Origin: Bacteroidales bacterium
GTDB taxonomy: Bacteria; Bacteroidota; Bacteroidia; Bacteroidales; WCHB1-69
Direction of reading: 5' to 3'
DNA: 45,714 bases
Assembly (NCBI GenBank): GCA_017962275.1
Contig: JAGCVQ010000046.1
Span: 1-45,714, forward strand
This document shows positions 1 to 45,714 of the stretch, one piece after another; positions within the stretch are counted from its first letter, which is position 1; each line of letters begins with the position of its first letter. Position numbers and translations under genes: made by a program. The notes below the pieces were generated by a model. That model did not search any database. It worked only from the letters and a program-made list of their open reading frames with translations, and was not told the DNA's origin.

Positions 1-322
1 ACAGGGTGACGACGGAAATGACACCGCAACCACCCACGCGAAACGCGCAACGACGGACATTGCCGGTGATGCCGCCCTCACCGTCTATCCCAACCCCACC
101 GACGACCTCCTCTACATCGAACTCTCCGGCGCGGGCATCGCAACCGTCGCCCTGTACGACCTGCAGGGACGCATGGTTTATTCGCAAAATCCGTCCAATT
201 CGCCGGCCGAACATTCGCCGACCGCCACGGTCAACATGCGCAACATCCCCGCGGGCGTGTACGTATTGCGCGTGACGGACGGGGACGGGAAGGAATACCA
301 ACAGAAGGTGGTGAGGCGGTAA
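1..322 (+). CDS. 3' end of a T9SS cargo protein (type A sorting domain)
   Basis: An open frame enters from the left edge (first full codon at base 2) and ends at TAA 320-322, giving the last 106 residues. About 30 residues in is ALTVYPNPTDDLLYIEL, followed by VALYDLQGRMVY, a polar loop, then NIPAGVYVLRV and a basic end QQKVVRR. This is the classic T9SS type A C-terminal sorting domain (YPNP start, GxY.v.v core, basic tail). It directs Sec-exported proteins through the type IX system and is normally removed at the surface. What the protein does is unknown because the N-terminal part is outside the window. It converges with the minus-strand gene ending at 405. Confidence 0.9.
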   Translation, partial: QGDDGNDTATTHAKRATTDIAGDAALTVYPNPTDDLLYIELSGAGIATVALYDLQGRMVYSQNPSNSPAEHSPTATVNMRNIPAGVYVLRVTDGDGKEYQQKVVRR

Positions 323-340
323 CGGTTTTCGCGGGCTGTG

Positions 341-365
341 GGGGCGAATGATTATTCGCCCCTAC
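341..365. repeat. Palindromic element GGGGCGAAT...ATTCGCCCC
   Basis: A nine-base perfect stem (GGGGCGAAT, 341-349; ATTCGCCCC, 354-362) with loop GATT is followed by TAC. It lies between two convergent genes and could act as a bidirectional stop, but no T-run follows it on either strand. Its right arm, CGCCCCTAC, matches the arm style of the palindromes at 12378, 18914 and 39661. Confidence 0.6.
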
Positions 366-404
366 GGTGCCCGCAACTTCCCACGCAGATTGCGTACGAC
401 GTCT

Positions 405-1802
405 CTACACCATCGGGTTCGTGTGTTTCAATTCCACCACGATCTGCGGGTATTTCTCCCGCAAATGCGCGGCGGCACGTTCGGCAAAATAGACCGAGCG
501 ATGCTGGGCGCCCGTGCAGCCGAAATTGACCGTCAAATGCGTGAATTTGCGCTCCAAGTAATTGTCCACCGACATGTCGATCAGCGCACAGACGTGATTC
601 ACAAAGGTTTCCACCTCCTGATATTGCTCTAAATACGCTTTCACGCAGTCGTCCTTGCCGGTGAAGGTGGCGTATCTTTTCTCCCGTCCGGGGTTGGGCA
701 GGGCGCGGCAGTCGAACACGAAACCGCCGCCGTTTCCGGAAGGATCCTCCGGAACCCCTTTCTTGAACGAGAAACTCTGCACCGTGACCGTCAGCACATC
801 CGGATTTAGCTTGGCGGGCTCCACATAGCTGTCCACCACGGTCTGCAGCACGTGCCTCAGCTCGGGCAGGTTGGCCGGTAACGCATTCTGTTGCAGCAGA
901 TAACGTATGTTGCGGATGGCATACGGGACGCTCTGCAGGAAGTGCGCCTTCCGCTCGAAATAGCCGCGGTAACCGTACGCGCCCATCGCCTGCATGATGC
1001 GGATGAGCGAGAAAGCGTTGAAATAGGCCTTGAACTGTGCGCGGTCCACCGGAATATGCTGCTCCAAATTGTCCAAATAGCCATCCAACAGCTCTTCGCG
1101 GATTTCGGGCGAGAGGTCAGCCTTGGCATCATACAGCAACGAGGCGATGTCATACTGCAACGCCCCCTTTCTACCGCCTTGATAATCAATGAACCAGACC
1201 TCATCCTGATTCACCATGATGTTCCGCGACTGGAAATCGCGGTAGAGGAAATAGTCGGCGGCGGCAGAGAGCAGATAGTCCATAAACCGCTGATAATCAT
1301 CCTCTAACAGCTGCTCGTTGAAGGGGATATTCACCATCTTCAGGTAGTAGTACTTGAAATAGTTGAGGTCCCACTGCATCGACTGGCGGTCGAAGGCGGC
1401 GCGAGGGTACGCCACCGACATGTCCAACCCCTGCTTGGCGGTCATCTGGAACTTGGGCAATGCGGCCACCACCTTCCGGTAATAACCCATCACTTCTTGG
1501 AAATCACCGTCGTTCTGACGCACCTCGCACAGCTTGTCGTACAAGGTTTGCGTCCCGAGGTCGTTCAAAAGATAGTGTTTTTCGTCCTCGTGAACGGCAA
1601 TCAATGTAGGGACGTTCAACCCTTTCCCGGCGAAGAAGCGGGTGTATTCGAAAAAGGCACGGTTTTCCGTAACATCGTCATTATAAGCACCTATCAGCGT
1701 GCTATTGTCGCCAAAGGTAAAGCGATAGTAGCGTCGATGCGAGCCAGACTGCGCCAAAGGGACGCAGGAGGTGGGATTTTGGGCGGCGTTCGCCGTGGCC
1801 AT
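405..1802 (-). CDS. Sugar-kinase-like (APH fold) protein fused to a RapZ C-terminal domain
   Basis: The protein is about 465 residues from the ATG at 1802. Residues 1 to about 320 form an aminoglycoside-phosphotransferase/AmgK-like kinase: YRFTFGDNSTLIGAYN near the N-terminus, a catalytic-loop motif YRDFQSRNIMV near 188, and metal-binding FIDYQGGRKGALQYDIASL. Residues from about 331 to the end match the C-terminal domain of RapZ (VQSFSFKKGVP, FDCRALPNPG, then FGCTGAQHRSVYFAE). In E. coli that part of RapZ binds glucosamine-6-phosphate and RNA. Here it replaces the usual P-loop N-terminus with an amino-sugar-type kinase. A role in cell-wall amino-sugar recycling or sensing is inferred. The frame remains open to an ATG at 1907, but those extra 35 codons run through a structured intergenic element that is repeated elsewhere, so 1802 is preferred. 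The gene follows rodA. Confidence 0.8.
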   Translation of the reverse strand: MATANAAQNPTSCVPLAQSGSHRRYYRFTFGDNSTLIGAYNDDVTENRAFFEYTRFFAGKGLNVPTLIAVHEDEKHYLLNDLGTQTLYDKLCEVRQNDGDFQEVMGYYRKVVAALPKFQMTAKQGLDMSVAYPRAAFDRQSMQWDLNYFKYYYLKMVNIPFNEQLLEDDYQRFMDYLLSAAADYFLYRDFQSRNIMVNQDEVWFIDYQGGRKGALQYDIASLLYDAKADLSPEIREELLDGYLDNLEQHIPVDRAQFKAYFNAFSLIRIMQAMGAYGYRGYFERKAHFLQSVPYAIRNIRYLLQQNALPANLPELRHVLQTVVDSYVEPAKLNPDVLTVTVQSFSFKKGVPEDPSGNGGGFVFDCRALPNPGREKRYATFTGKDDCVKAYLEQYQEVETFVNHVCALIDMSVDNYLERKFTHLTVNFGCTGAQHRSVYFAERAAAHLREKYPQIVVELKHTNPMV

Positions 1803-1824
1803 TGCGGTTAACGTCTCTGTTGGG

Positions 1825-1896
1825 CCCCACACTGCGCTTCGCTTGTGTGGGGTTATTTGCGCTTCGCGCGTGTTGCCTCTTCGAGGCTGCTCAAGG
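1825..1896 (-). promoter_or_regulatory. Tandem-hairpin leader element, copy 1
   Basis: Read on the minus strand it starts with CCTTGAGCAG and then forms GCCTC-GAA-GAGGC, GCGC-GAA-GCGC and CCCCACAC...GTGTGGGG, the last holding a small inner GC-GAA-GC. It ends 22 nt before the ATG at 1802. The copies at 36483 and 40936 have the same order of parts, with base changes on both sides of the stems. There is no T-run, so it is not a plain terminator. Function unknown; a cis-acting RNA leader or a mobile repeat are both possible. Confidence 0.7.
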
Positions 1897-1946
1897 AAAT
1901 TTTTCATATATATGGTTCTTCGACCGTTATCTAATTATCTGATACT

Positions 1947-1981
1947 TAAACCCTAAACCTTAAACCTTAAACCTTAATTAT
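1947..1981. repeat. Heptamer array, unit TAAACCT
   Basis: Four adjacent 7-bp units (TAAACCC, then TAAACCT three times) and a degenerate fifth start at 1947. The last units overlap the rodA stop codon (1974-1976, minus strand). An AT-rich gap of about 50 bp separates the array from hairpin element copy 1. Confidence 0.75.
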
Positions 1982-3230
1982 CATTCAGTTTGATGAAACA
2001 GAAGAGCATGATGGTGAAGGCCCAGAGGGAGGAGCCGCCGTAGCTGATGAAGGGTAGCGGGATGCCGATGATGGGGAGCAGGCCGGTGGTCATGCCGATG
2101 TTGATGAAGAAGTGGAAGGCGAAGATGCCCGCGATGCCGTAGCCGTAGTAGCGGACAAAGGGATTTCGCTGTTTCTCAGAGAGTTTGAGGATGCGGAAGA
2201 TGAGGGCGCCGAAGAGACCGAAGACCACCAAGGTGCCGAAGAAACCCCATTCCTCGCCGATGGCGCAGAAGATGAAGTCGGTGCTCTGCTCCGGCACGAA
2301 GTTGAGCTTCGTCTGCGTGCCCTTGAGATACCCTTTGCCGAAAAGTCCGCCTGACCCGATGGCGATTTTCGATTGGTTCAGGTTGAAGTCGGCGCCGAGG
2401 GGGTCGGAAGTCTTGCCCAAAATGGTGTCTATACGCTGCTTCTGGTGCGCTTCCAGACCGTGTTCGTACAGGAAGTTGACGGAGAAGACGAACGCGATGC
2501 TGGCCAGATAGACGATGACGTTGCGACGGTATTTCTTCTTCTGGGTACGATTGGCGATCATGAAGGCGATAAATACCGCCGTGATGATGGCGATGGAGTA
2601 GGTCTCGTTGAACTTCAGCGTGATGAAGGCCAAGATGGCCGCGATGATGCCGAGAATCAGGAATTCCGCGCTCAGTCCTTCGCGGTAGAAGAGGATGATG
2701 AACGAGAAGAAGACGAGTGCGGAACCCGCGTCGTGCTGGAGCAACGCCACCACGACGGGAATGAAGATGAGAGCGAATTGCGCCACCCAGACGTAACGGC
2801 GCTGGTTGGCGGTCTTGCCCTCCTGCATGAATTTGGCCAACGCCAATGCCGTGGCCACCTTCATGAATTCAGTAGGCTGTATGCTGAATCCGCCGATCTT
2901 GATCCACGACTTCGCGCCGTTGATCTCGGCCCCGATGAAGATCACAAGTATCATCAACAGCAGGCAGAACAGATAGAAAAAGTAGGCATAATGCTGTATT
3001 ATTCCACTGTCTATCAGTAGGATAACGGTAGCTAACAAGATAGAGGTCCCAATCCAGAGCATCTGCTTGCTGTAGGGTTGTGAGAAGTCGAAAATCGGGG
3101 TGGAACCGTCGGGAATGTAGCAGGTGGAATAGATGGTGATCCAGCCGATGACGACCAACGCAAGGTAGTAGCAGATCAGCCGGACGTCAAAGCCCTTGGA
3201 CAGTTTGTTATAGGGTTCTAATTTCGGCAT
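1974..3230 (-). CDS. rodA: Rod-shape SEDS peptidoglycan polymerase RodA
   Basis: 418 residues and strongly hydrophobic, with about ten membrane segments. SEDS-family motifs are visible: the stretch around INGAKSWIKIGGFSIQPTEFMK, DFIFCAIGEEWGFFG, and the C-terminal PIIGIPLPFISYGGSSLW. RodA polymerises lipid II into glycan strands together with a class B PBP. The start is 2 bp past the end of mrdA (3233), so the partner PBP2 is co-transcribed and probably translationally coupled. mreB, mreC and mreD, often adjacent, are not in the window. Confidence 0.95.
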   Translation of the reverse strand: MPKLEPYNKLSKGFDVRLICYYLALVVIGWITIYSTCYIPDGSTPIFDFSQPYSKQMLWIGTSILLATVILLIDSGIIQHYAYFFYLFCLLLMILVIFIGAEINGAKSWIKIGGFSIQPTEFMKVATALALAKFMQEGKTANQRRYVWVAQFALIFIPVVVALLQHDAGSALVFFSFIILFYREGLSAEFLILGIIAAILAFITLKFNETYSIAIITAVFIAFMIANRTQKKKYRRNVIVYLASIAFVFSVNFLYEHGLEAHQKQRIDTILGKTSDPLGADFNLNQSKIAIGSGGLFGKGYLKGTQTKLNFVPEQSTDFIFCAIGEEWGFFGTLVVFGLFGALIFRILKLSEKQRNPFVRYYGYGIAGIFAFHFFINIGMTTGLLPIIGIPLPFISYGGSSLWAFTIMLFCFIKLNDN

Positions 3231-3232
3231 GG

Positions 3233-5041
3233 CTACTTGATATTCATTTCTTTCATCCGTTGTTCGAGGTCGGTGCGCTCAACTTTGCGGTTGAGGTAAT
3301 ATTCCGCCATCAAACTGGCGATAGGACAGGCTACAGTGGCGCCGAAGCCGGCATTCTCCACCAGACAGAAGATGACGATTTCGGGATCGTTGGCCGGGGC
3401 GATGAGGGCGAATACGGAGTGGTCGCGGCCGTGCGGGTTCTGTGCCGTACCGGTTTTACCTGCCACCTCGATGCCCGGGATCTGTGCCCCGCGTCCCGTA
3501 CCGGAGGTCACCACCTGACGCATGCCTTGCAGCACCGTCTCAAAGTGACGCGGCTCGATTTTCGAATAGACCTTCTCGCTAAACTGCGTGTTAAGACTGT
3601 CTTTGTGACCGATGGCGCGCACCACGTGGGGACGGATGTAGTAACCCTTGTTGGCAATGACGGCTAACATGTTGGCCATCTGCAAGGGGGTCACGGCCGC
3701 CTCGCCCTGCCCGATGCCCATGGAAACCACCGTGTTGCCGTTCCAGCTGTTGTTGTATTTCTTGTCGAAATATTCCGCCGTCGGGATGCGCCCTTTCAGC
3801 TCGTAAGGCAGGTCGGTGTCGAACACCTGCAGGAAGCCCATCGAGCTCATATAGTCGAGCCAGGCGGTGTAAGCTTCATCGATGTTCTTGTATTTCACGC
3901 GGTTAGAGAGGATGTTGTAGTAGGCGCGGCAGAAGAAGGTGTTGCAGGAACGCTGGATTGCGCTGTAGATGTTGAGGCCGCCGCAGTTGTGGCAATGCAC
4001 GACGTGACTGCCCAAATGGTAGCCGCCGCCGGAGCAGGAATAAACCGTCGAGGGGGTGATGATGTGGTCCTGCAGGGCGATGAGCCCGTTAGCCAACTTG
4101 AAGGTGGAACCGGGCGGGTAGGCAGCCTGTAACGCTCTGTTAAACAGCGGTTTCTCAGGATCTGTCACCAACTTTCCGTAGTTCTTCGGACGGGCGGTAC
4201 CTACGAGGAGGTTCGGGTCGTAGTTGGGGCTGGAGACCAGACAGAGGATTTCGCCGGTTTTGGGCTCGATAGCCACAATGGCGCCGCGCTTGCCGGCCAT
4301 CAGCTCCTCGCCGTAACGCTGCAGCTGCATGTCGAGGGTGCTCCAGATGGAGGTTCCCGGCACGGCCACGATGTCGTCATCGCCGTTGTTGTAGGAACCC
4401 ATCTCGCGGTTGTGCACATCTACCAGCACCTTCCGCTTGCCCTTCACGCCGCGCAATATCGGCTCGTACGCCTTCTCGATGCCGCTCTTGCCGATGTAGT
4501 CGCCCATGCGGTAGTAGCTGTCGTTCTCCACATCCTGCTCATCCACCTCGCTGACGTAGCCCAAGATGTGGGCGGCGATGGGCTGCGGGTAGGACCGCAA
4601 GGTACGGCTCTGCACGAAAAATCCCGGAAATTCGGACATCTTCTCCTGCAGATAACCGTAGTCCTCTTTCGAAATCTGCTGCTTGAACAGCGAGGGCACG
4701 CTGCCAGAATACTTTTTCGCCTTCTCGATTTTCTTGCGCACATCCTCGATGTCCAAATCCAACACACGACAAAGTTCCGCCGTGTCAAAGGTTCGTAACT
4801 CCTTGGGTACCACCATCAAATCGTAGGCGGCGTCGTTATACACCAACAGCGAGTCGTGACGGTCGTAGATGAAACCGCGGGCGGGATGGATGGTGATTTC
4901 TCGGATGGCGTTTTCATCGGCCTTGGTTTTGTACGACTTGTTCAGCACCTGCAAACGGAACAAATGAAAAGTGTAGCCCGCCAGCAGGATGCCGAGGGCT
5001 GCCACAATGACGAAGTAGCGTTTGCTGTTGTCTTGTGCCAT
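3233..5041 (-). CDS. mrdA: Penicillin-binding protein 2 (peptidoglycan transpeptidase)
   Basis: 602 residues, the usual size for elongation-specific class B PBPs. An N-terminal anchor (YFVIVAALGILLAGYTF) is followed by the PBP dimerisation domain (ARGFIYDRHDSLLVYN near 55) and a transpeptidase domain. Catalytic motifs are present in order: PPGSTFK (nucleophile Ser near 310), SCN in QRSCNTFF, and KTGT in AGKTGTAQNP near 527. It crosslinks glycan strands made by RodA during side-wall growth. It directly abuts the upstream prenyl synthase gene (5042), so an operon of prenyl synthase, PBP2 and RodA is likely. Confidence 0.95.
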   Translation of the reverse strand: MAQDNSKRYFVIVAALGILLAGYTFHLFRLQVLNKSYKTKADENAIREITIHPARGFIYDRHDSLLVYNDAAYDLMVVPKELRTFDTAELCRVLDLDIEDVRKKIEKAKKYSGSVPSLFKQQISKEDYGYLQEKMSEFPGFFVQSRTLRSYPQPIAAHILGYVSEVDEQDVENDSYYRMGDYIGKSGIEKAYEPILRGVKGKRKVLVDVHNREMGSYNNGDDDIVAVPGTSIWSTLDMQLQRYGEELMAGKRGAIVAIEPKTGEILCLVSSPNYDPNLLVGTARPKNYGKLVTDPEKPLFNRALQAAYPPGSTFKLANGLIALQDHIITPSTVYSCSGGGYHLGSHVVHCHNCGGLNIYSAIQRSCNTFFCRAYYNILSNRVKYKNIDEAYTAWLDYMSSMGFLQVFDTDLPYELKGRIPTAEYFDKKYNNSWNGNTVVSMGIGQGEAAVTPLQMANMLAVIANKGYYIRPHVVRAIGHKDSLNTQFSEKVYSKIEPRHFETVLQGMRQVVTSGTGRGAQIPGIEVAGKTGTAQNPHGRDHSVFALIAPANDPEIVIFCLVENAGFGATVACPIASLMAEYYLNRKVERTDLEQRMKEMNIK

Positions 5042-6001
5042 TTATTTGTTGCGGCTTTGCAGACGTTGGACCATGTCGAGGACGAACGCTTTTTTCTCCT
5101 CCGTGGTGTGGATGCGGTTAATGTCGTCCATGCATTTTTCGGTGTAGCGGGCGATTTCCTCCTCCGTGGCCTTTCTCACGTCCACAGCATCGAAAATGGC
5201 CTTCACCTGCTGGAACTTCGCTTTCTCGTCCGCGGGTGTGGTGGAGAAAAGGTTAAGCAGCTGTTGCTTTTGCGTCTCGTCGGCCAGTTCGAGGGTTTTG
5301 ATCAGGAGGAAGGTCTTCTTATTGTCCTTGATGTCGCCGCCCACAGCCTTGCCGAACACCTCTTCATCGGCATAGACATCCAGCAGGTCGTCGGCGAGCT
5401 GGAAAGCGAGGCCGAGGTGGATGCCGAGGTCGTAGAGCGCCTGCAGACTCTCCTCATCAGCGCCGGCATAGCGACCGCCGGCTTTCAGGCAACCGGCGAA
5501 CATGACGGAGGTTTTCAGCCGTATCATGTTGAGATACTGGTCGATGGAGACGTTGTCCATGGTTTCGAAATCGAGGTCATACTGTTGGCCTTCGCACACT
5601 TCCACCGCCGTCTGACCGAAAATCTCGATGAGGTCGAGGATGGTTTTCGGGTCGCATTGCAGTTTGAGAAGCTGTTGCATGGCGATCACCGCGAGGGCGT
5701 CGCCGGCGAGGATGGCGGTGTTGCCGTCCCATTTCTTATAGACGGTGGGTTGCCCGCGCCGCACGTCAGCCTTGTCCATGATGTCGTCGTGGATGAGGGT
5801 GAAATTGTGCAGCATCTCGAAAGCAGCCGCGATGTGACGGGTCTCTTCCGGGTCGCCATCGAACATTTCGGACGCGATGTGCACCATCTGCGGGCGCAAC
5901 CGCTTACCCGATTGCATCAAGATGTAACTAATTGGGTTATAGAGATTTTCGGGTCTCTTATCTTGGAGGATTTCCTGAAATTGTTGTTCAATGTTATTCA
6001 T
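5042..6001 (-). CDS. Polyprenyl diphosphate synthase (trans-isoprenyl family)
   Basis: 319 residues from the ATG at 6001. The two aspartate-rich motifs are present: LIHDDIMDKADVRRG (first DDxxD) and FQLADDLLDVYAD (second), plus QYDLDFE and KTSVMFAGCL between them. These enzymes condense isopentenyl diphosphate into longer prenyl chains. Whether the product is farnesyl/geranylgeranyl or a longer quinone side chain cannot be read from sequence alone. An upstream ATG at 6028 is in frame, but the promoter box at 6026-6033 overlaps it, so 6001 is the better start. Being first in an operon with PBP2 and RodA hints at a link to wall-lipid supply. Confidence 0.9.
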   Translation of the reverse strand: MNNIEQQFQEILQDKRPENLYNPISYILMQSGKRLRPQMVHIASEMFDGDPEETRHIAAAFEMLHNFTLIHDDIMDKADVRRGQPTVYKKWDGNTAILAGDALAVIAMQQLLKLQCDPKTILDLIEIFGQTAVEVCEGQQYDLDFETMDNVSIDQYLNMIRLKTSVMFAGCLKAGGRYAGADEESLQALYDLGIHLGLAFQLADDLLDVYADEEVFGKAVGGDIKDNKKTFLLIKTLELADETQKQQLLNLFSTTPADEKAKFQQVKAIFDAVDVRKATEEEIARYTEKCMDDINRIHTTEEKKAFVLDMVQRLQSRNK

Positions 6002-6025
6002 GACTTTACTGTTTTTGAGAACCTG

Positions 6026-6033
6026 CAAAGATA
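6026..6033 (-). promoter_or_regulatory. Bacteroidota -7 box TATCTTTG
   Basis: CAAAGATA on the plus strand reads TATCTTTG on the minus strand, matching the TAnnTTTG consensus. It lies 25 bp before the prenyl synthase ATG. No clear -33 element is seen; the region upstream is the octamer array. Confidence 0.6.
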
Positions 6034-6043
6034 CGTTTTTTTG

Positions 6044-6121
6044 GGTTATATGGTTACACGGTTATAGGGTTACATGGTTACACGGTTACATGGTTATAGG
6101 GTTATAGGGTTATAGGGTTAG
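6044..6121. repeat. Octamer array, unit GGTTAYAN
   Basis: Nine consecutive 8-bp units (GGTTATAT, GGTTACAC, GGTTATAG, GGTTACAT and so on) run from 6044 to 6115, with a partial tenth. The array carries the stop codon of the cyclo-ligase gene (6110-6112) and codes its last residues. The same unit recurs at 35728. Confidence 0.85.
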
Positions 6122-6634
6122 GATTTCGTTGATGGGGCGGTCGTGGGGTTCGGAGGGGACGTGGGGGAGCAGTTGGAAGTCGAAGCAGAGGCCGAGGGTG
6201 GGGGTTTGCGGATGTTGGGCGAGGAAACGGTCGTAGTAGCCGCGGCCGCGACCCAGACGATGTCCCTCCTTGTCGAAGGCCATGCCGGGCACCACAATCA
6301 GGTCGAAAGCGCCGGTGTAGGGATGGTTCTGCGGTTCGGGGATGTGGAAGTCGCCCTCGGCAAAAGGCGTGTCGTCGGCCAGTTCCACGGGGATGATGTC
6401 GTCGCCGACCACCGTGGGCAGGATGACGGTCTTCCGGTGGCGCCACTCCTCGATGAATGCCAACGTCTGCACCTCGTCGGGAAGGGAAGCGTAGAGCATC
6501 ACCCTTTCGGCCGCGAGGAATCGCGGATGCGCCGCAAGTTTGCGGAGAATCAGCTCCGACTGTTCACGCAACTCTTCCGGGGTGTGCTGCTTTTTCGCGG
6601 CACGAATCTGTTGGCGCAGTTCTTTCTTATCCAT
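6110..6634 (-). CDS. 5-formyltetrahydrofolate cyclo-ligase
   Basis: 174 residues, normal for the family. Recognised from the basic N-terminus KKELRQQIRAAKK, a central LYASLPDEVQTLAFI, and the signature FDLIVVPGMAFDKEGHRLGRGRGYYDRFL. The enzyme uses ATP to convert 5-formyl-THF into 5,10-methenyl-THF in the cytoplasm. The last residues (LTL, stop) are encoded inside the octamer array, so the natural C-terminus has been rewritten by repeat DNA. Short-repeat arrays flank both ends of the gene. Confidence 0.93.
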   Translation of the reverse strand: MDKKELRQQIRAAKKQHTPEELREQSELILRKLAAHPRFLAAERVMLYASLPDEVQTLAFIEEWRHRKTVILPTVVGDDIIPVELADDTPFAEGDFHIPEPQNHPYTGAFDLIVVPGMAFDKEGHRLGRGRGYYDRFLAQHPQTPTLGLCFDFQLLPHVPSEPHDRPINEILTL

Positions 6635-6640
6635 TGTTTG

Positions 6641-6703
6641 GTTTCAGGTTTCAGGTTTCAAGTTTCAGGTTTCAGGATTCAAGATTCAAGATTCAGGACT
6701 AAC
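6641..6703. repeat. Heptamer array, units GTTTCAG / GATTCAA
   Basis: Eight 7-bp units in strict phase from 6641 (GTTTCAG, GTTTCAG, GTTTCAA, GTTTCAG, GTTTCAG, GATTCAA, GATTCAA, GATTCAG), then a decayed ninth. It fills the gap between the stop of the AtpI-like gene (6710) and the start of the cyclo-ligase (6634). The same units appear in the array at 44343. Confidence 0.85.
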
Positions 6704-6709
6704 TTGAAA

Positions 6710-7093
6710 CTATTTCTTCTCTTGTTTCAGCAGGAAAATCTCAAAGATAGCGTAGAGGAAATAGATGACCATGAAGGCGATGCCGAAACGGAGGGCGTCT
6801 TCGCGGTTCAGGAACATGTACAGGAGCAGAAAGAGCAGGCAGGAAAGGAGTTTCACGGTGCGGGAGATCATGTAGGAGGAGACGAACTTCCGCCCGTCCT
6901 GGCCGTCGTCGCTGCGCAGGACGATGTACATGGTGAAGAGGGTCATCGCGAAGAAGAAGAGCACGATGAACGGCATCGCGGGGGTGGCGAGGTTCGGCCA
7001 AAGCCACTGGAACAGCAGCGCGAGGGCGGCGATGATGACCGAGAAGACGATGATGCGGAAAGAGAACTTCCTAATCGGTATCTTTTTGCTCAT
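6710..7093 (-). CDS. AtpI-like four-helix membrane protein
   Basis: 127 residues from the ATG at 7093, with a basic N-terminus (SKKIPIRKF) and about four membrane helices. It overlaps the end of atpZ by 23 bp. In many Bacteroidota a small hydrophobic protein of this size sits between atpZ and atpB, so an accessory role in ATP synthase assembly is plausible. Here atpB does not follow. No catalytic motif is recognised. A longer frame to 7174 exists but would run deep into atpZ. Confidence 0.6.
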   Translation of the reverse strand: MSKKIPIRKFSFRIIVFSVIIAALALLFQWLWPNLATPAMPFIVLFFFAMTLFTMYIVLRSDDGQDGRKFVSSYMISRTVKLLSCLLFLLLYMFLNREDALRFGIAFMVIYFLYAIFEIFLLKQEKK

Positions 7094-7328
7094 GTTTTTG
7101 CTTCTTTTGGGTTTTCGTCGTGGACCGGATGATGAGGTATAGCGATATGGCGATGCCGGCCAAAGAGCAGACAACGGTGAACAACGGGCTGACGTTCAGC
7201 ACTTTGTCAAGTTTTATACCTCCGAAGACACCCAACGCGATAACGGCTCCCATTTCAAACGCCAGGTTGGAATAGGTGGCGTATTGGTGGATGGGGGAGC
7301 TTTTTTCCGGGGTGCCCTTGCCGGCCAT
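7071..7328 (-). CDS. atpZ: AtpZ/AtpI family protein of the ATP synthase cluster
   Basis: 85 residues: a short polar N-terminus (SSPIHQYATYSNLAFEMG), two hydrophobic helices separated by KLDKVLNVSPLF, and a highly charged tail. This matches the AtpZ family, small membrane proteins encoded at the head of F1Fo operons and linked to Mg/Ca handling or Fo assembly. The start is 3 bp from the bactofilin stop. No c-, a- or b-subunit gene follows, which breaks the usual order. Confidence 0.8.
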   Translation of the reverse strand: MAGKGTPEKSSPIHQYATYSNLAFEMGAVIALGVFGGIKLDKVLNVSPLFTVVCSLAGIAISLYLIIRSTTKTQKKQKHEQKDTD

Positions 7329-7331
7329 GTG

Positions 7332-7727
7332 TTACTTTCTTTCGGGTTGTGCGGCAGGTTGTTGTGCGGCCACCCGGTTGTTGCGCATTTTGCAGTTGCC
7401 GGAGAACTCGGCACCGGGCTCGATGGCGATCTTTCCGGTTTCGATGTTGCCGATCAGGTTGGCCGTGGATTTCAGGGTGACCAGCTCTGAAACCAGCAAT
7501 GATTCAGCCTTCACTGCGCCCTCAATCTCGATATTGGCGCATTTGATATTGCCTTCCACCACGCCGGTGCGCCCGACGATGATTTTGGCCTTGCTTTCGA
7601 TGTTGCCGCGCAGAGCGCCGTCGATGCGGCAGTCGGAGGCGGTAATCATATTGCCCTGCAGCTGGGTGCCCTGAGCGATGACATTCACGGCAGATCCGCC
7701 GTAATCACGAGTATCGGTATCTTTCAT
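7332..7727 (-). CDS. Bactofilin
   Basis: 131 residues from the ATG at 7727. The middle is a beta-helical bactofilin domain with its periodic small and hydrophobic pattern (VIAQGTQLQGNMITASDCRIDG, ALRGNIES, GRTGVVEGNIKCANIEIEGAVKAESLLV). Unstructured ends flank it, with a Gln/Ala-rich tail. Bactofilins polymerise into cytoskeletal filaments that position wall-modifying or other envelope machinery. The gene lies between the T9SS lipoprotein gene (ending 7741) and atpZ, an arrangement also known in other Bacteroidota. A frame to 7850 exists but would run into porW. Confidence 0.9.
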   Translation of the reverse strand: MKDTDTRDYGGSAVNVIAQGTQLQGNMITASDCRIDGALRGNIESKAKIIVGRTGVVEGNIKCANIEIEGAVKAESLLVSELVTLKSTANLIGNIETGKIAIEPGAEFSGNCKMRNNRVAAQQPAAQPERK

Positions 7728-7740
7728 AATCTTCGTTGTT

Positions 7741-10434
7741 TTATTGTTGTTTAAGATAATTATCCTTGAAAAATTCGGTATAGCTTGCCCGTTCGTTCCG
7801 CTTGTTGTAGAAGGTGGTGTAGTTGGAGGAGCTGATGGCGAACGGCTCAATAGTTTTGTTTTCGATATCGGTCTTGAACTGCTCGTCCTTCAGCAGGAGG
7901 TAGTAGTAGTCCATGGCGTCCGAACTGCTCTCGAATTTGGAGATGGTGACCATCTGACGCTGGTTGTCAATGAAGAAACTGCTGATTGTCAGCTTCTTGA
8001 GACTGAAATTGCTGCTGTTGAAGTTCGTGACGTTCTGTTTGACGGTCTGCAACGGCAGTTCGGCGTTTTTAACCAACAGGATGATGTAGTGCTGCTCGCC
8101 GGCATTGAAGACAAAAGCACTTGACTTTTGCGTTTCAGGTTTGATAACCTCTTGCAGTTCAGCTTGTTCCTGACTGTTCTCTTTGATGCCCAATGCCTGG
8201 TTGATCTGTTGCTGCGTGAAGTTCGTCAGATAGAGGCGGGCCAAGTCGGCGACGGGCTGCTGCGGGTATTTTCTCACTAAGTTGGTCAGCCCGACGATGA
8301 GCGTGTCCTGGTTATAGACCTGTCCGGCGGCGATGGCGCGCAGGTAGGCGTATTGTGATGCCAACGTCTCGTCAGGACAGATCGGGATGGCGGCATCGGC
8401 GGTGGTCACCACATTCCGCCAACGCTTGTTCATGAAGTCCTCATACACTTCCGCATACTGGTTCTCCAGCGTTTTCTCCTTGGCCGCCAGCTTGTTGTAG
8501 TATTCGGGATCTTGGATCAGCTTCGCGTAGTCGGTTTCGGGATATTGGGTCAGCAGGGTGTTCTTATAGGTTTCCGCCTTGGGGTCGCCGATTTTCTTGT
8601 AAAGGGTGTAGAGCATGTAGATGGCGGGCAGGGCGTACTCGCTCTTCGGGTAACGTTGTATCAAGGATTCGAAAGAGGCACAGGCGCGCTTGGTGTCGCT
8701 CAGCAGATCCTGATACATAAAGCCCGTTTCGTACAAGTCTTTGGCTATGATGGCGTTAGCCGTGTCCTTGGCCCCTTGGGTCAGCGGCAGATCCTGCAGG
8801 TAGTAGGCCTCCTTTTTCGGGTCGGTCTCCCGTTTGGCAATGGGGTTGCCGTCCTCGTCATACTCCACCGTGTCCTTTGCCAGCGACGGGTCGTTCATCA
8901 GCGCCATGTCATCGAACGAGATCTGGGTCTTGTTGCTGATAAACCAGTTGTCCTCCAATTTCCGGTTGCCGAAACGGCGGTAGAAGTCCTGTTGTCCAGC
9001 GGTGACCAGCGACTGGTTGTAGAAGTACCATTTGCCATTGGAGCTGGCCTGGGTGTTATTGATGTTGGTGTATGAGGCGGCGTTCTGCATGGCCAGCATC
9101 CGCTCAGCCTCTTCGGCGGCGGCTTTGCGCTCGGCCTCGGTATAGTCGGCGATCATCTTCCGCACCCATGCACTGCGTTGTCCCTCGGGCAGGTTCGCGA
9201 TGCGCAACAGACTGTCTTGCAGGTCGATTTCATCTAATTTATCGACCAAATCCTTCAGCACCAACGACTTCTTTTGCAGCTCTTCGTAGTCCGGGTAGTT
9301 TTTCGGGATGACCATCATGGCGGTGTCGTAATAGTGCTGTGCCTCGCGGTACTCGTTGCTCTCGAAGTAGAGGTCGGCCAGGGTGATGCTGGAGTAGGTT
9401 TTCTGGTAGTTGTTGTCGGTGGAGGCGGCCACGGATTTGGCCAGATACTCCTTCCTCAGGTCATCGTCCTCATCAATGCGGGCAATTTCGGAGAAGGCGT
9501 AGTAGATTTGGTCGCGGTAGTCCTCGTTCTTCTTGTCATCCAGCATCTTGTTGAGCTGCTTGGTGATGGTGTTGCGGTTGCTCTCGGTGCCGTCGTAGTT
9601 GGCGGCGAGGTGCATCTGGGCGCAGAAGGTCATCTCGTAGTTGTTGGACTTTTGGATGACGGTCTTGAAGTTCTTCTGGGCTTCGGCCTGCTGTCCGAGT
9701 TTTTCGTAAAGTTCGCCGAGGATGAGTGTCAGGCGGGTGCGGAACTCGCGTTTGGGCTTGTTGGCCAAGGCGTTGCCGATATAGTCGATGGCTTCCTGCA
9801 CGTCACCGTCGGGGGCGGTGAGATGGTATTCCGCCTTCGCTGCGTTGAAGAGCACCGCGAAATCCTTCTTGTTCTTCTTCTCGTTCATGTAGCGGATGGT
9901 CTCCAGCAGCTCGTCTGCGCTGGCGAAGTAGCCCTGCCGCATCTGGGTGCGGGCCAGCAGTACCTCCGCCTCGTTGAGGATGTTCGACTTGGGGTAGGTG
10001 TGCATGATGTAGTTGAGCACGCGCTGCGCCTGCACGTAGTCCTGCTTGTAGAAGTAGGATTTGGCCATCAGGAAGTAGGCGTCGTCGATGGTTTTCACGT
10101 ACTCCTTGCCCTTGAACATCATCGAGTGCTTGTGGATGGCCTTCGACGATTTTTCGATGGTGCGGTCGAGGTGCGAGAGGCACGGCCCCAATTCGGATTT
10201 GTCGGGATAGTTGTAGATGGGGAGCGTGGTCGTGAAGTTGTCCTTCGACAGTTTGGCTAACTCCTTCTCGGCATCCTTCATCGCCTGGTTGCCGTTCCAA
10301 TAGACGTTATATTTGCAAGTTACGTTATGGTAAGCGCGGTTCGGGAAGGTGTTTTTGGACGTAGAACAACCCGTCAGCGCCGCCGTCAGCAGCCCGATGC
10401 ACAAAATCGCGAACAGTTTTGCTTTCTTTCTCAA
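7741..10434 (-). CDS. porW: T9SS/gliding-associated TPR lipoprotein PorW/SprE
   Basis: 897 residues. The N-terminus is a lipoprotein signal with lipobox LTGCS near 20-24, followed by NRAYHNVTCKYNVYWNGNQAMKDAEKEL, the conserved start of the SprE/PorW family. The rest is mostly tetratricopeptide-like helices (for example DAYFLMAKSYFYKQDYVQAQRVL near 118) and a C-terminal domain with repeated FYNKRN-type motifs. PorW/SprE is required for T9SS function in Flavobacterium and Porphyromonas. It fits the type A and type B sorting domains found elsewhere in this window. It lies 13 bp upstream of the bactofilin gene and is probably co-transcribed with it. Confidence 0.85.
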   Translation of the reverse strand: MRKKAKLFAILCIGLLTAALTGCSTSKNTFPNRAYHNVTCKYNVYWNGNQAMKDAEKELAKLSKDNFTTTLPIYNYPDKSELGPCLSHLDRTIEKSSKAIHKHSMMFKGKEYVKTIDDAYFLMAKSYFYKQDYVQAQRVLNYIMHTYPKSNILNEAEVLLARTQMRQGYFASADELLETIRYMNEKKNKKDFAVLFNAAKAEYHLTAPDGDVQEAIDYIGNALANKPKREFRTRLTLILGELYEKLGQQAEAQKNFKTVIQKSNNYEMTFCAQMHLAANYDGTESNRNTITKQLNKMLDDKKNEDYRDQIYYAFSEIARIDEDDDLRKEYLAKSVAASTDNNYQKTYSSITLADLYFESNEYREAQHYYDTAMMVIPKNYPDYEELQKKSLVLKDLVDKLDEIDLQDSLLRIANLPEGQRSAWVRKMIADYTEAERKAAAEEAERMLAMQNAASYTNINNTQASSNGKWYFYNQSLVTAGQQDFYRRFGNRKLEDNWFISNKTQISFDDMALMNDPSLAKDTVEYDEDGNPIAKRETDPKKEAYYLQDLPLTQGAKDTANAIIAKDLYETGFMYQDLLSDTKRACASFESLIQRYPKSEYALPAIYMLYTLYKKIGDPKAETYKNTLLTQYPETDYAKLIQDPEYYNKLAAKEKTLENQYAEVYEDFMNKRWRNVVTTADAAIPICPDETLASQYAYLRAIAAGQVYNQDTLIVGLTNLVRKYPQQPVADLARLYLTNFTQQQINQALGIKENSQEQAELQEVIKPETQKSSAFVFNAGEQHYIILLVKNAELPLQTVKQNVTNFNSSNFSLKKLTISSFFIDNQRQMVTISKFESSSDAMDYYYLLLKDEQFKTDIENKTIEPFAISSSNYTTFYNKRNERASYTEFFKDNYLKQQ

Positions 10435-10483
10435 TGATCCGTTTTTTTAGTGAAACGTGATTAACGTAGTATGTGTGGTTTTA

Positions 10484-11092
10484 TTATTTCCGGTTGTTGA
10501 AATATTCCTCTAAGAGGCGTTGCACGTATTTTCCGAAGACGTCGAACTCGATGTTGACGACGGAGCCGGGCTTGAAGTTGTGGAAGTTGGTGACCTTGTA
10601 GGTGTAGGGGATGATGGCCACGGAGAAGCGGCCTTTTTCGGAATCCACCACGGTGAGGCTCACGCCGTTGACGGAGATGGAGCCTTTGGGCACGGTGAAG
10701 TTGTTCTTTTCGGGGTCGTAAGTGAAGTAGAAGCGCCAGCTGCCGTCCTCATCCACCACCTTCTCGCACACGGCGGTCTGATCCACATGCCCTTGCACGA
10801 TGTGCCCGTCGAAGCGGCCGTCCATGCGCATGCTGCGTTCGAGGTTCACTTCATCGCCCACCTTCCAGGTGCCGAGGTTGGTCTTCAGCATGGTCTCCTC
10901 CATCGCGGTGACCACGTACTGCTTCTTCTCCTTGTCTAATTTCACCACCGTCAGGCAGCAGCCGTCGTGGGCCATGCTCTGGTCGATGCTGAGTTCATCG
11001 GCGAAATCGACTTCCAGCGTGAAGTGGAAGTTGGTCCGGTCCTTCTCGATATTGACGATTCTTCCTGTTTTTTCTATAATTCCAGTGAACAT
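10484..11092 (-). CDS. ribE: Riboflavin synthase, alpha chain
   Basis: About 202 residues from the ATG at 11092, beginning with the near-invariant MFTGIIE. It has two tandem lumazine-binding barrels; the second is marked by GHIVQGHVD and the GSISVNGVSLTVV loop. The enzyme dismutates two 6,7-dimethyl-8-ribityllumazine molecules into riboflavin. The open frame extends to 11227, but the extra 45 codons come from REP hairpin sequence and cross a promoter box, so that start is rejected. Confidence 0.95.
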   Translation of the reverse strand: MFTGIIEKTGRIVNIEKDRTNFHFTLEVDFADELSIDQSMAHDGCCLTVVKLDKEKKQYVVTAMEETMLKTNLGTWKVGDEVNLERSMRMDGRFDGHIVQGHVDQTAVCEKVVDEDGSWRFYFTYDPEKNNFTVPKGSISVNGVSLTVVDSEKGRFSVAIIPYTYKVTNFHNFKPGSVVNIEFDVFGKYVQRLLEEYFNNRK

Positions 11093-11114
11093 ACTTATCC
11101 AAAAATAAAACCTG

Positions 11115-11122
11115 CAAAGATA
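11115..11122 (-). promoter_or_regulatory. -7 box TATCTTTG for ribE
   Basis: CAAAGATA on the plus strand reads TATCTTTG on the minus strand, 23 bp before the ribE ATG. It is adjacent to, but outside, the REP module beginning at 11138. Confidence 0.6.
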
Positions 11123-11137
11123 CAAAATTTTCAACAT

Positions 11138-11234
11138 AGGAGCTTCGGCATTCTTGCCGAAAATTTTAGGAGATTCGGCATTCCTGCCGAAAGTCGTTAA
11201 TGTCGTTCTGTGGCATTCCTGCCGCACCTCCTAT
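11138..11234. repeat. 97-bp REP module, left copy
   Basis: Bounded by AGGAG and CTCCTAT, with three hairpins: TTCGGC-ATTCTT-GCCGAA, TTCGGC-ATTCCT-GCCGAA and a third built on GGCATTCCTGCC. The copy at 12234-12330 has the same length and the same order of parts, with scattered base changes. Together they bracket the RAYT gene. Confidence 0.85.
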
Positions 11235-11238
11235 TTTA

Positions 11239-11479
11239 ATGTGACAGGAATGCTGCGGTCCCTATTTAATGCGGCAGGAATGCCGCGGCTCATGTTTTAA
11301 TGCGGCAAGAATGCCGCGGCTCATGTTTTAATGCGGCAAGAATGCCGCGGCTCATGTTTTAATGCGGCAGGAATGCTGCGGCTCATGTTTTAATGCGGCA
11401 GGAATGCCGCGGCTCATGTTTTAATGCGGCAGGAATGCCGCGGTTCATGTTTTAATGCGGCAGGAATGCCGCACCTCCT
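11239..11479. repeat. REP array, eight units of about 31 bp
   Basis: Units begin at 11239, 11269, 11300, 11331, 11362, 11393, 11424 and 11455. After the first step of 30 bp the spacing is exactly 31 bp. Each carries the imperfect palindrome GCGGCAGGAATGCCGC (or an AAGAATG variant) followed by GGCTCATGTTTTAA or a similar linker. The last unit overlaps the 3' end of the RAYT gene. It is not a CRISPR because the linkers are constant and there are no unique spacers. Together with the left 97-bp module this accounts for nearly all of the 359 bp between ribE and the RAYT. Confidence 0.9.
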
Positions 11480-12144
11480 AAAGTGTATTCGTCAGTATTT
11501 AAGTACTGTGGATTGTTTTGAATATAGGTTATGTAGTGCAGGAAGTTGTTGAAATTTCTCACCATGCGGTCGAATATACCCGATTGCCAAATAGTGCCCT
11601 TTTGACCCAGAACCTTGTTGATAGAATGTGCGGAAAAGCCCTTCACTCTGGAAAATACGGTCGTGACATTATGTCCGTTCATGGGTGTGAGTAATACGTG
11701 AACATGGTTGGGCATAATGACATAGCAATGGAGGATATAGCGTTTCCCGTCATAGAATAGAAGAGCATCCTCTACAATTTTCCTTATATCGGGTCTTTTA
11801 AGAATGCAACTACCGTATCCCGCATCTATCCATCTGTCACACTTTACGAGAATGTTATGATCGTATTCTTCTTGTACCTCTTGGCTCCAGGGGTAAGGGT
11901 GTGCTTTCATCCATTCCTGTTTGTATGCTTTCAGTTCCTCAATTTTCGACTGTGGGATTGAATCTGCCAAACGGAATGTGACAAATTGCGTTTTACCGTC
12001 CTGATGCCAATGCGGCAGATTTGTCCCCCAAATGTTGACATATTTGTTTTTTTCGAGGAATTGATAGGGTCTTTGGCATTCTTGCCGAAGCCCGTTAGCG
12101 TCATTTTGCGACAAGAATGCCGCGGTTTTAAGTTTTGTCTTCAT
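11452..12144 (-). CDS. REP-associated tyrosine transposase (RAYT, Y1/HUH family)
   Basis: 230 residues. The conserved start region QFVTFRLADSIPQ leads to the HUH metal-binding motif in YVIMPNHVHVLL and a C-terminal helix with the probable catalytic tyrosine in HYITYIQNNP. RAYTs are domesticated single-strand transposases related to IS200/IS605. They are encoded singly and process or spread REP hairpins. Here the REP sequence is part of the gene: the last eight residues (GGAAFLPH) are read from a REP palindrome, and residues about 7 to 26 run through two diverged REP hairpins. Modules of 97 bp lie on both sides. The gene looks intact. Confidence 0.92.
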   Translation of the reverse strand: MKTKLKTAAFLSQNDANGLRQECQRPYQFLEKNKYVNIWGTNLPHWHQDGKTQFVTFRLADSIPQSKIEELKAYKQEWMKAHPYPWSQEVQEEYDHNILVKCDRWIDAGYGSCILKRPDIRKIVEDALLFYDGKRYILHCYVIMPNHVHVLLTPMNGHNVTTVFSRVKGFSAHSINKVLGQKGTIWQSGIFDRMVRNFNNFLHYITYIQNNPQYLNTDEYTLGGAAFLPH

Positions 12145-12203
12145 TTTTAGTTTTTGTATTAAACGTTACCTAACGTTGAAGCAGAGAGGTTTATTGTATT
12201 CCT

Positions 12204-12211
12204 CAAAAATA
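12204..12211 (-). promoter_or_regulatory. -7 box TATTTTTG for the RAYT gene
   Basis: CAAAAATA on the plus strand matches TAnnTTTG on the minus strand, about 60 bp before the RAYT ATG. It suggests the transposase has its own promoter just inside the right 97-bp module. Confidence 0.45.
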
Positions 12212-12233
12212 TACTTGTTGCTAAATGTGGCGT

Positions 12234-12330
12234 AGGAGTTTCGGCATTCTTGCCGAAAATTTTAGAACTTTCGGCATTCCAGTCGAAGGTTGTTAATAAC
12301 GTTTTGCGGCAGGAATGCCGCAGCTCCTAT
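12234..12330. repeat. 97-bp REP module, right copy
   Basis: Direct copy of 11138-11234: AGGAG, hairpin TTCGGC-ATTCTT-GCCGAA, a second hairpin decayed by CCAGTCG, then GCGGCAGGAATGCCGC and CTCCTAT. The offset between copies is exactly 1096 bp. Confidence 0.85.
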
Positions 12331-12332
12331 GA

Positions 12333-12363
12333 CAAAAAAAGGGACACCCCCAAAGGATGTCCC
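12333..12363 (-). terminator. Rho-independent terminator after the MFS gene
   Basis: On the minus strand, GGGACA-TCCTTTGGGGG-TGTCCC is followed by TTTTTTT. This is a textbook stem and T-run about 45 bp past the MFS stop. It would end the atpH-atpA-atpG operon transcript. Confidence 0.85.
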
Positions 12364-12377
12364 ATATTGTGATTTTT

Positions 12378-12405
12378 GTAGAGACGCGGCGCGCCGCGTC
12401 TCTAC
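12378..12405. repeat. 28-bp perfect palindrome with GTAGAGACG arms
   Basis: GTAGAGACGCGGC-GC-GCCGCGTCTCTAC is perfectly self-complementary. It sits between the MFS stop codon (12409) and the terminator. It shares its outer arms with 18914-18939 but has a GC core where that copy has AAAATTTT. Confidence 0.85.
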
Positions 12406-12408
12406 ATA

Positions 12409-14061
12409 TTATTTGATGTTTGGTTCCTCCAAACCGAGGTGCTGCTTCTTATCGACGGCCTTCAGGATGATGCCGAGGATCAGGGCGGCGACGCCCAAGC
12501 ATGCCAACATCACCAACGGCCAGGTGTAGTCGTAGGAGACGGCGGCCGTCTCGGCGTCGATCAAACCTTGGTTCATCTGATCGATGACGTCGGTGTTGGT
12601 CTTGTCGAGAACCTTGCCGATGAGCAGCGGGAAGAGCCACAAACCGATGTTCTGGATCCAGAAGATGAGGGCGTATGCGGAACCGATGATCTTCTCATCG
12701 ACCAATTTCGGGACGCTCGGCCACAAAGCGGCGGGCACCAACGAGAAGGAAGCGCCCAACACCAAAATGGTGAGGTAAGCCACGATGACACCGCCGGCGG
12801 CGTTGCCCTTGAACTGCGGCAGAATGAACGCGAAGGTCAAGTGACAGATAATCAGCAACAAAGAACCAATCATCAGCATGGAAGCGGCTTTACCCTTGTG
12901 GTCAACGTAGTTGCCCAAAATCGGGGTGATGGCCACAGCCAACAACGGGAAGACGGCGAAAATGGTCTCGGCCGTGCCACGCATGTAACCCATCCAGCAG
13001 TAAACGATCAACGCCACGACAGCCAAGGCCATCAGACCGACTTTCGCGGTTTTGTTCTTGGAGAAGTTGCTGGTGAAAGAGCAGACCGCCACCACCAACA
13101 TGATGAGGTATTGGATGATCGTCACGGAACTGCCACCCCAGAAGGTGCTGGCATCCGCCTCAGTAAGCGTGAGGTTGCACTGCAGCATGTTCACGGCATA
13201 TTTCTGGAACGGGAAGATGGCGCTGTAGTAAAGCACGCAGAGCAGAGCCACCAACCAGAAACCACCGGAAGAGAGGATCTTGCCAATGTCGGAAACTTTG
13301 AACGGGTCGTCTTTTTCTTCCGCCTCGCCGGTTTGCTCATCCAATTTCTTGTCCATGAAGAAATAGACGATGAACATCATCAACGCGATACAAAGCAGCA
13401 CCACACCGAAAGCCACGGAACGGGAAACGTCGATGTTGCCGCCCAACTTGGCGAAGAAGGGGGAGAAGATCATACAGGTAGCGACACCTAAGCGGGCGAG
13501 GGCCATCTCGGAACCCATAGCCAGGGCGGTTTCACGGCCTTTGAACCATTTCACGATACCGCGGGAAACGGTAATACCAGCCATCTCCACACCGCAACCG
13601 AAAATCATAAAACCGACGGCCGCCACCTTAGCGGAAGCAGGCATTCCTTCGTAGAAGGGAGCCACGCCGAGTTCCTGGAAAACCGGGATGTAGTTGAGGT
13701 GATTGTTGAACCAAGCCTCCACGCCGCTGCCCATAAAGGCTTCCGTAACAGCGTAATACTTGATCAAACCGCCGATGAGCATCACCGTGCCGGAAAGCAC
13801 TGCCGTGAATCTTACCCCCATCTTGTCGAGGATGATACCCGCGAAGATGAGGAAGAACACGAAGACGTTCAGGAACGTCTCGGCCCCCTGCATGGTACCG
13901 AAAGCGGTTGAATCCCAACCTCTTGTCGATTGCATGAGGTCCTTGATGGGCGAGAGGATGTCCATGAAGATGTAGGAACAGAACATGGCCAACGCCAACA
14001 GCAACAACGCCGTCCATCTCATGGCCGGATTGTCTCTCAAAGTTTCAAATTTTTCTTCCAT
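12409..14061 (-). CDS. Major facilitator superfamily transporter
   Basis: 550 residues, about twelve membrane helices, with a charged central loop (KLDEQTGEAEEKDDPFK). MFS marks include FAGIILDKMGVRFT after helix 2 and GNYVDHKGKAASM in the second half. The stretch ALWPSVPKLVDEKIIGSAYALIFWIQNIG resembles the MFSD1-like branch, whose eukaryotic members move dipeptides; the substrate here cannot be read from sequence. The gene follows a small two-helix protein gene by 25 bp, at the end of the ATP synthase delta-alpha-gamma transcript, and is closed by a strong terminator. Confidence 0.85.
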   Translation of the reverse strand: MEEKFETLRDNPAMRWTALLLLALAMFCSYIFMDILSPIKDLMQSTRGWDSTAFGTMQGAETFLNVFVFFLIFAGIILDKMGVRFTAVLSGTVMLIGGLIKYYAVTEAFMGSGVEAWFNNHLNYIPVFQELGVAPFYEGMPASAKVAAVGFMIFGCGVEMAGITVSRGIVKWFKGRETALAMGSEMALARLGVATCMIFSPFFAKLGGNIDVSRSVAFGVVLLCIALMMFIVYFFMDKKLDEQTGEAEEKDDPFKVSDIGKILSSGGFWLVALLCVLYYSAIFPFQKYAVNMLQCNLTLTEADASTFWGGSSVTIIQYLIMLVVAVCSFTSNFSKNKTAKVGLMALAVVALIVYCWMGYMRGTAETIFAVFPLLAVAITPILGNYVDHKGKAASMLMIGSLLLIICHLTFAFILPQFKGNAAGGVIVAYLTILVLGASFSLVPAALWPSVPKLVDEKIIGSAYALIFWIQNIGLWLFPLLIGKVLDKTNTDVIDQMNQGLIDAETAAVSYDYTWPLVMLACLGVAALILGIILKAVDKKQHLGLEEPNIK

Positions 14062-14086
14062 AATGATTTATTTTAGTTTGTAATAA

Positions 14087-14314
14087 TTATTCGTTTTTGT
14101 CTTGTCGGTTCTTGCTCGACCTCACCAAATCAATCAAAATATATCCTATGGCCACCCCCCAGAGGGCCATCAAGATCGGGCTCTTTTTTAAAATGTTGTC
14201 CGAAAACTGCCCTGATTTGTACCAATAAACCATGGCGAGCAGCAGACCCACCGCCATCGCGGCGAAGTGCATCCACGTGAAATTTTTCTTCCAAAAATCG
14301 CTATTTTTGTTCAT
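14087..14314 (-). CDS. Small two-helix membrane protein
   Basis: 75 residues from the ATG at 14314: polar start MNKNSDFWKKNFTWMH, helix FAAMAVGLLLAMVYWY, helix ILMALWGVAIGYILIDLV, charged tail KNRQDKNE. No family is recognised. The start overlaps the end of the upstream gene (stop at 14301). Two more in-frame ATGs at 14335 and 14356 were created by 21-bp repeats and could extend the protein by 7 or 14 residues. The position before an MFS gene suggests a membrane accessory role, which is inference only. Confidence 0.6.
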   Translation of the reverse strand: MNKNSDFWKKNFTWMHFAAMAVGLLLAMVYWYKSGQFSDNILKKSPILMALWGVAIGYILIDLVRSSKNRQDKNE

Positions 14315-15125
14315 TGGTAATCTTTTCGTATTCATTGGTAATCTTTTCGTATTCATTGGTGATCTTGTCGTATTGGTAATTGAAGTAGTTGGAACGGATT
14401 TTCTCGCGGATCTGCTCGTCGCTCCAGCGCACGAGGTCGTAATAGTTGAACCGGCAGTACATCATGAAATCCAACAGCTCATCGCCCTGCAAACCTGTGA
14501 GTTCCGAAACCAATTCGCGGTTGTACTTCTGCTGGATGCGCTCCATCTCGTCGTCGTAGTCGACCATCTCGTTGTAAAGACGGCCCATCTTGCCCTTGTG
14601 ACTGTATCTGTCATAAAGGAAAGAGATGGGCGACATGGTAGCGGTACCGCCGAGCGACAGGATGTTGCCGTTCGGCTTGTAAGTGGCGTTGGCCTTCTGC
14701 CATTCCGACAGCTGGGCTTCCTCCACACGTTTGTAGTATTCGGGAAGTTCCAGCGTCACGATGTCCTTCTTGAAACCCTCATACGAAGGATTGATGCCGA
14801 TGATGGTCACCTCCTTCAGCATCGTGGCTTTATAATAAAGGAAGAAGTCCTCATAACCGTAGAACAGCCTTTTGTCGATGGCAGCCACGTGCTGGCGGTA
14901 AATCGACTTGGAGATGATGAGCGTGTCGTTAAGCGACACGGCAATCTCGAACCGGCCGGTCTTGTCGGTGAAGGCGAATTTCTGAGTGTTTACGTTATAG
15001 ACGCTGGCGCCGGAGAGCGGTTGAAAGGTGATGCCGTCGAAAACCCGCGCCGAGTATTTTTTCTGCTGCGCGAAAACCGCCGACAGGCAGCACAAAATCC
15101 CCAATATGAGCCAGAGTCTTTTCAC
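14301..15125 (-). CDS. Secreted CarboxypepD_reg-like protein
   Basis: 274 residues. The signal peptide MKRLWLILGILCCLSAVFAQ is followed by a beta-sandwich of the carboxypeptidase regulatory-like type (SARVFDGITFQPLSGASVYNV, FTDKTGRFEI, DTLIIS). A helical C-terminal half (SFLYDRYSHKGKMGRLYNEM) then ends in a repeated heptapeptide EYEKITN. This architecture is common in Bacteroidota periplasmic or outer-membrane-associated proteins of unknown role. The gene begins 6 bp after atpG. Confidence 0.75.
   Translation of the reverse strand: MKRLWLILGILCCLSAVFAQQKKYSARVFDGITFQPLSGASVYNVNTQKFAFTDKTGRFEIAVSLNDTLIISKSIYRQHVAAIDKRLFYGYEDFFLYYKATMLKEVTIIGINPSYEGFKKDIVTLELPEYYKRVEEAQLSEWQKANATYKPNGNILSLGGTATMSPISFLYDRYSHKGKMGRLYNEMVDYDDEMERIQQKYNRELVSELTGLQGDELLDFMMYCRFNYYDLVRWSDEQIREKIRSNYFNYQYDKITNEYEKITNEYEKITNEQK
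14313..14375. repeat. Three 21-bp direct repeats in a gene overlap
   Basis: Units at 14313-14333 and 14334-14354 are identical; the unit at 14355-14375 differs at a few bases. Each unit adds EYEKITN to the end of the upstream protein and offers another ATG (frame MNTKRLP) to the downstream one. Confidence 0.9.
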
Positions 15126-15131
15126 GTCGGT

Positions 15132-16010
15132 TTATCCGTTCAGCGCGTTGGCACCGCTCACGATCTCGATCAGCTCGTTGGTGATGGACGACTGGCGGGC
15201 GTTGTTGTACTTCAGGCGCAGGTCGCGCAGAATCTCGGTGGCGTTGTCCGTAGCCTTGGTCATGGAAATCATCCGCGCCCCATGTTCCGACGCGATGGAG
15301 TCGGATAAGGTCTTGTATAACTGGGTGCGTAATATCTTGGGAATCAGCTCTTTCAAGAGTTTGTCGGCAGAAGGTTCGATGATGTAGTCGTTGGTCACCT
15401 TGTTCTCTTCGTCGCCTCCAAGCTTGGTCACGGGCAGGTACTCTTCCACCGTGACCCGCTGCGTGGCGGCGTTCAGGAACTGGTTATAGACGATATCGAC
15501 TTTGTCCACCTCGTGGTTGACGAACTGTTTCATTAGGTCATCGGCGATGGCGGAAAGCTCGGAAAAGTCGGGGTTGTCGAGCAGTTTCTCGTTGTAGAGC
15601 ATCACCGGGAAGTGCTTGCTGAGATGTTCGTTGCCCTTCTTGCCGAAGCAGATCAGCCGCACGTTGCCGGCGCGGTGCTGTTCGGCGTATTTTTCCTCCA
15701 CCAGGTGGTTGACGGTCTTCACGATGTTCGAATTGAACGCGCCGCAAAGCCCTTTGTTCGAGGTGATGACCACGATGACCACCTTTTCGGGTTCGCGCTC
15801 GTCGATGAGCTGCAGTTGCTCGGTGCTCGTGTTGGAACTGGCCAGGTCGTTCAGGATCTCGCTCAACTTTTGGGAGTAGGGGCGGAGATGCTGGATGGCC
15901 GTCTGGGCACGGCGGAGCTTCGCAGCCGACACCAGCTTCATGGAGCTGGTGATCTTCTGCGTCGATTCGATCGAGGTGATTCGGGTGCGTATTTCCTTCA
16001 GGTTGCCCAT
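15132..16010 (-). CDS. atpG: F1 ATP synthase gamma subunit
   Basis: 292 residues. The N-terminal helix GNLKEIRTRITSIESTQKI and the C-terminal helix RQSSITNELIEIVSGANAL, which pair to form the rotor shaft, are both well conserved, as is VVITSNKGLCGAFNSN. It couples proton flow to rotation inside the alpha-beta hexamer. It is third in the delta-alpha-gamma run, 2 bp after atpA. Confidence 0.97.
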   Translation of the reverse strand: MGNLKEIRTRITSIESTQKITSSMKLVSAAKLRRAQTAIQHLRPYSQKLSEILNDLASSNTSTEQLQLIDEREPEKVVIVVITSNKGLCGAFNSNIVKTVNHLVEEKYAEQHRAGNVRLICFGKKGNEHLSKHFPVMLYNEKLLDNPDFSELSAIADDLMKQFVNHEVDKVDIVYNQFLNAATQRVTVEEYLPVTKLGGDEENKVTNDYIIEPSADKLLKELIPKILRTQLYKTLSDSIASEHGARMISMTKATDNATEILRDLRLKYNNARQSSITNELIEIVSGANALNG

Positions 16011-16012
16011 AA

Positions 16013-17602
16013 CTATTCGTATTTTTTAGCCACTTCGGCGCAGGCATCGGTCAGCTGCTGCATGATGTCATCATTGATGGTGCCCTTGGCGAGGGTGTCG
16101 AGAACATCCTGATGGTGCGTATGCATGAAGGAGATGAACTCGGTCTCGAAGTTGCGGATGCTGGCCACGGGCACTTTCTGCAACAGGCCGCGGGAGCCGC
16201 AGAAGATGATGGCGATCTGCTCCTCCACCTTGTACGGGGCGTATTGCGGCTGTTTCAGGATTTCCACGTTGCGCACGCCCTTGTCGAGGACGAACTGCGT
16301 GGCGGCATCGACGTCGGAACCGAATTTGGCGAAAGACTCCATCTCGCGGTATTGCGCCTGGTCGAGTTTCAAGGTACCGGCCACCTTCTTCATGGACTTG
16401 ATCTGGGCGTTACCACCGACACGCGACACGGAAATACCCACGTTGATGGCGGGCCGCACACCGGCGTTGAACAGGGAGGTCTCCAAGAAGATCTGGCCGT
16501 CGGTGATGGAAATCACGTTGGTCGGGATGTAAGCGGAGACGTCACCGGCCTGGGTCTCGATGATGGGCAGTGCCGTCAGGGAACCGCCGCCCTTCACGAT
16601 GGGTTTCAGGGTTTCCGGCAGGTCGTTCATCTTGGCCGCAATCTCATCGGATTCGATAATCTTGGCGGCACGTTCCAACAGTCTGGAGTGGAGGTAGAAG
16701 ACATCGCCGGGGTAAGCTTCACGTCCGGGCGGACGACGGAGCAGCAGGGACACCTCACGGTAAGCGACGGCCTGTTTCGAGAGGTCGTCGTAGATGATGA
16801 GGGCGTTACGTCCGGTGTCGCGGAAATACTCGCCGATGGCGGCACCTGCGAACGGGGCGTAGAACTGCATGGCCGCCGCGTCAGAGGCGGTGGCGGTCAC
16901 CACGATGGTGTAGGGCATGGCGCCGCGTTCGGTGAGGGTCTTCACCAGGGCGGCCACGGACGAACCTTTCTGACCTACAGCCACATAGATGCAATATACG
17001 GGGTTGCCTTGTTCGTAGAAAGATTTCTGGTTGATGATGGTATCGATGGCGATGGCCGTCTTGCCCGTCTGACGGTCGCCGATGATGAGTTCGCGCTGAC
17101 CGCGGCCGATGGGGATCATGGCATCCACAGCCTTGAGGCCGGTCTGCAGGGGCTCCTTCACGGGTTGACGGTAGATGACGCCGGGGGCCTTGCGCTCGAT
17201 GGGCATCTCGAAGAGCTCGCCTTCGATGTCGCCCTTGCCGTCGATAGGCTGGCCGAGGGTGTTGATGACACGGCCCAGCAGGCCTTCACCGACCTTGATG
17301 GAGGCGATGCGGCCGGTGCGCTTGCAGATGTCGCCTTCGTTCAGCGATTTGGAATCGCCAAGCAGCACGACACCCACGTTGTCCTCTTCGAGGTTGAGGG
17401 CGATGCCGGTGATTTCGTCACCGGTTCTGGTGACAAAGGTCACCAATTCGCCGGAGCGGGCGTTCTGCAGGCCATAGACACGGGCGATGCCGTCGCCGAC
17501 CAGCAGCACGGTGCCCACCTCTTCCATTTCGGACTTCTGGTTGAAGTTCTGGAGTTGCTGGCGCAGTATAGATGTAACTTCTGAGGGTTTGATTTCTGCC
17601 AT
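16013..17602 (-). CDS. atpA: F1 ATP synthase alpha subunit
   Basis: 529 residues, usual for the family. Walker [15 protein letters not shown] and the alpha-subunit signature [14 protein letters not shown] are present, with an N-terminal barrel domain ([11 protein letters not shown]). It forms the non-catalytic nucleotide-binding part of F1. It follows atpH by 12 bp. The beta and epsilon genes are not in the window, as is common in Bacteroidota, where atpD-atpC are separate. Confidence 0.98.
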
Positions 17603-17614
17603 TTATATGCGGAT

Positions 17615-18172
17615 TTAAAATTGTACTTGGAAACTGTTTTGGGAAAATTCCTGACGTAACTTGTTGACTTTCGAGAGGATGCTGGAGTCGAGGTAGTAGT
17701 CGTCCATCTGGATGACAAAGCCGCCGATGAGTTCGGGATACACGAATTCCTTGAGTTCGACGGTGGCTTTGGTCTGTTGCTCGAGCAGGGAGACGATTTT
17801 GGACTTGAGGGCCTCGCTCAGCGGCTGTGCGGTGGCGATGCTCACCGATTTGATGTTGTGCGCGTTGTTGTAGAGTTTGAGGAACTCCTCGCAGATGGTG
17901 TCTAACGCCGGCTCGCGTTTCTTGCGCAGCAGCACGTCGAGGAACTGGTAGGTGGTGTCGTGGAGGGTGCCGTTGAAGATGCTCTCGAAAACCTGATGTT
18001 TCTGGTTGGGTTGCACAACGGGGTTGCGCAGCATGACCTGAAGCTCGCGGTTCTCCTTCAGGGTGTTCGCGAAGAGCTGCAGGTCGCCGTAAACCTCCTC
18101 AATCTGGTTTTTCTCGCCGGCGAAGTCGTACAACGCCTTGGCGTAGCGGCTGGATAATTTCGGGTTTTTCAT
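17615..18172 (-). CDS. atpH: F1 ATP synthase delta subunit (OSCP)
   Basis: 185 residues. The N-terminal helical bundle (SSRYAKALYDFAGE, FANTLKENRELQVMLRNPV) and the C-terminal VYPELIGGFVIQMDDYYLDSSILSKVNKLR are typical of the stator subunit that ties F1 to the b-subunit stalk. It is the first gene of the run. It is normally preceded by atpB-atpE-atpF, but here pyrE is upstream and a separate promoter box is present. Confidence 0.95.
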   Translation of the reverse strand: MKNPKLSSRYAKALYDFAGEKNQIEEVYGDLQLFANTLKENRELQVMLRNPVVQPNQKHQVFESIFNGTLHDTTYQFLDVLLRKKREPALDTICEEFLKLYNNAHNIKSVSIATAQPLSEALKSKIVSLLEQQTKATVELKEFVYPELIGGFVIQMDDYYLDSSILSKVNKLRQEFSQNSFQVQF

Positions 18173-18193
18173 TTATGTTTTTTAAAACGGCGG

Positions 18194-18201
18194 CAAATAT
18201 A
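18194..18201 (-). promoter_or_regulatory. -7 box TATATTTG for the atpHAG run
   Basis: CAAATATA on the plus strand reads TATATTTG, a TAnnTTTG match 21 bp before the atpH ATG. It indicates that atpHAG is transcribed independently of pyrE. Confidence 0.55.
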
Positions 18202-18208
18202 CAATTTT

Positions 18209-18784
18209 TTACATTTTTCGGCTACCGGGTTTCACAAACGGAAGTCCCTGTTTGCACAACGGGCAGTCTTCCACGGCCCAGTTCTGGATGTTGAGCTTGG
18301 TCGCGCTATAGACGGGATAGGGGAAGGAACCGTCGCTGCGGTCAGCGATGCAGCACACGCCAATCACCTCAGCACCAAAGGCTTTCAGCACTTCGATGGT
18401 TTCGAGGGAGGATTTGCCGGTGGTGACCACGTCTTCGGAGATGAGGAGTTTCATGCCGGGTTTCACCTCGAAACCGCGGCGCAGGCACATCACGTTATCG
18501 ACGCGTTCGGTGAAGATGGCCGGAACGCCCAACTGGCGGCCCAGTTCGTAGGCCACGATGATGCCGCCCATGGCCGGACCCACTACCATATCCACGTGCA
18601 GGTCCTTCACCTGCTCCGTGATTTTCGCGATCACGCGCTCAGCCCTGTCAGGGTATTGCAACAGCTTGGCACATTGGCAGTAACGGTCGCTGTGACGGCC
18701 CGATGACAGCAGGAAATGACCTTCGAGCAGCGCTTCCGACTGCTTCAATTCTTCAATGACGGGATTCTTAATTTCTTCACTCAT
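18209..18784 (-). CDS. pyrE: Orotate phosphoribosyltransferase
   Basis: 191 residues. The PRPP-binding signature [18 protein letters not shown] is clear, as are [20 protein letters not shown] near the start and [16 protein letters not shown]. The enzyme makes OMP from orotate and PRPP in pyrimidine synthesis. The C-terminal extension with [19 protein letters not shown] carries a CxxC pair seen in the longer PyrE forms. It appears monocistronic, with its own promoter and a promoter for atpH behind it. Confidence 0.95.
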
Positions 18785-18822
18785 AATATTTTATGTTTAA
18801 TTTTTAATCTACAACGAGACCG

Positions 18823-18830
18823 CAAAGATA
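18823..18830 (-). promoter_or_regulatory. -7 box TATCTTTG for pyrE
   Basis: CAAAGATA on the plus strand reads TATCTTTG on the minus strand, about 39 bp before the pyrE ATG. Confidence 0.6.
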
Positions 18831-18859
18831 GTATTTTTTTGGTAACGTGGTCAGCCTAC

Positions 18860-18914
18860 ACCGGAGTTGCACCGGAGTTGGACCGGAGTTACACAGGTGT
18901 TAGACCGGAGTTGT
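18860..18914. repeat. Five 11-bp units, ACCGGAGTTGN
   Basis: Units start at 18860, 18871, 18882, 18893 and 18904 with constant 11-bp phase; the fourth is diverged (ACAGGTGTTAG). The array lies between the divergent pyrE and surface-operon promoters and runs straight into the palindrome at 18914. Confidence 0.85.
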
Positions 18915-18939
18915 AGAGACGCAAAATTTTGCGTCTCTA
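18914..18939. repeat. 26-bp perfect palindrome, AAAATTTT core
   Basis: TAGAGACGC-AAAATTTT-GCGTCTCTA is perfectly self-complementary. Its arms equal those of 12378-12405. It lies in the divergent intergenic region; two TAAACCT-like heptamers follow near 18947-18960. Confidence 0.85.
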
Positions 18940-19030
18940 ACCCATTTCTAAACCTTAAACCCTCTCACAATATCAACAATCGGGTATTTATAAAAAGATA
19001 AAAAAAGTCATTTAATTACACGGAAAATTG

Positions 19031-19038
19031 TATTTTTG
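19031..19038 (+). promoter_or_regulatory. -7 box TATTTTTG for the surface-protein operon
   Basis: TATTTTTG fits TAnnTTTG and lies 30 bp before the ATG at 19069. This supports that ATG over an in-frame TTG at 19036, which would fall inside the promoter. Confidence 0.6.
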
Positions 19039-19068
19039 CAAGTTTTGGATGATAGTGCTTTGTTGCCA

Positions 19069-21372
19069 ATGAATTTGAAGCATCTGATATGGACAATCCT
19101 GCTGTCATGGTGTGCCGTGGCTGTCTCGCACGCGCAGTGTCCCGACTTCACGGACCTGACTGCGCCGGGCGTGACTTGCCAGTATGGCACCACGGACGAC
19201 CCGTTCCAAAACACGGGAATCGTTCCCGGGCGGCATACGGTGATCACGCAGCAGGGCACGGATCCCAATACGGGCGGACAGCTGCCGCTGCTGCCGCCGG
19301 GCGAGAGCGCGGTGGTGAAACTCGGCAACGACAATGTCGGTTCGGAAGCGGAGGCCGTCACCTACACCATCTCCGTGGACATCGCCCATTCCATCCTGCA
19401 GGTGAAATTCGCCGTGGTGTTCGAAGATCCCGGACACCCGCATACCGTGCAGCCGCGGTTCATGGTGCGTGTCCTTAACCTTGACGGGGAACTTATCGAC
19501 AGCTGTGCACAGTACGACGTGTCCGCCGCCTACGGTCTGGAAGGGTTCGAATCCTACCACGGCGTGCGCTACCGGCCCTGGGGGCTCATGAGCATCAACC
19601 TTTCCGACTATATCGGGCAGCAAGTCAAACTCCAGTTCGTGACTTACGACTGCGGCTGGCAAGGCCACTACGGTTACGCCTACTACACGGCTTCGTGCAT
19701 AAGCAATCAATTGACGGTCAACAATATAAGCGGAAACCAAATTACCGTGTCCGCGCCCGAGGGCTTTCCCAACTACAACTGGGACAACCATACGTACACC
19801 AACCCGACCACTTATACCCTTGACCCGGGAGGAACTGCTGTCAACTGTTTGATTGTCAATACGGTGAATTGCTATTTCACGTTGAGTGGGTTCTTCACTT
19901 CTGGATCCGGAATCATCATTCCAGAAACCGGTCCCTTCTATGATACCATCTGCGAAGGGGACAGTTATCACCAACACTATTTCAATTTGCCGCCGCAGGA
20001 GAAGGTCGGCACCTATACGTATCGCAACACCTTCCTCGGCACTGACGGGGAAGAAAATGTCATCACCCTCTTCCTGACCGTGCTCAAGCGATACCACCAT
20101 ATTTACGAGCATATCTGTGTGGGTTTTAATTATGAGGCGAACGGTTTCCACATCATCCAACCTCCGCAAGGGAAGCGCAGTGACACGCTTGTCATCCCCA
20201 CCGGCGGTCGGTGCGATTCCGTTGTGGTCCTGCATCTTAGGGTAAGTCCGCCGTTTGTGCTGCCGACAGTGCTGTCGGGTGAAACGGAGGTCTGTGATGC
20301 GGAAGAATATGTCTATGCCTGGCCCAACGCCGAAGGGTTGGACACCATCCAATGGACGGTCCCGGCGGGCGTGTCGGTGATGACCAGTATATGGAGTTCG
20401 TCGTTGCGGGTCTTTTTCTTGCCCGAAGCCCCTAATCCAGCTATCCTCTCCGTAAATGCTCTCAACGGTTGCGGCAGCGGCACCCAAACCATCAGCGTCA
20501 CGCATAACCCGTCGTACCATCTTTTTGTCCGAGACACACTCTGTTCCGGCAACGAGTACCACGCGCACGGTTTCCATCTGGCGCGGCAGGACAGCGTGGG
20601 GGTGTTCACCTTCTCGGAAGAAGGATTCACCGCCAAAGGCTGCGACAGCAACAGCACCCTGCAGCTGCTGGTGGTCCGGAACCCCGAATTGACCACATTG
20701 GCACAACCGGAGGAGATCTGCTCGGGTGCGAGCACGGTTATCCACGCCATGGGCAGCAACTCCGGTATCTATTCCGGCGCTCTTTACCCGCCGGCCGTGA
20801 ATGTCGGCGACATTCTCTGCACCGACAGTTCCATTGTGAAGCCTGTTGACTGGCCTGCGGCGGGCAAAACGGCCATGGGTGTCATCTTTTTTGTCGATAG
20901 CACAGGCGAGCACGGCTGGGCGGTGAGCTTGGAAGAGCATACCGGTCTGCAATGGTGCGCACTTTATAGTAGTGAGGATTTTATCACACTTCCAGAAACC
21001 ACCGATTGGGAAGCTATGTATGATTTTGATGGTTATGGGAATACGCAAATCATCCGCAGCATCCCTTCCATAAATGAATGGCTGACCCAACAGGAGGCCT
21101 TTCCTGCCGCTTGGGTGCTGGACTTTGATAACGGATGGTATTTGCCCTCTATGGGGCAATTGAGCGTTATGTATGGCGGTATCATTGCCATCAACAATTC
21201 CATGCAGCTTGTAAACGGAACGCCGTTGTTCGACGGAACGAGCTATAATAAATACTTATGGTCCTCCACGAACGATAATGGCTTCTACATTCACTGCCTT
21301 GACAACAAAGGTCACGTTTGGGCAACAACGTATAACGCAACTCAAAACACGCGAGGAGTTCGATCTTTTTAG
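19069..21372 (+). CDS. Secreted multidomain protein with C-terminal Lcl/DUF1566-like domain
   Basis: 767 residues with signal peptide LIWTILLSWCAVAVSHAQ. Residues about 25-220 are a Bacteroidota surface domain with GTDPNTGGQLPLLPPGESAVVKLGN, VVFEDPGHPHTVQPRFMVRV and the aromatic, Gly-rich DCGWQGHYGYAYYT. Then come short Ig-like units with paired TICEGDSY and HICVGFNYEANGF motifs and a PKD-like stretch (IQWTVPAGVSV). Residues 577-767 are an Lcl/DUF1566-like domain: VGDILCTDSS, GEHGWAV, FDNGWYLPSMGQLSVMY, LWSSTNDN, end RGVRSF. There is no T9SS sorting domain after it, so the route to the surface is unclear. First gene of a four-gene operon. Ligand unknown; a C-type-lectin-like fold is possible. 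Confidence 0.8.
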   Translation: MNLKHLIWTILLSWCAVAVSHAQCPDFTDLTAPGVTCQYGTTDDPFQNTGIVPGRHTVITQQGTDPNTGGQLPLLPPGESAVVKLGNDNVGSEAEAVTYTISVDIAHSILQVKFAVVFEDPGHPHTVQPRFMVRVLNLDGELIDSCAQYDVSAAYGLEGFESYHGVRYRPWGLMSINLSDYIGQQVKLQFVTYDCGWQGHYGYAYYTASCISNQLTVNNISGNQITVSAPEGFPNYNWDNHTYTNPTTYTLDPGGTAVNCLIVNTVNCYFTLSGFFTSGSGIIIPETGPFYDTICEGDSYHQHYFNLPPQEKVGTYTYRNTFLGTDGEENVITLFLTVLKRYHHIYEHICVGFNYEANGFHIIQPPQGKRSDTLVIPTGGRCDSVVVLHLRVSPPFVLPTVLSGETEVCDAEEYVYAWPNAEGLDTIQWTVPAGVSVMTSIWSSSLRVFFLPEAPNPAILSVNALNGCGSGTQTISVTHNPSYHLFVRDTLCSGNEYHAHGFHLARQDSVGVFTFSEEGFTAKGCDSNSTLQLLVVRNPELTTLAQPEEICSGASTVIHAMGSNSGIYSGALYPPAVNVGDILCTDSSIVKPVDWPAAGKTAMGVIFFVDSTGEHGWAVSLEEHTGLQWCALYSSEDFITLPETTDWEAMYDFDGYGNTQIIRSIPSINEWLTQQEAFPAAWVLDFDNGWYLPSMGQLSVMYGGIIAINNSMQLVNGTPLFDGTSYNKYLWSSTNDNGFYIHCLDNKGHVWATTYNATQNTRGVRSF

Positions 21373-21384
21373 AAATATAAAGAA

Positions 21385-23190
21385 GTGAAAATAAGAAACA
21401 TACTCTGGATGGTGATGCTCTGCTGTTTCGGTTTGACAGCAGCGGCGCAGTCCTACCATGTCGGTGACCTCTACACGGCGCCGGATGGCAGCCAGGGTGT
21501 TGTGTTCTATCTTCACCCGGACGGCAGCGGCGGTTGGGTGGTAGCCTTGCACGACGCTCCCCATTCATGTATATGGGGGCCTGCAGGAGATGTTCCCGGA
21601 TTAATGTATCAAAATCCCGATTATAATTACCAAATGTTACAAGACACCGCCGGTTATGCCAATACCGCTGCGATGCGGAATGCCCATCCCGTAGAGACTG
21701 ACGGCAAATACAATGCTGCCTGGCAGGTGGATTTTGATAACGGTTGGTATCTTCCCGCCCCGGGACAGCTGAGCATCCTTTTTGGACAGATACCCTTTAT
21801 TTCATCCAGTATTGTCAGTGCTGGCGGAACGATTCCGGGCTCTTCCACGCAAATTTGGTATTCTGATTTAATGTATTGGACCAGTGCCCAACAATCTGCA
21901 TCAGAGGCGTGGGTGGTATCTTTTAGTACGTTTTATCCTGGAGGTTTTGAACTCAAACTAAAGAATTTTTGTGATGAAGACTCTTATTGTGGGTATCTTG
22001 TCCGTTCTGTGCGCAGCTTCACCTACACCACGGTGGTACACGACAGCTCGCTGACCTATCTGTGGAACACGGGCAGCACGGAGCCGAGTATCGAGGAGAC
22101 GCCTGCGCAGACCACCACCTACACGGTGACGGCCACCTCGGAGTACGGATGCCGCAATACGGCCGCTCAAACGATTTTGGTGGCCGCGGACGGTTCGCAA
22201 ACGCTCTACGACACGATCTGTCAGGGGGTTGACTATGAGGCCAACGGATTTACGCTCACGGCGGCGGAAACCGAAACGGCCGGCATCGTCACCCGCACGC
22301 GCACGACCGAAATGAATGGCTGTTCCGCCACGGTGACGTTGGAACTGATGGTGAAGGCTGTCGAGAACACGGTTATTACCCAAACGGCCAACGGCAGTTA
22401 TCTTTGGAACGGCGTAACCTACTATGAAAGTGGGAATTACACCCAATACTACACGGCTGCCAACGGTTGCGACAGCATGGTCACCTTGCAGCTGACGATT
22501 GAACATATACCAGCGGTGACGATCCTCGCCACCACCCATTCGGTTTGCGCCGGAGATAGCGCTGTCCTGCAAGCCGTCATTGAGAATGCGCAGGAATTTG
22601 CCGTCCCGCAGGCGCCGCCCGTGGCCGTGGGCGACATTCTCTGCACCGACGGCACCACGGTGAAACCGTTCGCCTTCGCCGCCTCCGGAAAGACGGCCTG
22701 GGGCATCGTCTTTTTCGTCGATAGCACGGATGAACACGGATGGGCGATGGATCTGCACAATCTCGGCGGCCCCCAGCAGGGGTATCAGTGGTCCCCGCAG
22801 GAGAGTAGCAATATCGATGTCCCCACGTTGGACAATATAGTCAATTCCCGTGATGCCATTGCAGATTTCGACGGATATGACAACACCCAGAAGTTGCGTG
22901 CGGCAGGCAATTCGACCCTCTTCCCGGCCGCCTGGGCGGTGGATTTCGACCACGGCTGGTATCTGCCGGCCATCGGTCAGTTGACCCAGCTCCATGCGCA
23001 AATCGTGACGTTGAATGCTTCCTTGACGTTGGTGGGGGGCTCTCCTTTCGATTTGGAAGAACACTATTTCTTCTGGTCTTCCACCGAAAGTACAGATGGT
23101 CGTGCTTGGAATTTGGTATATGGAGGAAGTCCGCGGAGCGACTATAAATACTACAATAACAATAGAATACGCAGTGTTAGAAATTTTTGA
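21385..23190 (+). CDS. Secreted protein with two Lcl/DUF1566-like domains
   Basis: 601 residues, starting with GTG, 12 bp after the previous stop. Signal peptide IRNILWMVMLCCFGLTAAAQ. The first Lcl-like domain (about 22-213) starts VGDLYTAPDGSQGVVFYLHPDG and carries FDNGWYLPAPGQLSILF and a YWTSAQ motif. Residues 214-410 are three Ig-like repeats ending in units such as YLWNTGSTEPSI and NGCDSMVTLQLTI. The second Lcl-like domain (about 413-601) starts VGDILCTDGTTVKPF and ends IRSVRNF. It is closely related to the proteins on both sides, so tandem duplication is likely. It has no sorting domain. Confidence 0.8.
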   Translation: MKIRNILWMVMLCCFGLTAAAQSYHVGDLYTAPDGSQGVVFYLHPDGSGGWVVALHDAPHSCIWGPAGDVPGLMYQNPDYNYQMLQDTAGYANTAAMRNAHPVETDGKYNAAWQVDFDNGWYLPAPGQLSILFGQIPFISSSIVSAGGTIPGSSTQIWYSDLMYWTSAQQSASEAWVVSFSTFYPGGFELKLKNFCDEDSYCGYLVRSVRSFTYTTVVHDSSLTYLWNTGSTEPSIEETPAQTTTYTVTATSEYGCRNTAAQTILVAADGSQTLYDTICQGVDYEANGFTLTAAETETAGIVTRTRTTEMNGCSATVTLELMVKAVENTVITQTANGSYLWNGVTYYESGNYTQYYTAANGCDSMVTLQLTIEHIPAVTILATTHSVCAGDSAVLQAVIENAQEFAVPQAPPVAVGDILCTDGTTVKPFAFAASGKTAWGIVFFVDSTDEHGWAMDLHNLGGPQQGYQWSPQESSNIDVPTLDNIVNSRDAIADFDGYDNTQKLRAAGNSTLFPAAWAVDFDHGWYLPAIGQLTQLHAQIVTLNASLTLVGGSPFDLEEHYFFWSSTESTDGRAWNLVYGGSPRSDYKYYNNNRIRSVRNF

Positions 23191-23192
23191 GG

Positions 23193-24728
23193 ATGAGGCT
23201 TATACGGAACATATTATGGATAATGGCGCTGCTTGGCGTTTGGAGCGGTCTGTCGGCCCAGCATTTGCGGGTCGGTGATCTGTTCATCGCGCCGGACGGC
23301 AGCAAGGGCATTGTCTATTATCTGCATCCCGACGGCAGTGGCGGCTGGGCGGTCGCGCTCAAAGACGCGACCGCATCAAACTGCATCTGGGGGAGTATGT
23401 CCAATGTTCCGGGACTTGCCGACCAGAATTTCGATGCTTCTCAGATTTTGTTAGACACTGCCGGTTATACGAACACGCAGCAGATCCGTGCCCATTACCA
23501 GGACAATCTGCCCTACGCTGCCGGGATAGTGGATTTTGAGAACGGCTGGGTATTGCCCTCTCCCGCCCAATTGCAGATGCTCTATGTGCAGCTGCCTTTC
23601 GTCTCCCCCGCTATTGTGGCGGCAGGAGGTATTGATTTGTACAACGCCTTTTATTGGACCAGCGCCGAGGTGAATACCACTACGGCTTGGGCGGTTAGTT
23701 TTGCCTCGGAAGGTTATTCGGGAGCCATAACCGATTGGCCTAAAAACGGCAATTACCGGGTTCGCGCCGTGCGTAGCTTCACCTATCCGCTCTATGTTTG
23801 GAGTACGGGGGCGGGATCGCCCTCCATTACGGTGGCTCCGGAGCATACGACGGATTACACCGTGACCGTGATGGCGGGCCATGGAAGTCAGGGTTCGGCA
23901 ACGACCACCGTTTTCACCAACCCGACGTTTGACACGGTGATGGTGGAGACCGCCTGTGACACCTTCACGTGGAACGGCACCACCTATACTGAAAGCGGTT
24001 TCTACACGATGCACCTGACCGCATCCAACGGTTGTGACAGTTCCGTGACGTTGCGGCTCACGCTCGGCAAAACCCCGCAGGTCTCCCTTACCGCCACCGA
24101 CGACACGGTGTGTTTGAACAACAACGTCACCCTGCAGGCTTCGGCGACCAATGTTTATGTGGCCCCGATGGTAGCGGTTGGCGACATTCTCTGCACCGAC
24201 GGCACTTTTGTGAAGCCTTCTTCGTGGTCACTCGATTTGGGCAAAACGGCCCAAGGGGTGGTCTTTTATGTGGATAACTCCGGTGAGCACGGATGGGCGG
24301 TGCATTTGAACGATCAGGAAACGAGTGCGGCATGGACCCCTTCCGGCCAATATGTGGATATCCCCACATTGGACAATTACGCGAATGCCCGCGAAGCCAT
24401 GATGGATTTGGATGGTTACGGCAACACCCAGACCATCCTTGCGGAGACGGATCTTTCCACCTGTCCGGCGGCGCACGCGGTGGATTTCGAAAATGGATGG
24501 TATATGCCCTCGGCTGGGCAGATGAGGTTACTCTTTAGCGAAATAATCAAGGTGAATGACGCTTTGCAAATCGTGAGCGGAACCCCGTTCCCGATGGATG
24601 ATTCTTTTTACTATTGGACCTCAACGGAAAGTAATGAGAGCCGGGCGTTTGTCGTGCATAGTACGGGAAACTTGACGTTCTGGTCCAAGTACTTTGCCTT
24701 TGGGGTGCGTAGTGTACGGAATTTTTGA
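23193..24728 (+). CDS. Secreted protein with two Lcl/DUF1566-like domains
   Basis: 511 residues from the ATG at 23193; an in-frame TTG at 23187 overlaps the stop of the gene before (23188-23190). Signal peptide IRNILWIMALLGVWSGLSAQ. The layout repeats the previous protein in shorter form: first Lcl-like domain to about 198 (VGDLFIAPDGSKGIVYYLHPDG, FENGWVLPSPAQLQMLY, YWTSAE, VRAVRSF), one Ig-like unit with VWSTGAGSPSITV, one GCDSSVTLRLTL unit, then a second Lcl-like domain from about 327 (VGDILCTDGTFVKPS) to VRSVRNF. It has no T9SS sorting domain and is separated from the giant gene by 3 bp. Confidence 0.8.
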   Translation: MRLIRNILWIMALLGVWSGLSAQHLRVGDLFIAPDGSKGIVYYLHPDGSGGWAVALKDATASNCIWGSMSNVPGLADQNFDASQILLDTAGYTNTQQIRAHYQDNLPYAAGIVDFENGWVLPSPAQLQMLYVQLPFVSPAIVAAGGIDLYNAFYWTSAEVNTTTAWAVSFASEGYSGAITDWPKNGNYRVRAVRSFTYPLYVWSTGAGSPSITVAPEHTTDYTVTVMAGHGSQGSATTTVFTNPTFDTVMVETACDTFTWNGTTYTESGFYTMHLTASNGCDSSVTLRLTLGKTPQVSLTATDDTVCLNNNVTLQASATNVYVAPMVAVGDILCTDGTFVKPSSWSLDLGKTAQGVVFYVDNSGEHGWAVHLNDQETSAAWTPSGQYVDIPTLDNYANAREAMMDLDGYGNTQTILAETDLSTCPAAHAVDFENGWYMPSAGQMRLLFSEIIKVNDALQIVSGTPFPMDDSFYYWTSTESNESRAFVVHSTGNLTFWSKYFAFGVRSVRNF

Positions 24729-24731
24729 TAG

Positions 24732-27700
24732 ATGATGAGGAGAATATTGGTCATATTATGGATGTTGTGCTTCGGGATGCTCTCCGCGCAGACCTACCAG
24801 ATAGGGGATGTCTATACTGCGCCGGATGGCAGCCAGGGCATCGTCTATTATCTCCATCCCGACGGCAGCGGCGGTTGGGTAGTGGCCTTGACCGATGCCT
24901 CCACGTCGTGCAAGTGGGGTGACATTTCCGATGTGCCGGGACTTGCCAATCAAGACCCTTCTCAACTTCAAAACCTGTTGTACGACACGGCAGGGTATGC
25001 GAATACGCAGGCGTTGCGCAACTATCAGAACAACAATGCGACTTACGCGGCCGGAGTGGTGGATTTCGCTCACGGATGGGTGCTTCCTTCGCCGGCGCAG
25101 CTCTCAATGTTGTTTGCGCAACTGCCCTTCATCACCTCCGCCCTCCTCGAAGCGGGTGGTACGGAAATGACGATAAATCAGTATTGGTGCAGCGCCGAGA
25201 AGAATGAATCAAGCGCTTGGGTAATCCATTACAACCAAGGTGCTTTTAACACTGCCACCAAAACGACTTTGCACAGTGTCCGCGCCGTGCGAAGCTTCAC
25301 CTACGAGCCGACTTACCTTTGGAGCACCGGCGACACGACGGCCACTCTCTCTGTCACGCCGGAGCAGACCACGGCATATACCGTGACCGTCACCACGTCG
25401 TCGGGATGCAGCGAAACGGCATCGCAGTTGGTGACGGTGCTCAACAGCGAACCGGTAGCGGATACCGTCTATCTTTGTCACGATTCCATCGCCGTGCTGA
25501 CCTCCCGCGAGGCCGACGCTTACCTTTGGAGCACCGGCGCCACCACGCAGTCGATTTCTGTCACCTCTTCGGGCTCCTATTTGGTGACCGCTTCTTTCTC
25601 CACGGGATGCCCTGTGGTGGACACGTTCAAAGTCATCACCGTCAAGGTGAACACCGTTTCCGAAATTGACCTTCCCGACATGTGTGCCGGCGAAAGCTAT
25701 TCCATCTCCGTCGGCTATGTCTTTTCCTGCAACCTGATTTTCCAGACGCACGAGACCATTCTGGCCTTGAACGACACCGTGTTCCTGCCCGACGGGGCCA
25801 ATTGCGACCCGTATGGTTGTTCCTACCGTTCGCCGTTGCATTTCGCCGGATATGACGATGACGCCATCGTGAGCGACGTGAATGACATACGGTATGTGAG
25901 ACTGAACCTCGAACATTCCTTTGCCGGGGACATTTATATCAATTTGACTTGTCCTAACGGCCAGAAAGCGGATATTTTGAAATGGGGTGATTATCAACAA
26001 GGATACGGAAACACGGATTGCTCCTCCCTTATTTCCAATGATTCAAAAGGATGGCAGAGTGATACCGGTGATGTCCATAATGCAGCTCAGGGCACGGATT
26101 TCGGATTGCCCTATAAACCCAATGATTTCGGATATCCTTGTGACGCCACTCGTCCCAATAATGCGCCGGGAACAGGGTGGAACTATTGTTGGTCCAACAA
26201 CACGTCGGAAGGGTACACGTACGCAGGCGGCACCGGCAGTTTGATATACCGGGAATGCAACGCCATTCCCAATCTCGATGCGACACCCACGTATTATTGG
26301 TCGGTTCCTGTCTATCCCAATTCCTTTGATTCCTCCAATGTCGCGGCTGGAACGCAGTTCTATCATCCTGACGAGTCTTTTGAAAGTCTGATTGGATGTC
26401 CGTTGAATGGCGATTGGTTCATCGAGGTGATGGACGGCGCGAATGTGGATAACGGCTACATTTTCGGGTGGGAGCTGGCTTTGGCGGAGGATATTCCGGA
26501 AGTGGTGTATGCGGATGTGGTGCAGACGACTGTCGAGGGGCCGTGGGTGACCTCGACCAGCGACTCTTCCTTTGTGTTTATGCCGCCCGCCGATCTGCCC
26601 TATGATACGTTGGTTCAATATACTTTCCACTGTTTCAACGAGTACGGTTGCGGTTTCGACACGGTGGTGAGCATTTGGTACTATGCCCGCCAATACACTA
26701 CCATCGACACTTCCGTCTGCAGCAGCTTTGTCTGGAACGGGGTCACTTATACCGCAGACACAACCATTACCGACACGCTGGCGACCATCCATGGCTGCGA
26801 CAGCCTGGTGACGGTTCACTTGCACTTCACCGAGATCCCGACCGTCACCATCACGGGTCCTCACTTTATGTGCGCCGACTCTTCCGTTGTCCTTGCCGCC
26901 AGCAATGCGCAGTCCTATCTTTGGAACACCGGCGACACCACCCAGACCATTCTGGTGAGTGAGCCCGGGGTTTATACCGTGACGGCCACCTTCGCGGGCG
27001 GTTGTTCTTCCGAATCGACTGGATACCAAGTATATGTATCGGAGAATCCCATTATCGACGCGCATCTTTCCGACATGATTGCCGGCGACACCCAGACGGT
27101 GGTCATCGGCACTTTGGTTGGCGATAACCTGCAATACATCCACCCGCAGTCCACGCTCACTTACTCGAACGTCACCTTCCTGCCCGACGGGGTGCCGTGT
27201 GAACCTCTCGGTTGTTCCTACAAGGCGGAGATGGTCTTTTCCGGTTTTCCCGACACGGCGGTTATCCATTCGGCTGATGACATCCGCTATATCCGCCTGA
27301 AGATGGAGCATTCCGCCCCCATCGACCTCTACATCAACTTGACTTGTCCGAACGGGCAGCAGGCCGATATTCTGAAAAAATACAATGGGAACAGCATATC
27401 TTCCTGTTTGAGTTCCATAGGCACTTCGCATTATGGTTGGCCAAGCGGAAATGTCAATGCCGTCTATTACGCTCAATATCCGAATGTGAAAATATGGATG
27501 GGACAACCGAATGTTTCCACACTCTATAACAACTTCGATTATCCTTGTGATTCTTCGAAAAACAAACCCGGGGTCGGATGGAACTATTGTTGGTCGGACA
27601 ATACCACCGAAGGCTATCAGTATGCTTCTTCCAATGGGTGTCTCGTGGCTCCGAGCAACGCCCTCTTGTATTACAGCGGAGGTATAGAGACCCTGTCTCA

Positions 27701-30700
27701 TTTGAACAAGGTCATCATTGATTCTTCCAACGTGGCCGAGGGCTCGCAATTTTACCATCCCGATGAGTCGTTTGACAGTCTGATAGGATGTCCGGTGAAC
27801 GGCACCTGGACTGTTGAGGTGATAGACGGGATTACCATTGACAACGGCTATATTTTCGAGAGCGAGTTAGGGGTGTCGGAACGACTCAACGGCAACCACT
27901 ATGTTTCGATAGCGCAGACATTTTTTGATTCCCTGTGGGTCACGCCGATCAACGATTCGGTCTATATCATCACGCCGCCTGACACGCTGGCCAACGACAC
28001 CGTCGTAGCCTACACGTTCACTTTGGTTGACGAGAACGGATGTATCTTTGACACCGTGGTTTATATCACAGTATATGCACACAGGCATACGGTGCTGTAC
28101 GATACGATTTGTCTGGGCGACACCCTTGATTTCAACGGTCAACTGCTTACAGCGGCGGGGGACTATTATGACACGATACCCACCGTGATAGGTTACGACA
28201 GTACCGTGACCTTGCATTTGGCCATCCGGGAGATGTTGGAGGTGAGCGTGTCTTCCTCCGTGGACACGACCTGTGCGGGAAGTCCCGTCACCTTGCAGGC
28301 AAGCGCTCCCGACAATCTGATAGCCTACATTTGGAGCACGGGAGACACCACCGCGTCCATTGTCGTGACACCGGAACAACTCTCAACCTATTCGGTGACC
28401 GCCACTTCCGCCTATCAATGCACGGGTACCGGCTCGAAGACCATCGCCATAGGGGAAATCTTCCCCATGAGCACATCGGTAATCCTTTGCGATGGCGCCT
28501 CCGACACTCTCACCGCCCGTGAGGGGACGGTTTATTATTGGAGTACCGGCGACACTACCCGGTCGATTCTTGTTTCGGAGGTGAATCTCTACACCGTGAC
28601 GGTCTCGTCCTCCACCTCGTGTCAGGTGGTGGACACGTTCAAGGTGAGTTCCATGCAGGTCAATGGGATTCCGCCCATCCAATTCCCGGAGATGTGCGCC
28701 GGCGGCAGTTATTCTATCGTGGTGGGACATGAGGCCGTCGCCACGCAGACCTTCGTCACCCACGAGACTGACCTTACGGTTCACGACACGGTGTTCCTGC
28801 CCGACGGGGTCTATTGCGAACCCCACGGCTGTTTCTACCAAGCTCCTTTGGTCTTTTCCGGTTATGCGGACACGGCCCACGTGAACAGTGCCAATGATAT
28901 CCGTTTTCTGAGATTGAATATGGAACACTCCTATGGCAGCGATCTCTACATCAACCTGACCTGTCCCAACGGGCAGAAAGCGGATGTTTTGAGATGGGGA
29001 ACCTTCAGTGCCTCCCTGCATTCGGATTGCAGCGACAGCATCCCGATTACTTCACGCGGGTGGCAATCGGGAGGAACCAACACTTCGTCTGGCTCCCGTT
29101 TTGGGCTGCCGTACCATACTTACAGTTCTTCCAACGACCCGTGTGATCCCACCCAACCCGAAAACGTGCCTGGTGTGGGATGGAACTACTGTTGGTCGAA
29201 CAACGACCAGTACTCCTACGCGGGAGGGGCCGGCAGTTTGATTTATCGGAATGTGAACGCCCATTATGCCGTCCAGAGTTATAAATCTTTCGATTCCTCT
29301 TTTGTGGCTTCGGGCTCGAATTTCTATCATCCGGACGACTCGTTTGACAGTTTGGTCGGATGTCCGTTGAACGGTCTTTGGTATATTGAAGTGGTTGACG
29401 GGGTGCAGGGCGACAACGGCTATATCTTCGAGTGGGAATTGGCGTTGGTAGAGGATTTCCAGACGGTGGAATTTACGGATACGGTGCAGGTTGAGGTGGA
29501 AGGCCTTTGGGTGACGGCCACTTCCGATTCCTCGTTCCTCTTCTCGCCGCCTGCCGATCTTTCCCACGACACCGTGGTCAACTATATCTTCCACTGTTAC
29601 AACGCTTACGGTTGCAGTTACGACACCGTTGTGAGTGTCACGTACTACGCTCGCAATGCCGTCACCATGAACATCATTGCGTGTGATTCCCTCGTCTGGG
29701 GCGGCGTCACTTACCATGCGGACACCACCTTTGCCGATACCCTGCAGAATATTCACGGCTGCGACAGTGTCGTGACGGTGCATCTGCAGGTGGTTCACAC
29801 TTCCCCTGTGACAATCAGCGGGCCGCAGTCCATCTGTGCTGGCGGGTCCGTCACGCTAACTGCCCATGCCGAGATAGAGCCGTTGTATTACCATTGGAGC
29901 ACAGGGAGCACTTCGCCGACGATTACCGTCAGCAATCCGGGGAGCTATTCCGTCACGGCCGTTTATTCGAACGGCTGTCATACGGAATCTGCGGTTTTCC
30001 ATCTTCATACGGCGCATAACCCCGCTCTTGATGCCCATCTCTCCAACATGATGGCCGGTGACACGCAAAATCTGTCCCTCACTATCCTGGATAGCGCCAG
30101 CATTGACATCATGTTGCTGCAAGGTCCTTGGGTGGGTGTGCTGCTGGATACCACTTTTTTCGTCAACCCGCCTGTCACGCTGGAGAACGATACGGTGGTG
30201 TCCTACACGTTCACTTTGGTCGATACGAATATATGTGTCTTTGACACGGTGATTTACATCACGATTTATGCGCATCGACATATAGAACTCTTTGATACGG
30301 TGGACAATTCCGAGCTGCCTTACGAGTGGAACGGGGTGGTCTTCACGCAGGCGGGTTGTCAGGACACGCTGCTATATACCACGCACGGCGCCGACAGTTT
30401 GGTCTCGATGCATCTTTCTGTCATATACCATTATGACACTGCTGTTTGCGAGAACCAGATTCCGCTGTATTGGCACGGTCAAACGTTCATCAGCACCTCT
30501 TCCGTCACCATTTCCCATCCTTTGGATTGTGCGGAAAACATTGAGGTGATTACGGTGTCGGTGCACTCGGTTTTCCATGACACGACCGCGTTGACCCTCT
30601 GCGCCAATGAGCTCCCGTATCTATGGCATAATCAAGAAATTGACAGCACCGGAATATATTACGATTCGCTCACTACCTCTTTCCACTGCGACAGCATCTA

Positions 30701-33700
30701 TATGTTGGTGTTCACTGTCACAGACACCACCTTCACCGAACTTTATGACACGGTGCTGCAAAACGACCTGCCCTATGCATTGAATGACGAGAGTTACGAT
30801 ACGACCGGCGTGTATGTGCAGCATCGGGAGAATGCTGCCGGTTGTGACAGCACCATCACGCTCCATCTGACCGTGTTCTACAATGTGCGGACGGAGTTGG
30901 ACAGCACTGTCTGTGACACGCTGTTGCCGGTGGTATGGAACGGCATTCCGTTCATGGCGACGGGTGTTGATTCTGTGGTGTATGAGGCCGCTAACGGCGC
31001 CGACAGCACCGTGGTGATGCACATGACCGTGAACAATTCGACCAACGAGACGGTGGTGATCAGCATTGTGGAGAACGATCTTCCCTATGTTGTCAACGAG
31101 GTCACATACGATTCCGCCGGCTCTTACGTGCAGCATCTGACCAACGCCGCTGGATGCGACAGTATGCTGACAATCCATCTGTTGGTGGCAAGCAACACCA
31201 TCACTTACCGCTATACGCTGATTTGTCAGGATCATCTGCCGGCTACTTGGGAGGGACACGATTGGACCGCCGCCGGGGTTGTCATTGACACGTTTACGGC
31301 CGTCTCCGGCGCGGACAGCATTGTGGTGAAGACCTTGGAAGTGGGTTTGCCCACCACAAGTGACCTTTACGACACCATTTTGCAGAATAATCTCCCCTAT
31401 GTTCTGAACGACAGCAGTTATTTTGCCACGGGTGAATATGTCCAGCATCGGATCAACGCTGCCGGTTGCGACAGCGCCATCACGCTTCACCTGACCGTTT
31501 TGCTCAATGTGCGGACGGAATTGGATACCACCGTTTGCGACAGTCTGTTGCCGGTTCTCTGGAACGAAATCACGTTCACGGAGGCGGGAGTGGATTCGAT
31601 GACCTATATTGCCGCTAACGGGGTGGACAGTGTCGTGGTGATGACGGTTACAGTCAACGCATCATCGGATAGCACGTTGATAGTAAGCGAAATAGAAAAC
31701 GAACTTCCCTATACGGTGAATGGTTTTGCCTATGATTCCACGGGAGTTTATGTGCAGCATCTCGACAATGCATTGGGATGTGACAGCACACTCACCATCG
31801 CGCTGACAGTGCTGCATAATGTGCGGACGGAAATCGATAGTGCGGTGTGTGACAGTCTGTTGCCGATCGTATGGAACGGTGTGGAATTTGCCGGAGCGGG
31901 TACGGATTCCGTCACGGTGATTGCCTCCACGGGGGTGGACAGCACTGTGGTGATGACCCTAACGGTGAATTATCCGACGGCCGGGACCTTTGCGGACACC
32001 GTGCTGGAGAACGACCTGCCGTCGTATCAGCTGAACGGGTTCCATTATGACACAGCGGGCACTTACATCCAGCATCTGACCAACGTGAACGGTTGTGACA
32101 GTGTGTTGACGTTACAACTGACTGTCCTCTATAATGTTACATCCGAAGTCGATTCCACCGTTTGCCCGAATGAGCTGCCCTTTACGTGGAACGGCAAAGT
32201 GTTTACGACTGTCGGGACACAGACGGCTATGCTGACTGCCGCCAACGGGGTGGACAGCATCGTGACTATGACGTTGCATCTATCGCCGAGTCCGAATGCC
32301 CACATCACTGGTCCGGAAGTGCTGTGTGCCGACAATTTTGCGGTGCTTGTTGCCGATAGCGCCACCTCTTACTTGTGGAGTACTGGCGATACCACTCAGA
32401 CTACAAATGTCTATACTATCGGTGTTTACAGTCTGACGGTCACGAACGAGTATGGCTGTATCGCTACCGACTCCTTGCCTTTGACTGAATCCGTTACCGT
32501 GAACCCCATCGAATACTTCCAGTTTCCAGACCTTTGTGCCGGCAACGACTTTTCCATCACAGTTGGTCACCAGAGTACATGCACCATCGTTTTGGAAAAT
32601 CCCGTATCGACGCTTTCTTGGGCTGATACCGTTTTCCTGCCCGACGGGGTCTATTGTTCGCCTTACGGTTGTTCCTATCAGTCACCGCTCACGTTCACGG
32701 ATTTCGCGCCTGGATCGACGGTGAGTTCCGTCAATGACATTCTGTACGTTCGTCTCAACATGGAGCATTCCTATGCGAGCGACGTTTATATCAACTTGAC
32801 TTGTCCAAATGGGCAGAAGGCTGATATTCTGAAATTTAAAGGTCACAGTAGTAGTACTTTTGATGGACCGTGCATGTCTGAAATCCCGCTGACATCCAGA
32901 AATTGGCAAAACGGGAACAACGCAAGCGGCAGCACCTTCTTCGGTATGGCTTACGACCATTCTTCACAGGGAAATAATGCTTGTAATCCCAATACCTACG
33001 ATAATGCTCCTGGAATAGGGTGGAATTACTGCTGGTCTAACAACAATGACCAAGGTTATACCTACGCCCCGGGTCAGGGCAGTCTGGTTTACAGAGCGGT
33101 CAATGCCCATGAACATACCAATCCTTATTATACTTTTTGGAATGGCGAAGCACATTATGTGGACATCTTTGATTCCTCCAATGTGGCGGCAGGAACGCAG
33201 TTTTATCATCCGGACCAGTCATTCCAAAGTCTGATTGGGTGTCCGTTGAACGGCTCTTGGTATATCGAGGTCATTGACGGGACGAATGATGATAACGGTT
33301 ACATCTTCGAATGGGAGCTGGCGTTGGCTCCGTATCTGGTCCCCACCTCATTTTCAGATGTGACACTCGTTACGGTGGACGGTCCATGGGTGACCACCGT
33401 CAGCGATACGTCATTCCTTTTCTCGCCGCCCGACACGCTCGAACACGATACGGTGGTAGCTTATACCTTCCACTTACAAGACCAATATGGTTGCGGCTAC
33501 GATACCACGGTCTATCTTAATGTTTATATGCAGAGTAATACGGTCTTCGACACCACCGTTTGCGGCAGTTTTGTGTGGAATGGGACGACCTACACGCAGA
33601 GTCAGGAAATCACGTGGAATGGGGTCAACGTGCATGGTTGTGACAGCACGGTGGCCATCAATCTGACGGTGTATCCCATACCGACAACGACTATCTCAGG

Positions 33701-35723
33701 TCTGCCTGTTCCTTGCGTTGATGATACCGCGCATCTTACTGCCGTTTGTGCCGATACTGCCGCCCTTCTCGTCTGGAGTACCGGCGACACGGCGCAAACC
33801 ATTACGGTAACCTCATCGGGCGACTATGGTGTCACAGCTACAAACCCAAAATGCAGCTACGACGCAACGGTCTCTGTCGAGTTCACCAGTCCGACCTATT
33901 CAACGGTTGAGGACACCGTTTGTGACAGTCTCCTTTGGAACGGAACCCTCTACACCCAAACGGGCGTCTATATGGACACGCTGACAAACAGTGTTGGTTG
34001 CGATAGTGTTATAACACTCAATTTGACAGTACTTTACAGCTCTATTACATACGACACATTGCTTCTGATGCAGAACCAGCTGCCGTATTATTTCGCGCCG
34101 TCGGATACCATTTTCCCGGTCGGGTCGCCAGCGGAATTCCAGTTCAGTTACGCTGTTCCCGCCCAAAACGGTTGCGACTCCACCGTCACGGAGAAGGTGT
34201 ACGTCTATATGAACTATACGCAGTCCTTTGACACGACGGTTTGCGCCAATGCGGTTCCGTTGCTGTGGCACGGGCATACGTTCGCGGCTTCGGGCACGGT
34301 GACCGATTCGCTGCAAACGGTACACGGCAGCGACAGTGTGCTGACCTATACGGTGACGGTCGATGCACTGAATGCGACCGTCGGCAACATTACCCATATC
34401 AACTGCTACGGCGAGAGTACCGGTGCGGCCACGGCCACGGTCACCGGTGGAATTTCCCCGCTGACCTACCAATGGACGAACAGTGCGGGTGCCTCTGTCT
34501 CCACCACGACGCAGATCAGCAACCGCCCGGCCGGAAACTACACGTTCTCCGTTACGGATGCGATTGGATGTTCGGCCTCCGCCACGGTGACGCTCAATAC
34601 GCTTCACGGGCCGATGTCGCCCGGAACCATCTCCGGTTCGCAGACGCTCTGTTTTGGCGACACGATGGGCACGGTCAACGGTACGGCGGCCACCGGCGAC
34701 GATTGCGTTTACCAATGGCAGATCTCCTCCGACGGCAACGCGTGGGGCCCGGCTTCCAGCACGAACAACACCCAGAATTACACGCTTCTCACGCCTGTCA
34801 CGAGCGACTTCCAGTTGCGTCGCGCCTGGATCAGCGGAAGCTGCGGCACGCTCTATAGTGACACGCTGACCATCGCGGTCGGACCGATCAGCAGCGACAC
34901 CATCTACGATGAGGTTTGCCAGGGACAACCCTATCAACAGAACGGATTCGACATTTCCGAAACGGAGACGGTGGGGTTAGACGTCCTCACTTCGGTAAGA
35001 AACTACACCAATGCCCAGGGTTGCGACAGTGTGGTGACGTTGGTGCTGACCATCCACGAGCCGCAAGAGATGAGTTATAGCGTCGAGATTTGCGAAGGTG
35101 ACGGCTACTACGCAAATGGGTTCACGATATTGCCGACCGAGACCGTGGGTGCGGACACGTTGCTGCGTGTCTTGAACCTGCAAACGGCCGACGGTTGTGA
35201 CAGTATCATACGGTTGGAAGCCACTGTCATCGACACGATGTTGCGGATTCAAAACCTCACCCCCGACTTCTGCGAGGACATGCAGGCCGAACTGGTGGTG
35301 GTGACGAACATGACGGACTACGAATGGAGCACGGGCGAGCAGATGCCCAACATCACAGTGACGGTTCCCGGCGCGTATATGGTGACGGCCTCGCAAGGAG
35401 GATGCAGTGTCACCGCGAGATATGTCATAGAACCCTGTATTTTCGAACTATACCTGCCCAATGCGATCACGCCCGGTCGCGCAGAGGGCCTCAACGACTA
35501 CTTCTGTATTTCGGAACATGCGCAAGGAATGATCAACTTGTTTGAAATCAGCATCTTCAACCGCTGGGGTGAGTTGGTGTTTTATTCCACCGACAAAGGT
35601 TTCCGATGGAACGGCGAGGTGAAAGGTCAGATTTACCACCAGAATGTCTATAACTATGTCATCAACTATACCGACAGTGCGGGAAGACCGTATCACGTGG
35701 TAGGCAGTATTACCGTGTTGTAG
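24732..35723 (+). CDS. Giant modular surface protein with T9SS type B sorting domain
   Basis: 3663 residues. Signal peptide RRILVILWMLCFGMLSAQ, then an Lcl/DUF1566-like domain (about 20-188). Four copies of a P-domain-like beta module follow at about 316-583, 782-1045, 1320-1572 and 2602-2863. Each has an HS...INLTCPNGQ strand, GWNYCWSNN and IGCPLNG.W.IEV.DG..DNGYIF. Each is preceded by an Ig-like YLWSTGDTTQ unit and followed by a DTVV.YTF domain. Around 1847-2520 are about five copies of a 104-residue repeat pair (DLPY.LN...YDTTG.Y, then VCDSLLPVVWNG). Near 3216-3288 is a SprB-like repeat (INCYGESTGAATATVTGG). Residues 3570-3663 form the type B sorting domain (YLPNAITPGRAEGLNDYF, IFNRWGELVF, WNG). 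Probably a surface adhesin exported by T9SS. It is last in the operon. Confidence 0.85.
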   Translation: MMRRILVILWMLCFGMLSAQTYQIGDVYTAPDGSQGIVYYLHPDGSGGWVVALTDASTSCKWGDISDVPGLANQDPSQLQNLLYDTAGYANTQALRNYQNNNATYAAGVVDFAHGWVLPSPAQLSMLFAQLPFITSALLEAGGTEMTINQYWCSAEKNESSAWVIHYNQGAFNTATKTTLHSVRAVRSFTYEPTYLWSTGDTTATLSVTPEQTTAYTVTVTTSSGCSETASQLVTVLNSEPVADTVYLCHDSIAVLTSREADAYLWSTGATTQSISVTSSGSYLVTASFSTGCPVVDTFKVITVKVNTVSEIDLPDMCAGESYSISVGYVFSCNLIFQTHETILALNDTVFLPDGANCDPYGCSYRSPLHFAGYDDDAIVSDVNDIRYVRLNLEHSFAGDIYINLTCPNGQKADILKWGDYQQGYGNTDCSSLISNDSKGWQSDTGDVHNAAQGTDFGLPYKPNDFGYPCDATRPNNAPGTGWNYCWSNNTSEGYTYAGGTGSLIYRECNAIPNLDATPTYYWSVPVYPNSFDSSNVAAGTQFYHPDESFESLIGCPLNGDWFIEVMDGANVDNGYIFGWELALAEDIPEVVYADVVQTTVEGPWVTSTSDSSFVFMPPADLPYDTLVQYTFHCFNEYGCGFDTVVSIWYYARQYTTIDTSVCSSFVWNGVTYTADTTITDTLATIHGCDSLVTVHLHFTEIPTVTITGPHFMCADSSVVLAASNAQSYLWNTGDTTQTILVSEPGVYTVTATFAGGCSSESTGYQVYVSENPIIDAHLSDMIAGDTQTVVIGTLVGDNLQYIHPQSTLTYSNVTFLPDGVPCEPLGCSYKAEMVFSGFPDTAVIHSADDIRYIRLKMEHSAPIDLYINLTCPNGQQADILKKYNGNSISSCLSSIGTSHYGWPSGNVNAVYYAQYPNVKIWMGQPNVSTLYNNFDYPCDSSKNKPGVGWNYCWSDNTTEGYQYASSNGCLVAPSNALLYYSGGIETLSHLNKVIIDSSNVAEGSQFYHPDESFDSLIGCPVNGTWTVEVIDGITIDNGYIFESELGVSERLNGNHYVSIAQTFFDSLWVTPINDSVYIITPPDTLANDTVVAYTFTLVDENGCIFDTVVYITVYAHRHTVLYDTICLGDTLDFNGQLLTAAGDYYDTIPTVIGYDSTVTLHLAIREMLEVSVSSSVDTTCAGSPVTLQASAPDNLIAYIWSTGDTTASIVVTPEQLSTYSVTATSAYQCTGTGSKTIAIGEIFPMSTSVILCDGASDTLTAREGTVYYWSTGDTTRSILVSEVNLYTVTVSSSTSCQVVDTFKVSSMQVNGIPPIQFPEMCAGGSYSIVVGHEAVATQTFVTHETDLTVHDTVFLPDGVYCEPHGCFYQAPLVFSGYADTAHVNSANDIRFLRLNMEHSYGSDLYINLTCPNGQKADVLRWGTFSASLHSDCSDSIPITSRGWQSGGTNTSSGSRFGLPYHTYSSSNDPCDPTQPENVPGVGWNYCWSNNDQYSYAGGAGSLIYRNVNAHYAVQSYKSFDSSFVASGSNFYHPDDSFDSLVGCPLNGLWYIEVVDGVQGDNGYIFEWELALVEDFQTVEFTDTVQVEVEGLWVTATSDSSFLFSPPADLSHDTVVNYIFHCYNAYGCSYDTVVSVTYYARNAVTMNIIACDSLVWGGVTYHADTTFADTLQNIHGCDSVVTVHLQVVHTSPVTISGPQSICAGGSVTLTAHAEIEPLYYHWSTGSTSPTITVSNPGSYSVTAVYSNGCHTESAVFHLHTAHNPALDAHLSNMMAGDTQNLSLTILDSASIDIMLLQGPWVGVLLDTTFFVNPPVTLENDTVVSYTFTLVDTNICVFDTVIYITIYAHRHIELFDTVDNSELPYEWNGVVFTQAGCQDTLLYTTHGADSLVSMHLSVIYHYDTAVCENQIPLYWHGQTFISTSSVTISHPLDCAENIEVITVSVHSVFHDTTALTLCANELPYLWHNQEIDSTGIYYDSLTTSFHCDSIYMLVFTVTDTTFTELYDTVLQNDLPYALNDESYDTTGVYVQHRENAAGCDSTITLHLTVFYNVRTELDSTVCDTLLPVVWNGIPFMATGVDSVVYEAANGADSTVVMHMTVNNSTNETVVISIVENDLPYVVNEVTYDSAGSYVQHLTNAAGCDSMLTIHLLVASNTITYRYTLICQDHLPATWEGHDWTAAGVVIDTFTAVSGADSIVVKTLEVGLPTTSDLYDTILQNNLPYVLNDSSYFATGEYVQHRINAAGCDSAITLHLTVLLNVRTELDTTVCDSLLPVLWNEITFTEAGVDSMTYIAANGVDSVVVMTVTVNASSDSTLIVSEIENELPYTVNGFAYDSTGVYVQHLDNALGCDSTLTIALTVLHNVRTEIDSAVCDSLLPIVWNGVEFAGAGTDSVTVIASTGVDSTVVMTLTVNYPTAGTFADTVLENDLPSYQLNGFHYDTAGTYIQHLTNVNGCDSVLTLQLTVLYNVTSEVDSTVCPNELPFTWNGKVFTTVGTQTAMLTAANGVDSIVTMTLHLSPSPNAHITGPEVLCADNFAVLVADSATSYLWSTGDTTQTTNVYTIGVYSLTVTNEYGCIATDSLPLTESVTVNPIEYFQFPDLCAGNDFSITVGHQSTCTIVLENPVSTLSWADTVFLPDGVYCSPYGCSYQSPLTFTDFAPGSTVSSVNDILYVRLNMEHSYASDVYINLTCPNGQKADILKFKGHSSSTFDGPCMSEIPLTSRNWQNGNNASGSTFFGMAYDHSSQGNNACNPNTYDNAPGIGWNYCWSNNNDQGYTYAPGQGSLVYRAVNAHEHTNPYYTFWNGEAHYVDIFDSSNVAAGTQFYHPDQSFQSLIGCPLNGSWYIEVIDGTNDDNGYIFEWELALAPYLVPTSFSDVTLVTVDGPWVTTVSDTSFLFSPPDTLEHDTVVAYTFHLQDQYGCGYDTTVYLNVYMQSNTVFDTTVCGSFVWNGTTYTQSQEITWNGVNVHGCDSTVAINLTVYPIPTTTISGLPVPCVDDTAHLTAVCADTAALLVWSTGDTAQTITVTSSGDYGVTATNPKCSYDATVSVEFTSPTYSTVEDTVCDSLLWNGTLYTQTGVYMDTLTNSVGCDSVITLNLTVLYSSITYDTLLLMQNQLPYYFAPSDTIFPVGSPAEFQFSYAVPAQNGCDSTVTEKVYVYMNYTQSFDTTVCANAVPLLWHGHTFAASGTVTDSLQTVHGSDSVLTYTVTVDALNATVGNITHINCYGESTGAATATVTGGISPLTYQWTNSAGASVSTTTQISNRPAGNYTFSVTDAIGCSASATVTLNTLHGPMSPGTISGSQTLCFGDTMGTVNGTAATGDDCVYQWQISSDGNAWGPASSTNNTQNYTLLTPVTSDFQLRRAWISGSCGTLYSDTLTIAVGPISSDTIYDEVCQGQPYQQNGFDISETETVGLDVLTSVRNYTNAQGCDSVVTLVLTIHEPQEMSYSVEICEGDGYYANGFTILPTETVGADTLLRVLNLQTADGCDSIIRLEATVIDTMLRIQNLTPDFCEDMQAELVVVTNMTDYEWSTGEQMPNITVTVPGAYMVTASQGGCSVTARYVIEPCIFELYLPNAITPGRAEGLNDYFCISEHAQGMINLFEISIFNRWGELVFYSTDKGFRWNGEVKGQIYHQNVYNYVINYTDSAGRPYHVVGSITVL

Positions 35724-35727
35724 AGGG

Positions 35728-35775
35728 GGTTACACGGTTACATGGTTACATGGTTACACGGTTAGAGGGTTAAGG
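35728..35775. repeat. Octamer array, unit GGTTACAN, between convergent genes
   Basis: Six 8-bp units in phase (GGTTACAC, GGTTACAT twice, GGTTACAC, GGTTAGAG, GGTTAAGG). It starts 5 bp after the giant gene's stop and runs into the ispD C-terminus, encoding LTL and the stop. The unit is the same as at 6044. Confidence 0.85.
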
Positions 35776-36466
35776 TTTTTTCGAGGAGGGTGGTGTCGCT
35801 GGGGTAGGTGAGTTTCATGTTGGAGACGTCGCCGGGGACGATGAAGATGGGCACTTCGGGGCAATAGCGGAGAAGCACGCCGCAGTCATCGGTGCTGGTG
35901 AAATCCTTGTCTTTTAATGCTTTACGATAGGCTTCGCGGATGATGTCAATGTGGAAAGCCTGCGGGGTCTGGGCGCAGCGCAAACGCTTGCGGGCGGGAA
36001 TGGCCGTGATGAAGTTGCCGTCGTCCGTCACCTCGAAAACCGTGTCTGTGGCAGGTATGGCCACCGCTACCGCCGGATGGGTTTGCAATGCCGTAACCGT
36101 TTCATTGATAATTCTTTGGCTTACCGCCGGACGGGCCGCATCGTGGAAGATGAGGTTGAGGTCCGAACGCCCTTCGTAGGCATTAAGGGCGGCTAACGTG
36201 GAGAGATACCGTTCTGCGCCGCCGGGCAGGAGCTTGCGCACCTTCTGCCAGCCGTTACGATCGATAATCGCTTGCATCTGAGGCAGATAGTCGGGATGCA
36301 TCACCACCGCAATCTCATCGATGGCATCGCACTTTTCAAACGCCCCGACACTGTATTCAATGACGGTTTTGCCCGCCAGCGGCAGGAACTGCTTGGGCAG
36401 CGCGGACCCGAATCGTTGGCCGCTGCCGCCAGCTAATATTACGGCTATGTTTTGTTGTTTCATCAT
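35762..36466 (-). CDS. ispD: 2-C-methyl-D-erythritol 4-phosphate cytidylyltransferase
   Basis: 234 residues from the ATG at 36466. The CTP-binding start AVILAGGSGQRFGSALPKQFLPLAGK and the conserved FHDAARPAVS are clear; RLRCAQTPQAFHIDII and DCGVLL support the call. It transfers CMP to MEP in the non-mevalonate isoprenoid pathway, feeding undecaprenyl and quinone synthesis. The frame is open to 36535 only because it reads through hairpin element copy 2, so that start is rejected. The last residues are encoded by the octamer array. Confidence 0.95.
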   Translation of the reverse strand: MMKQQNIAVILAGGSGQRFGSALPKQFLPLAGKTVIEYSVGAFEKCDAIDEIAVVMHPDYLPQMQAIIDRNGWQKVRKLLPGGAERYLSTLAALNAYEGRSDLNLIFHDAARPAVSQRIINETVTALQTHPAVAVAIPATDTVFEVTDDGNFITAIPARKRLRCAQTPQAFHIDIIREAYRKALKDKDFTSTDDCGVLLRYCPEVPIFIVPGDVSNMKLTYPSDTTLLEKTLTL

Positions 36467-36482
36467 TATTTGTTCCAGCCTG

Positions 36483-36560
36483 CCCCACATTGCGCTCCTT
36501 CGTCGCTTATGTGGGGTTAATTGCACTCCGTGCATTTTGTCCCTTCGGGACTGCTCAAGG
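36483..36560 (-). promoter_or_regulatory. Tandem-hairpin leader element, copy 2
   Basis: On the minus strand: CCTTGAGCAG, GTCCC-GAA-GGGAC, TGCAC-GGA-GTGCA, then CCCCACAT...ATGTGGGG. It ends 16 nt before the ispD ATG. Stems 1 and 3 differ from copy 1 by changes that keep pairing. Confidence 0.7.
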
Positions 36561-36583
36561 AATTATATTATGAAAAAAACGCA

Positions 36584-36625
36584 CGTCCTACGTCCTACGT
36601 CTTACGTCTCACGTCTTACGTCTTT
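36584..36625. repeat. Heptamer array, unit CGTCYTA
   Basis: Six 7-bp units in phase (CGTCCTA twice, CGTCTTA, CGTCTCA, CGTCTTA, CGTCTTT), ending in the stop codon of the YitT gene (36624). It lies about 23 bp upstream of hairpin element copy 2. Confidence 0.85.
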
Positions 36626-37565
36626 ACTCCGTCGGCAACGCCTTGAAACCCTGTCCCATAATCTCCGCGCTGTCGATGATGTTCACGAAGGCGGTGGGGT
36701 CGATATGGCGGAGGTTGTTTTTCAGTTTCACAAGGTCGGCACGCTCGAGGGAGACGTAGATCATGCTGCGCTCGGTGCCGGCGTAGAGGCCTTGGCCGAG
36801 GAAGAGGGTGCCGCCGCGATGGAGGTCGTTGAGGATGTAGTTCCGCATGGCCTCCACGTTGTTGGTCACGATATAGACCGTCTTGTAGGTCTTCATGCCC
36901 TCCACGATGAGGTCGATGACCTTGCCTTCAATAAAGATGAGGATGATGGAGTAGATGGGCAGGCGGATCTGCTTGAAGGCGATGAGGGTGGTGAAGGTGA
37001 TAATGGAATCGACAATCATCACCAGCTTGCCGAGGGAGATTTTCGTGTATTTGTGGATGATCATGGAGATGATGTCGCTGCCGCCGGAGGTGGCCCCGGA
37101 CTTGAAAATCAAGCCGATGGCGATACCGTAGATGATGCCGGCCACGACGGTGTTCAGGAAGTAGTCGGGGATGAAAAACATCTCGCTATGCGGAATCTGC
37201 ACCATGGTGGGCATGTTCGCCGTATCCATAATCCCTTCGTGAATGACGGGGTTGTAGCCCCAGAAGGTCTCCATGACCCAGGTGAACGCGAAAATCAGGA
37301 TAGTGGAGAGGATGGTCTTGAAGCCGAACTTCGGGCCGAGAATCCAGGTGCCGACGAGCAGCAACGGGATGTCCATACAGATGGCGTAGTAACTGATCTT
37401 CCACGGCCAGACGGTGTTCAGCACGTTGGAGAGACCGTAGGTGCCGCCGGGCGCCAGCAGGTAGGGGTTGACAAACATCACGTCGCCGACTGCAAAAAGG
37501 AAGCTGCCGGCAATCAGCATTAAGTATGCGATAATCTGCTCTTTAACCTTGTTTTTCTGTTCCAT
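36624..37565 (-). CDS. YitT-family membrane protein with DUF2179
   Basis: 313 residues. The N-terminal two thirds is a five- or six-helix membrane domain with VMFVNPYLLAPGGTYGLSNVL, IGLIFKSGATSGGSDIISMII and a YAICMDIPLLLVG helix, typical of YitT. The C-terminal 90 residues are the DUF2179 cytoplasmic domain (TVYIVTNNVEAMRNYILNDLHRGGTLFLG). The transported substrate is unknown for the family. It has its own promoter box and stands alone between the exporter operon and ispD. Confidence 0.88.
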   Translation of the reverse strand: MEQKNKVKEQIIAYLMLIAGSFLFAVGDVMFVNPYLLAPGGTYGLSNVLNTVWPWKISYYAICMDIPLLLVGTWILGPKFGFKTILSTILIFAFTWVMETFWGYNPVIHEGIMDTANMPTMVQIPHSEMFFIPDYFLNTVVAGIIYGIAIGLIFKSGATSGGSDIISMIIHKYTKISLGKLVMIVDSIITFTTLIAFKQIRLPIYSIILIFIEGKVIDLIVEGMKTYKTVYIVTNNVEAMRNYILNDLHRGGTLFLGQGLYAGTERSMIYVSLERADLVKLKNNLRHIDPTAFVNIIDSAEIMGQGFKALPTE

Positions 37566-37587
37566 TCCGCTTGTTTTTTTGCGGCGG

Positions 37588-37595
37588 CAAAGATA
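37588..37595 (-). promoter_or_regulatory. -7 box TATCTTTG for the YitT gene
   Basis: CAAAGATA on the plus strand reads TATCTTTG on the minus strand, 22 bp before the ATG. Two TTGGCTA heptamers (37602-37615) lie just upstream. Confidence 0.6.
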
Positions 37596-37649
37596 CGAAT
37601 TTTGGCTATTGGCTAAACGCGCAGATACGCGTGATACGTGGAGATAAAC

Positions 37650-38870
37650 CTACTCGTACCGCAACGCCGAAATAGGATCCATGTTCGCGGCTTTCTTCGC
37701 GGGGTACCAGCCGAAGAAGATGCCGGTGAGGGCGCAGACGATGAAGGAGGCGAAGATGGCCATTTCGCTCACCACGTACGGCATGTTCATTAGCTTGGAG
37801 GCCACGTAGGCGATAATCAACCCCAAAATGATGCCGATGATGCCGCCGATCAGACTCAGAATCACACTCTCGCACAGGAACTGCAGCATGATGTCGCGGT
37901 TGTGCGCCCCGATGGCCATGCGCAGACCAATCTCCTTGGTACGCTCGGTCACCGTGACGTACATGATGTTCATGATGCCGATACCGCCCACCACCAACGA
38001 GATGGAGGCGATGGCGGCCAACAGCGTGGTCATCAGGCCCGTGACGGAACTGATGGTGGAAACCAGCTCCTCCTGCGTGCGGATGTCGAAATCATCAGTC
38101 TGACCGGATTTGATGCCGTGGTTGCTGCGCAGAATGTAGGTAATTTCCGTGGCGGCCAGCTCCGATTCCTCTTCCGAGGTGGCCGAGGCGAACATCATGT
38201 TGAAGTAAGTGATGCCCAAAAAACGCTTTTGGATGGTGGTGTAAGGCGCAAAAACGACGTCGTCCTGGTCGTCGCCCATGCCGCTCTGTCCCTTCGATTC
38301 CAGAATGCCGATGACGGTCATGGGAATGGAACCGAAACGGATGGACTTACCCAACGGATCCTCTCCATTTGGGAAAAGCTCTTTCACCACGGTCTGCCCG
38401 ATGACACACACTTTGTTGTATCGTTTCACGTCCTCTTCGGTGAACATCACGCCCCTTGCGATTTCGTACTTGCGAATGTCGAGATAGGAGGCGGACACGC
38501 CGTTGACGGAACAGCTGTGGTTGTTGTTGCCGTAAATCAGCTGTTTGTTGCTGCTGACCATCGGCGATACGGCGGCCACGTAGCGGGTGTTCTTTTGTAG
38601 AGACTCCAAATCTTTGTTGTCCAACGTTTTAGACGACGACATACCCATATCCACACCGCCTCGTTGCTGACGGGCGGGCATAATCATGATCATGTTGGAA
38701 CCCATGGTGGAGAGCTCCGATTTCACGCTTTGGGTGGAGGCTTGTCCGATGCTGACCATGGCGATGACCGACGCGATGCCGATCACGATGCCAAGCATGG
38801 TGAGGGCGGTGCGCATCTTGTTGCGGAACAGCGAGTTGATGGCTATTTTGATAAGATTTCCGATGTTCAT
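37650..38870 (-). CDS. MacB-like ABC transporter permease
   Basis: 406 residues: an N-terminal helix (LTMLGIVIGIASVIAMVSIG), a large periplasmic MacB core (DNKDLESLQKNTRYVAAVSPM, GVMFTEEDVKRYNKVCVIG), then three helices of the FtsX-like domain with GGIGIMNIMYVTVTERTKEIGLRMAIGA and the end AKKAANMDPISALRYE. This is a mechanotransmission-type permease. Unlike E. coli MacB, its ATPase is a separate gene, which ends 3 bp upstream of the start. With the adaptor and TolC genes further upstream it forms a complete tripartite exporter for an unknown substrate. Confidence 0.93.
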   Translation of the reverse strand: MNIGNLIKIAINSLFRNKMRTALTMLGIVIGIASVIAMVSIGQASTQSVKSELSTMGSNMIMIMPARQQRGGVDMGMSSSKTLDNKDLESLQKNTRYVAAVSPMVSSNKQLIYGNNNHSCSVNGVSASYLDIRKYEIARGVMFTEEDVKRYNKVCVIGQTVVKELFPNGEDPLGKSIRFGSIPMTVIGILESKGQSGMGDDQDDVVFAPYTTIQKRFLGITYFNMMFASATSEEESELAATEITYILRSNHGIKSGQTDDFDIRTQEELVSTISSVTGLMTTLLAAIASISLVVGGIGIMNIMYVTVTERTKEIGLRMAIGAHNRDIMLQFLCESVILSLIGGIIGIILGLIIAYVASKLMNMPYVVSEMAIFASFIVCALTGIFFGWYPAKKAANMDPISALRYE

Positions 38871-38873
38871 GGC

Positions 38874-39617
38874 TTAGTCTTCTTTTTGGAGGTTGATGGC
38901 GGCTAACGCGTCCGCTGCCGACTGCGTGTCGATGGGCGCGTCTTCGATGATCTGTCCGTCGCGGAGCTTGATTTTGCGGGTGGTGAAGGTGGCGATGTCG
39001 GGCTCGTGGGTCACGAACGCGATGGTTTTGCCCTGATGGTGAAGGTCTTGGAACAGACTCATGATTTCGTAGGAGGTGCGGGTGTCGAGGTTGCCGGTGG
39101 CCTCGTCGGCGAGCAGGATGACGGGGTCGTTGACTAATGCGCGGGCGATGGCGACGCGCTGCTGCTGACCGCCGGAGAGCTGGTTGGGCATATGCTCCAT
39201 CCGGCTCTCAAGGCCTACCAGTTTTAAGGCTTCAATCGCACGGTCGCGGCGTTCCTTGGCGGGCACCTCGTTGTTGTAGAACAAGGGCAACTCCACGTTT
39301 TCCACGGCTGTGGTGCGGGCCAGAAGGTTGTAGTTCTGGAACACAAAGCCGATCTTGCGGTTTCGAAGGGTCGATAACTCGTTCTTGCTCAAGTTTTTGA
39401 TAGAGACGCCGTCGATGATGTAGTCGCCGGCGGAAGGCGTGTCTAAACAGCCCAGGATGTTCAGCAGGGTCGATTTGCCCGAGCCGCTGGTGCCCATGAT
39501 GCTGACGAACTCGCCCTCCGTGACGGAGAAGGAGATGCCGCGCAAGGCGTGCACATCCTCGCTGCCTACACGGAATATGCGCTCTAATTTCTCTACTCGT
39601 AATATGTCTTTTGCCAT
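38874..39617 (-). CDS. ABC transporter ATPase (MacB/LolD type)
   Basis: 247 residues. Walker A is GTSGSGKST near 42-50, the signature LSGGQQQRVAIARAL and Walker B VILLADEATGNLDT, followed by the H-loop in VTHEPDI. It drives the MacB-like permease encoded next. It lies 62 bp after the adaptor gene, the gap holding a palindrome pair. Confidence 0.95.
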   Translation of the reverse strand: MAKDILRVEKLERIFRVGSEDVHALRGISFSVTEGEFVSIMGTSGSGKSTLLNILGCLDTPSAGDYIIDGVSIKNLSKNELSTLRNRKIGFVFQNYNLLARTTAVENVELPLFYNNEVPAKERRDRAIEALKLVGLESRMEHMPNQLSGGQQQRVAIARALVNDPVILLADEATGNLDTRTSYEIMSLFQDLHHQGKTIAFVTHEPDIATFTTRKIKLRDGQIIEDAPIDTQSAADALAAINLQKED

Positions 39618-39640
39618 AATGTGTTTTTTGAATTGGGTGG

Positions 39641-39683
39641 GGCGTATGCGATACGTTTGTGGACGTATGCGATACGTCCCTAC
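39641..39683. repeat. Tandem palindromes GGACGTAT-GCG-ATACGTCC
   Basis: The hairpin at 39661-39679 is perfect and runs into CCTAC. A decayed neighbour at about 39641-39656 keeps CGTATGCGATACG. On the minus strand the GTAG arm supplies the TAG stop codon of the adaptor gene (39680-39682). The arms (GTAGGGACG) belong to the same style as at 12378 and 18914. Confidence 0.8.
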
Positions 39684-40915
39684 CGGGTTTTGCGTTGGGG
39701 CGGGCCCATTTTGAAGGGGGAACCGCCTTCATCCGAACCTTTGACCGGCATTCCCTCCATGGCCTCGCTGACATTGACGACCACCTCTTCGCCTTCGCGC
39801 AAACCTTCGGTTATCAGGGTGTTGACACCGTTGTTCAGGCCCACGGTCACACGGATTTGCTCGTAGGCGTTGTCCCCTCTCTTCACCCAAACGGTCTTTT
39901 TCGTCACATCTTTCAGCCCTTGGGTCAGCTCTTCCTGGTTTTTATACAGCGATTTGAAGGTAAAACCTTTTTTCTCCAACAGCTTCATCGATTCAGGTTC
40001 TATCGAGGCGAAAAGCGCCGTCATCGGGATGCAGACACCGCTCTCTTTCTTGGTGGTGATGGTCACGCTGGCGGTCATGCCCGGGAAGAGCTTGCTTTCC
40101 GGGTTGGGCGCGTCGATGATGACGGTGTAGGTCACCACGTTGGCGGTCACCGTCGGGTTGATGCGGACCTCCTTGACGGTGCCGGTGAAGACGTCGTCGG
40201 GGAAGGCATCGACGGTGAAGATGACGGGTTGTCCGGCCTTCACTTCGCCGATGTCGGCCTCATCCACCTTTGCCTCCACCTGCATCTTGGTCAGGTCGTT
40301 GGCGATGGTGAACAGCGTGGGCGTGTTGAAGGAGGCCGCCACCGTTTGTCCCTCCTCCACGGCCTTGTTCATGACAACGCCGTCGATGGGCGAATAGATG
40401 GTGGCGTAGGAGAGGTTCGTCTGCGCGCGCGACAGTTCGGATTGGGCGGTTTTGAGCTGGTTCTTGGCCAGGTTCAGCGAGTTGACCGCCGATTCGTAAG
40501 CTTCCAGCGTGGCCGCTTTGTTGTCGTATAGCACCTTGATGCGGTCGTACTGCTGTTGGGCCAACGTCAGGTTGCTTTGCGCGTTCGACACGCTGGCCTG
40601 GGCCGTTTTCAGCTGTTCGTTGAGGTTGGAGCGGTCGAGCTCGGCCAGCAACTGCCCCTTCTTCACCACGGAGTTGAAATCCACGTAGATGCGCTCCACA
40701 ATACCGGACACCTGCGTACCGACGTCCACTTTATAGACGGGCTGAAGCTCGCCGGTGGCGGTCACCGTCACCTCGATGCTGTCAATGCGACTGCGCTCAG
40801 TCATCACCCGCAGCTCACCTTTTTTGCCTTTCTTCAAGGAGAAAATCAGGATCATGGCGAGGATTACCACTGCAATGATGCCTAATATCCACCAGAGTTT
40901 CTTTGATTTTTTCAT
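39680..40915 (-). CDS. HlyD/MacA-type periplasmic adaptor
   Basis: 411 residues. An N-terminal anchor (LWWILGIIAVVILAMILIFSL) is followed by a lipoyl half (QVSGIVERIYVDFNSVVKKGQLLAELD), a long alpha-hairpin (residues about 95-170, rich in Q, A, S and L), the second lipoyl half (YATIYSPIDGVVMNKAVEEGQTV) and beta-barrel domains. The C-terminus is unusual in a Gly/Pro/Lys-rich tail (GGSPFKMGPPQRKTR). It bridges the inner-membrane ABC permease and TolC. Hairpin element copy 3 lies just before the start codon. Confidence 0.93.
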   Translation of the reverse strand: MKKSKKLWWILGIIAVVILAMILIFSLKKGKKGELRVMTERSRIDSIEVTVTATGELQPVYKVDVGTQVSGIVERIYVDFNSVVKKGQLLAELDRSNLNEQLKTAQASVSNAQSNLTLAQQQYDRIKVLYDNKAATLEAYESAVNSLNLAKNQLKTAQSELSRAQTNLSYATIYSPIDGVVMNKAVEEGQTVAASFNTPTLFTIANDLTKMQVEAKVDEADIGEVKAGQPVIFTVDAFPDDVFTGTVKEVRINPTVTANVVTYTVIIDAPNPESKLFPGMTASVTITTKKESGVCIPMTALFASIEPESMKLLEKKGFTFKSLYKNQEELTQGLKDVTKKTVWVKRGDNAYEQIRVTVGLNNGVNTLITEGLREGEEVVVNVSEAMEGMPVKGSDEGGSPFKMGPPQRKTR

Positions 40916-40935
40916 AATTTTTCTTTTCTTGTGAT

Positions 40936-41000
40936 CCCCACACTGCGGCTTCGCCTTGTATGGGGTTATTAAAATGTTGTCCCTTCGGGACTGCTTAAGG
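40936..41000 (-). promoter_or_regulatory. Tandem-hairpin leader element, copy 3
   Basis: On the minus strand: CCTTAAGCAG, GTCCC-GAA-GGGAC, then CCCCATAC...GTGTGGGG with an inner GGC-GAA-GCC. The middle hairpin of copies 1 and 2 is missing, replaced by AACATTTTAA. It ends 20 nt before the adaptor ATG, inside the exporter operon. Confidence 0.7.
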
Positions 41001-41025
41001 ATTATTTTTCAATATAAATTACTAT

Positions 41026-41053
41026 TTGCCTCTTGCCTCTTGCCTTTTGCCTA
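41026..41053. repeat. Heptamer array, unit TTGCCTC
   Basis: Four 7-bp units (TTGCCTC twice, TTGCCTT, TTGCCTA); the last contains the TolC gene's stop codon (41051-41053). It lies about 25 bp upstream of hairpin element copy 3. Confidence 0.75.
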
Positions 41054-42370
41054 CAACGTAACCGGAATCCCCATATAGACATCCAAAATCTTCCGTTTCA
41101 GCACGTAAGAGTATTTCGACTGCATGTAGTTGTTGAGTTGGTTGAGGAAGTTGGTCTGTTGTTGGATGAGATCGACGGCTGTCACGGAGCCGTATTGGAA
41201 ACGCAGTTTGTAGGTCATGTAGTTGGCGCGGTAAGCATCGGTTTTGGCTTCCGCCGCAACGAAGTCGTTTTGGGCAGTCACCACATCCAAATAGCTTTTC
41301 TGAAGATCTTGATTCACTTGATATTCCGTTTGTTTCTGCTCCAATTCGATTTGCTGCACCCGGTACTCCGCCTGCTTGACGTTGTTTCTGACAGAACTGT
41401 GCTGGTAGATCGGGATGTTGAGGCTCAATCCGATGTTCTCGCCCAGACCGTGCCATAGTTGCGTGCCCCACCCGGTGTTGGGCGCGGTCAGGTTGGAGCC
41501 GTTGTAGCCCGTGCTGATGCCCGCGCTGGCCGAAAGGGTCGGGTAATAGTTGGCTTTCTGGATTTTCACGTCGTATTCCGCACTTGCGATGTCGTTCTCG
41601 CTCATCTTCAACTCAGGAAGATAGTTGGTGGAACGTTCGATAAGTTCTTGCAACGTAGGCAGTTCCAAACTTTTGAACAATGTTGCGCTATCAGGACGGA
41701 CGATGGAAATCTCCGTGGAGGGATCCATGGAAAGTAAGTTTTTAAGTGTCAGATAGTTAGTCTGAATATTGTTTTTGGTGTTTTCAATGTTATAGAGATC
41801 CGAGGTGTATTGCGCCTGCAACATCTTGTAGTCGCTCTCCAAAATCTGCCCCACATCGAGTTGTTGCTTGCCTTGCTCCATCTGCTCCTTGCTGGAATTC
41901 AGCACCTGCTGTTGATAATTGAGCATCTCCTCGTTCATCATGATGGCCAAGAACGCCTGAATGACGGAAACGCGGATGCTGTTTTTGTTGCTTTCTAATT
42001 GCAACTGCGATTGCTCGACATCCAACTTGCTCTGTTTGATCTTGTTGGCGTTGCTCAAACCGTTGAAGAGGGTCATGCCGGCGTTGATGCCGTAGTTGCC
42101 GCCCCAACCCACCGATTTCTCGTAGTTACCGAAGTTTACGCTCTGTGACGCCGATGCCGACACCGACGGCGCGATGTTCAGCTTGGCCTGCTCCAGACTC
42201 AACTCCGAGGAGGAGATGTTGATGTTGGCGGATTGAAGGGAGAAGTTGTTGTTTTCTGCGTATTGCAGGCACTCTTCAAGGGTGAAGGTCTTCTTTCCAG
42301 GGTTTTCTTGTGCATATATAGCATTGAAAATCAACAAGATAAAACCCAATAGGACAATATGTTTCTTCAT
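41051..42370 (-). CDS. TolC-family outer-membrane efflux protein
   Basis: 439 residues from the ATG at 42370, whose product opens with a good signal peptide (KKHIVLLGFILLIFNAIYAQ). Two outer-membrane efflux repeats follow: FTLEECLQYAENNNFSLQSANINISSSELSLEQAKLNIAPSVSASAS in the first half and ELKMSENDIASAEYDVKIQKANYYPTLSASAG in the second. It forms the trimeric outer-membrane channel. It is first in the exporter operon with the adaptor, ATPase and permease. A frame to 42445 lacks a sensible signal peptide. Confidence 0.93.
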   Translation of the reverse strand: MKKHIVLLGFILLIFNAIYAQENPGKKTFTLEECLQYAENNNFSLQSANINISSSELSLEQAKLNIAPSVSASASQSVNFGNYEKSVGWGGNYGINAGMTLFNGLSNANKIKQSKLDVEQSQLQLESNKNSIRVSVIQAFLAIMMNEEMLNYQQQVLNSSKEQMEQGKQQLDVGQILESDYKMLQAQYTSDLYNIENTKNNIQTNYLTLKNLLSMDPSTEISIVRPDSATLFKSLELPTLQELIERSTNYLPELKMSENDIASAEYDVKIQKANYYPTLSASAGISTGYNGSNLTAPNTGWGTQLWHGLGENIGLSLNIPIYQHSSVRNNVKQAEYRVQQIELEQKQTEYQVNQDLQKSYLDVVTAQNDFVAAEAKTDAYRANYMTYKLRFQYGSVTAVDLIQQQTNFLNQLNNYMQSKYSYVLKRKILDVYMGIPVTL

Positions 42371-42451
42371 ACAGTTTTTAATATAACAGTGTAGCGACTT
42401 GCTTTTTCGCCAAATGTTTAACACACTGAAGAATTTTTTGGTCAAACAAAA

Positions 42452-42481
42452 AAGGAGAAACTTCGTGAAAAGCTTCTCCTT
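42452..42481 (-). terminator. Rho-independent terminator after cdaA
   Basis: The stem AAGGAGAA...TTCTCCTT with inner CTT/AAG pairs is followed on the minus strand by TTTTG. It lies about 80 bp past the cdaA stop. Confidence 0.75.
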
Positions 42482-42487
42482 ATGTGT

Positions 42488-42564
42488 TAAAACCTGAAAC
42501 TTGAACCCTAAAACTAAATCAGACTTTAGTTTTCAAGTCGAAGCCAACAGCCAATAGCCAAACT
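42488..42564. repeat. Degenerate heptamer array ending at the cdaA stop
   Basis: Eleven 7-bp frames can be laid from 42488. The first four (TAAAACC, TGAAACT, TGAACCC, TAAAACT) and the last three (CCAACAG, CCAATAG, CCAAACT) are clear; the middle is decayed. The final units share their sequence, in reverse, with TTGGCTA at 37602. Confidence 0.6.
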
Positions 42565-43357
42565 ACTCCTTCGTCAACATCTCTTCAAGCGCTTGTCGGA
42601 GCGTGGAAGAGGTATAGTCACGGGTCAGTTGGCCGTTGTGGCAGATGGAGATGTTGCCGGTCTGCTCGGACACGATCACAGCGATAGCGTCCGTAAATTC
42701 GGTGGCGCCGAGGGCGGAGCGATGTCGCAGACCCACCTCCTGCGGCAGGTCGCGGTTTTTCGACACGGGCAGGATACAACGGGCCGCAGCGATACGGTGG
42801 TCCTTGATGATGACCGCGCCGTCGTGTAACGGGCTGTTTTTGAAGAAGATATTCTCTAACAGCTCGGCCGACGGTTTCGCATCGATCACTTCGCCGGTGT
42901 TCAGAAACTCGTCTAACGGGGTCTGGCGGGCGAAGATGATCAGGGCGCCCGTCATGTTGGCCGACATGTGCCGGCAGGCGCTCTTCACCGCTTCGATTTC
43001 CTCCACGTATGCCGAATTCTTGTTTTGTTTGGCAAAACGGTCGCTGAAGAAATGCACCAGTCGTCCGTCACCGATGTAGAGCAGAAACTTGCGGATTTCC
43101 GGTTGGAACAGAATCAGGACGGCGAGCACGCCCACGCTGACGAGTTCACCCATCAGGTCGGAAAGCATGGTGAAATGGAAATAGGCAACCACTTTCCAGA
43201 CCACGTAGATGAGCGCGAGCATCCAGAAAATCTTCACGGCGGCGGTGCCCTTCGTCAGCTTGTAGAGCTCGAAAAGCAGAACCGCCACGATCAGGATGTC
43301 AAGGACATCGACGATGCGGAAACTTACGAAACTGAATATGGCAGCCAGATCCAACAT
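42563..43357 (-). CDS. cdaA: Diadenylate cyclase CdaA
   Basis: 264 residues: three N-terminal helices, then a DisA_N (DAC) domain. Catalytic motifs are in order: DGA in SPLHDGAVIIKD near 179 and RHRSA in VGLRHRSALGATE near 210. It makes cyclic di-AMP from two ATP at the membrane, controlling osmolyte uptake and wall stress. It begins 12 bp after ptb and is followed by a terminator. The regulator gene (cdaR) and glmM, often adjacent in Firmicutes, are absent, as is usual in Bacteroidota. Confidence 0.95.
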   Translation of the reverse strand: MLDLAAIFSFVSFRIVDVLDILIVAVLLFELYKLTKGTAAVKIFWMLALIYVVWKVVAYFHFTMLSDLMGELVSVGVLAVLILFQPEIRKFLLYIGDGRLVHFFSDRFAKQNKNSAYVEEIEAVKSACRHMSANMTGALIIFARQTPLDEFLNTGEVIDAKPSAELLENIFFKNSPLHDGAVIIKDHRIAAARCILPVSKNRDLPQEVGLRHRSALGATEFTDAIAVIVSEQTGNISICHNGQLTRDYTSSTLRQALEEMLTKE

Positions 43358-43369
43358 GCTTTCGGGAGA

Positions 43370-44272
43370 TTATGCCATCAGTGCGGCCAGGGCGATGGAA
43401 TACATTTTCGTTTTGGCGCTGTCGCCGCGGGAGGAGAGCACGCAAGGCACTTTGGCGCCCTTCAGCAATGCGCCCAGTTCGGCGTGGCTGAATTTGGTGC
43501 AGCATTTGTAGAAAACATTGCCCGTCTCGATGTTCGGGAAGAGCAGACAGTCGGCGTCGCCGGCCACTTCGCTCTTGAATTTCTTGATTTCCACCGTCTC
43601 CTGGTCAATAGCGAGGTCCAACGAGATGGGACCTTCAACGGCAACATTGCCCAGTTGACCACGGTTGCCCATAGCGGCGAGCAGAGCGGCGTCAACACAA
43701 GCCTGCATACCCACGGACATCTGTTCGGTAGCGGCTAAGCAAGCCACTTTCGGTCTCTCGATGCCGAGAGCTTTGGCGGTTTCGACTAAATATTTGAGGA
43801 TGGCTTGTTTCTCTTTGAACTCGGGAGCGGGAATCACAGCCACATCGCCCACGATAAGCAGTTTGTGGTAGGCCGGGTTCTCAATCACGGTCACGTGCGA
43901 CAGGGTGGCCTTCGGCGGGCAGAGACCCTTCTCCTTGTTCAGGATGGCGCGCATGTATTTGTCGGTGGGCAGGAGACCCTTCATCAGAATCTGGCCCTCG
44001 CCGGCGTTGATAAGCTCGCAGCTCTTCGTGGCAGCCTTGGTGTCCACATATTCGGGAACGATGGTGAACTTGGACATGTCGAAGCCGTGCTCCTTGCAGA
44101 CTTTCTCGATCTCCTCGGGGTTGCCCACGAGCGTGGCGTCAATCACGCCCAGTTCCACGGCGGAGTAAACAGCCTCGATGGTGTGCGCATCATTGGCGTT
44201 GGCCGCGACTAATCTTTTTTTCGGTTTGGACTTAACTAATTCTACTAATTGGTCTAATTTCGTGATAGCCAT
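43370..44272 (-). CDS. ptb: Phosphate butyryl/acetyltransferase family enzyme
   Basis: 300 residues from the ATG at 44272. Family features: LVAANANDAHTIEAVYSAVELGVIDATLVGN near the start, GEGQILMKGLLPTDKYMRAILN, VALLVGDVAV-like HKLLIVGDVAVIPAPEFKEK, and GNVFYKCCTKFSHAELGALL. Ptb converts butyryl-CoA to butyryl-phosphate. The butyrate kinase gene usually next to it is not in the window, so the acyl group used is uncertain. An in-frame start at 44311 is rejected because the promoter box at 44301-44308 overlaps it. Confidence 0.85.
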   Translation of the reverse strand: MAITKLDQLVELVKSKPKKRLVAANANDAHTIEAVYSAVELGVIDATLVGNPEEIEKVCKEHGFDMSKFTIVPEYVDTKAATKSCELINAGEGQILMKGLLPTDKYMRAILNKEKGLCPPKATLSHVTVIENPAYHKLLIVGDVAVIPAPEFKEKQAILKYLVETAKALGIERPKVACLAATEQMSVGMQACVDAALLAAMGNRGQLGNVAVEGPISLDLAIDQETVEIKKFKSEVAGDADCLLFPNIETGNVFYKCCTKFSHAELGALLKGAKVPCVLSSRGDSAKTKMYSIALAALMA

Positions 44273-44300
44273 ATTGTTACAATTTTTTTGTTTGAAAGCG

Positions 44301-44308
44301 CAAAAATA
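44301..44308 (-). promoter_or_regulatory. -7 box TATTTTTG for ptb-cdaA
   Basis: CAAAAATA on the plus strand fits TAnnTTTG on the minus strand, 28 bp before the ptb ATG. Confidence 0.55.
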
Positions 44309-44342
44309 CATTTTTTATCGGGATTTGTGACGAGTAATTTTT

Positions 44343-44468
44343 GACGTAGGACGGGAGACGCGAGACGTGAGATTTGTGACTTATGATTTATGAAGTTCAA
44401 GGGCAGGTTCGGGTTTCAAGATTCAAGTTTCAGGTTTCAGATCTCACATCACAAGTCACACGTCTAAA
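44343..44468. repeat. Composite heptamer array, 18 frames
   Basis: From 44343 the sequence divides into 7-bp steps: GACGTAG, GACGGGA, GACGCGA, GACGTGA, GATTTGT, GACTTAT, GATTTAT, GAAGTTC, AAGGGCA, GGTTCGG, GTTTCAA, GATTCAA, GTTTCAG, GTTTCAG, then ATCTCAC, ATCACAA, GTCACAC, GTCTAAA. It combines the units of the arrays at 36584 (ACGT type) and 6641 (GTTTCAG type) in one phase. It ends 7 bp before the ahcY -7 box, in the divergent gap between ptb and ahcY. Confidence 0.75.
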
Positions 44469-44475
44469 AAATCAT

Positions 44476-44483
44476 TATCTTTG
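44476..44483 (+). promoter_or_regulatory. -7 box TATCTTTG for ahcY
   Basis: An exact TAnnTTTG match 39 bp before the ahcY ATG. The position of any -33 element falls within the heptamer array. Confidence 0.65.
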
Positions 44484-44522
44484 CACCCTTAAAAAATCAA
44501 TACGAATAATTAATGTAACGAT

Positions 44523-45714
44523 ATGATAGACAATAATTTGAAATACAAAATTGCCGACATGGGGTTGGCAGAATGGGGACACAAGGACATCGATGTTTCC
44601 CAGAAAGAGATGCCGGGTTTGTTGGCCATCCGCGAGAAATACGGTGACAGCAAACCGTTGAAAGGTGTGCGCATCATGGGTTCGCTGCACATGACCATCC
44701 AGACGGCTGTGCTGATTGAGACGCTGACGCATCTCGGTGCGGAAGTGCGCTGGTGCAGCTGCAACATCTTCTCCCCGCAGGACCACGCCGCTGCCGCCAT
44801 TGCCGATAACGGTGTGAGCGTGTTCGCATGGAAGGGCGAAAGCCTCGAAGATTACTGGTGGTGCACCGTGAACGCCCTGTCCTTCCCCGGCGGCAAAGGC
44901 CCGCAACTCATCGTCGATGACGGCGGTGACGCTACGCTGCTCATCCATCTGGGCTGCAAGGCCGAAGATGACCCGACCGTTCTCGACGCAAAACCCGAAT
45001 CGCACGAGCAGGCTGTGATTTTCAGCACGTTGAAGCAGGTGCTGAAGGAAGATCCGCACCATTGGCACAACATGGTGAAGGAGATCAAGGGCGTTTCCGA
45101 AGAGACCACCACCGGCGTGCACCGTCTGTATCAAATGATGGAGCGTGGCGAGCTGCTTTTCCCCGCTATCAACGTGAATGATTCTGTGACGAAATCGAAG
45201 TTCGACAACAAATATGGTTGCCGCGAATCCCTGGCCGACGGCATCAAGCGCGCCACCGACGTGATGGTGGCCGGCAAAGTGGTGGTCGTGTGCGGTTACG
45301 GCGATGTGGGTAAGGGCTGTGCGCAGGCCATGCGCTCATACGGCGCTCGCGTCATTGTCACCGAGGTCGATCCCATCTGCGCGCTGCAGGCTGCCATGGA
45401 AGGCTTCGAAGTCAAGACGGTTGAGGACGCGCTCGATGAAGGCAACATCTACGTTACCTGCACCGGCAATTGCGACGTCATCACCGTGGATCACCTCAAC
45501 AAGATGAAAGACCAATCCATCGTCTGCAACATCGGTCACTTCGACAACGAGATTCAAGTCAGTGCGTTCGAGAGTCAGGCGGACATCACGAAACGAAACA
45601 TCAAGCCGCAGGTGGATGAGTACATCTTCCCCGACGGGCATTCCATCTTCATCCTGGCGGAAGGCCGCCTCGTGAACTTGGGTTGCGCCACCGGCCATCC
45701 TTCCTTCGTGATGA
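44523..45714 (+). CDS. ahcY: S-adenosylhomocysteine hydrolase (3' end outside window)
   Basis: 397 complete codons are in the window and the frame is still open at the edge; full-length homologues have about 430-470 residues. Recognised from [50 protein letters not shown], and the NAD-binding loop [17 protein letters not shown] near 256, with [10 protein letters not shown] and [10 protein letters not shown] after it. It splits S-adenosylhomocysteine into adenosine and homocysteine, clearing the product inhibitor of methyltransferases. It starts 39 bp past a -7 box and is divergent from ptb. Confidence 0.97.

Follow-up and report, generated by a model that had tools for sequence, protein, structure and literature searches.

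A REP-like hairpin repeat that brackets Y1 transposase genes and lies in sense between co-directional genes in Bacteroidales

The three window copies and the family they belong to

Three copies of a short element predicted to fold into tandem hairpins lie in the window (the whole stretch of 45,714 nucleotides analysed here), each just ahead of a start codon, which raises the question of whether they are leader RNAs kept separately at each gene or members of a mobile repeat family. The copies and their neighbouring genes are listed below.

1825..1898, minus strand: element copy 1, made of TTCCTTGAGCAG, hairpin 1 (GCCTC-GAA-GAGGC), hairpin 2 (GCGC-GAA-GCGC), a linker and hairpin 3 (CCCCACAC..GTGTGGGG)
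405..1802, minus strand: gene 3′ of copy 1, with an APH phosphotransferase domain and a RapZ C-terminal domain (Pfam)
36483..36562, minus strand: element copy 2, with three hairpins
35762..36466, minus strand: gene 3′ of copy 2, IspD
40936..41002, minus strand: element copy 3, with hairpins 1 and 3 only, module 2 being absent
39680..40915, minus strand: gene 3′ of copy 3, HlyD-type membrane fusion protein
41051-42445, minus strand: gene upstream of copy 3, outer membrane efflux protein

The window sequence confirmed the minus-strand orientation given by the initial annotation, the full elements being 2 nt longer than described there. Copy 1 lies 22 nt ahead of an ATG of the APH/RapZ-C gene, whose start is taken as the first ATG after the element, copy 2 lies 16 nt ahead of an ATG of ispD, and copy 3 lies 20 nt ahead of the ATG of the HlyD-family gene; this gene and the efflux gene on the other side of the copy appear to form a single efflux operon. 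The three copies are clearly no product of chance: the core pattern AGCAGNCNCGAAGNGNC, a 17-mer, is matched exactly at three places in the window, whereas 100 shuffles give an expectation of 0.00. Folding of the minus-strand RNA gave z values of -3.96, -3.87 and -4.17 for copies 1, 2 and 3, and the plus-strand RNA gave -2.88, -3.25 and -1.38. The element had not been recognised as a named RNA family and this holds, since Rfam returned no family at gathering score in the whole window; a looser scan of the three 3-kb loci (E<=1) gave a sole match, at E 0.44, which fell outside the element.

When the host genome (105 contigs, 2.77 Mb) was searched with a covariance model built from the three copies, as the initial annotation had suggested, at least 149 matches were listed at E<=1; 150 of 221 candidates were scored, and the model E-values are rough. 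At least 103 of the matches exceeded 60 bits, which makes the element a high-copy palindromic intergenic repeat, 67-81 nt long. A 16-mer pattern allowing at most one mismatch gave 109 matches in the same genome versus one for the reversed pattern.

The element was present in 35 of the 36 same-genus genomes searched, with 0 to at least 79 copies listed per genome, and it is rare in the order Bacteroidales outside its genus. No match was obtained in 24 genomes of other families, and a search of 295 genomes from 183 genera under stricter filters yielded two matches, both in a single genome of another family. The one of these that was examined (L369, 35.9 bits) is a variant oriented in sense, with 18 nt between it and a methylmalonyl-CoA mutase gene downstream; the gene on its 5′ side has the small subunit of methylmalonyl-CoA mutase as its best match, below the cut-off of that model. 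Relatives carrying the element are mostly ruminant-gut or uncultured Bacteroidales, among 80 listed of 100 stretches. One element-bearing contig (L207) belongs to an assembly labelled Synergistales, where wrong binning is likely.

Hairpin modules and covariation

The initial annotation had proposed that both sides of stems 1 and 3 change together. This is exact for stem 1, which reads GCCTC/GAGGC in copy 1 and GTCCC/GGGAC in copies 2 and 3. For stem 3 a two-sided change separates copy 1 (CCCCACAC/GTGTGGGG) from copy 2 (CCCCACAT/ATGTGGGG), whereas copy 3 (CCCCATAC/GTGTGGGG) differs by a one-sided U-G wobble.

Covariation was counted on a larger alignment (A3), made with MAFFT without structure from 101 distinct copies of the 103 above 60 bits, two over-long matches being omitted. 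The counts were based on the correct structure and not on the search models R1, in which stem 3 is two columns off, and R2, which contains one wrong extra pair. Analysis of A3 revealed that 96.4% of the cells in 17 pairs are paired, that pairing falls to 32-56% when the partner is shifted by 1-3 columns, and that two-sided changes occur in 100 cells versus 27 in shuffles. The paired changes are thus real, but they track differences between subfamilies and modules. Stem 1 is mostly of the TCCC, CCTC or CCCC type with a few TCTC, module 2 is CGCAC, CGCGC, GCTC or absent, and the interior of hairpin 3 varies in length; in one copy of the host genome (L110) this interior is inverted, and the ispD copy of the relative L304 has CCCAGGGT/ACCCTGGG as stem 3. 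Ahead of hairpin 1, the consensus by eye is TTCCTTRAGCA.

Subfamilies share a conserved fold. The rare changes (at most three copies) of stems 1 and 3 were examined for selection on single copies, and none was found: 8 keep the pair and 14 break it, no significant departure from the 0.235 to 1/3 kept that neutrality predicts, and two of the eight pair-keeping cells are A-U where the consensus is C-G. The covariation claim therefore stands in the large alignment but does not extend to a fold kept copy by copy. Paired columns change slightly less than unpaired ones (P 0.07). On the sense strand, G-U pairs outnumber A-C pairs by 36 to 14, with no matching C>T excess in unpaired columns, but this asymmetry carries little weight because two columns account for 24 of the 36 G-U cells. 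With rare stem changes close to neutral, the covariation fits a fold needed during spread, as for the hairpins of TnpA systems, and kept in the lineages that spread, not visibly in each copy.

Directly 5′ of several host-genome copies, we also observed a nested two-hairpin module of the form CCCC..CCCCTTCT..AGAAGGGG..GCCCGAAGGGC..GGGG (contig and position C52:36688, C22:29780, C82:48578, C46:1859 and C25:29685).

Transposase bracketing and turnover between species

The host genome contains three PF01797 genes. One of them, on contig C72, encodes a Y1 protein of 150 aa with the motifs DHVH and YIMRQKEHH, and carries inverted element variants on both sides. The Y1 partner scores above the cut-off for PF01797 and for the IS200 model (transpos_IS200, 58.3 bits versus a cut-off of 55) and below that of REP_Tyr_transpos (24.1 versus 80). 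Matches at E<=1e-8 were found in 36 of 40 same-genus genomes, with 1-5 per genome; the host genome has two, 100% and 32% identical to the query. Among 30 Y1 proteins, the host's included, the HUH motif is present in 29 and Y---Q--HH in all 30, some distant relatives having NH[VI]H in place of DH[IV]H. Compared within the host genome, the transposase gene lacks the several near-identical copies per genome expected of an IS200/IS605 element.

Bracketing by the element was scored within 350 nt at E<=1e-3 for the best transposase in 30 of the 36 genomes with a match. Among the 20 transposases with at least 54% identity, inward-pointing copies flank the gene on both sides in 10 and at least one side carries a copy in 15; the latter include two with mixed orientation on both sides (L285, L289) and three with a copy on one side only, two of which end near a contig end. 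At this threshold no bracket was detected for 5 of the 20, nor on any side of the 10 more distant transposases. This bracketing is far from chance, because the host genome holds one listed copy per 19-27 kb (149 or 103 in 2.77 Mb). The only close transposase of the host genome itself, that of C72, has divergent variants of the element (28 and 32 bits) on its two sides and is at most a candidate for the enzyme cognate to the main subfamily.

The Y---Q--HH motif corresponds to TnpA subclass 1.2, first characterised in PMC6006769 according to its available text. The Y1 partner shows the signature given in Table 1 of that paper (Y---Q--HH, about 148 aa, DH[IV]H) and is therefore likely to be of the subclass 1.2 type, an assignment made by motif and length rather than by a tree. 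It shares with this subclass a length of about 150 aa, the Y---Q--HH motif, a low copy number and occurrence in Bacteroidetes. The available text describes subclass 1.2 as having no REP and generally lacking terminal IS200 structures, whereas the Y1 genes analysed here are bracketed by variants of a many-copy hairpin element. An orphan TnpA subclass would thereby gain a likely DNA partner.

Two further systems were seen in the host genome. In the window, a RAYT-like protein is encoded at 11452-12144 on the minus strand (PF01797, 26 bits; REP_Tyr_transpos, 56.3 bits, below the cut-off of 80), with a run of 31-bp repeats containing GCGGCAGGAATGCCGC next to it at 11234-11480; the two form a second, separate REP-type system. 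The third Y1 gene, on contig C2, is flanked on both sides by a different hairpin pair of similar layout that points outward (L001 1236-1272 and 1956-2183), a family with six pattern matches in the genome.

Presence at a given gap differs between species, from which we conclude that the element is gained or lost between them. At the HlyD gap, 13 relatives with at least 83% identity comprise five with the element (L333, L334, L337, L340, L341), one with a decayed copy (L345) and seven with none by the model; L336 and L339, which lack it, also differ in upstream context, and L344 has an unrelated hairpin pair in the same spot. None of the 16 fetched relatives below 83% identity carries the element at this gap. 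At the ispD gap it occurs in 6 of 29 fetched relatives, several of the others lacking the same upstream gene. The filler flanking the element also turns over: among the alignments listed, the element is mostly not the only difference between a filled site and an empty one, and neither a clean target-site duplication nor a precise empty site was seen.

The hairpin pair before HlyD in L344 is similar to that of C2. In L189 (2431-2578), two copies stand head to tail with one base between them, and a relative, L155, aligns on both sides of one of these copies while lacking about one copy.

Placement between genes and competing explanations

Placement was determined with codon-based gene calls, which missed the RAYT-like gene at 11452-12144, for the best 111 of 149 listed matches in the host genome and for 124 of 159 in relatives, 6 and 11 of which lacked one of the two neighbours. 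The relatives' loci come from at least 100 stretches found by a pattern scan and chosen for holding an element. A longest-ORF gene call, which placed 68 of 111 copies as sense-tandem, was replaced, as it had apparently picked antisense ORFs, for example at ispD in the window.

Of the 105 host-genome copies with both neighbours, 87 are sense-tandem, 7 antisense-tandem, 7 convergent and 4 divergent. The other assemblies gave 108 sense-tandem copies out of 113, with 1 antisense-tandem, 1 convergent and 3 divergent; these copies are partly orthologous, and counting one vote per homologous downstream gene left 66 of 71 sense-tandem. Copies lie at a median of 33 nt from the next ATG in the host genome and of 39 nt in relatives, where 70 of 116 copies fall within 60 nt, and the spacing to the start codon is typically 15-60 nt. 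Element-free gaps comprise 41 tandem, 11 divergent and 7 convergent in the host genome and 154, 42 and 34 in relatives. Relative to these, the shortage of copies is significant for convergent (P 1e-6) and divergent (P 1.4e-6) gaps in relatives and for divergent gaps in the host genome (P 0.003); the convergent shortage in the host genome is not significant (Fisher P 0.14).

The available text of PMC7366714 gives TAnnTTTG as the Bacteroidetes promoter box. With the element masked, this box occurs in 11 of 173 tandem gaps with an element, 75 of 232 tandem gaps without and 71 of 110 divergent readings. Gaps with an element offer less unmasked sequence in which to find it, but the densities per unmasked kb also differ (0.72 in element tandem, 2.05 in element-free tandem, 3.45 in divergent and 0.78 in convergent gaps), so the contrast does not come only from gap length. 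Element gaps still hold 12 boxes versus 5.2 in shuffles. Given the scarcity of promoter boxes and the co-directional genes, most copies appear to lie inside operons. The initial annotation had looked to a preference for leaders: sense placement upstream of start codons is indeed strong, but the gaps mostly have no promoter box and are not leaders behind promoters, so that "leader" is not quite the right word for these sites.

We consider it probable that a REP-like element is moved here in trans and is either kept at, or targeted to, the borders between cistrons within operons, where it would be transcribed as hairpins. It would be a non-autonomous REP-like repeat of exchangeable hairpin modules, with as its likely partner the single-domain HUH Y1 transposase of the Y---Q--HH type that its variants bracket as inverted repeats. 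By analogy with TnpA and REPs, this enzyme would recognise the hairpins in single-stranded DNA and move copies in trans, and transcription would place each copy, as two or three hairpins, in the interior of a polycistronic mRNA. The placement could reflect selection, only sense copies at cistron boundaries being tolerated or useful, in which case transposition would reset expression ratios within operons; it could also arise if insertion targets the coding strand where transcription of an operon exposes it, in which case transposition would sense transcribed strands. The likeliest effect of the RNA, if any, would be on the processing, stability or independent translation of the two cistrons. 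Shine-Dalgarno use is weak in the phylum of the host. A wider reading, in which a transposase-borne RNA hairpin family settles specifically, and in sense, at cistron boundaries within operons, rewires the relative expression of neighbours through transposition and represents the first REP-like partner for TnpA subclass 1.2, is possible but rather doubtful.

A neutral REP-like mobile repeat found wherever its insertion is harmless is plausible, although not the reading that we favour; the REP-like identity is common to both, so their likelihoods overlap. Convergent gaps should then be among the safest, yet 7 of 105 host-genome copies and 1 of 113 in relatives are found there, and sense prevails over antisense by 87 to 7 and 108 to 1. 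Neutral-looking decay agrees with this explanation, as does the avoidance of divergent gaps by REP families elsewhere, reported in the available text of PMC3733652, but tolerance alone does not seem enough, unless antisense copies stop transcription. A single observation hints at such termination: at copy 2, the antisense strand has two terminator-like matches, in a region totalling 3 versus 5.9 in shuffles. Among the outcomes that would speak against it, the initial annotation had named a match to a known transposable repeat with terminal ends and no preference for leaders; the element is tied to a Y1 transposase and varies in presence at the same gap, and its sense preference before start codons is strong.

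A cis-regulatory leader RNA, riboswitch-like or protein-binding and selected separately at each gene, seems unlikely. Sense orientation, closeness to start codons, covariation, the G-U excess without a C>T counterpart and the slightly slower change of paired columns would all suit it. More than 100 copies, unrelated downstream genes in the cases examined, few promoter boxes, variable presence at the same gap and transposase bracketing would not, nor would rare stem changes with no bias towards keeping pairs and G-U cells largely confined to two columns. We find it very unlikely that the element ends transcription of the upstream gene as an intrinsic terminator and also supplies the downstream gene with a promoter. 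A module of this kind would likewise be of use only where both genes run in the same direction, and an AT-rich stretch does lie 5′ of the element; however, TAnnTTTG occurs in 1 of 111 upstream 60-nt stretches besides the 11 of 173 gaps, no U-rich tail was seen 3′ of hairpin 3 on the sense strand, one copy sits inside the apparent efflux operon, and the L369 variant lies between two methylmalonyl-CoA mutase genes.

Like REPs and REPtrons (TnpA-REP / RAYT, class 2), the element that we take to be moved in trans is a short palindromic high-copy intergenic repeat, inverted around a Y1 HUH transposase gene. It differs in lacking the GT[AG]G foot (by eye, before hairpin 1), in its unit of two or three hairpins, in a partner that looks like TnpA subclass 1.2 and scores under the cut-off of the RAYT model, and in its strict sense placement between co-directional genes. 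REPs of surveyed bacteria occupy mostly unidirectional and convergent gaps, with examples near the 3′ ends of upstream genes, and the available text of that survey (PMC3733652) contains no description of near-exclusion from convergent gaps or of a single orientation; the placement rule of the present element is much stricter than that printed there. The same text describes TIRYT/TIRtrons, tyrosine transposase genes with longer inverted repeats, some double-palindromic and some genome-repeated. By this description they are set apart by a shared GGGGWSAS or by being mutually unrelated, and strict sense placement between co-directional genes, a property of our element, is not reported for them. 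ERIC and Correia/NEMIS are likewise small mobile repeats transcribed as stem-loops beside genes, set apart by terminal inverted repeats and target duplications as described in the available text of PMC2229807, which also notes that orientation matters for the effect of ERIC on transcripts and that RNase III cleavage is proposed for NEMIS RNA. ERIC provides a precedent for an RNA effect that depends on orientation. No description of the present element was found in the openly accessible literature, most subscription papers being outside this scope.

The window also contains tandem arrays of period 7, at about 1940-1976, 36580-36624, 41028-41052 and 6643-6702 in the window, with many different unit sequences; arrays of 8-mers lie at 6044-6113 and 35728-35770. 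Heptamer arrays were considered as a part of the element, being upstream of 43 of 111 copies, and rejected as they are equally common in element-free tandem gaps. Arrays of period 7 (some 8) occur in roughly one in three tandem gaps, whether the element is present or not (32 of 86 and 19 of 51 in the host genome, 29 of 87 and 60 of 181 in relatives), and periods 5, 6, 9 and 10 are nearly absent. The nearest account in print, in the available text of PMC4679880, is a study of the heptamer TAACTGA in Beggiatoaceae and a few Bacteroidetes. Elsewhere in the window, an open frame of 3663 aa with many internal repeats (24732-35723, plus strand) perhaps encodes a large surface protein.
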